This document shows positions 1 through 64,000 of a DNA stretch of 64,000 nt, piece by piece (within the stretch, counting starts at the first letter, position 1; every line of letters begins with the position of its first letter). This DNA is from Sabellastarte sp. h YS-2021 (lineage: Eukaryota > Annelida > Polychaeta > Sabellida > Sabellidae): assembly GCA_964017235.1 (NCBI GenBank), contig OZ024938.1, positions 13,073,454 through 13,137,453 on the forward strand, read 5' to 3'. The notes under the pieces were generated by a model. It was not told the DNA's origin. It saw only the letters and a program-made list of their open reading frames with translations, and searched no databases. The translations under genes were made by a program, and so were the position numbers.

Positions 1-108
1 AGCATGGTCCAGTAAGTGTGAACCTATCTCATCTCCACAGACCACTACTTGGTCCTGAGTGATGCGTGATAGGTCAGTCCTCATGATAAACCTCAGCTCA
101 GTTGATCC
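1..108 (-). CDS. IgGFc-binding-like gene A, module exon C (partial, runs off left edge)
   Basis: On the minus strand an AG acceptor (109-111) opens a phase-0 frame beginning GSTELRFIMRTDLSRITQDQ and followed by VVVCGDEIGSHLLDH. It matches exon C of gene B at 56608-56827 (GSTELRF, L.R.TQ.QV, CGDEIG, L.DH), which supports both the frame and the acceptor. The exon continues past position 1. In gene B the same exon ends with a W..PIIP..P.CP.V.F motif and a W-C pair. I do not recognise this module as a named domain. It lies downstream of the IgGFc-binding domain and was probably secreted with it. Confidence 0.8.
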
Positions 109-295
109 CTGAGAATGTATTTTAAGTATGTTCAAGTGTCATGTTTGTTGACAATCTAAGATATCAGATCAACCGAAATTTCTCTCATCTCAGTTAAATA
201 TTTCACACCTCTAAATATGGCTCTGACTCTCTTCAATTTCATTGGCTGCAGAAGCCGCACCCAAAGCTTCTCGTGCTATAGCATTATGCACAATA

Positions 296-533
296 CTGCC
301 TTGCTACCAATTATCACCAGGTACCAATTATTGACACCAATAAGTGAAATGTTCATATTTCAGTAATGGCCACATATTTTGAAAGCTTTTTGGTGTGTAT
401 TTCTTCTATTTACTTTGAGAGAAATAGTTTTAGCATATTTGCTACACTTGGGATGCCACTTTTAGTCAAGTTATGTCTATTTGAATTCTGCCTGGCGATA
501 ATTGGTGTCCGGTGATAAATGGTAGCAAGGTAG
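296..533. mobile_element. MITE with ~40-bp TIRs and TA target duplication (Tc1/mariner-like size)
   Basis: The left end reads CTGCCTTGCTACCAATTATC. The reverse complement of the right end reads CTACCTTGCTACCATTTATC, and the similarity continues for about 40 bp. TA flanks both ends (294-295 and 534-535), as expected for Tc1/mariner-type elements. It is 238 bp long with no coding capacity and sits in the intron between exons C and B of gene A. Confidence 0.75.
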
Positions 534-1900
534 TACCTCCAGATATGTTGCCAAAACTAACGTCTAACAGCATAGCGTACAGCTGTCTCCGACGGAGCTA
601 GTATCCATGAATAGATCTCTCCCAATTTATTCAAGATTTGCCCTGACATGTACCATGTAACATTCTTCCCTGCCTTGAGACTTGACAAATTACAATCCAT
701 TGTTATTTATAACAGTACAAATGAAAATAATGCAAATGCAAACTGCATATTTAATGTGGATTTCAAGAATTTCGCTTTTGTTTTGGATACAGGCATAAAA
801 AGGTGCATTATCCAAATTACAAAGTCTTATCTCAGATTTAAATGATCTAAGTACTTTTACTCAGAAATGACCTGATAGTAATACCATTTTTTTGGAGTAG
901 GACCCTTGAATTCTCAATGTCGTAAATGTCTCCATGGCCTTAACATTCAATTTGGGAGATAGTAAAGAAAACAATCGGTTCCCAAGAATGCGTAAATCCT
1001 CGCCTGTGGGCAGTGCTGGGAAAACACAAAACAAATTCTGTAGACTCATTCCAGATCAGAATTTGAGGTCAAATTTGAGGATGCACAATCTATGAAAATA
1101 TGGTCCATATCTAATGTATAGTTTTGACTAATGTGCATGGAAAAACACATGCACTGAGTTGTTTGCTGCTTGCAATTTAAAAAGAGAGTGTAACTGTGAC
1201 CATTATCCCATTTTCTTATTTGTCCCACTTTAATGGATTTGCACTTTATGACCTCCTGTTACACATCTTCTTTGTCTTGTGTATATAGTTTTCTACAGTG
1301 TCACCTTCTGTGTGTAATAAATCCAAAATATTAATGTAAAATAAAGGTAAAAAATATTCTGGAGACTTAATCTAGATCCAGATCTAAATCATGATTGAGG
1401 GTAATGGAGTTCTATGAAGATATGAAAGAAGATGAATTACTGTTGTATTACTACAGTACTTCAATGAATATATAAATTATTATACATCCTTTGTCAATAT
1501 CAGATGTGCTGTTGCTTCCAATAAATTCTTAGTTGTTCCCGCTTTTAACCCCCAGATTCATAAGTCTAAAACTCATTTCGATTGATCCTTTGCAACTAAT
1601 GACCCTGACCTTAAAAGAAGAGCCTCCTACTTGATGTTTGATCTGTCCCCCGCAGTGGCATGTTTCAGGCCTAAGTTTATGGCTCGCCTGTTTCATGAAG
1701 CCTATTCCTCTCATTAAGTAAATGCTTTCTGATGCCAACTTTTTCTGCAGATGGATGGATGACATTTCCTCTACCCCTTATGCTGTTTTGCACCTCAGAA
1801 TTTGATACACATCAAAATTAAGTGCTGTAAAAGTTTGTAAATAAAAACAGCAAGAGTTTGACCCCAAACACTCCAACAATTCAAGTTTAGAGTGTACTTT

Positions 1901-2020
1901 GGGGACCGTGGTGGCAGAGTGGTAACACTCAGCTCCAGCCCCTGAGATCAGAGGTTGACTCCCACATCGGCAAGGATAACTGACATGACATAAACCAGTA
2001 AATAAGTAAATAAATACCGT
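1901..2020 (+). mobile_element. tRNA-derived SINE, internally shortened
   Basis: It starts with an A-box-like GTGGTGGCAGAGTGGTAACA, has a weak B-box region (AGGTTGACTCC), and ends in an AAATAAGTAAATAAATA tail. The head matches the SINEs at 16564, 34039 and 55498. The middle part of those copies is missing here. It lies in an intron of gene A. Confidence 0.65.
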
Positions 2021-2487
2021 GTCATCTTGCAAGTGGTATGGTCATTCTTTATACTGGATCCTACGACATATCTTTTTACTCTTGATACAAAAAAATGTCC
2101 AAAAAAATCGGAGCTGGGTGACCTTAAATTAATAGAAGATCAGTTGTGCTAGTCCACCAATCACCCCAAGAGTGATCTGGATTTGGTGTTACCGAGGACT
2201 TTTATGAACTATGTCAATCAAGAGGAGATTGTAAAGCTTATCTCATTAAAATCTGTCTGTTTCCTATTATTTCTTACAGGATCAGTACACGATCAGTAGT
2301 TCCCCCAGATATCACCTTGGTTGTACACTATTATCTACAGCGGAACAGGGTGTTACTGTGAAATAAAAATGTAGATAATATGGTAATGACACAGTGAAAA
2401 TGATGCCAGGTGACTCTTGCTGTGCCTAAAACTATCAGAGTGGCCTCATTGCATAACTGATTTAGTTCATTGTATTTTTGAGGTTAC

Positions 2488-2586
2488 CTCGTTTCCATTG
2501 GTCACAAATGGAGTGGAGACACCAAGTAGCTCCAAGTCATCAGTACTTTGTGATGAACAGAGAGAAGATCCAATCATACCATTCAC
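2488..2586 (-). CDS. IgGFc-binding-like gene A, module exon B
   Basis: This 99-bp exon is phase 0-0 (33 codons). On the minus strand the acceptor is ACAG before GTGAATGG and the donor is GTAACC (2482-2487). The translation begins VNGMIGSSLCSSQSTDDLEL and ends STPFVTNGNE. Gene B has an exon of identical length and phase at 57061-57159 with the same IGS.LCSS and STPF.TNGNE motifs. Conservation of length, phase and residues between diverged paralogues indicates a real coding exon. The domain is not one I can name. Confidence 0.85.
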
Positions 2587-2925
2587 CTGTACACAGAAAC
2601 ATACTGTAATAATAAAGAGTATATTAACCTCTGCAAATACTTATCTATACTATTGGAGCATGATCTGTAAGAATGGACACAAAAATATAAATATGAATCC
2701 GTAACTGAACAAATTTTGCCACTACCTTTTGATCTGACTGGAGTAATAAACAATTTAGCTGATGGTGGATGTTTTACAGTTGTTGTTTCAACTGTTAAGT
2801 TGGACCTTTAACTCCTCTATTGACAACATCCAGAGTGTTAAGATCCAACATATTTACACCGGGGAAGGGGCATGGTTGGTGTAGGTTTGGTTGAAGCTTC
2901 TATTCTTTTCTGTTCTGTTCTATTC

Positions 2926-3060
2926 TGAACTTTTATAGCGCTTAATCTCTGCCAAGGCAGACTCTAAGGCCCAACACCAGTTACATAATCAAAAATCATC
3001 ATTCCATATAAATAGCCAGGTCAACACAACAGAGACCCCAGAAAGTAATATAAGTCCATC
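2926..3060 (-). repeat. Dispersed repeat (possible LINE 3' tail)
   Basis: The reverse complement contains a GGCAGAGATTAAGCGCTATAAAAG-type end, here quoted loosely. Related sequence occurs at 6727-6860 (reverse) and just after the LINE remnants at 17400 and 34875 (forward). That association suggests the 3' untranslated end of a CR1-like LINE. The ATAGCCAGGT word is shared with the 6.8-kb copy. Confidence 0.45.
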
Positions 3061-3077
3061 ACATATAAATCTAAGGT

Positions 3078-3286
3078 TGTGAATAATGACCACGATCTCA
3101 GTTTTAAAAAGTGGCAGTTACTGAATAATGACCGATATCTCACTAATAAAAAGTAGCAATTACTGAATAATGACCATGGACTCAATTGTAAAAAGTAGCA
3201 GTTATTGAATAATGACCATAGAAGCAATTATAAAAAGTAGCAGTTACTGAATAATAAACATGATCTCAGTCATAAAATGTAGCAGT
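3078..3286. repeat. Minisatellite, five units of about 41-42 bp
   Basis: Five diverged direct repeats each start with GAATAATGACC or a variant and end with AAAAAGTAGCAGTTACT or a variant. Reading through them on the minus strand gives a repetitive SLFSNCYFL-type peptide, which I take as an artefact of the repeat. It lies in the gene A intron between exons A and B. Confidence 0.8.
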
Positions 3287-3404
3287 TACTCTATGATACC
3301 CATACATTTAAGGTAGATTTCTAAAGCCATCTGACAAAAACATCTAACATGTAACATAAATGGTTATGGCTTATCTCCTATTAACTATCCCTGACGAGAG
3401 TTAC

Positions 3405-3577
3405 CTGGACAACCATGCCTGCTGAGACATCAGTCATTTCTGTGCTATAGCTGTCTGTACAGCTTGGTGTGAAGGATGTGCCATCATCACTTTGAAAATT
3501 TCCAGTCATGGCAATCCTGTACTGAGGGTTAGGTCTTGTAATATTTGGATTTGGTCCTGGATCACTTCCTGTTGTGG
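3405..3577 (-). CDS. IgGFc-binding-like gene A, module exon A
   Basis: On the minus strand the acceptor is TTGTAG (3578-3580) and the donor is GTAACT (3399-3404). The exon is 173 bp, phase 1 to 0. The translation includes NITRPNPQYRIAMTGNF, SDDGTSF and SCTDSYSTEM. Gene B exon 57404-57573 is homologous (ITRP.PQYR, MTGNF.S.DG, SCTD.YS.EM), with the same phases. It follows the IgGFc-binding exon directly and starts the three-exon A-B-C module. Confidence 0.85.
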
Positions 3578-4163
3578 CTACAATATCAGTTAGGAAACAT
3601 GAAGGTCAAAAGTTTTAGACATTCCCCATGCTAAGAGCTGCAGAATTAGTGTGTATTGAGATATTTAGCTTGTGTAAACTCTAACACAAATGTCAAGGAT
3701 GAGATGTCAATTATTGCAGATTGTACAATGACAACATAACTTGAATTTGGTTTCAAGAAAATAGTATTGCATATAATCATTAGTTACATGTTCTATAAAC
3801 TGCGTGAGGTTGCAGAATACACTATTGCCGTAACGAGTATATGTGCTGAAATGGTGCCATGTTGCCAAGATTTGACTCCTCAGCACAACTCCCACAACAG
3901 GATGTCACACTGTAAAGTGGATTATCTTAGCAGTTGTTAGAGTTAATGAAAAAGAAAACTTTCCATTTATAAGACTAGATATATGTGCATCAGTGCTGAG
4001 AAAATCATCACTTGATTAAAACTTGTTACTTTTCCCTATAACACTGCAAATTGAACAAATATTAAACCTCCAAAATATCAAAAGCATGATGAAGTAGCTT
4101 TGCAGCATTCTCCATACAGTCCTCTTAACTGAATTACTTTACAAGAGATTATACTTCACTTAC

Positions 4164-5414
4164 CAAAGCCTGCCTGGTATGCATACCCTCTGGCTTCATT
4201 AGACTGTCCGTGGATGAGAGCAGAAAAACCAGGGTTGTTAGCGTCAGTAATGAGACTATGAAGGGTTTCCCTAAATCCATCAATTTCTAACTCAAGACTA
4301 GAGAATCCTGTCTGCACATCCCATCCGGTCAACTCAACACCATCATAATAGAGGGGAGCACTGTCTGGTGTCTCTGTCAGATATACAATGCTCATGTAAT
4401 CAACCATGGTTAGAGAAGGTGAACCTTCTTCGGGCTTGGTAAAGACCACATTCTGTCCATAGCCATCTGTGGGTACAAGTACGGCCATAAAAACAGCTGC
4501 CCCTGAAGGATTTGTACTGGCACTGTTGGTGCTATACTGAGCTGCACGGCAAGGCTTGTCACAATCAAAGACTCCATTGACATTGGAAGTTAAGGTGTAT
4601 TCTTCAAACTGGCCTCGGAATTCAATTATGTTGGTGTTGCCATCATAGGTCACTTGGGTATTATCTTCCAGGGCCATCACTCTGACAATGGTGGGTCCAG
4701 AATAACTATTGTAGTTCAAGGTATGGGAGATGTATCTAGTTCCTGCTTGCTGATCTAATGGCATAGAAGCCCATATAGCTCCAGCCACTTCAGCCGGGTT
4801 TGTGTCAGCACATGGATTCCCTGCTGTTACAGCTACAGGTTTATCAGCTGTTACATAGTAGCCAGTGAAGTCAATGTTCCTTTCGCCTGCATTATTCAAG
4901 GTGCGGTTGGTAAAGACTTGTTGTACATTCAAAGTAACAGCTTGTTCCAAGATAGCGTCACCATCCACCATGTTGTAGATGTTCACCTCAGTGTCATCCA
5001 TGTAAGCTGCCACAGTAAAGAACCCACATGTGGCCCCACTGACACAGGTGATGTCATTGATGCTGGGATAAGTGATGACCATGTACTGCTGAGGGTCTGT
5101 GGTCACAGGCGGGACCAGAATGGTGTCCATATGTCCATCATTCCTGTAATTGCCCAGCATTACTGAAATGTCATCATCTGATTCAATGATAAAGGCTTTA
5201 TTTTCCACACCACTATCAACCCTGAAGTCATAGTCAAAGTATTCTGAATAGGTTACATTTGCATCAATATTGTAGGTGTTGGATGCGCCATTGGGATCTA
5301 CAATAGTTGCCATGGTGGATACCTTTGAATTGATGTAGACGACACATGATCCTTCCAGAAAGTCTGACCTCACTTGAGAAAAGGCAAAGACAAAACTCCT
5401 ACCTTCTGAGGAAG
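4164..5414 (-). CDS. IgGFc-binding-like gene A, main exon with IgGFc-binding domain
   Basis: This 1251-bp exon is phase 1-1 (417 codons). The minus-strand acceptor is TTACAG (ends at 5415) and the donor is GTAAGT (begins at 4163). The protein shows the hallmarks of the IgGFc-binding N-terminal domain family (FCGBP-like): an opening EGRSFVFAFSQ, D.ILVPP, YMVITYPS, FFTVAAYMDDTEVNIYN, then TADKPVAVTAGNPCADTNP, GTRYISHTL and VMALEDNTQVTY. Further cysteines (DCDKPCRA) and N-glycosylation sites such as NRT are present. Gene B has the same exon at 58027-59280. The symmetric 1-1 phase fits an exon-shufflable extracellular domain. Known family members are secreted mucin-associated or recognition proteins; a role in surface defence or adhesion is inference. 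The upstream signal-peptide exon was not found. Reading past either splice site runs into intron. Confidence 0.9.
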
Positions 5415-6726
5415 CTGTAATGAATAATATAGTTTCTAGAAACAATGGGAGATCACCCAGCACTCATTTGGCATAGATGGCCATCTTATAGTCTTTTGCA
5501 AGAATTATTATTCTGGTCAAAACAAGAGCACTGTGCTTTTACTTTATGTCACCAGCCACATTTGAAAATATTTTAACAAAATTTACTCAACAGTCTAATA
5601 TATTCAACAAATTTTGATGTTTTATCCAAGGACGACAGAGTTTAATACACATGCAGAATAGAGTATTTTCCATCCCAGTTCGCTGTACATAAAACAGGAT
5701 GTTTGTATGAAACTGGGTTATCCAGAGCAAATACAAAGAACATCAATATTTAGTAGTTTGTATGGAATTGTTACCATTCGTTCTTATATGCCTGTACATT
5801 GGTTCTGATTTATTGCTTCATTTTATAGATAATTATTGTAAAGTAAAATTTTAAACTCCCTTTTTATTTAATTGATGAACATTAAGTGAACTATAGTTAA
5901 AAATCATCTTAGTTCATGATTACAAAGACAGTCTGATAAACAATGCTTTAGACTGTACAATAATTCCCAAAATGGAAATAGATTTTTAAAACAATTTTAA
6001 TGATCCATGATACATGCTACGTTTGCATTCAATAAATACTACAAAAAAAATTACTAAAAGTATGCATCCTTCTAAATTATAACAACCAGTTTGGGAGAGA
6101 AACTTACTTCAACCACAGAAAATGTCACACGCATTATTTTTACTGGATTAAGAAGCATACCTTTCAATTATCACTACAAAATGTAATAGGCAAATGCCTG
6201 GATATAAGTATTTTCTTTCAAAAATGTAATCATGTCTGTGTATTCATCATTCATCATATTAGCAAGTCACTGCGTTTCAAACATCAAGGGTGAACAAGTA
6301 TTGTCACACTTGTTCTGACCAAACACCAAAACATGGATAATCAAAGAAGGTAGATCGGTTAAACTAAAGTCCATTAGCCATCAAAGGCCTTATTTTTGTA
6401 GTAAAAATGTCATCATTTAAGATTATTTAAATTTTATCTTTATAGTTGTTAACATATATATAATGGCCTAAGTACTTTGATTGCAAAGCCTTATTTTTAC
6501 TTCTTTTTAGTAATTTTATCCAGATTTCGTTTTGATTAAAATATAGCATGAGACACCAGTGCAAATTAAATGCATAATTTCAATTTAAAATTTCATTTTT
6601 CGTTTGCCATTTTTTATTTTATGTCTCATAAACTGAGCATGCTAATGATAAGCATTCACAGATATAACATGGAACAGTTAAGCAGTAGTTCTAATAGCCA
6701 TGTGTAATTATTGAATTAATAATGTA

Positions 6727-6860
6727 ATTTTATGAGGACTTTTATGGGACTTAATCTCCATCATCTGCCAGACTCTAAGGCATACATAAACATATGAAAT
6801 AAGAGTTTGTCCATTAACATAGCCAGGTTATACCAGCGACCTAAGACAGATAGAAAAAGG
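6727..6860 (-). repeat. Dispersed repeat, second copy of the 2926-3060 type
   Basis: GGACTTTTATGGGACTTAAT, CTGCCAGACTCTAAGGC and ATAGCCAGGTTA match the 2.9-kb copy in the same order and orientation. No coding capacity is seen. Confidence 0.45.
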
Positions 6861-9056
6861 GTCTGGAAATGGCTCTAGTAGAAAGGCTTTTGGACATTAT
6901 GAGCTTTTTCCTGATGGATGCAATAGAGGTTTCATCGCATATGTTGTCAGGTGGGTCATTCTAAATCTTAAGTAGATCAAAGGCAAAACTATGATCAAAA
7001 TGTCTGACTAACTTGTGAAGTGAAGAAAGGTGGGACTGGCAAAGTATATCCGGACAGGGTGACAATGCCTGGTGTTGTAGGGGTAAGTACTAAGAGACGG
7101 GGAAGGTCCAAAGTAACTCATGGAGCCACTAGGAATAAGTTATTAGCCCAATCTAGTGGTTTTGAACATAAAACGGTATTCAACAGGCAACATGTGATGG
7201 GGTATTATGCCGGGAGTCACATGATCTAACTTTTGTATGATGTGTGACCATATGTACAAGAGTGTTCTAAATAGACGGAGTTTATGCAAGCTAGAACTTT
7301 ACAAACCTCTGAAAAATGAGTTACAGCAGTCCAAACGACTACTAGGCAAGGCATTAGGAAAAAAGGACAACCACTTCAAGGGTAATAAGTTAACTAAAGA
7401 TCATGCATTTGTAGGAAACAGACTTTACAAGTCTTTTTAAAATACTCTACTTTATGAAGAATTTTTGTCAAGCTGTTTTCATTCCTCAATCAAAATTACA
7501 TATAAATACACATTTTATTAGACAACAAAAAATCAAACAAATTTGGCCAGAGAATTGAACTGGTGTTACTTCCTGTTGATGCTGATTTAGGACAAAGGTG
7601 AAATTACTTCACAAAGCTTTGATGAAAAATAATATATGTAAAGAAGGTTTGACTTAGTGAACACAGAAGGGCTTACACTTGTGTAGTTTTATTTAGAAAC
7701 AGAACCATTTCTGACTTTAACATCTGTCATGTTCAGACAATTCTTGTTACCTTCAGCTCACTTAGAGATAAGATTCTACGGACAGTCTTTGGTTCTCATA
7801 TATATTACTCACCGGGGACATTTTAGTCAATACATAAGACAATGTAGTTTTCCGCCATCTGCTGGCTTACCTGTTATTTCCCCAGCTAGTGTACACAGCA
7901 GTACTGAAATAATACAGCAACAAATTACATATTGTAGTACATATTTTAGTCAGTCATACTAAGACAAAAGTATCTTCTTAGCTACAACATAATTACTGGG
8001 CACGCGATAGCATGGTTTTTAATTAATTCTTCAGATACAATGAAGAAGGTAGTACCAAGTAAAAATAAAATACCCCTCTTATTTTCAATCATACCCCAAG
8101 TAAGTTTCCACGTTGGGCACTCCAATTCAGGTTCAGATAGGTCTTCTGTAACACACTCTTCCATGTGTGCAACATACAGTAAGACCTAGTAGATTTAACT
8201 CTGGATACTGGTAATCTAGTCTTTTTGGAAAAAGTGCAGAAAAAAACTGACAAACATGTGATTTATAAACAGTGAAAAAATCGGTTGTATCACCAGAAAA
8301 GACCACCCTTGTAATCTGCCATCAATGCTTGTGATTCAAAAGGATGCTGGACACATCGGCCCTTTGCCAAATCAGCCCTTGGCAAGTGACACCCTAAAAC
8401 CCCGACTCCTGCAAACTCTGAACCCAGGTGAATAAAAATAAAATGCAGCATAATAAGGTCTCTTTTATACCACTTAATCTGCATCATATGGCAGAATCAT
8501 GTTCCAGTATTCCAAGTAATCATCAGGTTATCAGGTTATTAATGATAAGTAATGAGAGATAATGCTTCATGATCATATTAGTGTTTGTTTCACAGGGATA
8601 ATAACTTCTAAAATGATACTTGGCAAAACATAATTAACACACATTCAAGGTATTTGAATGTTGTAATCACACATTTTAACCTTTAGACGTTTGTTTCAGT
8701 TAGAATAATTACGGTCAAATAACTTTGGAATAATCTTTATCACATGATGTCAAAGGTGATAATTTCTTCAGTGATATTCAACAAACATGTAATCACCAAA
8801 TATGAAAGGTTTTTGGATGCTGTAGTTAATTCCTTTATCCTCTGACCTTCACTCAATTGTTTGTGTTAGAATTAAAAATGTAATTGACTTAATGAAGATA
8901 AAGTGCTATAAATTTTCCAATAAGATTTTATATTACAACTAATGGTCTCTGTCCCGTAGTTCATAGGCCTTTTGAATTGTTTCCTTTGAGAGTTAAACCC
9001 TAGCCTTGGATAAGACCTAATTTAAATAATCACATGTTTACTCATTTATCATCTTC

Positions 9057-9210
9057 ACCAAGGAGGATATGCTTTTGCCAGCATGTGTTTGTCTGGTTGT
9101 TTGCAAACATTACTCTAAATGTTATGGACAGTGTTTGATACCATTTTCAGAAAATGTCGACAATGGGATGATGGTTAGATTTTGGTGGCTACAGAGATAG
9201 CCATCTGGAT
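9057..9210 (+). repeat. Dispersed repeat of the ACCAAGGAGGATATG type
   Basis: The order of words (ACCAAGGAGGATATG, GTTTGTCTGGTTGTTTGCAA, GATGATGGTTAGATTTTGG) resembles a very common invertebrate dispersed repeat that I recall. No ends could be defined, and no second copy is present in this window. Confidence 0.35.
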
Positions 9211-10907
9211 CCAATTTGCAATGTTTTTTGTCATTATCTTTATAAGGAATACTGGAGTTGTTGGGTCTATGTTTAGGGCTGCTCTCTCTGAATGCTGTTC
9301 TTGTTTAAGGTGTACATTTTTATCAGAAATGTAGTTATAAACTCTACATTCTAAAATAATATGTATATCTGCCTTTGACAGTCTGGCCAGACATTTTTAA
9401 TGTTCCAAATTTTACAAAATACAACAAGCCAGCACTACAGGGATATACAGAAAGGGAAACATTAAATCAATTTAAGTTTAATCTCACAGTTTATTTGACT
9501 TATAATATATATGAAAATAAGTATACACAATTTAGATTTTGGAAGTATTAGAATAAAATTCCAATAAATGTTTGTTTATTTTTTTTAAAAAAATGAACAT
9601 TGTTTAAATTTCAAAGCCTTCAGCTTATGGTCCACCTTCTTGGATGTAATTCCATTGACCAAATCCCTTGAAGCATTGAATGATACATGTTATTATATCC
9701 CCATAATGTGTTACTATAGCACAAAATTCAAGGATAATCTCTACTAAATAGTTTTAACATTAAGAATTTCACCAACGTTTGAAAATAACTATATCTTGAT
9801 GTTTTATACCCAGAACAATGAAAAAATAGGGGCTCACCATTATGAAGCTTTTTATTGAAGCAAGAAGTTTATTTTCGATTTCTCAGACTTTGTGTAATTT
9901 ACATAGCTGAAGTAAGAAAGGATTATACAAAACATTATGGTTTTTTCTTCATTCTGTACTTCATTAATTTTTAATATGACTTTGTAATATTATTGTCCAC
10001 ATCAAGTTGTACAAAATATTAAGTAAATAATTGAATATCAGTTCAAGTGCATATAGTTTCAGCCCAAGAAAAGCTGTGATGGAGTTTTACTATTTGGACT
10101 GAATATCTGACTTAATTTCAGAAAAAATGTAATTTGTGAAAATTCTAGCATTACGAATATTGACATATTTAACTGAAACAAAGTTTATACAATATCAATC
10201 AAAAACAAATCATAAAAAGTGGGGGTCACACAAAAAATTTTGAGAAATCTTTGAAGCAGCTATAAGTATCTAATAAATGCTGACTCAGCAAATTTTCAAT
10301 GAGAGTTAGAACCCACATTGTTTTTACACGTGGAATTCAAGTGACTGAAAAATGTGTGATGGCCCTTTGAGAACCAGTTTTGGTAATTGACTTCAGTTAT
10401 ATTAGTTAAAATTGCAAAAAATGGTGACTTTTTTCGATATATTTTTAAAAAGTTATCAGTCACTACAACCATTTTTTACTGCGTTCTTGATAGCAACACA
10501 GTTCCTTTGGGTTCAAAAATGTAGTTTACAAACTGTTCCCCTTTTTGTTTAGTTATATTGTAAAAATAATATATTATACATCAAAACCAGATATTGTAGA
10601 TACATTTCTGATTATGTCATGAAAAAACTACTTTCATACAAAATTAGTCAGATCAATAGTGTTCTGATGTTATGTCTCACAATGTCGAAAAAGGGTCACC
10701 ATGTTTTTGCTCTAATATTTACTGCTCAAGTATTTGTGATATTGTAGATGATTTAGGATATTTTAACTGGTTTTTATATTTGATTTCTTTTGACACAAAA
10801 ACCTCAAGCAAAGTTAGATTTTGATTTGGTTTGATTTTTTTAACAATACAAATGAAATGAATGTTATGAAGTTATGAAATGACTTCCTAGTTCAATAATA
10901 TTCATAT

Positions 10908-12617
10908 AAGTTAAATTTTGAAAAAAAACTGGCCTCCATTGAAAAGACCTTGCAAATATGGTCATCTAGGAGACTCAGTCTGAAAGGCAAAGCATCCATC
11001 ATTAAAACTCTTGTCATACCAAAAATAGTTTATGCATTAAGTTTAATCTTTGTCCAACAAAAATACTTGAAAAATTAGATAAAATACTTTTCAGTTTTCT
11101 GTGGGACAATAAAACACCAAAAATAAAACGTGAAACGATAATTGCAAACTATTATGATGGTGGATTGAAAATGACTGATGTATTTCTAGTGCATGAAAGC
11201 GCCAAAATTAGATTTCTTAAAAGAATACTAAAAAGTGATAATATGAAATGGACTAAGCCAACTTGGTACCTGTTAAACATAGAAAAACACCAAATAAACC
11301 ATAAAACGCCAGCTTATTATACTGAACAATGTAAAACAGAATTTCATTGCCAGGTTTTGAAATGTTGGCAAAAAATTAAATGCAGACCCCCATCGAGTAT
11401 TGAAGAAATAATGAATGAATACATTTTTGAAAATAAATATATCAGTTGCAATGGTAAACCATTGGACCATAAATTGTTTAAAAGTAGTACGATTTTATCT
11501 GATGATTTAAGATTAAAAAGTTTATTAGATAATAATGGTCATATTCAAACATTCCAACAATTAAAGCATAAATTTGACTGGAAATTAAATATACACATGT
11601 ATAACACTTTAATAACCTCTATACCAAAATTGTGGAAGCAAAAACTAAAAGGTTCACCACCAAGTATGAATATGCAAAGTGAAATATATATAAGTCGAAA
11701 GGGACACCTCCTTAGTATAGCTGAAGTGAGTAACCAACAAATATATTTGGAATTACTCAGAAATGAAATAAAAGAACCAACTGCAGTGAATACCTGGACA
11801 GACCTATTTCCTCTTTTAGAATGTGTGTCATGGAAATTAATTTTCTCAGCAACGCATCACATAACACTAGAAACATATTTGCAAGCATTTCAATATAAAA
11901 TACTAAATAGACTAATAAATTGTAATTTTAATTTATACAAATGGAAAATTAAATCAGAACCATATTGTGATAGTTGTGTCATAGCGATAGACACCATAGA
12001 GCATCACTTATTTCTGTGTCCACTTTCTAAGAAATTTTGGGAGGAAATGGAGGTTTGGCTTAACAAACAAAATAATATGCCAGATAGAATACAATTCACT
12101 ATTTGTGAAGTCATCTTTGGCATAGGAATAAATCAGCTTAAAACATCCTTTTATAAATTTTTGAATATTTTCATCCTCTTTGGAAAACATTACTTGAATT
12201 TTTGCAGAACAGACAAAAAAAATACTAATTTTGTAGAGTTTTTAAGTATTGCAAAGTCAAGAATTAAGTATTACAAAATAATTTTACAAAAGTCTGTTGC
12301 TGATAATAATAAAGAGTTATTAGATAGGATAGAAAACATAAACTGGTCCCCATAATTTTCATTTTCATTTAAGCTGAAATATCTTTCTTATACAACAAGA
12401 ACATTATAATGTTATTAATATCACCTTAATGTTGCATCTTTGGTAGTTTACTGGAGTACTTATAATGTGTACTTTTTGTCTAATATTAAATGTGTTAGTT
12501 CTTGTAGCCGTCGGATTGTGTGTTTTTGTCTTGGCACTTCAAGTAATGTATTATGTCTTGTAATCTGACTTCTTGTATTGTAATGTGGTATATATATCCA
12601 ATAAACACATTAAAAAA
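10908..12617 (+). mobile_element. 5'-truncated L1/Tx1-like LINE with 11-bp TSD
   Basis: Target-site duplications AATATTCATAT lie at 10897-10907 and 12618-12628. The element ends AATAAACACATTAAAAAAAA. It begins in the RT thumb region: a frame near 10935-11060 reads IEKTLQIWSSRRLSLKGKAS then IIKTLVIPKIVYALS, matching the WKRRNLTLFGK..IIKTLIIS.L pattern of L1-type RTs. It continues as the long frame 11165-12355. The tandem duplication breakpoint at 12400 falls inside its 3' UTR. Confidence 0.88.
11165..12355 (+). CDS. LINE ORF2 C-terminal part (thumb to zinc knuckle)
   Basis: This is a 396-residue open frame. It starts in the conserved GGLKMTDVFLVHESAKIRF region and ends after a C..C...H....C knuckle (CDSCVIAIDTIEHHLFLCPL, followed by KKFWEEMEVWL). 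These are standard for the C-terminal third of L1/Tx1-type ORF2p. There is no RT catalytic core or endonuclease, so the copy cannot be autonomous. The long open frame points to a fairly recent insertion. The first ATG is internal to the ancestral protein and is not a true start. Confidence 0.85.
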   Translation: MKMTDVFLVHESAKIRFLKRILKSDNMKWTKPTWYLLNIEKHQINHKTPAYYTEQCKTEFHCQVLKCWQKIKCRPPSSIEEIMNEYIFENKYISCNGKPLDHKLFKSSTILSDDLRLKSLLDNNGHIQTFQQLKHKFDWKLNIHMYNTLITSIPKLWKQKLKGSPPSMNMQSEIYISRKGHLLSIAEVSNQQIYLELLRNEIKEPTAVNTWTDLFPLLECVSWKLIFSATHHITLETYLQAFQYKILNRLINCNFNLYKWKIKSEPYCDSCVIAIDTIEHHLFLCPLSKKFWEEMEVWLNKQNNMPDRIQFTICEVIFGIGINQLKTSFYKFLNIFILFGKHYLNFCRTDKKNTNFVEFLSIAKSRIKYYKIILQKSVADNNKELLDRIENINWSP

Positions 12618-12994
12618 AATATTCATATTTTACATACTCTCTGCGCCTAACTGTCACTTTAGTTATCATGTTGAAGAAGGTTTGACAGTTGATAAGAAAC
12701 ATTCAATTAAAAATTGCATACAACACGGCTTGATAAAACTCGACAGAAATAAACTTTCCATTTGTTTTATTTATCTGTCAACACACAGCACATATAATCT
12801 ACATGCAAGACAAAACAGCCATATATTTTATTAAATAAACTGGCTTTTTATTTCACCCACAATATGATCTGCAAGATGCAAAGCCACACAAAACCACATA
12901 TAAACACACACACAGAAAGACTCTCACACGTCCGTATTAAACTAGACCAAGGACGCATCTGTGGCCAGATGCAAAATGTATCCACCGGCAAAGG

Positions 12995-13780
12995 CAAAAG
13001 TAGCTATTACTCAGCTATGCCACGAGCTAGAGGTCTGAAGTTTTACTATGTTATAGCTGACCCAAAAGTAGGTGAATAACATATTTGGACAAAATTCTGT
13101 CAATGCAATAGTTTTCAAGTTACAAGTGATTTCACTCATGATGGAAGTCAGTGAAAAGTCCAAAAGTAGCTATTACTCACTTAGCTATTGAAATAGACAC
13201 TCAAGTTACTCACCATGTTGTTGCTATGGAAAAAGTAGGTGAATAACATATTTTAACAAGATGCTCTAAATGCAATACTTTTCAAGTTATAAACGATTTA
13301 GTGTTGAGTAAGAACTTCAAAGTAGCTATTACTCAGCTATGCAATGAGCCATAGGTCTGGAATTTTACTATGTTTAGCTGCCTCAAAATAGGTGAATAAC
13401 ATATTGAAACTAAATAATCTAAATACAACAGTTTTCAAGTTATAAGTGATTTACCCAACAGTGATAACCTAAAGGTAGCTATTACTCGGCTATGCCATGA
13501 GCTAGAGGTCTGTAATTTTATTATGTTATAGCTGACCCAAAAGTAGATGAATAACATATTGCACAAAATTCTGTAAATGCAATAGTTTTCAAGTTACAAG
13601 TGATTTTACTCATGATGGAAGTTAGTGAAAAATCCAAAGTTAGCTATTACTCACTTAGTTATTGAGATAGACACCCAAGTTACTCACCATGTTGTAGCTA
13701 TGAAAAAAGTAGCTGAATAACATATTTTAACAAAGTGCTCAAAATGCAATACTTTTCAAGTTATAATTGATTTAGTGCAT
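12995..13780. repeat. Tandem array, ~160-bp units alternating in two types (copy 1)
   Basis: The anchor AGCTATTACTC recurs near 13003, 13160, 13321, 13474 and 13640. Units alternate between a CAGCTATGCCATGAGC type and a CACTTAGCTATTGA type, giving a higher-order period of about 320 bp. The matching array in copy 2 starts near 24775. Confidence 0.75.
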
Positions 13781-13809
13781 CATTTCATTAATTTTAATGC
13801 ATTAAAAAT

Positions 13810-14510
13810 TATTTTAAAAATTCATAAAAAAAACTTTAGCATGTGAAAGCTCCCCAAAATGTAGGTGAATGAGTTATTTGAGAAATACTGGCTATCTGCA
13901 ATACTTTTAGAGATAATTAGCATTCACTCATTTTGAGTAGGTGAATAATTAGCTACGGGTCTGAAATTTCACCAAGTGAAAGCTCTACCAAAAGTAGGCG
14001 AATGAGTTATTTGAGAAAAATTGGCTATCTGCAATACTTTTAGAGATAATTAGCATTTACTCATTTTGAGTAGGTGAATAATTAGCTACAGGTCTGAAAC
14101 TTCACCAAGTGAAAGCTCTCCCAATAGTAGGTGAATGAGTTATTTGAGAAAAATTGGCTATCTGCAATACTTTTAGAGATAATTTGCATTTACTCATTAT
14201 GAGTAGGTGAGTAATTAGCTATGGGTCTGAGACTTCACCAAGTGAAAGCTCTTCCAAAAGTAGGTGAATCAGTCATTTGAGAAAAATTGGCTATCCGCAA
14301 TACTTTTAGAGATAATTAGCATTTACTCATTTTGAGTAGGTAAATAATTAGCTGCGGGTCTGAAACTTCACCAAGTGAAAGCTCTCCCAATAGTAGGTGA
14401 ATGAGTTATTTGAGAAAAATTGGCTATCTGCAATACTTTTAGAGATAATTCACATTTACTCATTATGAGTAGGTGAGTAATTAGCTATGGGTCCGAAACT
14501 TGACCATGTG
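13810..14510. repeat. Tandem array, ~130-bp units (copy 1)
   Basis: Five or more units share TTCACCAAGTGAAAGCTC, TAGGTGAATGAGTTATTTGA, GGCTATCTGCAATACTTTTA and TACTCATTTTGAGTAGGT. The same unit appears reverse-complemented at 63800-64000. Confidence 0.85.
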
Positions 14511-15105
14511 AAATTGAAAACTTTTATGTTTCAACAGAATACTCTTCTACTACCCTGCGGGTCCAAAATTTGCTTGAAATCGCTCTATCTGTGACAGTTT
14601 CAGAGATATTTGCCATTTTTCATTTTCCGCAAAAATTCAAGATGGCCGCCAAAAGCTGTAAAATTTGAAATTTTTCATATTGCAACCGAATACTCCTGTA
14701 CTACCCTGTGGGTCAAAAATTCACTCGAAATTGCTCTATCTCTTACAGTTTTCGAGATATTTCCACTTTTTGTATTTTGTAAAAAAACGGTCAAAGAAAC
14801 ACCCACGGCGGCCATCTTGTTTTTGTCCAGATATCCAGAATAATTCCCAAGCAAGTTTGACCATGATGAACATATCCTGCAAATTTGGAAAGTGTACATT
14901 GCATGCCCTTTGATATACTGGGGCAGCAAAAGTCCCTAAAAATTTGAATAAAACGGCCGTGGCGGCCATCTTGTTTTTGGAAACGAGGCCAAAAAAACTC
15001 GAAGGCAAGCTTTTGTAGCATTGAACCTATCCTGCAAATTTGAGGCCTCTAATGCTATTACTTTGGGCTGCAGAGGGGTAACAAGAAATCATCTACACTG
15101 CGGCG

Positions 15106-15240
15106 GCGTACCCCTGCGAAAACCATAGCATCCACCGGATGAGGAGAATCGCGAAAACCATAGCATCCACCGGATAAGGAGAATCGCGAAAACCATAGCA
15201 TCCACCGGATAAGGAGAATCCGGATGCATCCGGTGGATAC
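15106..15240. repeat. Short tandem units plus a perfect palindrome at the element end
   Basis: The unit GCGAAAACCATAGCATCCAC, followed by CGGAT[A/G]AGGAGAATC, occurs three times. It is followed by the palindrome TCCACCGGAT/GCATCCGGTGGA-type sequence ending at 15240. Copy 2 (26900-26940) has one unit only. AAGGAGAATCGC here is also the inverse of GCGATTCTCCTT at 15308-15319, the position where the DIRS element sits in copy 2. Confidence 0.8.
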
Positions 15241-15561
15241 AATAAATCCCGTTGTTTTTTGGGGGGGTTTTTTGCTGCGCAATATACATGCGCACTGACA
15301 AAAGCCGCGATTCTCCTTAATTTAAACCGATTGAGCTTGATTTAACACTACATTCAACACATTCTACAGATCATAAAACAATGGATAATTAAGAAGATTG
15401 AGGAAAACAGTGTATACCAGTTGGTCAACATTCTCCACAAAAACCATTATCTGCAATACATTCCCGCTTCTTCTTGGGATGAGAAAAAAAACCCAAACCG
15501 GAGATTTTTGAGGTGAACGTTCTACCCGGGGTTTTTGTCCATAGTCTCCCAAACTTTAATT

Positions 15562-16117
15562 ATGCCCCTTCCACACTACAGGTGGTAAGTCCCATGGTTG
15601 AAGTTTTACTCGGGGGACGGAACCACCCCCAGGTCGCCCCATTTCATCGGATTTGTTCACACTACAGGCAGACAACCATTGATTGGACACGGTTTTTGTA
15701 ACCGTCAATAACAGTATAATGACAGTACTACAAATGTTGGTCACCAAGTATAGCAACCTCCACTAACCTCAACTCACCTTTGGTATCTGTGGGAAGAACA
15801 CATTGCAAAACGACCAATACCTCCACTCACCTTATGTCGTCTTGTTACACCAAAGGACGACAGAATCACAACCTTATACACACCGTGGACCATTCGGTTG
15901 CCATAGTAAGAAATTCATATTCGCATGCACAAAATCATCTGCACATGCTCACGGTACCAAATTCAGAGACAGAAATTTTAAACATTTCAAAACTTCCATA
16001 CGACTCACAGGGTAATGGACAGTTACTCGCAACAACAACGGACATCAGACGGTGATCCAAGGACAGGGACATTTCACGGGTTATCACGGATGATACTACT
16101 AGTGTGAAACGGGCATT
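15562..16117. mobile_element. ~556-bp MITE, TIR of the CCCNTTTCACACTA type (copy 1)
   Basis: The left end is ATGCCCCTTCCACACTACAG. The reverse complement of the right end is ATGCCCGTTTCACACTAGTA. A homologue of similar size is at 60100-60648 in opposite internal orientation (shared words AGGACAGGG and NQWL/HQWL-encoding stretch). No transposase is present. The superfamily is not assigned because the flanks give no clear target duplication. Confidence 0.65.
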
Positions 16118-16563
16118 AAACCCTACATTTAATCACATGAAATAAACAGCAATAAAGATGTTTTATTTAAGTTTTTCTGAATCAACATTAGCTTAGTTAC
16201 ATGGAAAACACCCAAATTACTTACAGCAGAAAACTTGAAAAGTCCCCATATCAGGTTGAACTTGAGGTAGATTTTAACTGGACTTTGCGAGATATACCTT
16301 TATAACTGGACCTCACAACAGCTGACAGATGAGTCACACTGATAGGGCCACTTGCCACGTCCTACCTAAGATCTTTCTAAAATATCTTGCCATTTCACAA
16401 TAGCAGCCTTGATTTTTGTGATAAACATGGTAGTTCTAATATGTTTAGTTGTATAAAACCTTGATTGGATTGATAAACATACAACATACTAGTTTTAAGA
16501 CATGTGTAAAGTTATATGCAGCATGCACCATTGTACATGAATAATTGCTTTAAAGATAATGGA

Positions 16564-16799
16564 GGGGCCATGGTGGCAGAGTGGTAACACTCTCGCCTCC
16601 CACCTCTGAGGCCAGGGTTCAGTTCCTGGCACGGCCTCAAGTGGGAAAGCTGGTAGTTGCTTGCCGTTGGTTGGCAGTTTACAGTACAGAACCCTGACAA
16701 ACTGTATGTACTGGTTTCCTCTGTCCAAAAGAAAATTACCCGTCCTGATATGACATTACAGTGTTGAAAGCGACGTAAAACCCCAAATAAATAAATTAA
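16564..16799 (+). mobile_element. tRNA-derived SINE, full length with 14-bp TSD (copy 1)
   Basis: The TSD TTAAAGATAATGGA lies at 16550-16563 and 16800-16813. The A box is in TGGCAGAGTGGTAACAC and the B box is GGTTCAGTTCC. A conserved body (AGTTTACAGTACAGAACCCT, GACGTAAAACCCC) and an AAATAAATAAAT tail follow. It may belong to the metazoan MetaSINE-type superfamily; this is recollection, not shown. Confidence 0.9.
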
Positions 16800-16984
16800 T
16801 TAAAGATAATGGACTTTGTATCCAGTTCGAGAATAGTGTTATTGTGTTGGCTACCTTTGCCATGGTTTTACTGAAATTAAAAAAAAGCATTTGTGATAAA
16901 ACCCCTTAATACACATATATATACAATTCATCCAGAATACTCTTGTACAGATTATCATCATCCATATTACACGTAGGCTTCTAC

Positions 16985-17430
16985 AGTCCTAAATAGTCTC
17001 TGTTGGTTGCCTGTTAGATACTACAGTACATTTGAGAGGGCTAAACTTGTCTACAATCACATTTATGATCCCCTATAGCAGAAAATACGTCACAGGACAG
17101 GGAATACCTGATAGAAGGTTCCTTGAGGCTCCTCAGTTTAGTCCATCCTTGTATAAATCGAAGAAGTCATTAACTTTTGCTGTTCATACAATCTGGAATG
17201 AATTGCTTAATGGTATTTGTTCTGTTTCCTCTGTGACCTTTTTAGGAAAAACACAAAGTTTATTTATTCTTCAACGCCTTTCCATCAAAGTTTGTTATTC
17301 AGCCAGTGTCCGAGGAAGGAACCCTCTATCAACAACCATTTCTATGCTCACGGACTGACAAATTTTGTTTATGATTGTTGTGACTTAGAGCCTGTTTAAA
17401 TGTAGAGATTAAGTGCTATAAAAGTCAACA
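16985..17430 (+). pseudogene. Decayed CR1-like LINE RT C-terminus (copy 1)
   Basis: One frame reads SLCWLPVRYYSTFERAKLVY, matching the L.WLPVR.R signature near the end of CR1/Jockey-type RTs. A second reads KKSLTFAVHTIWNELLNGI, matching the SF..A...WN.LP..I signature. The two lie in different frames, so the copy has shifted. The following AGAGATTAAGTGCTATAAAAG resembles the repeat tails at 2.9 and 6.7 kb. Confidence 0.7.
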
Positions 17431-17439
17431 CATAGAAAA

Positions 17440-18920
17440 GAATATGTGTGTATAACTACCACTACTTTGGGGTTTGGAACATTCACCTACCCCACTTTCA
17501 TCTCTCCATCCTAAAATGCTAAAACTCAAATTCTAACATTCATTTCAAGGATGACTTAATTTCACAGCCCTAAATCTCAGATCATACCTACTAACATTCT
17601 GGCATATGGTGTAAATCCTATAATCGCACTTAATTTAATTATATCAGTAATTCAAATTATATAGTTAAGGTCACCGTCTATAAACTAAATTCTGGTGACC
17701 TAGATTCACAAAATTCATTTTGAAAAGTGTTTTGGACAAATTCTTGTAATACTTTGTAAATCTTAAACTCAATGGTAGCTTAAATTTAAGACCGCCTATC
17801 TATTTCAGTACAACAGTCATATAGGTAAAGTCACCTTATGTCAGCTAAATGCTGGTGACCTACTTGAGCTGGTCTTTGTGTGTTATGTTAAATATCTTTA
17901 CACTTGTATCTATGAACGTATACATGAAACTAGTATAGATTAAATAAAATTTATATTTTTTTCAATACATTATTTCAATCATCTGGGCCTGAGGCAATGT
18001 TATAAAATCTCCTTTTAGGGATTATTAAGACTAAAACATATCACTCCTAAGATACCACTATTCCACGGTGGTAACTTGTCGTGGCAGGGAGTTGGACATG
18101 CTGGTACTATCTCAGCAAATACATTCCCAACCTAAATAACTGAAAAGCCAAAATAGTACAAGCAATAAGATAACACTCAAGATCATTAATGTGGTTGGAA
18201 GGACAGAGGAAAAGGGGTATTTATTACACTATTTTTGGTTGTAGTTGATTTTAATTACCCTGTTTCTGCATTTTGCAGTTGTTTGGGACTGCCTTCTGTT
18301 TCATCTAACCAAACTTTCATTTAATTTTTGGACCATCAGATTCTAAAACAGCTATCATTCTAAAATGTTAGAATCTTTGAATGACCAAGCTTTCACAAAC
18401 TCAGGGTAAATTTTTAACATTTGTTAACACTAGAAGTAACCTCTAAAATTATTAATTTGCCTTTTAGTATCCACCAGGATCTGTTTTAGACATAAATAGA
18501 GGGACATATACAGACCAGCATATACTTTGTAGTATTATGACACTTACCTTATATAAGTTTCATTACAAATCCATTAATAGGTGCCGATTTTCAGACATTT
18601 ATATACAGAATTCAAAATGTTACCCAATTTATCTTAGTGCAATTGCTGCATCTAGGATCTCTAAATACAACATTTTTAAGATGACATTGAGGACCATACA
18701 CCAGCCATCCATATAGACAATCGAGGGCCATACACCAGCCATCCATATAGACAATCACGACAAAAAGGATAACTTTTTATCAAGGTGAGGCCGATGAAAC
18801 CAGGAAATGATTTGTTAAATGTGTCTTGGTCCAATTGAATCTCTTCCATCAATTATATTTCTTTAATGGTAGATAATCTTACACAGAAATTTTAGTGCCT
18901 GCGGGTTAAAGGCACAGTCA
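17440..18920. other. Non-coding interval with two hairpin-forming repeats (copy 1)
   Basis: Nothing coding is seen. AGGTCACC (17668) pairs with GGTGACCT (17694), and GTCACC (17830) pairs with GGTGAC (17854); the two sites share about 40 bp of related sequence. A 34-bp unit (CCATACACCAGCCATCCATA...) is duplicated at about 18686-18755. From about 18500 onward the two duplication copies become visibly more diverged. Confidence 0.6.
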
Positions 18921-18929
18921 TGTGTTTAT

Positions 18930-19510
18930 TACCCTCACCCCCAGAGGGGAAGGAGTGAGGGCATTTAATTGAGTTTGTTTGTCTGCCTGTGAGCATAACT
19001 TGAAAGTCATCCACACTTTTACCACCTGGACTTCGGAAGTTCCCCTTTTGGCACAGCTGATTAAAGAGTCAGCCTCGTGTTTTCTCAACCCAACCCAAAA
19101 GGCAGGGATGAAGGTTTATATATTTTGTATAATTTGAAAACTTCACATGAAATCTTGGTAATATTTTCATATGTGTTGGGGCTTAACCGTGGCTCGGTCC
19201 TATTCAAACAGGGTCTAGATCTGCATGACAAACCAAGAATTATTTATGTTTTTGTTATTCTTTGGCAATACACACATTTATACCTCAAAAGCTATTCATC
19301 GGATAGGATACAGAAATATTTGCAGTATACTCTATTTATTGTCATTGTGTCTTGTTTTCTTTAGCACAATAATTGTAACAAATGAGTGCAGAAAATTAAT
19401 ATCAGTTGCTGAGATATCACCAAAGAGGAAAAATATCAGCTATGGCTTTGTCCTGATCATTGGGGAAATAATCAAAGTATCCCCTTGGTTTTATTCTGAT
19501 ATGCACCAAT
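18930..19510. repeat. Dispersed repeat, ACCCTCACCCCCAGAGGGG type (copy 1)
   Basis: It begins near a CCCCCAGAGGGG palindrome and continues through GTTTGTCTGCCTGTGAGCAT and CCACCTGGACTTCGGAAGTT. The short open frames in it (19077-19364, 19225-19512) diverge and shift between the two copies, so I do not call them genes. Confidence 0.4.
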
Positions 19511-19554
19511 AAACACAGTATAAATGTCCTTTACAATGCCGGGGTATTTCAAAT

Positions 19555-21159
19555 CACAGTCGTCAATCGACTACGAGAAAATGTGGGCTTCCGGGGACTC
19601 ACACGAACGAGTATAAGACACATATAACAAAAAATCAAATAAATTCCATAACTGTAAGTGTGTACAATGTTTTAGTAGGGTAAGGCCTGACATATACAAT
19701 AAATTAATAAATGTACATTTGACAAACAGTCATACTTTAAAATATTTTGTTGAATTGGAATTATATAATTTTTAAAAAGTCTGTATGAATACCAGTTCAA
19801 TGTGTGCTTAACATTCTACGAATACTAGCACTAAGTGTGATTTGCAGTATTATTTTGGAGTTTGAAATACCTATTTTGTGAACATACTAGACTTTCTGAT
19901 GGAAAAAACACTTAATTCATAATACTTAAAATAACAATAATAATTAAAATTAATAATTAATGGTAACTTGACAAAATAGACTATTTGTTAACTTTTTTTG
20001 GGGGGGGGAGGAGGGGCTATAGCAAGCACTTACTGGCCATGAAAAATATATAATTAGTTCAGTATCGGCATCCCAACTGTCATAAAAGATTAGTGACTGT
20101 ATTGACAATAAAGTCTTAGCCAAATCTTATATTTAACTTACATGTGCACATAAAGTCAGCATATGTATACGGTTCGGCTAAGACCTTTAATGAATTACAT
20201 ACCTATGATTTCAATGTATTTCCTTGCTAGGTATTATTGGCAATTTTTGAAAAAGAAAATGACCTCTTTCATAAGATATGGATTTTTTTGGCGAAATTTA
20301 CTTTACATTATTTTAATGTGTACGGTGATCCATGGGGTTTTCATGCTATTAAAAATGTCTGACTTCCATAAGTACTCTTACAAATTAATTTCAAATATAA
20401 AACTTGTTTAATGAAAAGAAATTTATATGTATTCCGAAGCTACAGAACAGAAATAAATATTTTTAGTTTTACAACATATTTTCAAGCCCAAAATATTATG
20501 AGAATAATTGACAGATATAAATACTTACTGTGGAGTTTTCGTGTTACATGCTAATTAGGCAATTTGCAGGTGCTCTGGATTGTACCTTTGAAAAATATTG
20601 CTCATCAAAATGTAATTGATGTAGATTAATATACTATCCGAATTGCATGGAGTCATATGACTGCAACAAAAATACCAATTTCTTATTTAAGTAAAAATAA
20701 ATACAGATTTATAGAATAGTTATACAAAATAATAATTTATATTTAATACATATTTTAAATCCAAACCACCAAAATATTATTTTCTGGTGAAAATTGGCAG
20801 CTGTTATAGCTTAATAGACTTTTGCTTGATCAATCTGTAACATTAAGTTAGAAATTTTTACTTATTGGACAGGTATTCAAAGAGAATGAGGACCTCATTT
20901 TTTGGTATTCGGGAACACATTGAACAAGTATTCAGACTCTTTTACATTTCCTTCTGATACATAAGATTAATGGCCGTTATAAAACAAATTTTGTCTGCCA
21001 TATAAAAAGCCCCTATATATGCACTAACACAGCAGAAAATATCTTCAAAAGTTGAGGTATTTTGTTTTCTATAATCAAAACTGAAATTTTGTCTATTTGT
21101 TTTATACTCGTTCGAGGTCCCGGAAGTCTGCATTGGACTGGGGGCGTTTGACGACTGTG
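19555..21159. mobile_element. 1.6-kb TIR DNA transposon, non-autonomous, present only in copy 1
   Basis: The left end is CACAGTCGTCAATCGACTAC and the right end, reverse-complemented, is CACAGTCGTCAAACGCCCCC. Similarity continues through CTTCCGGG and CGAACGAGTATAA to about 60 bp. The empty site is visible in copy 2 near 37015 (CATTTGAAATGCC). The flanks suggest a 4-5-bp target duplication, (C/G)AAAT. The inside is AT-rich, with no transposase. A CMC/Chapaev-like relationship is possible from the CAC start but unproven. Confidence 0.88.
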
Positions 21160-21613
21160 GAAATGCCACTCTGTAAAGCCAACTTAGTCTGGTTTCTCTA
21201 TCACTTTTCTCTGCGAAAGACAGTTCGGTATCAAATGCCGTTTTGGATGAGTAATGTTAGCAATGACCTTTAGCATCATACCAGAAAAAGGTAATATAAT
21301 GTGTTTTCGCTCAACATACATGGTGCTCATATTGATATATATTATGAACTGATAATTTAGGCATTTTGAAAATAGAAAATGTGCATCAGTTTAAATCATT
21401 AATTGTCACTCACAAAATAAGTTTTAATTTTTAAAGAAATTGCCGAAACAAATATTAGTTTATTTTATCACTAATATTTGATGTTATGTTTGCCAATACA
21501 CTGGTTACATAAACTTAGATCCTTTTATAAACAAAATATAAAAAATGTTAGTGTTCAAAAAATAAAAATAATAAAGGTTCATGATTCATGGCAATAAGAT
21601 CCACAAAGTATTA

Positions 21614-21841
21614 CAGGGGCGGATCCAGCTTTTAAGTAAGGTGGGGGTTCACATCAGACATACCATAACTAGGGGGGTCGGGAAAAACTTAATTTTTGGT
21701 AAAAATATAGTGCATTTCCTGTAAATTTAACACCACTCTCAAGAAATAATTTTGTACTTTGGGTTGAACCCCTTTATATTATTTTTCATGGGGGGGGTTC
21801 AAACCCCCTTAAGCCCCCCCCCCCCCCTGGATCCGCTAGTG
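21614..21841. mobile_element. hAT-type MITE (copy 1)
   Basis: The left end CAGGGGCGGATCCAG is the familiar hAT terminal sequence, and the right end reverse-complements to CACTAGCGGATCCAG. AGTATTA flanks both sides (a 7-8-bp target duplication). It is 228 bp long and contains G and C homopolymer tracts that differ in length from copy 2. Confidence 0.85.
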
Positions 21842-22150
21842 AGTATTACAGTTCAGGTGGATTAGTAGACTTGTCACCAATTTGATCTCACTCCATATAT
21901 TTTAAAAGACCACTAATTTTCTGTTACCAAGTAAACTTTGATGTTACACAGGTATGCAATGTGCAGTGCAGTACAGGTCAGTAACATAGCTTCTTTACAG
22001 CAAAGTTTACTTGTAGCAGGCACTGGCATGCAACAGTTCAGTTCTAATAGCACCATTGTAAAATTTGAATGTGTCAAAATTTGTAAAATTCATAAAATAA
22101 ATATTCAAGATTTCAGGTAAGAGAGTTTTTTTTCACTCAGTACTGATCAA

Positions 22151-22480
22151 ATGGCCTTCATAAAACAGCCAGTCTTCTTAGCCACCAATATTTCAACACT
22201 TTGTGCAACCTCTTTGATAAGCATACCCATGTCAAGAAGGCCATACCAAAGTATCCCTACACTGGTTTCACGCAAAATGCCTCAAGGGGAAATACGAGAA
22301 GAGCATGGTGACATGATAAGTCAGCCAGAAATCACAGTAGATACTTTTCTGCTGCTTGCCATTACAATTTCATTTTTGCACAGTCTAAAAGTACTTATCG
22401 TAGAATTATGCCCGGAGATGAAGGAAAACCCAAAGCAATTTAGAATAGTTTCTAATGTGGGTGTTCCACCACATGACTAA
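22151..22480 (+). other. Unassigned 109-codon open frame (copy 1)
   Basis: The open frame MAFIKQPVFLATNISTLCAT... has one hydrophobic stretch (TFLLLAITISFLHSLKVLIV). An identical protein is encoded at 37986-38315, but the whole region is near-identical there, so conservation shows nothing about selection. It could be chance, or part of the gene whose pseudogene follows. No family is recognised. Confidence 0.2.
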
Positions 22481-22489
22481 GCTTCCCGA

Positions 22490-23050
22490 TTAAGGGTTTT
22501 TTGTAGTCGGTTTCAAAAATTTGCTTAGTCCCAGGCGTTTTGTATGGATCGGTAGTTGTTGGTCGGGGCCGTGAGAAAAATCAAACATGTTTGATATTTC
22601 TCACGACCCAAATCGATTGTTATTACATGCCGTCAACAAAATGCCCAGTCTCAGGCTTCCTCAGCCCTCCTCAGACCAAAATTTACACAGTCCTATGTTG
22701 TCTCAGGCCTCCTGGGACTCTTAGTCACAGGCGTCCCTAGCTTAGTCCCAGAAAGCCTGTTGTCAGTCCCCAACTCATAACAGACCTTTGAAGTTTCATG
22801 CATGTGAAAAAGAATCAGTTTCATTAGTCCCGGGAAGCCTCAGACCGTCTCAGGTGTCCTGCGACTAAGCCCCGACCAAGTGAAGCCGATCCAAACCGAT
22901 CCAAGCCGGCCTCCTCAGGCCACCTGGGACCACACAAATTTAGTCTGCAATGGTCTGAGGATGCCTCAGGAGGCCTGGGACTAAGTACTGATTAAGTACT
23001 GACTCTTTTCTGCGCGCTTCAAACCAGGAAGAGGCAATGAGGGGGTCTGT
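22490..23050 (+). other. Upstream region of MADF pseudogene with repeated CTTAGTCCCAG / TCAGGCCTCCTGAGGC words (copy 1)
   Basis: The stretch is more GC-rich than its surroundings. It contains several direct and inverted copies of AGTCCCAGG, CCTCAGG and GGCCTCCT, plus an inverted pair ATCAAACATG/CATGTTTGAT. Such self-similar sequence is common in subterminal regions of DNA transposons, but no ends were defined. Confidence 0.5.
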
Positions 23051-23053
23051 GAC

Positions 23054-23060
23054 TATATAA
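23054..23060 (+). promoter_or_regulatory. TATA box of MADF pseudogene (copy 1)
   Basis: TATATAA sits in GACTATATAAGCG, about 180 bp before the ATG at 23237. The spacing allows a transcription start near the GTGTTTATACTGG region. The copy 2 equivalent is 38889-38895. Confidence 0.55.
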
Positions 23061-23236
23061 GCGACCGTGCACATGCTTTCTGTGTTTATACTGGTTGGCT
23101 ACTGAGAGACGTGTGTCACTTACTGCTGGGGGTTTTCAGTTTTTTTACATTTCACATTTTACTTGAGTTAGGGCAAATTTAACAGTTAGGAGACACATTT
23201 CAGTTTTTTAACTTTTTTGTGATATTCACTGGAGTT

Positions 23237-24152
23237 ATGAGGAAAGAGAAAGGAGGAAAAAGAGGAAAGAAGAAAATAGAGGAGAGGCAAGAGGAGAGGG
23301 AGAAGGAAGGTGTAGAGTTAGAGGAGAGGACAGAGGAAAGGACAGAGGAGAGGACAGAGAAGGGGACAGAAGAGAGGATAGAGGATACAGAGGAAGGATT
23401 AGAAGTTACTGAGGAAGCTTGCGAAGAAGATGAGAGGTGTGAGGAAGAATCAGAGTGCCACTCAGCAGCCAAGAGAGCCAGGGTTTGTGCTACATTCATT
23501 GACAGCCAAGAAAATGCCATTGTTGAGTTTGTGAAGGCGCACCCAGAGCTGTACGACAAGGAGCATGGACGTTTCCACAACAGACAGAGGAAAGAGGCTC
23601 TCTGGGCAGAAATCTCTGCAGAACTGAAGCTCCAGCCCTTTGATGTCAGAAGGTGGTTTGAGTCCTAGAGAACTCGTTATGGCAAGCTCTCTAAGCTACA
23701 GGTTTCCTTAAGACCCACATCAGACATAAGGGGGCCAACAGAAGTTCTGGGTTCGGGGCCAGTCCCAATACCAGCAGGCATGAAGAATCTCAGGAATCTA
23801 CTACTGATACAGAACATCTTGAGTCCAGTGTCCTGAGGGAGAGTAGGAGTCAACCAATACCAGTTTCTACAGATTCCAAGATACTCGAGCACTTTGACCA
23901 GATGAGGACACTGATCTCAGGTTTCCTGCAGCAGAAGTCAGACAGGCAGCCCTTCTTTTACTATGTGGCATCAGAGGCTAAAAAGATGACAGAATAGGAG
24001 TTTGAGGACCTCAAGGGCAGCATTGAAGAAGTAAAGAACACTCATAGACGTCAAGTTCTACCCAAGAGATCAGCCACTATTACCAGGTCGGGATACTGCC
24101 AACAACCACTCAACAGGCGTCTAGTTCCACCCAGACAGCAGCAGGCAGCAGT
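23237..24152 (+). pseudogene. MADF-domain protein, broken and cut by the duplication breakpoint (copy 1)
   Basis: From ATG 23237 a Lys/Glu-rich stretch (residues about 1-75) leads into a MADF (Myb/SANT-like) domain: ENAIVEFVKAHPELYDKEHG then ALWAEISAEL and VRRWFES. A TAG at 23665-23667 interrupts the domain, and in-frame RTRYGKLSKLQ, the expected third-helix sequence, follows it. A later frame holds QPFFYYVASEAKKMTE, TAG, then EFEDLKGSI, resembling the BESS-like motif of MADF proteins. The 3' end is lost at 24152. Both copies share the two stops, so inactivation came before the duplication. A transposon accessory protein or host transcription factor are both possible origins. Confidence 0.75.
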
Positions 24153-24755
24153 AACATTATAATGTTATTAATATCACCTTAATGTTGCATCTTTGGTAGT
24201 TATAATGTATTAAAGTCAAAAGTTTATGGAGTTTACTGGAGTACTTATAATGTGTACTTTTTGTCTAATATTAAATGTGTAGCCGTCTGATTGTGTGTTT
24301 TTGTCTTGGCACTTCAAGTAATGTATTATGTCTTGTAATCTGACTTCTTGTATTGTAATGTGGTATATATATCCAATAAACACATTAAAAAAAAATATAT
24401 TCATATTTTACATACTCTCTGCGCCTAACTGTTACTTTAGTTATCATGTTGAAGAAGGTTTGACAGTTGATAAGAAACATTCAATTAAAAACTGCATACA
24501 ACACGGCTTGATAAAACTCGACAGAAATAAACTTTCCATTTGTTTTATTTATCTGTCAACACACAGCACATATAATCTACATGCAAGACAAAACAGCCAT
24601 ATATTTTATTAAATAAACTGGCTCTTCATTTCACCCACAATATGATCTGCAAGATGCAAAGCCACACAAAACCACATATAAACACACACACAGAAAGACT
24701 CTCACACGTCCGTATTAAACTAGACCAAGGACGCATCTGTGGCCAGATGCAAAAT

Positions 24756-26940
24756 GTATCCACCGGCAAAGGCAAAAGTAGCTATTACTCAGCTATGCCA
24801 TGAGCTAGAGGTCTGAAGTTTTACTATGTTATAGCTGACCCAAAAGTAGGTGAATAACATATTTGGACAAAATTCTGTCAATGCAATAGTTTTCAAGTTA
24901 CAAGTGATTTTACTCATGATGGAAGTCAGTGAAAAGTCCAAAAGTAGCTATTACTCACTTAGCTATTGAAATAGACACTCAAGTTACTCACCATGTTGTT
25001 GCTATGGAAAAAGTAGTTGAATAACATATTTTAACAAGATGCTCTAAATGCAATACTTTTCAAGTTATAAACGATTTAGTGTTGAGTAAGAACTTCAAAG
25101 TAGCTATTACTCAGCTATGCAATGAGCCATAGGTCTGGAATTTTACTATGTTATAGCTGCCTCAAAATAGGTGAATAACATATTGAAACTAAATAATCTA
25201 AATACAACAGTTTTCAAGTTATAAGTGATTTACCCAACAGTGATAACCTAAAGGTAGCTATTACTCGGCTATGCCATGAGCTAGAGGTCTGTAATTTTAT
25301 TATGTTATAGCTGACCCAAAAGTAGATGAATAACATATTGCACAAAATTCTGTAAATGCAATAGTTTTCAAGTTACAAGTGATTTTACTCATGATGGAAG
25401 TTAGTGAAAAATCCAAAGTTAGCTATTACTCACTTAGTTATTGAGATAGACACCCAAGTTACTCACCATGTTGTAGCTATGGAAAAAGTAGCTGAATAAC
25501 ATATTTTAACAAAGTGCTCAAAATGCAATACTTTTCAAGTTATAATTGATTTAGTGCATCATTTCATCAATTTTAATGCATTAAAAATTATTTTAAAAAT
25601 TCATTAAAAAAACTTTAGCATGTGAAAGCTCCCCAAAATGTAGGTGAATGAGTTATTTGAAAAATACTGGCTATCTGCAATATTTTTAGAGATAATTAGC
25701 ATTCACTCATTTTGAGTAGGTGAATAATTAGCTACGGGTCTGAAATTTCACCAAGTGAAAGCTCTCCCAAAAGTAGGCTAATGAGTTATTTGAGAAAAAT
25801 TGGCTATCTGCAATACTTTTAGAGATAATTAGCATTTACTCATTTTGAGTAGGTGAATAATTAGCTACGGGTCTGAAACTTCACCAAGTGAAAGCTCTCC
25901 CAATAGTAGGTGAATGAGTTATTTGAGAAAAATTGGCTATCTGCAATACTTTTAGAGATAATTTGCATTTACTCATTATGAGTAGGTGAGTAATTAGCTA
26001 TGGGTCTGAGACTTCACCAAGTGAAAGCTCTTCCAAAAGTAGGTGAATCAGTCATTTGAGAAAAATTGGCTATCCGCAATACTTTTAGAGATAATTAGCA
26101 TTTACTCATTTTGAGTAGGTAAATAATTAGCTGCAGGTCTGAAACTTCACCAAGTGAAAGCTCTCCAAATAGTAGGTGAATGAGTTATTTGAGAAAAATT
26201 GGCTATCTGCAATACTTTTAGAGATAATTCACATTTACTCATTATGAGTAGGTGAGTAATTAGCTATGGGTCCGAAACTTGACCATGTGAAATTGAAAAC
26301 TTTCATGTTTCAACAGAATACTCTTCTACTACCCTGTGGGTCCAAAATTTGCTTGAAATCGCTCTATCTGTGACAGTTTCAGAGATATTTGCCATTTTTC
26401 ATTTTCCGCAAAAATTCAAGATGGCCGCCAAAAGCTGTAAAATTTGAAATTTTTCATATTGCAACTGAATACTCCTGTACTACCCTGTGGGTCAAAAATT
26501 CACTCGAAATTGCTCTATCTCTTACAGTTTTCGAGATATTTCCACTTTTTGTATTTTGTAAAAAAACGGTCAAAGAAACACCCACGGCGGCCATCTTGTT
26601 TTTGTCCAGATATCCAGAATAATTCCCAAGCAAGCTTTGACCATGATGAACATATCCTGCAAATTTGGAAAGTGTACATTGCATGCCCTTTGATATACTG
26701 GGGCAGCAAAAGTCCCTAAAAATTTGAATAAAACGGCCGTGGCGGCCATCTTGTTTTTGGAAACGAGGCCAAAAAAACTCGAAGGCAAGCTCTTGTAGCA
26801 TTGAACCTATCCTGCAAATTTGAGGCCTCTAATGCTATTACTTTGGGCTGCAGAGGGGTAACAAGAAATCATCTACACACTGCGGCGGCGGAGTACCCCT
26901 GCGAAAACCATAGCATCCACCGGATGCATCCGGTGGATAC
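24756..26940. mobile_element. Composite tandem-repeat element with GTATCCACCGG inverted ends (copy 2)
   Basis: It has the same ends and the same three repeat blocks as 12978-15240. It is about 80 bp shorter, mainly because it has one rather than three short units before the terminal palindrome. Confidence 0.65.
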
Positions 26941-27772
26941 AATAAATCCCGTTGTTTTTTTTGGGTTTTTTTTTGCTGCGCAATATACATGCGCACTGAC
27001 AAAAGCCGCGATTGTCCTCAGCACCCCTGGGGCAGTTAAATGAAACACAATGACTTGGGTATAAAATTATATTACTTTCTACTGTTTCTTGTATCTGGCA
27101 CAATAATTTTTATAAAACTTCAGGAATGAATCCTGTTCATAAAATACATAAAACCTCCTATTATAAGTGAGACCTGACTGCAATATTACTTGTAAGAAAA
27201 GAAAAAGGGGGGAAAATATAAGTTTTGATCGTGACCTGCCAGGTCAAAGGTCATAAAGGATTTTAACCCAATACAATTGAAAGTCAAGTTAAAGGTCAAG
27301 AGCAAGGCAGGTCAAGGTCACAGGTGACCTGTAAGGTCACTGTGAATTATGCATTCAAGGTGAAAAACCTACAAGTCCCCAGAAATTTTTCTTGTTAAAC
27401 ATACAAGCAATCAGGTCTCACTTGTTCAGTGTGTTTTTATTTTAAACTGAAATGTTTGTGGTTCAATTTACACGATTTTGACATGACCTTGAGAATTACT
27501 GTTTTAAAGGTCATGGTCCACCTAGGTGGATACTATATGATCTCAAATTTTATTTTGACTAAACTACTGACCAGTTGAAGGAATGAAAAGCCAACTGGTG
27601 ATGAGACCTAAAGGTATAATTATAATGAAATTTAAACAAAATGACCCGCTATGTACGACCTTGGAAGAGTTGATACAAGGTGAAAGGTCATGTATGCAAT
27701 GTTGTATATACGATTATGTTCACTATAGGGTTGTAAATACGTCATGATATCACCCAAGCACCAAGTATGGAG

Positions 27773-28789
27773 CTAGGCGTGTAGGGCAGTTTTGAAAGCC
27801 CTGGAAACAGGGGATTCTAGGGAAGGGGATGAAGAGAGATATGACCATATGGCATCCGAACGCCAGGTGCCATGCTTCATTATGTGTTCAAGAGGAACAC
27901 CATTTTGGAATGCCCAGGACGCCCCAGCCCTACGAAAATCATGAAATGTGAGGGATTTTTGAAGACATAAGTGATGGGATATATCTTTAAGATGTTTTCG
28001 AGCCACTGAATCAGTAAGTGGGACTAAATGCTGACCTTTGGGTATGACAAACAGAGGCTCATTGTCAGATACTGGGTATAACTGTGTCATTCTGTCTAGT
28101 GCTGCCATCGGGCAGAGGAGTGACCTGCCTAAGGAGGGAATTGGAATGGTCACAATGTCTTTCCTGTTCTGAAGAGTCTTTGACCATTTTATTAACAACA
28201 CTGCTCCATTTGCTGCTGGGATATAATCAGCTCTGGCCAACTGCCTAGTATGATCAAAGGCTGGTACAGAATGGGGAAGAATATTTGATAATCTTAAAAA
28301 TGAGAAAAAACATAGCAAATAAAGTGATTTAAAGATGATAGGAAACCTTAACATGTCACACGCCTGAACAATGGCTTGCAGGAGATGTATATCCAAGGAG
28401 GAGCGTCTAACTGGAGCTAGATGAGCTTGGATCTTCAAGGATTTCAAGTACAAAGACATTCTCTCATCCTTGAATGGTACAGTATTGAAACCATGAACAA
28501 TGTGATATGCTCTGATGGCAGCCATATAATTAGCTATGTTTCTGTGGGATTGTGAATTTTGGACAAGGTATTCCATAAATGATAATAAAACAAAAACATC
28601 CACCTGATTGAAGGACAGCCCAGCTGCCACCTTGAAGGCTTGAAAGTCCCACCACATCCTGGAGTACTGACGCTTTGTGGCTGGTCTGAAGCCGTCTAGC
28701 AATCTATGCGAAGCCAAGGTGGCCAACTGGGCTGCCTCAGGTGGGTACTCTAAAACAAACAACATTGTGTAGGATTTAAATACAAACAT
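27773..28789 (-). CDS. DIRS-type element: tyrosine recombinase
   Basis: This is a domain of about 330 residues of the phage-integrase-like (tyrosine recombinase) fold as used by DIRS elements. An N-terminal SAM-like part precedes a catalytic part with the FLRLSNIL arginine region, the HDFRRAGASWAF box and a terminal HGTW....Y region. In these elements the enzyme integrates a circular DNA intermediate in place of a DDE integrase. It lies directly after the RT/RNase H region, the expected order. Confidence 0.88.
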   Translation of the reverse strand: MFVFKSYTMLFVLEYPPEAAQLATLASHRLLDGFRPATKRQYSRMWWDFQAFKVAAGLSFNQVDVFVLLSFMEYLVQNSQSHRNIANYMAAIRAYHIVHGFNTVPFKDERMSLYLKSLKIQAHLAPVRRSSLDIHLLQAIVQACDMLRFPIIFKSLYLLCFFSFLRLSNILPHSVPAFDHTRQLARADYIPAANGAVLLIKWSKTLQNRKDIVTIPIPSLGRSLLCPMAALDRMTQLYPVSDNEPLFVIPKGQHLVPLTDSVARKHLKDISHHLCLQKSLTFHDFRRAGASWAFQNGVPLEHIMKHGTWRSDAIWSYLSSSPSLESPVSRAFKTALHA

Positions 28790-28837
28790 TCAAGGCAGTG
28801 AGGTCTATATGAGTAGGGATCCAGATGAAATCTGGTA

Positions 28838-30427
28838 CTAAATTTTTAAGCCTGTCATTATCCAAGCTTGAACCTGTCCACCTGGATAACAAATCTGCTG
28901 TGATATTTTTTGACCTGAGATGTGTTGGATTTTTATTTGAAAATTATACATGGCAGATATAAGCCAGATATTTCTGGCACATACTGCAAGGGTATTGTCT
29001 TTACATCTGCCTGTGGTGAGAACCTCCACCACTGGTTGGTTGTCACACCAAATTTTTATTCTTTTATTAGCCCAGTGACTGGCCCAAACTTTACAAGCTA
29101 CCACTATGTTGAGTATTTCTAGGTGCACTATGCTATATCCCATAAAACCTTTGGGTAATGGCAAACTATAGACCATGTTATGAAAAACGGCACCTAGGCC
29201 TGTAAGTGATGCATCCAGATGCATTTGAAAGTGACAATTTGAGTGGTCATAATAAGTAACTCCATTATAATGCGTCAAGAAGGCGTCAAACCAGCCCAGG
29301 TCTAGGAAAAACTCCTTTGTTAAGAGTATTTTCTTAACATCATAATTATCTCTAAGAAGTTGTAGCATTCGATTGAGAAAAAACCTAGCAGGTTTGACAC
29401 ACTTAGTGATATAGAGTAATAGTCCCAGAAGAGACTGCAGATCAGTTTTACTACAATATGTTTTATCAAACCAGGATTTACACGTTGTTATAATTTCTTG
29501 TAACTTTTCCTGTGGTATAGATATAGTTCTATTAATAGAATCCACTAATATTCCCAAACAAGTGACAGAGGTAGCTGGAGGAACTAGTTTTTTCTGACTT
29601 ATGTCTAGACCAAGATCTTGAAGAAGATCCAGTAAAAACTGATAAGAATTCATTATTTCAGAGGGTAAGCCAGTGTATATGAGGTCGTCAATGTAATTAA
29701 ACAAACCTGTATGACCATGTGACGTCATGATATACCTGATAGCGTCAGAACATCTCTGAAAAAACAAAGAACCATGACGAAATCCGAACGGCGTCGAAAC
29801 GTCAATATAATGACGCTGATCCACTTGGAAACCTAATAAGTCAATGTCTGCTGGGTCGACCCTAAGATGGCGAAACGCCCTGCTAATGTCAACTTTATAT
29901 AACTGAGCAGCAGGTCCTAATTTAACCAAGGAATCTGTAATGTTATCAATAGAAGGATAGTGAAGATCATATATAGTATCTAAATATACATTTTTCTTAA
30001 CTCCAGCATTTACAGATAAGTTTTGGGGCCAACTTAAATCCATGATTGTTCTTTTCTTGTCTGAATCTTGTTTTGCCCTAGTCATCAATGGTGACACATG
30101 CAAATCGCATGGAATAGTATCAAAAGGGCCAATAATCGCCTCATGCTGAAGTTCTTCCTCCACATACCACCTAACATGGTCAATATCTGTGAGAGCCGAA
30201 GTGTGGTTGTCACTGGTGGAGGCAAGAGGACACGTCCTATCAAAGTCTAGAGGAACTCCATAGTGTAACAAGTCCACTAACTGTTGGTCCCAATAATCCT
30301 TAAGATAATATTGCCATCTATCTATATTTAAGTGGGAACTAACTGGTATTCTACATTTTAAATAACCACTGTACCACTGTTTTTGATTATTAGATGAGCT
30401 TGTAATACGTCTGGGATGTGTTGCCAT
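28838..30427 (-). CDS. DIRS-type element: reverse transcriptase and RNase H
   Basis: The RT shows the YKVDISRAFRHLRV region, STPFGFRHGS and the FNYIDDLIY catalytic box. The RNase H part shows HLDASLTGLGAV, LEILNIVVACKVW and KIWCDNQPVVEVL. This combination is typical of DIRS-group RTs. The region copies the element's RNA and removes the template strand. Confidence 0.9.
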   Translation of the reverse strand: MATHPRRITSSSNNQKQWYSGYLKCRIPVSSHLNIDRWQYYLKDYWDQQLVDLLHYGVPLDFDRTCPLASTSDNHTSALTDIDHVRWYVEEELQHEAIIGPFDTIPCDLHVSPLMTRAKQDSDKKRTIMDLSWPQNLSVNAGVKKNVYLDTIYDLHYPSIDNITDSLVKLGPAAQLYKVDISRAFRHLRVDPADIDLLGFQVDQRHYIDVSTPFGFRHGSLFFQRCSDAIRYIMTSHGHTGLFNYIDDLIYTGLPSEIMNSYQFLLDLLQDLGLDISQKKLVPPATSVTCLGILVDSINRTISIPQEKLQEIITTCKSWFDKTYCSKTDLQSLLGLLLYITKCVKPARFFLNRMLQLLRDNYDVKKILLTKEFFLDLGWFDAFLTHYNGVTYYDHSNCHFQMHLDASLTGLGAVFHNMVYSLPLPKGFMGYSIVHLEILNIVVACKVWASHWANKRIKIWCDNQPVVEVLTTGRCKDNTLAVCARNIWLISAMYNFQIKIQHISGQKISQQICYPGGQVQAWIMTGLKI

Positions 30428-32524
30428 TGAATAGCGGGACCTTGATATAATTTAAGCGAAGTCTGAGGTACAAAACCAAAGTATCCACCAGTTTGTGCAA
30501 TGCATCTTTGTTTTTCAACACACATTCCATTTGTTTTGCATCCCCATTTTACATCAAAGATGTGTATGGGTTTAGAACTTGTCTCATGAATACTATTAAG
30601 GCTACAGTTTTCGTTTAAATTCATGTTCAAATCAGTCACATGATTATACACGTTTTTATGTTCATGACCCTGACATTTACTGCCCCCTTTGTGAATCATT
30701 GGATTGGTTTTCTTAACTTCCATGGAGGTTTGCTCCATGCATGTGTCACTACTCGGTTGTATGTTGCAAGTTTCAGTTTTGTCACCATTGGTAACCCGTT
30801 GGCCGTCTGAGTTCAAATTTTTAGATTGACTAACCATGTTACGAGATATTTCAACAGTAGGGCCTGAATGCACTAGCTTTTGAGTACAACTACCGTCATT
30901 CTGTATATCTTGTAATGGAAGAAATCTATTCTGTAGGGATATTTGAACTTTGTCGGGCATTGGGTTTCGCTTACCCCCGGTCACACTAGCATGGAGTTTT
31001 GCAGAAATAAGTTGCTGTTTTGGTATGTCATCATTTGCCTTTTTTACAGAATGTTTTACAACATTTTTGTTGCCTAAACCTGCAGGAGCTTGATGAACCA
31101 CTTTTGATTTTTTTACAATATTCGAACCCAAACTCTGAGCTACCTGGGTACCTTTCGTGCCTAACGCCAAGGCTTGTGCGTACGTTTTTCCAGGAATTGT
31201 CTTTTGAAAAGTTTTCCAACTGTGGAACCATTTAAAAGCTAAATTCTTGTTTGCCTTATATTCATGTTTTGAATTAGACAGAGGCTTGCTATGAAAAATC
31301 CTACTGTTTTGAGTCAGGGCATGTCCCGGAATTTCCATGCCCTGACCTAGTCGTTTTTTGTTAAATTTTTTCGATTTTTGCTTCGACATTCAATTTCTGG
31401 GTGGGGGTATGTCTTGCCCCCCATGGCAAAGCATGCTGAACAAATATGCTTGTACATGATACCCTTGGTATCATGTGTCTTACTAAAAGAACAAGTTCCT
31501 TGATTGAAGTATGTACAAGGCAATGTCTTGTTGGATTTTTGAGTCTGTTTTCTGATGGTTGAAATATTGTGGGATGGAGCAAGGTGCCTCTGTGCATTCG
31601 CACGCCTAATCCTATCAATCTTATCAACATCTTTGTAATTTTTTACATCACCCTGCTCCATCCTACCCAAAAGTACGGCGTGGCTGGCTCTTGCTGCATC
31701 CCAAGAAAAATCTTGGGCATCTTCTAGAAGTGATATTAAATAATCTAACATTGAATCTTTATTTTTGGCATCTGTCTCATCCCTCATGATGCGACAAATC
31801 CAGCCACCCATTGGGACATTGATAACTGGTCATACTGTACATGTTCTTTCTTTGATCCTGCCAAAACATACTCTTGAGGCCATTTGACCCTGTGGGGAAC
31901 TACAACTTCAACAGACCCACCCCTAAGTGATTTAATTTTTGTACCTGCCTGGCTATCTTCCACCAAATTTTTCAACCGTTGCTCAACCTGTGCTTGGATG
32001 TATGCATCCTGTCTTAACACACTTAAATTTGGAAGTGTTGGAGCAGATACTTGTGATGGAGGCAGTGTGACCGGGGGTTGAGGCACAACAGTATGTTTTT
32101 TAGATTTATTTTTCAACTTTGTAACATCGTTACTTTTTTTACATTTTTTCCTACTTTCTATCATATCTAAACGTTCAGTAATACTACCTAACTGTGCCAA
32201 TATTTGCAAATTTATCTCCTGCTGAGAAACCCCTGCAGAACTGGGGGTATTGGAGCTACTTGAGCTACTTGGTACTTGTTTATCAACTGCAGTACTCTCA
32301 CTAGCCCCTAAACGCTCAGTATCTGATTCATTATTTGACATACTGTCGTTACTGTCGCTGCCAGAGTCGGAGTCGGACACCTGACCTGTTTTGGAAGTAT
32401 TCTGTTGACTCTGCAAGAGACTTGAAATAAATCTGTCATCTGACACTTCAAATTGGATGGGTATAACAGCCTCACTGCCACCAGAACGCAAGTTGTAAGC
32501 TCTCCTGTCGTTCATGACTATCAC
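30358..32524 (-). other. DIRS-type element: gag-like coding regions
   Basis: Three open regions (31784-32524, 31347-31811, 30358-31389) precede the RT. The first is Ser-rich and polar. The second has a Cys/His cluster (CTYFNQGTCSF ... CSACF) of the kind found in DIRS gag-like proteins. The third is Lys/Asn-rich and not recognised. They probably package element RNA; that is inference from position. Confidence 0.6.
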
Positions 32525-33036
32525 AGTAACATAAACAATAAAAACTAAAAACCCTAGACACAGAATATAAATATATTCTATGTAAACTGGTAAAAAGTAA
32601 TTCTTGAGTTGTTTCCTCGTGGATGGTCAGCATGCAAATGGAAGAAGCGTGGTCGCTTTTTTTCAATTGACCAGTGGTCAGCCAATCACAGCCTGCCACA
32701 ATGCCGTACAAGGAAATTTCTAAATTTTTTAACATTTTCATACCAAAGACCCCCCCAGTGCTGACCTTGTCAACACCCACATGTCGACTCGTATAATTTA
32801 AACGATTGAGCTTGATTTAACACTACATTTAACACATTCTACAGGTCATAAAACAATGGATAATTAAGAAGATTGAGGAAAACAGTGTATACCAGTTGGT
32901 CAACATTCTCCACAAAAACCATTATCTGCAATACATTCCCGCTTCTTCTTGGGATGAGAAAAAAAACCCAAACCGGAGATTTTTGAGGTGAACGTTCTAC
33001 CCGGGGTTTTTGTCCATAGTCTCCCAAACTTTAATT

Positions 33037-33592
33037 ATGCCCCTTCCACACTACAGGTGGTAAGTCCCATGGTTGAAGTTTTACTCGGGGGACGGAACCA
33101 CCCCCAGGTCGCCCCATTTCATCGGATTTGTTCACACTACAGGCAGACAACCATTGATTGGACACGGTTTTTGTAACCGTCAATAACAGTATAATGACAG
33201 TACTACAAATGTTGGTCACCAAGTATAGCAACCTCCACTAACCTCAACTCACCTTTGGTATCTGTGGGAAGAACACATTGCAAAACGACCAATACCTCCA
33301 CTCACCTTATGTCGTCTTGTTACACCAAAGGACGACAGAATCACAACCTTATACACACCGTGGACCATTCGGTTGCCATAGTAAGAAATTCATATTCGCA
33401 TGCACAAAATCATCTGCACATGCTCACGGTACCAAATTCAGAGACAGAAATTTTAAACATTTCAAAACTTCCATACGACTCACAGGGTAATGGACAGTTA
33501 CTCGCAACAACAACGGACATCAGACGGTGATCCAAGGACAGGGACATTTCACGGGTTATCACGGATGATACTACTAGTGTGAAACGGGCATT
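33037..33592. mobile_element. ~556-bp MITE, CCCNTTTCACACTA type (copy 2)
   Basis: It is identical or nearly identical to 15562-16117 by eye, including both terminal repeats. Confidence 0.65.
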
Positions 33593-34038
33593 AAACCCTA
33601 CATTTAATCACATGAAATAAACAGCAATAAAGATGTTTTATTTAAGTTTTTCTGAATCAACATTAGCTTAGTTACATGGAAAACACCCAAATTACTTACA
33701 GCAGAAAACTTGAAAAGTCCCCATATCAGGTTGAACTTGAGGTAGATTTTAACTGGACTTTGCGAGATATACCTTTATAACTGGACCTCACAACAGCTGA
33801 CAGATGAGTCACACTGATAGGGCCACTTGCCACGTCCTACCTAAGATCTTTCTAAAATATCTTGCCATTTCACAATAGCAGCCTTGATTTTTGTGATAAA
33901 CATGGTAGTTCTAATATGTTTAGTTGTATAAAACCTTGATTGGATTGATAAACATACAACATACTAGTTTTAAGACATGTGTAAAGTTATATGCAGCATG
34001 CACCATTGTACATGAATAATTGCTTTAAAGATAATGGA

Positions 34039-34274
34039 GTGGCCATGGTGGCAGAGTGGTAACACTCTCGCCTCCCACCTCTGAGGCCAGGGTTCAGTTC
34101 CTGGCACGGCCTCAAGTGGGAAAGCTGGTAGTTGCTTGCCGTTGGTTGGCAGTTTACAGTACAGAACCCTGACGAACTGTATGTACTGATTTCCTCTGTC
34201 CAAAAGAAAATTACCCGTCCTGATATGACATTACAGTGTTGAAAGCGACGTAAAACCCCAAATAAATAAATTAA
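34039..34274 (+). mobile_element. tRNA-derived SINE, full length (copy 2)
   Basis: It has the same 14-bp TSD (34025-34038 and 34275-34288), A and B boxes and tail as 16564-16799. Only a few substitutions separate them. Confidence 0.9.
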
Positions 34275-34459
34275 TTAAAGATAATGGACTTTGTATCCAG
34301 TTCGAGAATAGTGTTATTGTGTTGGCTACCGTTGCCATGGTTTTACTGAAATTAAAAAAAAGCATTTGTGATAAAACCCCTTAATACACATATATATACA
34401 ATTCATCCAGAATACTCTTGTACAGATTATCATCATCCATAGTACACATAGGCTTCTAC

Positions 34460-34905
34460 AGTCCTAAATAGTCTCCGTTGGTTGCCTGTTAGATACTACA
34501 GTACATTTGAGAGGGCTAAACTTGTCTACAATCACATTTATGATCCCCTATAGCAGAAAATACGTCACAGGACAGGGAATACCTGATAGAAGGTTCCTTG
34601 AGGCTCCTCAGTTTAGTCCATCCTTGTATAAATCAAAGAAGTCATTAACTTTTGCTGTTCATACAATCTGGAATGAATTGCTTAATGGTATTTGTTCTGT
34701 TTCCTCTGTGACCTTTTTAGGAAAAACACAAAGTTTATTTATTCTTCAACGCCTTTCCATCAAAGTTTGTTATTCAGCCAGTGTCCGAGGAAGGAACCCT
34801 CTATCAACAACCATTTCTATGCTCACGGACTGACAAATTTTGTTTATGATTGTTGTGACTTAGAGCCTGTTTAAATGTAGAGATTAAGTGCTATAAAAGT
34901 CAACA
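34460..34905 (+). pseudogene. Decayed CR1-like LINE RT C-terminus (copy 2)
   Basis: This is the duplicate of 16985-17430, with the same WLPVR and IWNELLNGI signatures in different frames, so it decayed before the duplication. Confidence 0.7.
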
Positions 34906-36399
34906 CAAAGAAAAGAATATGTGTGTATAACTACCACTACTTTGGGGTTTGGAACATTCACCTACCCCACTTTCATCTCTCCATCCTAAAATGCTAAAAC
35001 TCAAATTCTAACATTCATTTCAAGGATAACTTAAATTCACAGCCCTAAATCTCAGATCATACCTACTAACATTCTGGCATATGGTGTAAATCCTATAATC
35101 GCACTTAATTTAATTATATCAGTAATTCAAATTATATAGTTAAGGTCACCGTCTATAAACTAAATTCTGGTGACCTAGATTCACAAAATTCATTTTGAAA
35201 AGTGTTTTTGACAAATTCTTGTAATACTTTGTAAATCTTAAACTCAATGGTAGCTTAAATTTAAGACCACCTATCTTTTTCAGTACAACAGTCATATAGG
35301 TAAAGTCACCTTATGTCAGCTAAATGCTGGTGACCTACTTGAGCTGGTCTTTGTGTGTTATGTTAAATATCTTTACATTTGTATCTATGAACGTATACAT
35401 GAAACTAGTATAGATTAAATAAAATTTATATTTTTTTTCAATACATTATTTCAATCATCTGGGCCTGAGGCAATGTTATAAAATCTCCTTTTAGGGATTA
35501 TTAAGACTAAAACATATCACTCCTAAGATACCACTATTCCACGGTGGTAATTTGTCGTGGCAGGGAGTTGGACATGCTGGTACTATCTCAGCAAATACAT
35601 TCCCAACCTAAATAACTGAAAAGCCAAAATAGTACAAGCAATAAGATAACACTCAAGATCATTAATGTGGTTGGAAGGACAGAGGAAAAGGGGTATTTAT
35701 AACACTTTTTTGGTTGTAGTTGATTTTAATTACCCTTTTTCTGCATTTTGCAGTTGTTTGGGACTGCCTTCTGTTTCATCTAACCAAACTTTCATTAAAT
35801 TTTTGGACCATCAGATTCTAAAACAGCTATCATTCAAAAATGTTAGAATCTTTGAATGACCAAGCTTTCACAAACTCAGGGTAAATTTTTAACATTTGTT
35901 AACAAGAAGTAACCTCTAAAATTATTAATTTGCCTTTTAGTATCCACCAGGATCTGTTTTAGACATAAATAGAGGGACATATACAGACCAGCATATACTT
36001 TTTAGTATTATGACACTTACCTTATACAAGTATTACAAATTCATTAACAGGTGCCAATTTTCTGAGATTTATATACAGAATTCACAATGTTACCCACTTT
36101 ATGCAATTACTGCATCTAGGATCTCTAAATGCAACATTTTAAGATGACATCGAGGACCATACACCAGCCATCCATATAGACAATCGAGGACCATACACCA
36201 GCCATCCATATAGACAATCGAGAACACAAAGGATAACTTTCATGTTCATCAAGGTGAGGCTGATGAAATCAGGAAAGGATTTGTTAAATGTGTCTAAATC
36301 CCAGTGAATCTCTTCCATCAATTATATTTCTTTGATGGTAGTTAATCTTACTCAGAAATTTTAGTGCCTGCAGGTTAAAGGAACAGTCATGTGTTTATT

Positions 36400-36990
36400 A
36401 CCCTCACCCCCAGAGGGGAAGGAGCGAAGGCATTTAATTGAGTTTGTTTGTCTGCCTGTGAGCATAACTTGAAAGTCATCCACACTTTTACCACCTGGAC
36501 TTCGGAAGTTCCCCTTTTGGCACAGCTGATTAAAGAGTCAGCCTCGTGTTTTCTCAACCCAACCCAAAAGGGAGGGATGAAGGTTTATATATTTTGTATA
36601 ATTTGAAAACTTCACATGAGATCTTGGTAATATTTTTATATGGGTTGGGGCCTAACCGTGGCTCGGTCCTACTCAGACAGGGTCTAGATCTGCATGACAA
36701 ATCAAGAATTGTTTTTGTTATTCTATGGCAATACCCACATTTATACCTCAAAAGCTATTCATCGGATAGGATACAGAAATATTTCCAGTATACTCTATTT
36801 ACTGTTATTGCGTCTTCCTTTTCTTTCCCAGAATATTTGTAACCAATGAGTGCAGAAAATTAATATCAGTTGCTGAGATATCACCAAAGAGAAAAATATC
36901 AGCTATGGCTTTGTCCTGATCATTGGGGAAATAATCAAAGTATCCTCTTGGTTTTATTCTGATATGCACGAATGAACACAGTATAAATGT
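36400..36990. repeat. Dispersed repeat, ACCCTCACCCCCAGAGGGG type (copy 2)
   Basis: This is the duplicate of 18930-19510, but visibly more diverged (several percent) than the flanking parts of the duplication. Confidence 0.4.
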
Positions 36991-37456
36991 CCTTTACAAT
37001 GCCGGGGCATTTGAAATGCCACTCTCTAAAGCCAACTTGTCTGGTTCCTGTATTTTCTCTGCTAATGACGTTTCGGTATCAAATGCCATTTTTGTAATGT
37101 TAGCAATGACCTTTAGCATCAGACCAGAAAAAGGCAATATAATGTGTTTTCACTCAACATACATGGTGCTCATATTGATATATATTATGAACTGATAATT
37201 TAGGCATTTTGAAAATAGAAAATGTGCATCAGTTTAAATCATTAATTGTCACTCACAAAGTAAGTTTTCATTTTTAAAGAAATTGCCGAAACAAATATTA
37301 GTTTATTTTATCACTAATATTTGATGTTATGTTTGCCAATACACTGGTTACATAAACTTAGATCCTTTTATAAACAAAATATAAAAAATGTTAGTGTTCA
37401 AAAAATAAAAATAATAAAAGTTCATGATTCATGGCAATAAGATCCACAAAGTATTA

Positions 37457-37675
37457 CAGGGGCGGATCCAGCTTTTAAATAAGGTGGGGTTCACATCAGA
37501 CATACCATAACTAGGGGGATCGGGAAAAACTTAATTTTTGGTAAAAATATAGTGCATTTCCTGTAAACTTAACACCACTCTCAAGAAATAATTTTGTACT
37601 TTGGGTTGAACCCCTTTATATTATTTTTCTTGGGGGGGTTCAAACCCCCTTAAGTCCCCCCTGGATCCACTAGTG
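37457..37675. mobile_element. hAT-type MITE (copy 2)
   Basis: It has the same ends and target duplication as 21614-21841. Homopolymer G and C tracts are shorter here. Confidence 0.85.
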
Positions 37676-37985
37676 AGTATTACAGTTCAGGTGGATTAGT
37701 AGACTAGTCACCAATTTGATCTCACTCCATATATTTTAAAAGACCACTAATTTTCTGTTACTAAGTAAACTTTGATGTTACACAGGTATGCAATGTGCAG
37801 TGCAGTACAGGTCAGTAACATAGCTTCTTTACAGCAAAGTTTACTTGTAGCAGGCACTGGCATGCAACACTTCAGTTCTAATAGCACCATTGTAAAATTT
37901 GAATGTGTCAAAATTTGTAAAATTCATAAAATAAATATTCAAGATTTCAGGTAAGAGAGTTTTTTGTTCACTCAGTACTGATCAA

Positions 37986-38315
37986 ATGGCCTTCATAAAA
38001 CAGCCAGTCTTCTTAGCCACCAATATTTCAACACTTTGTGCAACCTCTTTGATAAGCATACCCATGTCAAGAAGGCCATACCAAAGTATCCCTACACTGG
38101 TTTCACGCAAAATGCCTCAAGGGGAAATACGAGAAGAGCATGGTGACATGATAAGTCAGCCAGAAATCACAGTAGATACTTTTCTGCTGCTTGCCATTAC
38201 AATTTCATTTTTGCACAGTCTAAAAGTACTTATCGTAGAATTATGCCCGGAGATGAAGGAAAACCCAAAGCAATTTAGAATAGTTTCTAATGTGGGTGTT
38301 CCACCACATGACTAA
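37986..38315 (+). other. Unassigned 109-codon open frame (copy 2)
   Basis: It gives the same protein as 22151-22480. See that entry for why it is not called a gene. Confidence 0.2.
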
Positions 38316-38888
38316 GCTTCCCGATTAAGGGTTTTTTGTAGTCGGTTTCAAAAATTTGCTTAGTCCCAGGCGTTTTGTATGGATCGGTAGTTGTTGGTCG
38401 GGGCCGTGAGAAAAATCAAACATGTTTGATATTTCTCACGACCCAAACCGATTCTTATTTCATGCCGTCAACAAAATGCCCAGTCTCAGGCTTCCTCAGG
38501 CCTCCTCAGACCAAAATTTACACAGTCCTATGTTGTCTCAGGCCTCCTGCGACTCTTAGTCACAGGCATCCCTAGCTTAGTCCCAGAAAGCCTGTTGTCA
38601 GTCCCCAACTCATAACAGACCTTTGAAGTTTCATGCATGTGAAAAAGAATCGGTTTCATTAGTCCCGGGAAGCCTCAGACCGTCTCAGGTGTCCTGCGAC
38701 TAAGCCCCGACCAAGTGAAGCCGATCCAAACCGATCCAAGCCGGCCTCCTCAGGCCACCTGGGACCACACAAATTTAGTCTGCAATGGTCTGAGGACGCC
38801 TCAGGAGGCCTGGGACTAAGTACTGATTAAGTACTGACTCTTTTCTGCGTGCTTCAAACCAGGAAGAGGCAATGAGGGGGTCTGTGAC

Positions 38889-38895
38889 TATATAA
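38889..38895 (+). promoter_or_regulatory. TATA box of MADF pseudogene (copy 2)
   Basis: TATATAA sits in the same context as at 23054-23060, about 180 bp before the ATG at 39072. Confidence 0.55.
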
Positions 38896-39071
38896 GCGAC
38901 CGTGCACATGCTTTCTGTGTTTATACTGGTTGGCTACTGAGAGACGTGTGTCACTTACTGCTGGGGGTTTTCAGTTTTTTTACATTTCACATTTTACTTG
39001 AGTTAGGGCAAATTTAACAGTTAGGAGACACATTTCAGTTTTTTAACTTTTTTGTGATATTCACTGGAGTT

Positions 39072-40202
39072 ATGAGGAAAGAGAAAGGAGGAAAAAGAGG
39101 AAAGAAGAAAATAGAGGAGAGGCAAGAGGAGAGGGAGAAGGAAGGTGTAGAGTTAGAGGAGAGGACAGAGGAGGGGACAGAAGAGAGGATAGAGGATACA
39201 GAGGAAGGATTAGAAGTTACTGAGGAAGCTTGCGAAGAAGATGAGAGGTGTGAGGAAGAATCAGAGTGCCACTCAGCAGCCAAGAGAGCCAGGGTTTGTG
39301 CTACATTCATTGACAGCCAAGAAAATGCCATTGTTGAGTTTGTGAAGGCGCACCCAGAGCTGTACGACAAGGAGCATGGACGTTTCCACAACAGACAGAG
39401 GAAAGAGGCTCTCTGGGCAGAAATCTCTGCAGAACTGAAGCTCCAGCCCTTTGATGTCAGAAGGTGGTTTGAGTCCTAGAGAACTCGTTATGGCAAGCTC
39501 TCTAAGCTACAGGTTTCCTTAAGACCCACATCAGACATAAGGGGGCAACAGAAGTTCTGGGTTCGGGGCCAGTCCCAATACCAGCAGGCATGAAGAATCT
39601 CAGGAATCTACTACTGATACAGAACATCTTGAGTCCAGTGTCCTGAGGGAGAGTAGGAGTCAACCAATACCAGTTTCTACAGATTCCAAGATACTCGAGC
39701 ACTTTGACCAGATGAGGACACTGATCTCAGGTTTCCTGCAGCAGAAGTCAGACAGGCAGCCCTTCTTTTACTACGTGGCATCAGAGGCTAAAAAGATGAC
39801 AGAATAGGAGTTTGAGGACCTCAAGGGCAGCATTTTTAGAGACATTGAAGAAGTAAAGAACACTCATAGATGTCAAGTTCTACCCAAGAGATCAGCCACT
39901 ATTACCAGAGAGTCACAGAAGGTCGGGATACTGCCAACAACCACTCAACAGGCATCTAGTTCCACCCAGACAGCAGCAGGCAGCAGTTCCAGCATTTACG
40001 TCTACTACACACCCAGCCCCATTGGCTTTGGAAACCCTCCATCTGTGCTCACAGTGCAGGACGAGGGCAGTAGACAAGTGGAATACTAAGCCAGATACCA
40101 GATCTAAAAACACAGATCATTGAGCAGCCTCAGCAGCCACAGCAGCAGCTCTACACCATCACCACCACAGCACCGCCTCAACAGCAGCAGCCTCCTCAGT
40201 AG
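39072..40202 (+). pseudogene. MADF-domain protein with Gln-rich tail, broken (copy 2)
   Basis: This copy keeps the sequence beyond the breakpoint. After the MADF and BESS-like parts it continues with SSSIYVYYTPSPIGFGNPPS, and in another frame a Gln/Pro-rich C-terminus (IIEQPQQPQQQLYTITTTAP) ending at TAG 40200-40202. A TAG at 39476-39478 breaks the MADF domain, and a second stop precedes EFEDLKG, as in copy 1. The acidic repeat near residue 35 is shorter than in copy 1. A histone-type stem-loop lies 33 bp after the final stop. Confidence 0.75.
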
Positions 40203-40235
40203 CCAGCCAGTCTGGGTGGGTCTCGTACCCCCATA

Positions 40236-40251
40236 GGCCCTTTTCAGGGAC
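40236..40251 (+). promoter_or_regulatory. Histone-mRNA-type 3' stem-loop (left arm)
   Basis: GGCCCTTTTCAGGGAC has the histone 3' UTR layout (consensus GGCYCTTTTCAGRGCC): a 6-bp stem with one mismatch and a TTTC loop. It is followed by CGCCCAAATCTTCCAAAAAC, similar to mollusc histone downstream sequence as I recall it. No histone coding sequence precedes it. Confidence 0.6.
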
Positions 40252-41121
40252 GCCCAAATCTTCCAAAAACAATTATTAAGCTGCAAGTTGTTCAAATTCC
40301 CCTCCCAAAACATAACAGTTCCGTAGAAATACTTATCACAAAACAAAATAGAAAAAAAAGCCCAACACCCACACCACCCCAAACATGAAACAAATAACCC
40401 ATGGCAATACACATAACAACAGAAGGTCACATAGAAAAAATAAATAAATAAATAAATAAAATCCATGGGATTGGTTTAAATCTGTAATAAAAAAAGTCCA
40501 ACACTGACACCATCCCTAGAGTTAAAAGATATTATGTTATCACATAGCCACCAACCAACAAACAGACAAACCCAATACCAAACATAAGCCCCAACCAACA
40601 AACAGACAAACCCAATAGCAAACATAACCTCCAACCAACAAACTGACAAACGAATTTGCAAACATATCTCCCCACAACCAACAGACAGATAAACCATACT
40701 GTAAAGAGAACCATTTGGGTGGTTATATTTTCTAAATTTTCTTGAAGTTGAATAAAAAAATTTTATTTTGAGATTTGCAATAAAGGAGAAAAAATCAGTT
40801 TCAGTTATTTTTCCAGAATAAAAATCAAATGTAAGTGATATTAGGGTGTAGCTTTCAAAATATATGCAATATTTATTCCATTTAGCAAGTTATGTTGGGC
40901 ATTGGGTTTGTCTGTTTCTTGGTTGGTGGACTTATGTTTGGCATTGCGTTTGCCTGTTATCTTTGGGAATTATGTTTGGCATTGGGTTTGTCTGTTTGTT
41001 GCTTGGGTGACTTATGTTTGGCTTTGGGTTTGTCTGTTTGTTGGTTGGGTGATTTATGTTGGGAAATGGTTGTGTTATTTGGAACAAGCACAGCTGATTA
41101 ATTGTTTTTGGAATATTTGTT

Positions 41122-41137
41122 AGTCCTGAAAAGGACT
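41122..41137 (-). promoter_or_regulatory. Histone-mRNA-type 3' stem-loop (right arm)
   Basis: On the minus strand AGTCCTTTTCAGGACT forms a perfect 6-bp stem with a TTTC loop, followed by AACAAATATTCCAAAAAC. No histone coding sequence is visible upstream on that strand. Confidence 0.6.
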
Positions 41138-41289
41138 GGTTACTGCAGTAGCAACATTTCACCTCGCAATTACTGGGTATAATTTCCGTCCTTCATCACA
41201 AGAGAGAAAGTTACTTGTTTCTTGTTTGTGCCTGAATGTTCATGCATAAAATATGTTTTGGACTGATCTCCTTGATATCTTTTAGAGGC

Positions 41290-41864
41290 CAGTTACACAT
41301 AGCCAGATGCGCCACAGATATAGCCCACGGTTCTATATATGGTAACTGACAGGGATGCTCAGGGATGAGGGTGTGTTATGTAAAAGATTTACAGAACTGC
41401 CATGGATCTGCTACGGACCACCACAGACAGGGTTTATGGATGAAAAGACTGCACAAGGGATTGGTCTTGTGACTGTTTTTTAATCTGCAAACCCTTTCCG
41501 TGTCAATCCGCAGCAGATCTGGTTAGATCCGGCAAAGTTTTTATGGATATTTATTGGCGTGGAAGCATCAAGGATGAAAGGGATGCCACAAGGACATCCA
41601 GGATGGGTTCAGGGACAATAAGGACACTCACAGATGAGCTGCAGATGAGATACGGAAGAGCTACGGATACCTTGATCAGATAAGATCTTAACTGCACCTT
41701 GGCATATCACCATGGACCATGGTATGCCACTACAGATCTCAAAAGGACATTAGGGATGTTATGGATGACCTTACAGACACAAACGATGATCAGTAAATCA
41801 CTTAACATTTTCCATATTAGGAAACCTAGCACATTCCGTTAGACAATCCTTGGATGTGTAACTG
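41290..41864. mobile_element. Putative 575-bp TIR element with internal GGAT-rich repeats
   Basis: The left end CAGTTACACATAGCCA and the reverse complement of the right end, CAGTTACACATCCAAG, form a short inverted repeat. The interior has many related words (GATGAG, GGACA, CTACGGA). No target duplication was found, so the boundary is tentative. Confidence 0.45.
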
Positions 41865-42862
41865 CTACTTAACTACCTGTCATGATACTAGTGATACTGG
41901 TAAATAATGTGCAGAAAGTGATGTTAAAGCCTAATCAATGAACCTACCATTGCAGTTAGTGTTTGAATCTACATGGGCATATCTATGTCAGGAAGGATGA
42001 GATTAGACTTACTAAGTAACAGTACATAACATTCTAATGTATCCAAGAGGTCCTCAGTGGCCTAGTGGTTAGCAAGTTTGGCAAGTTTGGCACCTGGGGA
42101 TTAATGACTATGGAAGGCATGGGAATACACATGTTTTTATGTGAGTGAATTATTGTGTAAATTATGCTGGAATCAGTTACAAAAATATGAGAATATTACT
42201 ACAGGATAAGAGGTTGTAACACATAGATTATCTAGTGCTTGTTAAAGAGAGAAGTTTGTGCCTTAAAGTTATATATTTGATAAAAATGCTTTTCAAAAAA
42301 GCCATATTATATATGCCAAGGCATCTAGAAATCACTGATGCATGAAGGGTGGTTTCATTAGAAAGAGGCTAAATATACACACATTTTCAACAGGGATAAA
42401 CAACCTTTAATAATTTCTCTCTGAACTAGGTCACAATACACCTGGTTTTTTGACCATGACCCTGTTGTAGTATTGATACCTTTGACAATACTGTGCTTTT
42501 TATCTTGTTAAATGATGTGGTTACAACAGACTTTCTATGACAGACTTTAAACACTATAATTTTATTGGAGTCTTTGACATTATTTCAAGTTGACCTGATC
42601 AACATTGTGTAATGGTCTTGCTGCAGGATGTCTTTATACCTTCACTGGTACTTAATGGTTAATTATATGTACTCTGACTTCACTGGTGCTGATACTAACA
42701 AATAGTGACAATAATTCCAGTCTTTGGGGAAAGATTTATCAAAATAGATATTTTTACATAGAGTGACCTTTTTGTCTGGCTTTGAAAATACTACTAACAA
42801 TAATTCCAGGCTTTGTGCTTATCAAGTTACAAACTACTTGGATTGTGAATGGTAATGTAAAC

Positions 42863-44119
42863 ATGGAGACAACTCCACTTGCTAAACGACCTAACACAGC
42901 AATGGAATTTTCCCCAGTAGGAGAGTCACAGCTAGACTTAGCTGTGTTAAAAAAGCTGTTGGATGAAAAGTTTTGCGAATATGTGTCTCCCCTGAAGGAA
43001 GAAATTTCTAGCTTAAAAAAAACATTACAAGAAACTAAAGATCAGTCTGATGATGCTTGTCATCAATTGAGGCAGGACTATGACCTTCTTAAGAAAGAGA
43101 ATGAAAGTCTTGCACATCAGTTGCGAAAGCTAGAATCACAACAACGCAGAAACAACTTAAAAATTTTTGGATTAAAAGAAGAAAAGGGAGAAAATTTAGA
43201 GGAAAAAGTCCTGAATTTGTTTAATAATTATCTACAGCCAGGCGATAAATCTAACCGCAGAACATTTGAAAGGACCCACAGACTTGGTTCTTTTTCCCCA
43301 GCCGGAAATCTTGCCACGATTGTAAAATTTGCTCACTTTAAAGACAAATTGCTAGCCTATAAAGTGGCATAAAATCTTAGAACAATAAAGGTGTTCTTAG
43401 CGGATGATTTCCCTGAAACTATTGACCACAATCGCAGGATGATAGCCCCAGTGTATTCACCCCTAAAGTCCATGAAAGAAAGCCACGCTTCCCCTCATGT
43501 GAAAACAGTTTCTCGAAGGCAAGACAACCTTTTTCTTAATGGTAAGATGTACACCATTAGTGATTTGAATCAACTACCTGAGCCTTTGCAACCTGAAAAA
43601 ATCTTCACTCCTTCCAAGAATGGAATCACAGCTTTTTTCTCAAGGTACAGTCCTTTCTTTAGTTTCTATCCTGCACCTTTTGAAGTGAAAGGAACTACCT
43701 ACGACAGTATGGAAAAATTTCTGTCTATCAAAAAAGCCCAATTGTTCAATGACCAACAGGCTGCAATGGAAATTGTTAAACAGTCAGATCCCATCGTTAT
43801 AAAAAGACTTGCCAAAAATATCTCTGGATTCAAAGGGGACATTTGGGAAAAAGAAATAAGCTCTATTCTGGAAGAAGGATTATCTGCAAAGTTTGAGCAG
43901 AATGATAGGTTGGCTAAGTTGTTAATGGCAACTGGCAAAGATACCATTGTGGAAGCAAATAAACATGACTCTCTGTGTGCTATCGGACAAGACCTCTTTC
44001 ATGAAGATATCTGGGATAGAAAAACATGGCAAGGCAAGAACTTAATGGGAAAAGCTTTAATGTCTGTCAGAGACAAATTACATAAGATGCAAGAGCAAGG
44101 AATTTATCTTTTCTCATGA
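42863..44119 (+). CDS. LINE ORF1 protein: coiled coil + RRM-like + NADAR domain (one internal stop)
   Basis: ATG 42863 begins METTPLAKRPNTAMEF. Residues about 22-92 are coiled-coil (LKKLLDEK ... LRKLESQQ). Residues about 95-190 match the L1 ORF1 RRM-like region (RRNNLKIFGLKEEKG, RTHRLGS). Codon 170 is TAA (43370-43372); the same frame continues NLRTIKVFLADDFPETIDHN. Residues about 253-406 match NADAR (YbiA/DUF1768): AFFSRYSPFFSFYPAPFEVK, DSMEKFLSIKKAQLF, EEGLSAKFEQNDRLAKLLMA, TWQGKNLMGKALMSVRDKL. The usual WGIG is CAIG here. NADAR proteins act on ADP-ribose-linked substrates, including ADP-ribosyl-guanine. A role in protecting LINE nucleic acid is inference. The full protein would be 418 residues. 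Confidence 0.85.
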
Positions 44120-45541
44120 ACCTCATTCAAACTCAAGAACTGTTTATTCCATTATCAATAGGTAACTCGTAAGCTTATTTTTCCTTAGCCTGGTAATTTA
44201 CCTTTCTGACATTGTAAGAATAACATCTGATGAACTTTTCTTCAGTTAAACTTTAAAGCTCTTATAGTGGTTCACATGTATGCAAATAATGTTTTTCCTA
44301 TTCTAAGATCTCTGTCCAATTGAAATATACTTCAGCATAAAATTTTTTGAATCATGTTGCAAAAACATGGCTTTATGGGCATATCATTTTTCACATAGCT
44401 ATAGCACACACCCAATTTTTTCAGTTAAGACATTATTTGAAAATACTTGGCCACATGTTCTCCTCTGAAATAAAAATGCCATAATAATGTTTAAAAGTTA
44501 TATAATATAACATGTTTTCATTGTTATTGCAGCAAAAGTAAGATTAACCAAACCATGTCATATGTGCCTGTATATCATTTTTGCTGTACTGTTTGTATCA
44601 ATATGTGATGGTTTATTTTTTAAATGCACAGGTTGAAAATGTTTTTCTGTATAATTGTAAAATAATGTATAATTCCATCATACTCAGCCTAGATATAATT
44701 TTATCTCATCATCTGGATAAATATGTGGTGTTCCCTTGATTCACAGGTTAAAAATACTCTTCTGCAAGATGTATAACTCTGTAAACACCCAAATTCTACA
44801 TAATCCCCTAGTCAAAATGCCATTAATATTATGCACTTTTCATGTGCAAGAAAAAACGTTCAGAACTTCTAAACAATTTTTATGAGGGAAACATTTCTCC
44901 TAAATAAATATGAATATATTTTTGTTGTATCCTTCTTTGTTACTGTGTGATGATGCATATGGTCATTATATCCCCGTTCTTTATAGTGATTTGGTAAATT
45001 ATGCCACCTTTTTGAAAAAAAAACTGGATAAAAAAAAATTTTAAAAAAAATTCCAAATTTGAGTAAAATTTAAACTTTCAGACGAACACAGTTATAACAA
45101 TTAAGGCCAAATTAATCGAAGCTTAGTTTCTGTGTTTATTGCATAGATTCACATTTCTTAATAGTAAAGGATAAATTTTGATTCCTGTCCCGTAGTTTAC
45201 AATCATTAACAGAAACTGATTTCAGCAAAACTATTTTTTCCTGTATACTTTTTCCATGTTTTCATGTGTCTATCTTACCCTACTTATGTATTTATGTAAA
45301 TATTTTTGTTTTGTTATACAAGAAGTTGGTTTTTTGAATATCAGCATGTTTGATTTATTTATTACATTGGTTTTATGTTTCATAAGATTTTCAGTTTTGT
45401 CACAAGTGACTGATATATTATCATGGTCTTATGGGCCCCATATGTGTTGGTCATATAAAGGTACACAACAGTTTTCCAAAATATTCAATGTTCAGGATAA
45501 TAAATCACTTATGTGTGGAGCTCTTGTGAACACAAGTCACT
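44120..45541 (+). other. AT-rich spacer between LINE ORF1 and ORF2
   Basis: The spacer is 1.4 kb, unusually long for an inter-ORF region of L1/Tx1-type elements. It holds an A-rich tract near 45018-45050. An open frame at 45256-45555 lacks motifs and overlaps the start of ORF2. I see nothing coding. It could hold a second promoter or a ribosome-entry function, but nothing in the sequence shows it. Confidence 0.6.
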
Positions 45542-48500
45542 ATGCTATTGGGTGATCAAATAAAAATTATGTCGGCAAATTGTCAGGGTTTAAGAGATAA
45601 GTTGAAACGAACAGATGTTCTCAACTACTTTAATCATTTTAGTCCTAATATAATCTGCCTTCAAGACACTCACTTAACAAATAAAGAAGCGAATGAAATC
45701 CGGTCATTATCCGGTTATGACTGCTACATATCTGGAAAGAAAACCAACTCTAGAGGTGTGGCCATACTTATTAGAGGCAATTTCAAATATAAAATTCATA
45801 ATGTAGAAAATGATTCAAATGGCAATTTCCTCTTGATAGATCTTGACATTGCATCAATATCTGTTCGATTAATTAACCTATATGCACCCAACTCTGATTC
45901 TCCAGAGTTTTTTCAAAATTTGAAGGAATTTATAGATCAAAATCCCCAAGACTACTTAATAATCTGTGGAGATTTCAATTTAGTTATGCATCCACAGTTA
46001 GATAGTTTTAACTATGTCAGCATCAATAACCCAAAGTCAAGAAATTTACTTTTGGAAATGTTACACACCTACACTTTAACAGATGTTTTCAGATATATGC
46101 ACCCGGATGTCAAAAGATACACATGGAGACGAAAAAATCCTATTAAACAAGCAAGATTAGATTATTTCATTACATCAGGCTCTTTAACCGATCTGATATC
46201 CAGCTGTAAAATTCTGCCTGGTTATAGGTCAGATCACTCCATACTTGAACTTAGCTTGAACATAAATACTTTTCAACGTGGAAAAGGGCTCTGGAAATTC
46301 AACTGTAGCCTTCTTAAAAATGAAAATTATTTAAAATTAGTAAACAAAGCTATAAAAGATATAAAGATGGAATATGCAGTTCCTGTTTACTCTTATGAGT
46401 ATATCAACTCAGACCAAGAATTTAACTTACAATTTACAATCGAAGATCATCTTCTCTTAGAAATGCTTTTAATGAAAATAAGAGAAACTACTATTATATT
46501 TTCCTCCTCTCAGAAAAAGATAGAAACAACTCTTGAAAAAAATTTGTTAAAAGAAATTGATATTCTTGAGAGTTCAGTTGCTTCGCATAATCCACCAGAA
46601 ATTCTTGAAACTAAAAAGGAGGAGCTATTAAGGTTGCGAAAAAAAAAAACTTATGGGACATATTGTTCGATCTAGAGTAAATTGGCTACAAAATGGAGAG
46701 AAACCATCTAAATTTTTTTGCAATCTGGAACGCAAAAAATTTATTGATAAAACTGTTAAGAAGGTATGTCTTGAGACCAGAGAATATATTACTGACCAAG
46801 ACGGCATCTTGTGCCAAATAAAAGACTTTTATGCTAAATTATTCAAAAGCAGAGACAAAGAAATACCTGACATAAAACTTACTGAAATTTTGAAAGACCA
46901 GTGTGTTACAAAATTAACCAAACTCGAAGCAAGTTCACTAGAGGGACCTTTAACAATTTCTGAACTTAATTTTGCTCTAAGAAAAATGAAAAATAATAAA
47001 ACACCGGGCGTTGATGGCTTTCCATGTGAATTTTTTAAGGTTTTCTGGTCCAATTTAAAATATATAATACTGAAAGCCCTAAATTATAGCTACTATAGTG
47101 GCAATCTATCCATAACATTACGTCAATCAGTGATTACCTGCATTCCTAAAGGGGATAAGAAAAGAGAATTTTTAAAAAATTGGCGTCCGATTTTCTTACT
47201 GAGCATTTTATACAAACTCATGGCTTCTGCCATTGCAGAAAGGCTCAAAACCGTTTTAGATAAACTGATTTCTAAATCTCAGACAGGTTTTATCAAAGGA
47301 AGATATATTGGTGACTCTACTAGACTGATATATGACATTATGAACTTCACTGAAATAAGGAATAAAAATGGGTTATTGATGCTGATAGATTTTGAAAAAG
47401 CCTTTGATTCAATTTCATGGAAATTTATGTACAACACATTGGAATTTTTTGGCTTTGGAAAAGAATTTATAAGATGGATTAAATTAATGAACACAAATTT
47501 TGTAGCTTCAATACTCCAAGTTGGAGTGAAATCAAATTTCTTCAACATTGAAAGGGGGTGTAAACAAGGGGATCCCATTGCTCCTTATTTATTTATTTTA
47601 TGTGGACAAATTTTATACTATTTAATACATAATAACTTGGAAATTAAAGGTATAATAATTAGTACAGAAGAAATAAAAATGACACAGTTTGCCGACGACA
47701 CCACTCTTATACTCAATGGTTCACAGAGCTCCTTACAAGCTGCCCTGAATACTATTGAAATATTTGGTTCCTTTTCAGGACTACATATGAATACAAATAA
47801 GACAAAAGTTATTTGGATTGGAAGGAAGAAATATTCAAAAGATAAACTAAAGGTATCAGTTAAACTGGACTGGGGGACTACTCAATTTAAATTATTGGGA
47901 ATTATATTTTCAGTTGACCTACAAGAAATGATTGCTTTGAATTATTCAAAAGCTTTAGACAATTCAAAACAAATACTAACCTTATGGAACAAAAGAAATC
48001 TAACTCCCTTTGGTAAAATAACAGTAATAAAAACCTTTATTCTTTCAAGATTTAATCACATATTAATGATTATTCCATCACCTGACAAACATTTTTTTAA
48101 AGAAATCAATTCTTGCCTGTTTGCATTTCTTTGGGGTAATAAACCAGACAAAATCAAACGTGATTATATCACTCAGGACTACAGAATGGGAGGCTTAAGA
48201 ATGGTTAACATAGAGCTTTTTGCACAATCCTTAAAATTAACTTGGATGAATAAACTATTTAAAAGTGAACCTCCACTGTTGCTAAATCTTTTTGAAAACA
48301 CAATTTCACCAGTTTCAAAGATTGCATCATATGGTTCAACTTGGTGTGATATTTTGAGAAAAAAGACCCAGAATCAATTTTGGAAGGAAATTTTGACATC
48401 TTGGGTAACCCTCTGCGAGAACATTCCTATAAGGTCTAACACTGAGATACTGTCAACTCTATTATGGTATAGCCCCAAAATTTCAAAGGCCATTCTTAAT

Positions 48501-49352
48501 TTACCTAATTGGAGTAAGCAGGGAATAATTGTTGTTGGTGACCTGCTTGACAATAGAGGTAATATTATTAGCCAAACAAAGTTAGAAGATAAATATACCC
48601 ATTTGAAAATGAATTTCTTGGAATACCTGCGAATAAAATCCTGTGTTGAATCGTATGTGAAAAAATATAAGAAAGATGGTCTCTTTTATTTTCAGCAGCC
48701 ATGTCTCCCCACACATTTACTTCCTATTTTTTCCCGCAATTCAGGTTCAAAACATTATTACAACATTCTAAATAAACCTGTCATAAACATGAATTGTAAA
48801 ATTGCATGGAATACTGAACTCAACCTAAACATTGATGAAATCACATGGCAACAAATATTTAGGATATGTTCTAAACTACCTCAGGACCACAATCTTCTAT
48901 GGTTTCAGTATCGAATTCTCCATCGTGTTCTTGGTACACGCACACTACTTGCAAAAATTGGTAAAGCAACTTCACCTGACTGTTTCTTGTGCAAATCTGC
49001 TCCAGAAACTATATTCCATATTTTTTCCCAATGTCCAGATGTTCTGGATTTTTGGAAAAATGTTCGAGTGTGGGTGAAAAACAAGACAGGACTAAATTTA
49101 GATCTTGGTCCTTTAGAATATATTCTAGGATACCTAAATACTGATACTAACTCTCTTCCAATCAATATCTTACTTGTAGCAACCAAATATTATATTTATT
49201 CCAACTCAAGACTGTCAAAGACCTTATATATACCAGAATTACTGGAAAAAATTAAAAGTATATATGATGAACAAAAGCTTGTGGCAACACTGGAATTTAA
49301 ACAAGAAACATTTAACAAAACTTGGCGATTAATAAAACTTTTGATTGATTAA
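45542..49352 (+). CDS. LINE ORF2: APE endonuclease and reverse transcriptase (one frameshift)
   Basis: The N-terminal part (45542-46675) is an APE-type endonuclease: MSANCQGLRDKL, ICLQDTHLT (Asp where many L1s have Glu), LINLYAPN, ICGDFNLVM, LDYFITS and RSDHSILEL. The frame then shifts in an 11-A run at 46639-46649. The RT follows (46653-49352): NNKTPGVDGFPCEFFK, SQTGFIKGRYIGDS, IDFEKAFDSISW (motif A), GCKQGDPIAPYLF (B), FADDTTLIL (C), PFGKITVIKTFILSRF, and a zinc knuckle CFLCKSAPETIFHIFSQC. It nicks DNA and primes reverse transcription at the target site. The shift could be a real mutation or a homopolymer assembly error. Confidence 0.92.
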
Positions 49353-49704
49353 ATGAGGCAAAATGTAAACCAAAGGAAAAATTATTACTGTGTATTTTCT
49401 TTTACTTCTTGTAGTATATACTGTACATAAAAAAACATGATGTATCAGTTCAAGTTATAACTTTTACAGTGATAATACTGGGTCACCTCTGCCAGGGTGT
49501 GTGTACCCCCAGTAAAAATGTAATGGCATTTTTCATCATGGAAAAAAATAATAACAAAAAAAAAAGTTTGGCACCTAATCATAGGCTGTCACCTCTGTGG
49601 GTTCGAGTCCCACAAGTGGCAATTCTGAGGACCTGTCCCAATATGACCCTGGCTGTTGAACGGGACGTAAAACCCCAACTTTGACTTTGATCTAATGTAT
49701 CCAA

Positions 49705-50318
49705 TGATAAACTAGCATTCTGCCATAATTCTGGATATTTCCAGTACTTGAAAAATTTATATTTGTATTGATTTTCTACCTGCAGTAATATGACCAATGC
49801 ATCAAATAACAAGTACTCATGTAACTCAATAATTGCACAATAATCCTATGCTGTTTATTCAGACCCTAGTTGCAAATTCTACTGTAAGTATGTTTCCAAG
49901 TACATTACTTATGGTTAGAAATTCAAACTTACTAAAGGTATTATGGTTTTCTGCTCTTGAATGTTCGCAAGTACATTTATGTATCAGAATTTGTTTGCAA
50001 ATTAATAAATGCAACTTCAAAATGTTAAAATGCTTGAGAATAGAACATATGAAATTTAGTTTTTTTCAATATTTACTGAAAATCAATTGAAATTATTTTT
50101 GTTAATTTTCCCAAATCAGCCACAGATTAGTAGAAGGACATTGTTCATCATGTTTAACAATGACAGTTTCCTTGAAACAAATCACATACTTTGAAAACAA
50201 AATAAAAGCCATACAATTTTATATTTGAGAGACAAAATGAACAAAATTAAAGCCAGACAATTTTGTATTGGAGAGACAAAATGGACAACATTCTTCTCTT
50301 TATTTCATGTATTTTCTC
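49705..50318. other. Intergenic DNA between LINE/SINE insertion and gene B
   Basis: It is AT-rich with no gene seen. It includes a short direct repeat (AGCCATACAATTTTATATTT / AGCCAGACAATTTTGTATTG followed by GAGAGACAAAATG) at about 50207-50284. Confidence 0.6.
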
Positions 50319-50324
50319 TTTATT
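50319..50324 (-). terminator. Polyadenylation signal of gene B
   Basis: AATAAA on the minus strand lies about 40 bp after the stop codon at 50363-50365. A second AATAAA occurs at about 50299-50304. Either could serve the transcript. Confidence 0.5.
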
Positions 50325-50362
50325 ATTCCACTATGTTTTGCTTTAAACATAAATGGTATAGT

Positions 50363-50569
50363 TTATAAACAGATCCACAGTTGACTGTCCTCAGTGAAGA
50401 CTTCAGGATCAAACTGGACATTGGGACATCCAGGCACTGAAGGAATGATAGGCGTCTGCCACTCCGTGTGAGGAGACAGGTAGGCAGACATCTCATCTGC
50501 ACACCTGAAAACATCATCTGCCATACTGCCGTCACCAAGAGCCAGCACATAATTCTGATGAGAGACCCC
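50363..50569 (-). CDS. IgGFc-binding-like gene B, last exon (module exon C')
   Basis: The acceptor TTGCAG (50570-50572) opens phase 0: GVSHQNYVLALGDGSMADDV, then CADEMSAYLSPHTEWQTPII, and the frame ends LWICL with TAA at 50363-50365. It is related to exon C of the same gene through W..PIIP..P.CP.V.F and a terminal W.CL, so it is a diverged second copy of the module. The protein ends here with no transmembrane or GPI-type tail, which suggests a secreted product. Confidence 0.82.
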   Translation of the reverse strand, partial: GVSHQNYVLALGDGSMADDVFRCADEMSAYLSPHTEWQTPIIPSVPGCPNVQFDPEVFTEDSQLWICL

Positions 50570-51159
50570 CTGCAAGTGATCAGATATAGAGAAGCATTGA
50601 TCAGTTTAAGGACCTAATCCAGTATTTCATATACTTTAATGTTAATAAATTTTATCAAGTGAATTTAAGAAGTACTTACCCTTCACTAGCACAACCACTT
50701 CATAGTTTTTACTCTACTTTAGTATCCATAAGAGGTAGTAAAAGTGTGATATCTGTAGTTAAAAACCCTGGGGTCGAATATGAAAGTGCACTAAAACAAG
50801 TTGGACTCCTATAACAACATCAAAAATGAGAAGTGACAAATACCAAATTAAAAATACCAAATTTATACACCCTTTCTACAACAAGGGGGATGAACTCATC
50901 AGGAAGAGCAATTGGATAGGAGAGATCAAAAGGCAATTCAGACAAAGAAATTGAGAATACTACACAAGTATTCAGAACTTTCAACCCAATGCATCAACAC
51001 CAGTGTCCGGGCAATTTACAAAAAGAACAAATATTCTGTCAAATGCATGGAGTTAAGCATCTTGCAATAGATGGTGAAAGTTAATAAGCTAGATACCTGC
51101 ACAAGGCATTTATGTCAGGAATTATTTCTCCCCTGGGCACTTAAGGTTATTGCATTTGT

Positions 51160-51390
51160 TATTGTGGAAGTAAAGTAATTGTTTGCATTTTCTTTACAAC
51201 ATGACTTTTCCCCTATCAACCTCCTTGCTTTCTGCAATTCCTTATATCCAATATCACTCTCCATGGCTAAACTTTAGAGCTGCACAATTACTTTCAGAGT
51301 TCTATCCAAAATTAAGTTTGTTTTCCCAGACCTCAGGTCATTAACTTGACATGATGGGGCTGCCACTTGACCATTAACTATATAAACATT
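51160..51390 (+). repeat. Diverged dispersed repeat in gene B intron (first copy)
   Basis: TTGCATTTTCTTTACAACAT, ATATCCAATATCACT and TCCAAAATTAAGTTTGTTTTCC recur in weaker form near 53400-53470 and 54150-54310. No ends could be defined. Confidence 0.35.
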
Positions 51391-51469
51391 ACCTCCTTTC
51401 TATTAAGATGTAATTACTTCTTTTAATAAGTCAAAAATTTGTTCATTACCTTAAAATAAGGGTGAACTG

Positions 51470-52557
51470 CTGCAACAGGTTTTTTGGGCCAACAAACACT
51501 TGACATATTGGTCCAAAGAACTCAAACATAAAGTAACACCTTATTTTAAAGAATGGGTACTTGCAGGAATTACGCATGTGCAAGATATAAAATTTATAAA
51601 TGGGAAAATAGATTGTGGTTACATATATGAAAATGTGAAAAAAACAAAAGAAATATATTTCATGAAATAAGTATTCACAACAAAGTATTAGCGCCATTTA
51701 AGGATAAGATTGGTATGAACACACCTGTTTTGAGAAGCGACAATATCTTTCCTGTCTATAAACTTAATGAAAAAACTTTGCAAATAAATTATAAAAAGTA
51801 TCATTAAACAAAACAATCGAAATTTCTTTCCAAGAGAATTACTGGAAAAAAACATTAGAAAGTGAAAATTTAAAATTCAACATAATATATACCAATAAAA
51901 TTGGTACGCACACACCTGTTTCGAGAAGCGACAATATCTTTCCTGTCTACAAACTGAATGAAAAAACTTTGCAAATAAATAATAAAAAGTATCATTAAAC
52001 AAAAAAAAATCGAAATTCCTTTCCAAGAGAATTACTGGAAGAAAACATTAGAAAGTGATAATTTAAAATTCAACACAATATATACCAATAAAACTAAACA
52101 CATTAAAGATACAAAAATTGCTGAATTCAGTTACAAGGTACTGCATTGTATTCTGCCATGTTTTGATAATTTAAAAAAGTGGAAAATTTTGGAATATGAC
52201 ACGTGTCCTCTCTGTCATGTCAAACATGACATTGTACATTTGCTGTTTTCTTGTGTCAAAGCAAAAGAAATATGGAAACATGTTGGTATGATTTTTGATA
52301 TAAATATAATGCTGTATAATATTATTGGGGTTTCGAACATCAGTTCCAATTTTGATTGGTTCTTATCTTTTCTATCTTATTGTATATACAAAGAATGGCT
52401 ATGTCATTATACAGACCTAAATGTTTGGTGTAATGTCAATGTATTAAGTTATGTAAAATCATGTGTAGAAATTCAAAAAGGTATTTATAAAAATTTAGGC
52501 AATGATTTTGCTGACATTGTAAAATGTTTTGAAAGATTTACTTTTATGGTGAAATAA
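51470..52557 (+). pseudogene. LINE ORF2 C-terminal fragment with internal duplication, in gene B intron
   Basis: Pieces read WVLAGITHVQDIKFINGKID and later IAEFSYKVLHCILPCFDNLK, then the knuckle CPLCHVKHDIVHLLFSCVKA followed by KEIWKHVG. These are L1/Tx1 ORF2 C-terminal signatures. A segment of about 190 bp is tandemly duplicated (51710-51899 and 51900-52092). Frames are broken before 52189; 52189-52557 is open to its stop. It lies in the intron between exons B' and C', in antisense to the gene. Confidence 0.8.
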
Positions 52558-52986
52558 ATGAATGATTGATTGCCATATGATGAAAACAGTTTGTCCATCA
52601 ATATATTTTAGATGTATATACCTTCTGTGATATTTACTTTATAAAATGCCAGATTCTTTATAGACAACTGTGTTCCATAAAATACTTGTTAGTGTTTAGG
52701 GATCTACTTGCAGTCCTAATAAATCTAAGTCATGTGACCATTCTATACTTCTACTTGCATTTATAGAAGGCATGTGACAACTGAATTTTGATGGTAAAAA
52801 AAACTATGTAATAATTGTCCCAGAGATAATCCCCAAATGTTATAAAAGTTACAAATATTGCTTTTACTGACTCTCAAATCTGACAACCCTGTAATCAGTT
52901 TATCCATAAATGAATTTGTGCAAGGAATATGAGGTACATTGGACAATATATACTGAGCTATAAAAATTACTTGTGCATTACATTAC

Positions 52987-53088
52987 CTGGTTACCCTGGG
53001 CTGATAAGCTTGTAGTTGCAGTGTCCGTGATGACCCCTGTACCAGCACAGATTGTCCCAGCATCTATCAGACCCTGAACAAACGCAAT
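52987..53088 (-). CDS. IgGFc-binding-like gene B, module exon B'
   Basis: This 102-bp exon is phase 0-0 (34 codons). The acceptor is TTTCAG before ATTGCG and the donor is GTAATG. It reads IAFVQGLIDAGTICAGTGVI and ends LSAQGNQ. It corresponds in position, phase and near-length to exon B (99 bp), with weak identity (LI...T.C, NGN/QGN). Confidence 0.8.
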
Positions 53089-54834
53089 CTGAAAAACATG
53101 AATTTGTTAAAAGTGGGTTGTTTCCTTTCAGCCAGCCAGTGTTTTATAACCATTCAGTGGGCAGATTGTTGAGGACACAAAGGTGTTTCCTAATCATCCT
53201 CATCATAATTCAATACTGAAGCAGTTTTACAACTTTTATTCATATTACTTACTTCAGTGGGTGCATTTAGTCTGTTTAATTCTGCGTGATATTTAGGGTT
53301 CATGGAAAATGCATCCTGGAAAAAATGTCTCCTGTGTGTTGTGCATCTTGGAAAAAAATATAAGTAAACAAATTTATCTTATAAGGCTAGAAATTTTTTA
53401 TAGTTCTTTGCATTTTCTTTACAATATGACTACACAATTACCCTTCATGTATTCAATTGCAAGAAACTGTATCCTTGCAAAAAAAAATCAGGACCAGGTC
53501 TCAGTTGGAATCATGATTTCTAATGAGGTATGATTGATGAAAGAGAGTGGTTTTGGTGGCTTACAGTGTGTATTGTTAAAATCTAAATTAGAATACTAAT
53601 TCTAAGCATGACTATCGTTATTAAATACTAACTCATGCAAAACAAAAAAAGGATCAAATGTACTGCTGAAATTTTGTTTTTATAGATGGAAATAATGAAC
53701 TCTTATTACACTGCATTTATATACCTCCTACATGATACACTAGCTGTGATGAAAATAAAATATGTTTTAAAATATTGCCGCCAGAAAAAATGCACAATAT
53801 GCAGAAGGTATTCTCAGTAGCAGGCATTTATTCAAGAGACATTTTTCAGGTGGCAATTTCTCCAGGAAGCAATTTTCCTGGATTTGAAATTCAGATAGAC
53901 ACAATGAATGACAAAAACAATTACAAATTTTATGAAACCTGTACACTTCAGCACAAAAAAAAGAATAAAAACAAGAAATAAATAAATTCCTATCTGGTAT
54001 CACCTGTGGTACTCTCAACTTATGTGACACAAACAAAAGCAATATCACTTATTCCCTTAAAACAAGCATAAATCAGTATAAAAAAACTCACCGCAACAAT
54101 TCATGTACAACATGATCAATGTCATATGAACAATCTATTTTTGCTTTTGCTTTATTTGGAATTCACAGATCTCTATATCCAATGCTATTCAAGTTTAAAC
54201 CTTGCAGCAGCCAAATTTACATTTATCAAGCTTTCTCCAAAACTAAGTCTATTTTCCCAAAAAGGAAAATCAGTGATAGACAGGGTGGGACAATATAGCC
54301 TCTGAATTGAAATTAGAAAGGGTCATACAACTAATTTGGTGAAATCCAAATATAGTATTCTAAGAAATGTAGAACTAAACTTCCTTTTCTGAATATCTTG
54401 ATGTTTTCATTCATATATACTTGTAACCATCACATTGATGAGAAAGTAAATAAATAGATTCTAACATGTCGATTCAACCCATTCTTGAAATGATGCACCT
54501 TTGTTAATAATAGCACATGCCGAAAAGAAATATGCAAGTTCTTTACCTTTCCCTTAAAACTGACATTCAAGCCCATGTTGTAAATTAAAGTGATGAATGC
54601 GTACTTAAACTAAATAAAATCCCCAGAGAGGCTACGAGCCTCATTAGCCAACAAGTTTGCATAAATTAGCTCCAACGGGCAATTATTGATTATAAAACCA
54701 CATGTATTGAAGCAATTTTAATTAATTGAACAATATAACACCTTTCACTAAATGGTTAAACTATGCAATCTTGGTAACTTAGCCTCTCTTATTGATAAGG
54801 TATATATTGCGATAAAACAGTTCACCATGCTTAC
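53089..54834 (-). other. Gene B intron
   Basis: It holds a second copy of the 51160-type dispersed repeat at about 54150-54310. Nothing else was recognised. Open frames 53309-53533 and 53767-54048 have no support. Confidence 0.6.
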
Positions 54835-54989
54835 CTGTTCGAAGGTTTTTGCAGTAAATTCAGAGTTTAAGTCAGCCACACAACCTGCTGTGAGATCACT
54901 GCCATCTACTGTACTAAATAGACCAGTATATCTCAGTCCATATTTCAGGGTATGCTGTTCGGGGTTAGGTAGTATTACACTGGTGTCAT
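54835..54989 (-). CDS. IgGFc-binding-like gene B, module exon A'
   Basis: This 155-bp exon is phase 1 to 0. The acceptor is AAACAG before ATGACACC and the donor is GTAAGC. It reads DTSVILPNPEQHTLKYGLRY, then FSTVDGSDLTAGC and TAKTFEQ. It shares phases and the F.S.DG.D....C pattern with exon A, which supports an internal A-B-C module duplication. Confidence 0.82.
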
Positions 54990-55497
54990 CTGTTTAAAAT
55001 AGTTCAAATAAATGTGTATTTCTATTTAGATTTCTGGGTTAAGTTCTAATACCTGACATCGTACAGGTAACACTGACTGGGGAAGGAGTAGAAAGCAGAA
55101 CATACTAACTGATCAAGATTTTCCACTGTAAATCACATTAGTAAGCATGTGGCAATTATTTAATGTGTGGCATGTACGTTTGGGTGACCAATGTTGCATT
55201 TTTAGTCTGAAGGAGAGAATTGACAACTGCACTGTTCCTCTGTGTTATATTATATGACTAAAATATTTTTAGCTAAAAAAATTTAGACATATGATGAAGT
55301 ATTTATGACATCACACAATTTTTAATAATTATGGGGGTAAAGATTGTCTTCAGCAGTTTCATATATTTATATGTCAACATTTTAAGTAAGAATTGATTGG
55401 TGAATTTTGCATTTTCAATGCACTGAATAGGTCATATTATAACAAGAAGCTGGGAAGAGGTGCATATTGGTTGGTAAAGATTCTTCATTAAAACCAG

Positions 55498-55728
55498 GCA
55501 AATGGTGACAGAGTGGTAACACTCTCATCTCCCACTTCTGAGATCAGGGTTTGGTTCCCGACACGACCTCAAGTGAGAAAGCTGGTAGTTGTTTGCCGTT
55601 GGTTGGCAGTTTACAGTACAGAATCTTGACCAACTGTATGTACTTGTTTCCTCTGCCCTTCCTACTACCCATCATGATATGACCTATACAATGTGTTGAA
55701 AGCGATGTTAAAACCCAAATAAATAAAT
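55498..55728 (+). mobile_element. tRNA-derived SINE, full length with 15-bp TSD, in gene B intron
   Basis: The TSD CTTCATTAAAACCAG is at 55483-55497 and 55729-55743. The A-box region is GTGACAGAGTGGTAACAC and the B-box-like sequence is GGTTTGGTTCC. The body and AAATAAATAAAT tail match 16564-16799. Confidence 0.9.
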
Positions 55729-56607
55729 CTTCATTAAAACCAGTGTATTGTGCACTGCCAAGTTTCATCATTACCATCAAATGGTTGTTTCGTAAATTTA
55801 GGCCGGGTCATCAGAGATGAGAAATTAGTATGCTATTTACAACACCACTAGACACTGAGCTTAAAGTATAAAGAAAACAACACTTAATTACATAAAGCAA
55901 GTACAAACATCACCTCCAACTGACATTCATTTTAATAAAGAGTATTGAGGTTTTCACCCCTGTATATAATAAATAAAATTTTTGCCAATAGATTATATTA
56001 TTATTATCATTTTATTATTATGGTCTGCTGCTGAAAGCTCAAGTAAAAACATCAATCTGGTTTATAAAATTTAAATCAAATATGTTTGATACTTTAAATG
56101 ATTTTTAAATACATTATGAGCTATTGATAGATGTTGGAGGAAACCATGTTATCTGGTCATAGTTGCACAATGATATCTTGTTAATTGTTATTCATTCAAT
56201 TATCTGATAAAAAAATCCTGCTTGAGTTTTTTAATTTACTTCACTACTAGCCTAGATTTGACACCTGGGAGTTTTGCAGAGCTTGGGGTGTGGACGTGAA
56301 TGGCTGGATTATTATAAATCTTTTACTGACTCAGTATTAAGCAGGAAGTTTGTTGACCATAAGTGCAAATTTCAATTTAATATTATCAAGTGAAATCATA
56401 CCAAAAGTATAATCCCTCACACTTGCATTTAAGTTTGAAGTTAAACTGAAATATAAGGATCAAAATCACAAATAACAACAATTATATTTGGGTTCAGGAT
56501 TGAGTTTTAACATTTTATAATAACCCTAATGGGCTTACCAAATGAATGAGCCGCGTAAATACTCTTTAACTAACCAAAAAATAATAATTGTCTTCAGACA
56601 TCAGTAC

Positions 56608-56827
56608 CTTCATAAGGATTCAAGCAAACCCACTCTTTTCCAGAGTCATTAAACATTCTAGAGTTGAAGATGACTTGTGGACACTCCGGTAGTTGAGGTA
56701 TGATGGGATTTTTCCAGTTGTCATGATCAACAAGGAAAATTCCTATTTCATCTCCACAGGTTATTACTTGACTTTGAGTAAGTCTATTTAGGTCAGGAGC
56801 AAGGACAAACCTCAACTCGGTTGAACC
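56608..56827 (-). CDS. IgGFc-binding-like gene B, module exon C
   Basis: This 220-bp exon is phase 0 to 1. The acceptor is CCTAG before GGTTCAACC and the donor is GTACTG. It reads GSTELRFVLAPDLNRLTQSQ, CGDEIGIFLVDHDNWKNPII and ECPQVIFNSRMF, and ends EWVCLNPYE. The homologous partial exon of gene A is 1-108. The phase-1 end joins exon A' in frame (E-D-DTSV). Confidence 0.88.
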
Positions 56828-57060
56828 CTAGGTACAACAGTACATGGCTATAGATGCAATATACATTAACCATTATGAAAAGTGTAATAATTTACAGCAA
56901 CATAAAAACTGTCATTGCAGTTTCAGTGTGTAGACTTTAGCATTAATTATTTTAACAAAGATTCTTTTTCAAGCAAAAACAATTTTTAATAAGCTACCCA
57001 AATTTTCAATTATAAAATACTTTTAATAATCAAGAATCAACAATTTACTCAACTACATAC

Positions 57061-57159
57061 CTCATTTCCATTGGTAATAAATGGTGTCGACACAGTCACT
57101 ATTTGGATGTCTTCCGTTGTCATTGATGAACAGAGGGTTGACCCAATAAGATCATTTAC
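57061..57159 (-). CDS. IgGFc-binding-like gene B, module exon B
   Basis: This 99-bp exon is phase 0-0: VNDLIGSTLCSSMTTEDIQI then STPFITNGNE. The acceptor is ATCAG and the donor is GTATGT. It is identical in length and phase to gene A 2488-2586, with about half the residues identical. Confidence 0.88.
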
Positions 57160-57403
57160 CTGATAAAATTATACAAATTATGAACTAATTCAGGCTACAT
57201 TAAGTCATGCTTTTATTTTGTAATAACAAGATGTAATATCTTTCTAAATATTAAATTAATTACAGGAAAACTTATATTTTGCATCCTCTTTTAATTATAA
57301 AATTCATAGATAACTTTATCCCACCTTGGGTTTTGGTAAACATCAGTAGCACATTACTTTTACCATATTTAACTGTTTGCCGTAAGCAAATTACAATACT
57401 CAC

Positions 57404-57573
57404 ATAAACACTCATGGCTGATGCTTCATTATTCATTTCCACACTGTACTGGTCAGTGCAACTCAGTGAAAAGTCTTCTCCATCACCACTTCTAAAATTT
57501 CCTGTCATTGACAATCTGTACTGTGGGCTCGGCCTTGTGATATTGTTTCCTGGGGGGTCTGTGGCACCCGTCC
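57404..57573 (-). CDS. IgGFc-binding-like gene B, module exon A
   Basis: This 170-bp exon is phase 1 to 0. The acceptor is TTTCAG and the donor is GTGAGT. It reads TGATDPPGNNITRPSPQYRL, MTGNFRSGDGEDFSLSCTDQ and YSVEMNNEASAM. It is homologous to gene A 3405-3577. Confidence 0.88.
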
Positions 57574-58026
57574 CTGAAATAAATTAGTCAAATAATTTGT
57601 TCATGAGTTTTTCAGAAATTAATCTGGGTTTCAAAACAATAGTCACTCACTAACAACTATCACTATAGTTCGTTGGATAAGAAATATACTGTTTTGTGGT
57701 GATTTTCTTCAATCAATCTGGAATCATAAGATTGGTAAGTGGGGCGTTATCAATATTTATGGCAAATTATTGATCTGTTAGCTCTATCTAGCAACATTGT
57801 TCCACATAAGATTACAAACACAGAATTTATATTTTATTTTCACAAAGCTAATAAACAACCAAGTATATTTATGTGTCAAAAATGTTAATTTAGCCTTCAA
57901 TTAAGAATGAATTTACTCTAAACTGGGAGAAGGAAGGATCTTAATAATATATCAGTTATTGTTGTTACAAACTTTCTGTTGAATAAGTTTCAATTGATGG
58001 TGATGATACACATGACTTATACATAC

Positions 58027-59280
58027 TGTATCCGGCAATGAAGCCATAGCCTATAGCAGAATTCCCTTGACCATGTATCAATGCTGCAAAGCCAATGTTG
58101 GATGGGGACACAAGAGTGTGTGCTATTTCTCTGGCCCCACTAACTGCTACTTCAAGTGTTGAGAAACCTTCTCCTGTGACAGTGGTCCATCCTGTTAAGG
58201 CTGTTCCATCAAATAAAAGAGCGTTGATATTTGGTGTTTCTGTCAGATACACGATGCTCATGTAATCTGTTATAGTTGATGTGGGAATTTCAGGTAGGTT
58301 AAAGATAACATTAGTGCCATAATTTTCAGTGTCAGGTAACACAGCCATGAATACTGCACCACCAGATGAGTTTACATCTGTGTTTGTGCTGTACTGGGCA
58401 GCTTTGCAAGGCTTGTTGCACAGAAATACTTCATTGGATCGAGAATCTAGGGTCACTTCAAGAAACTCTCCTCTGTAACTGATAGTGCTTGATACAGTCC
58501 CATAGGTGACTTGTGTATCATCTTCTAAAGCTACTATACGGACTAAGGTGTCATCACTGTAACTTCTATAGTTTATAGTGTGTGAAATGTACCTGGTGCC
58601 TGCAAGCTGGTTTGCTGGAATAGAACCCCATACAGGTCCTGCAATTTCATCTGGGTTTGTATCAGCACAGGGATTCCCCGAGTTAACAGACACTTGCTTA
58701 TCAGCAATGATATTATAACCTGTGAAGTCATAGCTTCTCTTAAGAACTTCTGTATTAAGAGTCCTGTTGGTGTAGACATCTTGCTTGTTTAGTACAAAGG
58801 ATGATATGTCTGTTGGGACTCCATCATGAAGTTTTTGAATGACAACATTTGTGTCATCTTCATATGCTACTACAGAAAAAAAACTGCAAGTTGCAGAACT
58901 CACACAGGTGATATCATTGTTGGATTGGTAAGAGATTACCATGTATTCTTGTGTACCAGTATGCAATGGGGGAACAAGAATGGCATCCATGTTACCATCA
59001 TTCCTATAATTTGAAAGCATAACAGTGACATCAGCAGCAGCTTCTATTAAGATCCCCTTGCTTTCTATTCCCTCAACAACGCGCACAGTGTAGGAATAAT
59101 ACAGACTGAGGGTATCATTAGCATTGATGTTGTGGGTATTGGTTGCACCTCCTATATCAGTAATGTTAGCTGTTGTATCTTGCTTAGCATTGATATAGAT
59201 TATACAATCTCCTTCATCCCAATCAGATCTAGACTGGGAAAATGACAAAGCAAAGACTTTTCCCTCTGAGCTTTTTTTAG
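58027..59280 (-). CDS. IgGFc-binding-like gene B, main exon with IgGFc-binding domain
   Basis: This 1254-bp exon is phase 1-1 (418 codons). The acceptor is TTTCAG before CTAAAAAAAG and the donor is GTATGT (58021-58026). Motifs match gene A throughout: SSEGKVFALSFSQSRSDW, VMLSNYRNDGNMDAILVPPL, YMVISYQSNNDITCVS, GNPCADTNPDEIAG, GTRYISHTINYRSYSDDTLV, ALEDDTQVTY, CNKPCKAAQYSTN and YMSIVYLTETP. This is the FCGBP-type IgGFc-binding N-terminal domain, usually extracellular. Some 60-65% of residues look identical to gene A by eye. The open frame runs past the donor into the intron (stop at 57965), which is not part of the protein. Confidence 0.92.
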
Positions 59281-59947
59281 CTGAAATACACACCAAAAGA
59301 AGATTTTTAAGCAGGATTTTAACCTGTAGACTTTCTTAAATATATATTTCTTTGCATACTCATTTTATCTGTTACACTTCATAGTATAAAGGTTTTGCTG
59401 TAGCCTAAAGTGCTATGGAGATTATATAACATTCCTTATTTAACTGGTTCTGGTAATTTAGATTTGTCATTTTTTAGTTATCCATTAACATCTGATAGAC
59501 TAACTACAGGTATAGTATCAGTCCTAAAAACAATTCCATGTAATAAAATGTGTCTTTTATAAAGTTGCATTTATGTGAATCTGATCTCAATTTGTAAAAT
59601 TGCAAAATGCAGAGTAAAATCAAAAGTAATTCTGGTGGGAATGGAAAGGTGTGATCATATATTTCGTAGAGTTTTGATTCGTAATATCATGGCAGTTAAC
59701 TTATCACAGTGGTAAGGGAGAATAACAAATTCTGCATAATTTTTAAATTACTTTTATTTTACTGATTTAATAAATAACTTGTGATAATCTATTATATTTG
59801 GTTCCATTTACCAACCCTTAAAACCAAAAAGGATATTAAAAGCTGGGTTAGATAAATACATTAGGTATTATTTATTTGTGAACTTATATGTATAAGATAG
59901 GAAAATAAATATATGAAATAAAGTTACAACTATTTGGAATACTAAAC
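59281..59947 (-). other. Gene B intron 1
   Basis: It is AT-rich. No exon or repeat was recognised. Confidence 0.6.
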
Positions 59948-60053
59948 CTGTTGTTGCTCCAACGAAAGCTACCAACAACACTGAAAAAGCATGCAAAAAA
60001 GACAGATGATTGGTATGCCAAAAGTGACGTGTAGCACACAAAATTATAAGCAA
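59948..60053 (-). CDS. Candidate first exon of gene B with signal peptide
   Basis: ATG at 60053 gives a 35-codon frame plus one base ending in LHAFSVLLVAFVGATT, then G before a GTTTAG donor. The phase-1 end fits the phase-1 start of the next exon, giving ATT-A-KKSSEGK. The hydrophobic core FSVLLVAFVGA looks like a signal peptide. The N-region is long and His-rich, so the true start may be elsewhere, and GTTTAG is a weak donor. Confidence 0.45.
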
Positions 60054-60099
60054 TATAAAATATGCAACTTTTTAAGTGAGGGTATATAGCATGTAATAT

Positions 60100-60648
60100 C
60101 CCTTTCACGTTAGAGGTGGTACACCCTGCAGTTAAAAGTTTTACCTCCTTCCATTGGTCTCTAAAGTTTATAGATGGTGGAAATATAATTTGGCAACATA
60201 CGCAATTGCTATTTGTGGTAATTGATGGTGAAGGACAGCGATGCTACACCATTTGAAGGTTGTGACTCATTATTGTTTCAGTATCAGGTGTTTGTCCGAT
60301 GGCTATATAAGGTGAGTGGAGGAAAATAGAGATTGTGTCTTGGTGATAGACATATGTACTACCTTCATCCTACTGTTACTGGCAGTGTCCCATCAGTGGC
60401 TGAGTGAGTCGTATCTTATTTCCCCTTCAGTTACCGTAGGGAAAACATATCCACAGAAGGTCACTGAAATGGACGGACAGGAATGGACACACATGGACAC
60501 AAGGATGGTGGTAGGGCAACAGTTCAAAATTTCCATGGGATGCTTAAGGAATGGGATAGTGGGCCACTGTCAGGTGCTAGTTGAAGGACAGGGCCATTTT
60601 ATCTAACTCCTAAAACCACCAGCTACACCACCTATAGTGTGAAAGGGG
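60100..60648. mobile_element. ~549-bp MITE, CCCTTTCACACTA type
   Basis: The left end is CCCTTTCACGTTAGAGGTGG and the reverse complement of the right end is CCCCTTTCACACTATAGGTG. It is related to 15562-16117 and 33037-33592 in size, ends and internal words. It lies just upstream of the candidate first exon of gene B, so it could overlap the promoter. Confidence 0.7.
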
Positions 60649-60903
60649 TACTAGCAATACTTTTTTTCCAACACAATCCTATGCTCAATCTAAAGAGCTT
60701 GGATTCAAATTTAAATTATTACCAACAGGAAGAAAATTTTTAAGAATAACTCTAACAGTGGAACTGTTCAGAAAAGATTTTAGGAAAGCTTAAATTTAAT
60801 TTTAAGTAAGCATTTCTTTTTCTTTTTTCAGTAATAATATCGACTTTTTGAAAAAGTAAAATTGAAGAAAACTTCCGAAATAGGTTTTGCAGAATTAATT
60901 TTT

Positions 60904-61026
60904 TGCAGTTTAAAGTACGGAACCCTGACGAACTGTATGTACTGGTTTCCTCTGCCCTTCCAACTACCCGTCGTGATATGACCTGTACAGTGTTGAAAGC
61001 AACGTAAAACCCCAAATAAATAAATG
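60904..61026 (+). mobile_element. SINE, 5'-truncated
   Basis: Only the body and tail remain (GCAGTTTAAAGTACGGAACC, GTATGTACTGGTTTCCTCTG, GCAACGTAAAACCCCAAATA), matching the 3' half of 16564-16799. The A and B boxes are absent. Confidence 0.8.
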
Positions 61027-62440
61027 TTCAATTTCAATATCTTACCGTTCTTTGTAATATATTTGGAAGCAATGTATATCTAAATAAAATTAACCAACAC
61101 AAACTTTTGCAATGAAAACACTGAAAGTATAAAGGACATACTTTGTAAATATGACCAATGCATAAAGGCAGAAAAACTGTGGGATATAAATATCCAATAA
61201 TGACTACAAAAACAGCTAGATTATATAATATATAATAGTTTGGTTATTCACTGATTATTTTGCTTACAAAAATTAAAAGATGACATTCGTATTAAATATA
61301 AAAATTTTAATGAAATCTTTAGAAATTTAGTTCAGTTCAATGTGGGATTTATTGGACAAACAGGAATTTAAAAGCAAAACCTTTAGCATTCTTTTTTGGA
61401 TGTCAGTGGCCTGAGTCATGTACATAGGAAATACACATAATAGTAGAACAGACTGGCAATATATTTATTGTATCAATATGTCAGATACCTAGACTACGAA
61501 ATACACATACTATATCATTAAATACAAACACCAAGGCCACCTTAACAAGAAATAATCAGAACAGAAAGCTAAGATTACTTTAAATAAAGTTTAAGTTTAA
61601 ACTAAGGGAAGATGGGTCAACAGATGCCCCTTTATCTAAACGTTTTGACTGTGGTAAATTGGCCTTAGTTTTTTTGTTTTTTTTTTGTTAATCTCTATAT
61701 TTCAGAATTATTTTAAATAATGTCATTTTTGAGTTTCTGTTATATAGTTAGCAAATACACCTCACTCTTATTTTTTTCTTTCTACCTTTCGGTTTTCTTT
61801 GTACATTTTTATTTCCACTTATGTGGCTTATGTATATCAAGTTAATACTACTGCTTTTTATGGGTTCTTAGGGTTTTCAGAGGTTCTTTTAAGTTCTTCG
61901 GGGTTTCTCAGAGTACTGATTTTGTCAGTAATTTCACAAAAAATCCTGAAATCTCTAATAATATTTTACACTATTTACAGATTGTGATTCAGTAAAATCG
62001 TGAAATGTTATGGATTGATTTTCTTTACAATTGACACAAAGAATAATGAAAGTTGTTTATATTATGAATTACTGGATTCTTAAGGACACAAAATTAATAT
62101 TTATCTAAAAGTGTACAAACGTATGTAACTCTTGGATCCATTATTATTTAGCATGTGAAATGAAAAAATCATATAACCTTGCATAACTATTTATAGCTAA
62201 ATACAAATAAATACAAATTTTGAATTAATCTGAAATTTTCTAGTTAATCTTCAGGCAAAAATGTGATCCCAATCAGTACGTTACACATATTGGTGATACT
62301 TATTTATGTTTGGTTATCTGTGAATATAAATGCATTATCCGAATTGGTTTAAATGAATTATATTGTAACCTGTTTTATGATGTATACGAAACTTTTGATC
62401 CTAATAAATCTTTACTAAGTGTGTCTGTCAGTCCATGTAA
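61027..62440. other. AT-rich non-coding interval
   Basis: I see no gene, no tandem structure and no defined element here. Confidence 0.55.
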
Positions 62441-62442
62441 TT

Positions 62443-62464
62443 AAGCGTCCCGCAAGGGACGCTT
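62443..62464. repeat. Perfect hairpin with 9-bp arms
   Basis: AAGCGTCCC pairs with GGGACGCTT around a GCAA loop. It lies at the boundary between plain AT-rich DNA and the repeat block that runs to the window end. It may mark the end of a transposable element (a Helitron-like 3' hairpin is one possibility), but no CTRR end was confirmed. Confidence 0.6.
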
Positions 62465-62486
62465 GTTTGTGTATGGGAGAGCTTCT

Positions 62487-62539
62487 GGCTCCGCCGGCTC
62501 CACCGGCTCCGCCGGCTCCGCCGGCTCCGCCGGCTCCGC
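62487..62539. repeat. GC-rich 9-bp minisatellite
   Basis: About six units of GGCTCCGCC, one with an A (GGCTCCACC), form an isolated GC-rich, CpG-rich island in AT-rich DNA. Confidence 0.9.
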
Positions 62540-62872
62540 ATTTTGTTTTCCTTATAACTCTGTAACCGTTAGGCGGATTCTTTTCAAATTTGGCAGGTTT
62601 AGGCAGTAGCCTTGGGGAATTTTTTTGAATATGCTGCAGTGACATTTCAACCAATCAGAGAGGTCACATGACCAAAAATGTCTTTTTTCGATGGGGAAGC
62701 TTGTCCGGATGATAACTTGAAAGGAATTTTATCAATTCACCTGAAACTTGGCAAATGCATTCATTCTATTAAAATCTGGAAATCATTAGATTTTGGCATT
62801 GATTGGTCAAGAAATGGCCGAGTAATTAATGATTAATTAATCATTACAAATTTTCCAAATAAGGAAAACACA

Positions 62873-63800
62873 AAAATGCTTATATCTCGAAAACCGTGCT
62901 AGATAGAGCGATTTCGACGAAATTTTTGACCCACAGGGTATCTCTGCGGAGTAGTTTTCCCAATTTTCAAAAAATTTTTGTCTCGCCCAAAATGGCGGCC
63001 ATTTTGAATTTTCGAATTTTCGCAAAAATTGCAAAACACAAAAATGCTTATATCTCAAAAACCGTGCTAGATAGAGCAATTTCAACAAAATTTTTGACCC
63101 GCAGGATATCTCTGCGGAGTACTTTTCCCAATTTTCAAAAAATTTTTATCTCGCCAAAAATGGCGGCCATTTTGAATTTTTGAAATTTTCGCAAAAATTG
63201 CAAAACACAAAAATGCTTATATCTCGAAAACCGTGCTAGATAGAGCGATTTCGACGAAATTTTTGACCCACAGGGTATCTCTTCGGAGTAGTTTTCCCAA
63301 TTTTCAAAAAATTTTTGTCTCGCCCAAAATGGCGGCCATTTTGAATTTTCGAATTTTCGCAAAAATTGCAAAACACTAAAATGCTTATATCTCAAAAACC
63401 GTGCTAGATAGAGCAATTTCGACAAAATTTTTGACCCGCAGGATATCTCTGCGGAGTACTTTTCCCAATTTTCAAAAAATTTTTGTCTCGCCAAAAATGG
63501 CGGCCATTTTGAATTTTTGAAATTTTCGCAAAAATTGCAAAACACAAAAATGCTTATATCTCGAAAACCGTGCTAGATAGAGCGATTTCGACGAAATTTT
63601 TGACCCACAGGGTATCTCTGCAGAGTAGTTATCCCAATTTTGAAAAAAATTTTATCTCGCCAAAAATGGCGGCCATTTTGAATTTTCGAATTTTTGCGCA
63701 AAAATTGCAAAACACAAAAATGCTAATATTTCGAAAACCGTGCTACATAGAGCGATTTCGACGAAATTTTTTATCTTCAGGGTATCTCTGCAGAGCACCT
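62873..63800. repeat. Tandem array, six ~169-bp units in a two-unit higher-order pattern
   Basis: Units start AAAATGCTTATATCTC near 62873, 63041, 63210, 63378, 63547 and 63717. Units 1, 3 and 5 carry CGAAAACCGTG and CCCACAGGGTATCTC; units 2 and 4 carry CAAAAACCGTG and CCCGCAGGATATCTC. All have AAAATGGCGGCCATTTTG. Open frames on both strands are translations of the array. Confidence 0.9.
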
Positions 63801-64000
63801 ATCCCAAAGAGCTTTCACTTGGTGAAGTTTCAGACCCATAGCTAATTGCTCACCTACTCAAAATGAGTAAATGCGAATTACCTCTAAAAGTATTGCAGAT
63901 GGCCAATTTTTCTCAAATAACTCATTCACCTACTTTTGGAAGAGCTTTCACATGGTGAAGTTTCAGACCCATAGCCAATTACTCACCTACTCAAAATGAG
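63801..64000. repeat. Reverse-complement copies of the ~130-bp unit seen at 13810-14510
   Basis: GAGCTTTCACTTGGTGAAGT, CACCTACTCAAAATGAGTAA and CTCAAATAACTCATTCACCT are the reverse complement of the unit in the composite element. The array runs off the window. Confidence 0.88.

Follow-up and report, generated by a model that had tools for sequence, protein, structure and literature searches.

The ORF1 protein of the LINE described here ends in a full NADAR domain, and we regard both the reality of the fusion and the identity of the domain as close to certain. In the predicted pocket of this domain, the residues linked to hydrolysis of guanine-ADP-ribose are retained, while the wall that would hold the pyrophosphates is altered, including a Cys-Ala pair in place of Trp133-Gly134. 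The element is a fairly recent insertion that is now slightly broken, and it lies on the + strand of the window, by which we mean the whole 64-kb stretch of DNA that was analyzed. Its features are as follows, in window coordinates.

42083..42095 (no strand): 5' target-site duplication (TSD) AAGTTTGGCACCT, an exact 13-nt match to 49564-49576 and the longest in the searched flanks
42096..42862 (+): LINE 5' untranslated region, from the TSD to the ORF1 ATG
42863..44119 (+): ORF1, 418 codons and a stop, interrupted by a single internal TAA
42938..43165 (+): long helix resembling a coiled coil, residues 26-101 (AlphaFold2, block pLDDT 84-94 for residues 31-100)
43151..43609 (+): presumed ORF1p core (RRM plus C-terminal domain), residues about 97-249, placed by motif resemblance and low-confidence secondary structure
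43370..43372 (+): in-frame TAA within ORF1, residue 170
43643..44083 (+): NADAR domain, residues 261-407 (PF08719, 3.8e-36)
43976..43981 (+): Cys-Ala codons in place of Trp133-Gly134 (C372-A373); Cys or Ala in 0 of 98 comparators
44120..45541 (+): ORF1-ORF2 spacer, 1.4 kb
45542..46675 (+): first part of ORF2, APE-type endonuclease (PF03372, 2.2e-14; LINE-1 ORF2p, 2.1e-31)
46639..46649 (+): A-run of 11 A, region of the ORF2 frame shift
46653..49352 (+): second part of ORF2, reverse transcriptase and zf-RVT (PF00078, 2.3e-36; PF13966, 4.7e-8; LINE-1 reverse transcriptase, 1.6e-54)
49564..49576 (no strand): 3' TSD, 3' of the A-rich tail

Boundaries and reading frames of the element

The two exact copies of the 13-nt repeat enclose both ORF1 and ORF2, and the 7.47 kb between them (42096-49563) form a nearly full-length LINE in the order 5' region, ORF1, spacer, ORF2 (45542-49352) and A-rich tail. 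TSDs and an A-rich 3' tail are traits of L1/Tx1-type LINEs and both are present; so are the APE-type endonuclease and reverse transcriptase expected of ORF2, here in two parts that a frameshift close to the A-run separates. The best solved-structure relative of both enzymes is LINE-1 ORF2p, and the R2 structure (2.1e-16) falls well behind LINE-1 for the reverse transcriptase. Because endonuclease and reverse transcriptase score best with LINE-1 ORF2p, the element is classed from its sequence as a LINE of the L1/Tx1 kind, an assignment made by solved-structure scores that leaves membership of the Tx1 clade proper putative. The preliminary description had placed ORF1 and an L1/Tx1-type ORF2 within one pair of TSDs; the exact repeat and the L1-type enzymes bear this out, with the amendment that ORF2 is frameshifted. 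The endonuclease motif at 45665-45667 (residue 42) reads LQDTH. We take the corresponding L1 metal-site residue to be Glu (LQETH), so that the Asp may be either a lesion or a family variant.

The spacer of 1.4 kb is long for a LINE. It is AT-rich (GC 0.291) and has no clear nested repeat, and a repeat search of 42096-45560 returned short imperfect matches only. The sequences that flank the TSDs resemble what are presumably two halves of a tRNA-derived repeat (a SINE reading), with a B-box-like GGTTCGAGTCC.

ORF1 had been described as a single frame that encodes a coiled coil, an RRM-like core and NADAR. With the protein analyzed as read through the internal TAA, the NADAR domain and the long helix of residues 26-101 are both recovered, and the predicted helix fits a coiled coil; the frame itself is split by the TAA at residue 170, and the RRM core was confirmed neither by Pfam or PDB searches nor by structure prediction. 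Against Pfam at E ≤ 1, ORF1 matched neither a LINE-ORF1 family nor an RRM family (the HMMER filters drop most hits above 0.1), and the six PDB hits at E ≤ 10 were coiled-coil or zipper proteins only, with no RRM or LINE ORF1 structure among them. The AlphaFold2 model of ORF1 (pTM 0.50) is confident in the NADAR domain and in most of the helix and poor between them, and the core folded alone (mean pLDDT 42) was too poor for a structure search. Two segments of ORF1, RRNNLKIFG and LFLNGKMYTISDL, resemble what we take to be the core motifs of L1 ORF1p, which we treat as a lead only.

No second copy of the LINE occurs elsewhere in the 64-kb window. Scans with exact 8-residue peptides gave 8 pattern matches for ORF1 and 2 for the second part of ORF2 in the viral_contigs collection, and 88 and 16, respectively, in genome_contigs, of which none was confirmed. 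This silence says little on animal genomes, because exact 8-mers reach close relatives only and the collections are viral and prokaryote. The rest of the window contains a large segment in two copies (12400-24152 and 24153-39987), with paired blocks at 15318-19554/32794-37017 (97.5%), 21160-24152/37013-39987 (96.5%) and 12400-15141/24153-26926 (97.3%). Between blocks of the second copy lies a DIRS-like element (27776-32626, - strand) with a tyrosine recombinase (PF00589, 8.2e-7), a reverse transcriptase (PF00078, 3.4e-9) and, as a weak match below cut-off, RNase H (6.2e-5). A duplicated + strand frame is found at 23183-23665 and 39018-39476, the first with a MADF/SANT-like domain (PF10545, 3.3e-8), and an IgGFc-binding domain (PF17517) occurs in two - strand frames (4159-5463, 9.7e-28; 57968-59335, 1e-32). 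Other LINE fragments with zf-RVT are present on the + strand at 10911-12352 (3.6e-5, below the Pfam cut-off), where identity to ORF2 of the NADAR LINE is 26-30%, and at 51979-52554 (3.2e-7). Tandem satellite-like arrays occupy 12995-14620, 24773-26549 and 62848-64000, the last being related in part, and in inverted orientation, to the other two.

The NADAR domain and its pocket residues

The preliminary description had claimed a NADAR match along most of the domain and had named a PF08719 search of the C-terminal ORF1 region as the check. That search gives 125.2 bits (cut-off 35.1) over profile positions 9-163 of 163, so the claim holds, and the E-value of 3.8e-36 rules out a chance match. Only one NCBIfam model passes its cut-off, that of the riboflavin-intermediate N-glycosidases (TIGR02464, 111.1 bits against 73.7), and the domain also matches phrog_1017 (1.9e-36). 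Among solved structures, phmmer finds the NADAR of Phytophthora nicotianae (8bau, 1.8e-14) and E. coli YbiA (2b3w, 3.8e-10), and a Foldseek search with the predicted structure finds the same two (2.4e-10 and 1.2e-8) and nothing else in the PDB at E ≤ 0.001. The YbiA/NADAR fold is present in that prediction, in which pLDDT is 91-98 in the ten-residue blocks between residues 251 and 410 and 83 in the last block. The alignment that aided the prediction held 39 viral-contig NADAR rows (of 80 pattern-found loci), with L048 and L089 (stops in the given range), L099 and the loci not entered omitted; identity of the ORF1 NADAR to these 39 is 27-39%. The YbiA subfamily is defined by Glu, rather than Asp or His, in the last strand (E125; PMC11543638, PMC11125620), and this residue is present as E364.

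Pocket residues are numbered here as in the Phytophthora NADAR, with contacts as given in PMC11543638, and were compared in 98 other NADARs. The set draws on 109 of 110 loci (one had no hit) and consists of 96 distinct sequences plus two PDB fragments; L009-L016 were left out as repeats of L001-L008. Loci L001-L008 and L021-L038, from phages and plasmids, had been found by tblastn with the ORF1 NADAR as query, and a further group by patterns around E43-K50 (the best 80 of 154 confirmed), and so the set is mostly phage-like. An earlier table of 31 comparators, in which L019 had no hit, agrees with the larger one.

Six pocket residues are kept in the ORF1 NADAR: E43 (98 of 98 comparators), K50 (95), K75 (96), W89 (95), E125 (96) and D130 (95). 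Of these, E43, K50 and E125 (E284, K291 and E364 of ORF1) are tied to guanine-ADP-ribose hydrolysis, although the conservation of the E43-K50 region is inflated because the comparator searches used the ORF1 NADAR itself and patterns around these residues. The patterns leave W133-G134 untouched, and it is here that the domain departs from the comparators: W133 is Cys (Trp in 94 of 98, Tyr in 4), and G134 is Ala (Gly in all 98). In addition, G78 is replaced by Ala (Gly in 95) and R79 by Lys (Arg in 92, Lys in 3), while R93 is Ile at a variable place (Arg 27, Cys 26, Ala 21, Lys 12, Ser 8). The equivalent of Y84 is Phe, as in 72 comparators, and that of D86 is Gly, again at a variable place. Across the 34 columns that are at least 85% conserved, the ORF1 NADAR agrees in only 22, and 5 of the 98 comparators reach no higher share.

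In the Phytophthora structure, W133 contacts the pyrophosphates (PMC11543638). By the D-x-x-W spacing, we assign it to W346 of the nematode protein SNA-3, one of three residues mutated there as counterparts of positions critical in YbiA (PMC9303266); this correspondence is our own. The comparison marks W133-G134 as conserved among NADARs and, at most, as a candidate for being needed in guanine-ADP-ribose hydrolysis.

Age of the copy and possible roles of the domain

One stop in 1682 codons corresponds to about 0.5% unselected change (95% interval 0.01-2.7%); the estimate gives transitions a four-to-one weight and takes 203.8 stops as the expectation per unit of substitutions per site. When the NADAR part was evolved neutrally in 200 simulated runs per level of change, 177 kept an open frame at 0.5%, 107 at 2.7%, 18 at 10% and none at 50%, where the mean profile score was 14.8 bits as against 146.6 for the real sequence. 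Both the lesion count and the simulation start from the present copy and assume uniform, unselected mutation. Since simulated neutral change quickly loses the frame, and since the 27-39% identity to viral-contig NADARs would not have been reached without selection, we infer that the NADAR part was under selection until shortly before the insertion.

With so few lesions, the copy can have decayed little after it was inserted, and the change at W133/G134 is therefore probably older than the copy. The preliminary description had raised decay as one meaning of the WGIG to CAIG change, which the lesion count makes unlikely: even at the upper decay limit, the probability that neutral decay changed both residues is 0.0043, a post hoc figure, as other conserved places could have caught the eye. 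Given this value, simple decay of the pocket was not adopted. W133C/G134A probably predates the insertion, the main way out being a clustered copying error.

Third-position GC is alike in the ORF1 core (0.345) and the NADAR part (0.367), and apart from the two parts of ORF2 (0.295 and 0.278), as for a long-settled resident. On this one copy, NADAR at the C-terminus of ORF1 would appear to be a fixed trait of the lineage. In a tree of 97 of the 99 rows, the branch of the ORF1 NADAR (1.29) is similar to that of the P. nicotianae NADAR (1.15), which speaks for a working domain, but long beside the median of 0.49, which speaks against it. The tree pairs the domain with a NADAR from a Lactobacillus plasmid (support 0.92); this may be long-branch attraction and is given no weight here.

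NADARs act as bacterial antitoxins and are also present in phages and animal RNA viruses (PMC11543638, PMC11125620, PMC9503650). They are reported to cleave ADP-ribose from guanine, as does a eukaryotic member, that of P. nicotianae (PMC11543638), and the E. coli host and phage NADARs that were characterized are likewise reported as active, with the provision that hydrolysis in vitro was by itself not enough for antitoxin activity against DarT1 in cells (PMC11125620). We suggest that ORF1p, in coating the LINE RNA, would carry the domain in many copies to the RNA and the nascent cDNA, where it could cleave an N-glycosidic bond, most likely that of ADP-ribose placed on guanine by host enzymes. 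In the LINE lineage, the ADP-pyrophosphate wall would have been remodeled (G78A, R79K, R93I, W133C, G134A), and substrate or rate may therefore differ from those of bacterial NADARs; judged from the residues, the changes at W133/G134 count in part against full activity. The joint claim, that an L1/Tx1-type LINE has a YbiA-type NADAR as a lineage trait and that the domain acts as a hydrolase on the nucleic acid of the particle, falls in our judgment just short of an even balance, and de-ADP-ribosylation as its mechanism is a tentative proposal that we would doubt somewhat sooner than assert.

As to purpose, the counter-defense against host ADP-ribosylation that the preliminary description proposed is plausible from NADAR biochemistry (PMC11543638) and from clams, six edible species of which are reported to have guanine ADP-ribosylating activity, the enzyme CARP-1 having been purified from Meretrix lamarckii (PMC11209040). 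The narrower version, in which the opponent is a CARP-1-like transferase and an arms race remodeled the ADP wall at W133C/G134A with catalysis kept, seems to us unlikely as a complete account. If counter-defense were true, ADP-ribosylation of nucleic acid would be an anti-transposon defense in animals; should the domain remove ADP-ribose from LINE RNA or cDNA, animals that have LINEs of this kind would be the place to seek that defense, and CARP-1 would be the first suspect in clams.

The altered wall can also be read as a sign that the domain has lost much of its power as a hydrolase and serves as a binding module for ADP-ribose, poly-ADP-ribose or RNA, which would anchor the particle formed by ORF1p where ADP-ribosylation takes place (e.g., at nicked target DNA) or on RNA factors of the host. 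The Cys-Ala pair at W133-G134 fits such a change, and so does domain 1 of SNA-3, a nematode protein with three NADAR domains that is needed for trans-splicing, since the YbiA-critical residues are described as not being conserved in this domain (PMC9303266). A pure binder would, however, be freer to lose E43, K50, E125 and D130, all of which are kept, and mutation of the YbiA-critical type of residues in NADAR2 and NADAR3 of SNA-3 impairs function, with folding effects named as possible by its authors (PMC9303266). We consider binding unlikely. Hydrolysis of another N-glycoside, in which the domain trims RNA ends, NAD-derived groups or riboflavin-pathway intermediates and reverses no defense, draws on TIGR02464 as the sole NCBIfam model past its cut-off; against it, we know of no route by which such trimming would aid a LINE. 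Processing of RNA intermediates has been suggested for the NADARs of oyster and Ectocarpus elements (PMC12477816), but YbiA-type NADARs also hydrolyze ADP-ribosylated guanine (PMC11125620), and we hold this reading to be quite improbable.

There remain two further readings. If the CAIG pocket and the stop were both decay, the copy would be a dead relic and its NADAR mere ancestry. The copy is indeed not intact, with one in-frame stop, one frameshift and Asp at what we take to be the metal-site Glu of the endonuclease, and a clustered reverse-transcription error could have made both nearby changes in one event; yet the low unselected change, the small post hoc probability given above and the further changes at G78, R79 and R93 make a relic very doubtful. 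A host NADAR gene joined by chance to a single LINE copy might be suspected where one copy was examined. Nevertheless, the domain lies in frame inside the TSDs, between the ORF1 core and ORF2, with a base composition like that of the core, and chance fusion is very unlikely, hardly to be credited, because Tx1 LINEs of oyster are reported with apparent NADARs in ORF1 (PMC12477816). It was rejected on the TSDs and the oyster report, and the earlier claim that the LINE itself carries the domain stands on the same grounds together with frame and third-position GC. Our preferred reading remains a resident domain that would act on the nucleic acid of the particle.

Relation to known systems

The fusion is not new in kind, because NADARs in ORF1 of Tx1 LINEs are already in print: PMC12477816 (Genome Biology, September 2025) reports apparent NADARs in ORF1 of several Crassostrea gigas Tx1 LINEs, and NADAR in Ectocarpus Gypsy elements (Gypsy-12_Ec32). 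Among the matches listed in a literature search, we recognized from titles and abstract openings no other report of NADAR in a retrotransposon, and the main texts of PMC11203168 and PMC10294476 contain no NADAR, DUF1768 or YbiA. The C. gigas elements (Repbase), compared here by description, are alike in being non-LTR elements whose ORF1 protein has an apparent NADAR of the YbiA family. Gypsy-12_Ec32 is alike as a retroelement with a conserved YbiA-type NADAR; unlike the LINE, it is an LTR element with the domain in Pol, presumably a separate acquisition.

Human LINE-1 resembles the present element in its endonuclease and reverse transcriptase, two ORFs, TSD and A-rich tail, but its ORF1p is not known to have a NADAR and its ORFs lie close together, whereas the LINE here has the 1.4-kb spacer. 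E. coli YbiA and the P. nicotianae NADAR share the fold and E43, K50, E125 and D130 with the ORF1 domain, and differ in that W133-G134 is kept and that they occur outside any LINE ORF1p. The alteration of this pocket (W133C/G134A) is what is new in the present copy; the window adds a nearly full-length example whose pocket, by its residues, poses a sharp biochemical question.

Animal RNA viruses (okaviruses and others) are alike in that NADAR is carried by an RNA-based genetic parasite, and unlike in that it lies within viral polyproteins rather than a LINE ORF1p. Fold matches to the ORF1 NADAR include Yellow head virus (5.1e-6) and Gill-associated virus (3.2e-5), and NADARs are reported in animal RNA viruses that include annelid and bivalve picornaviruses (PMC9503650). 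LINEs with NADAR would be another genetic parasite to carry the domain besides phages and RNA viruses, which points to a shared pressure.
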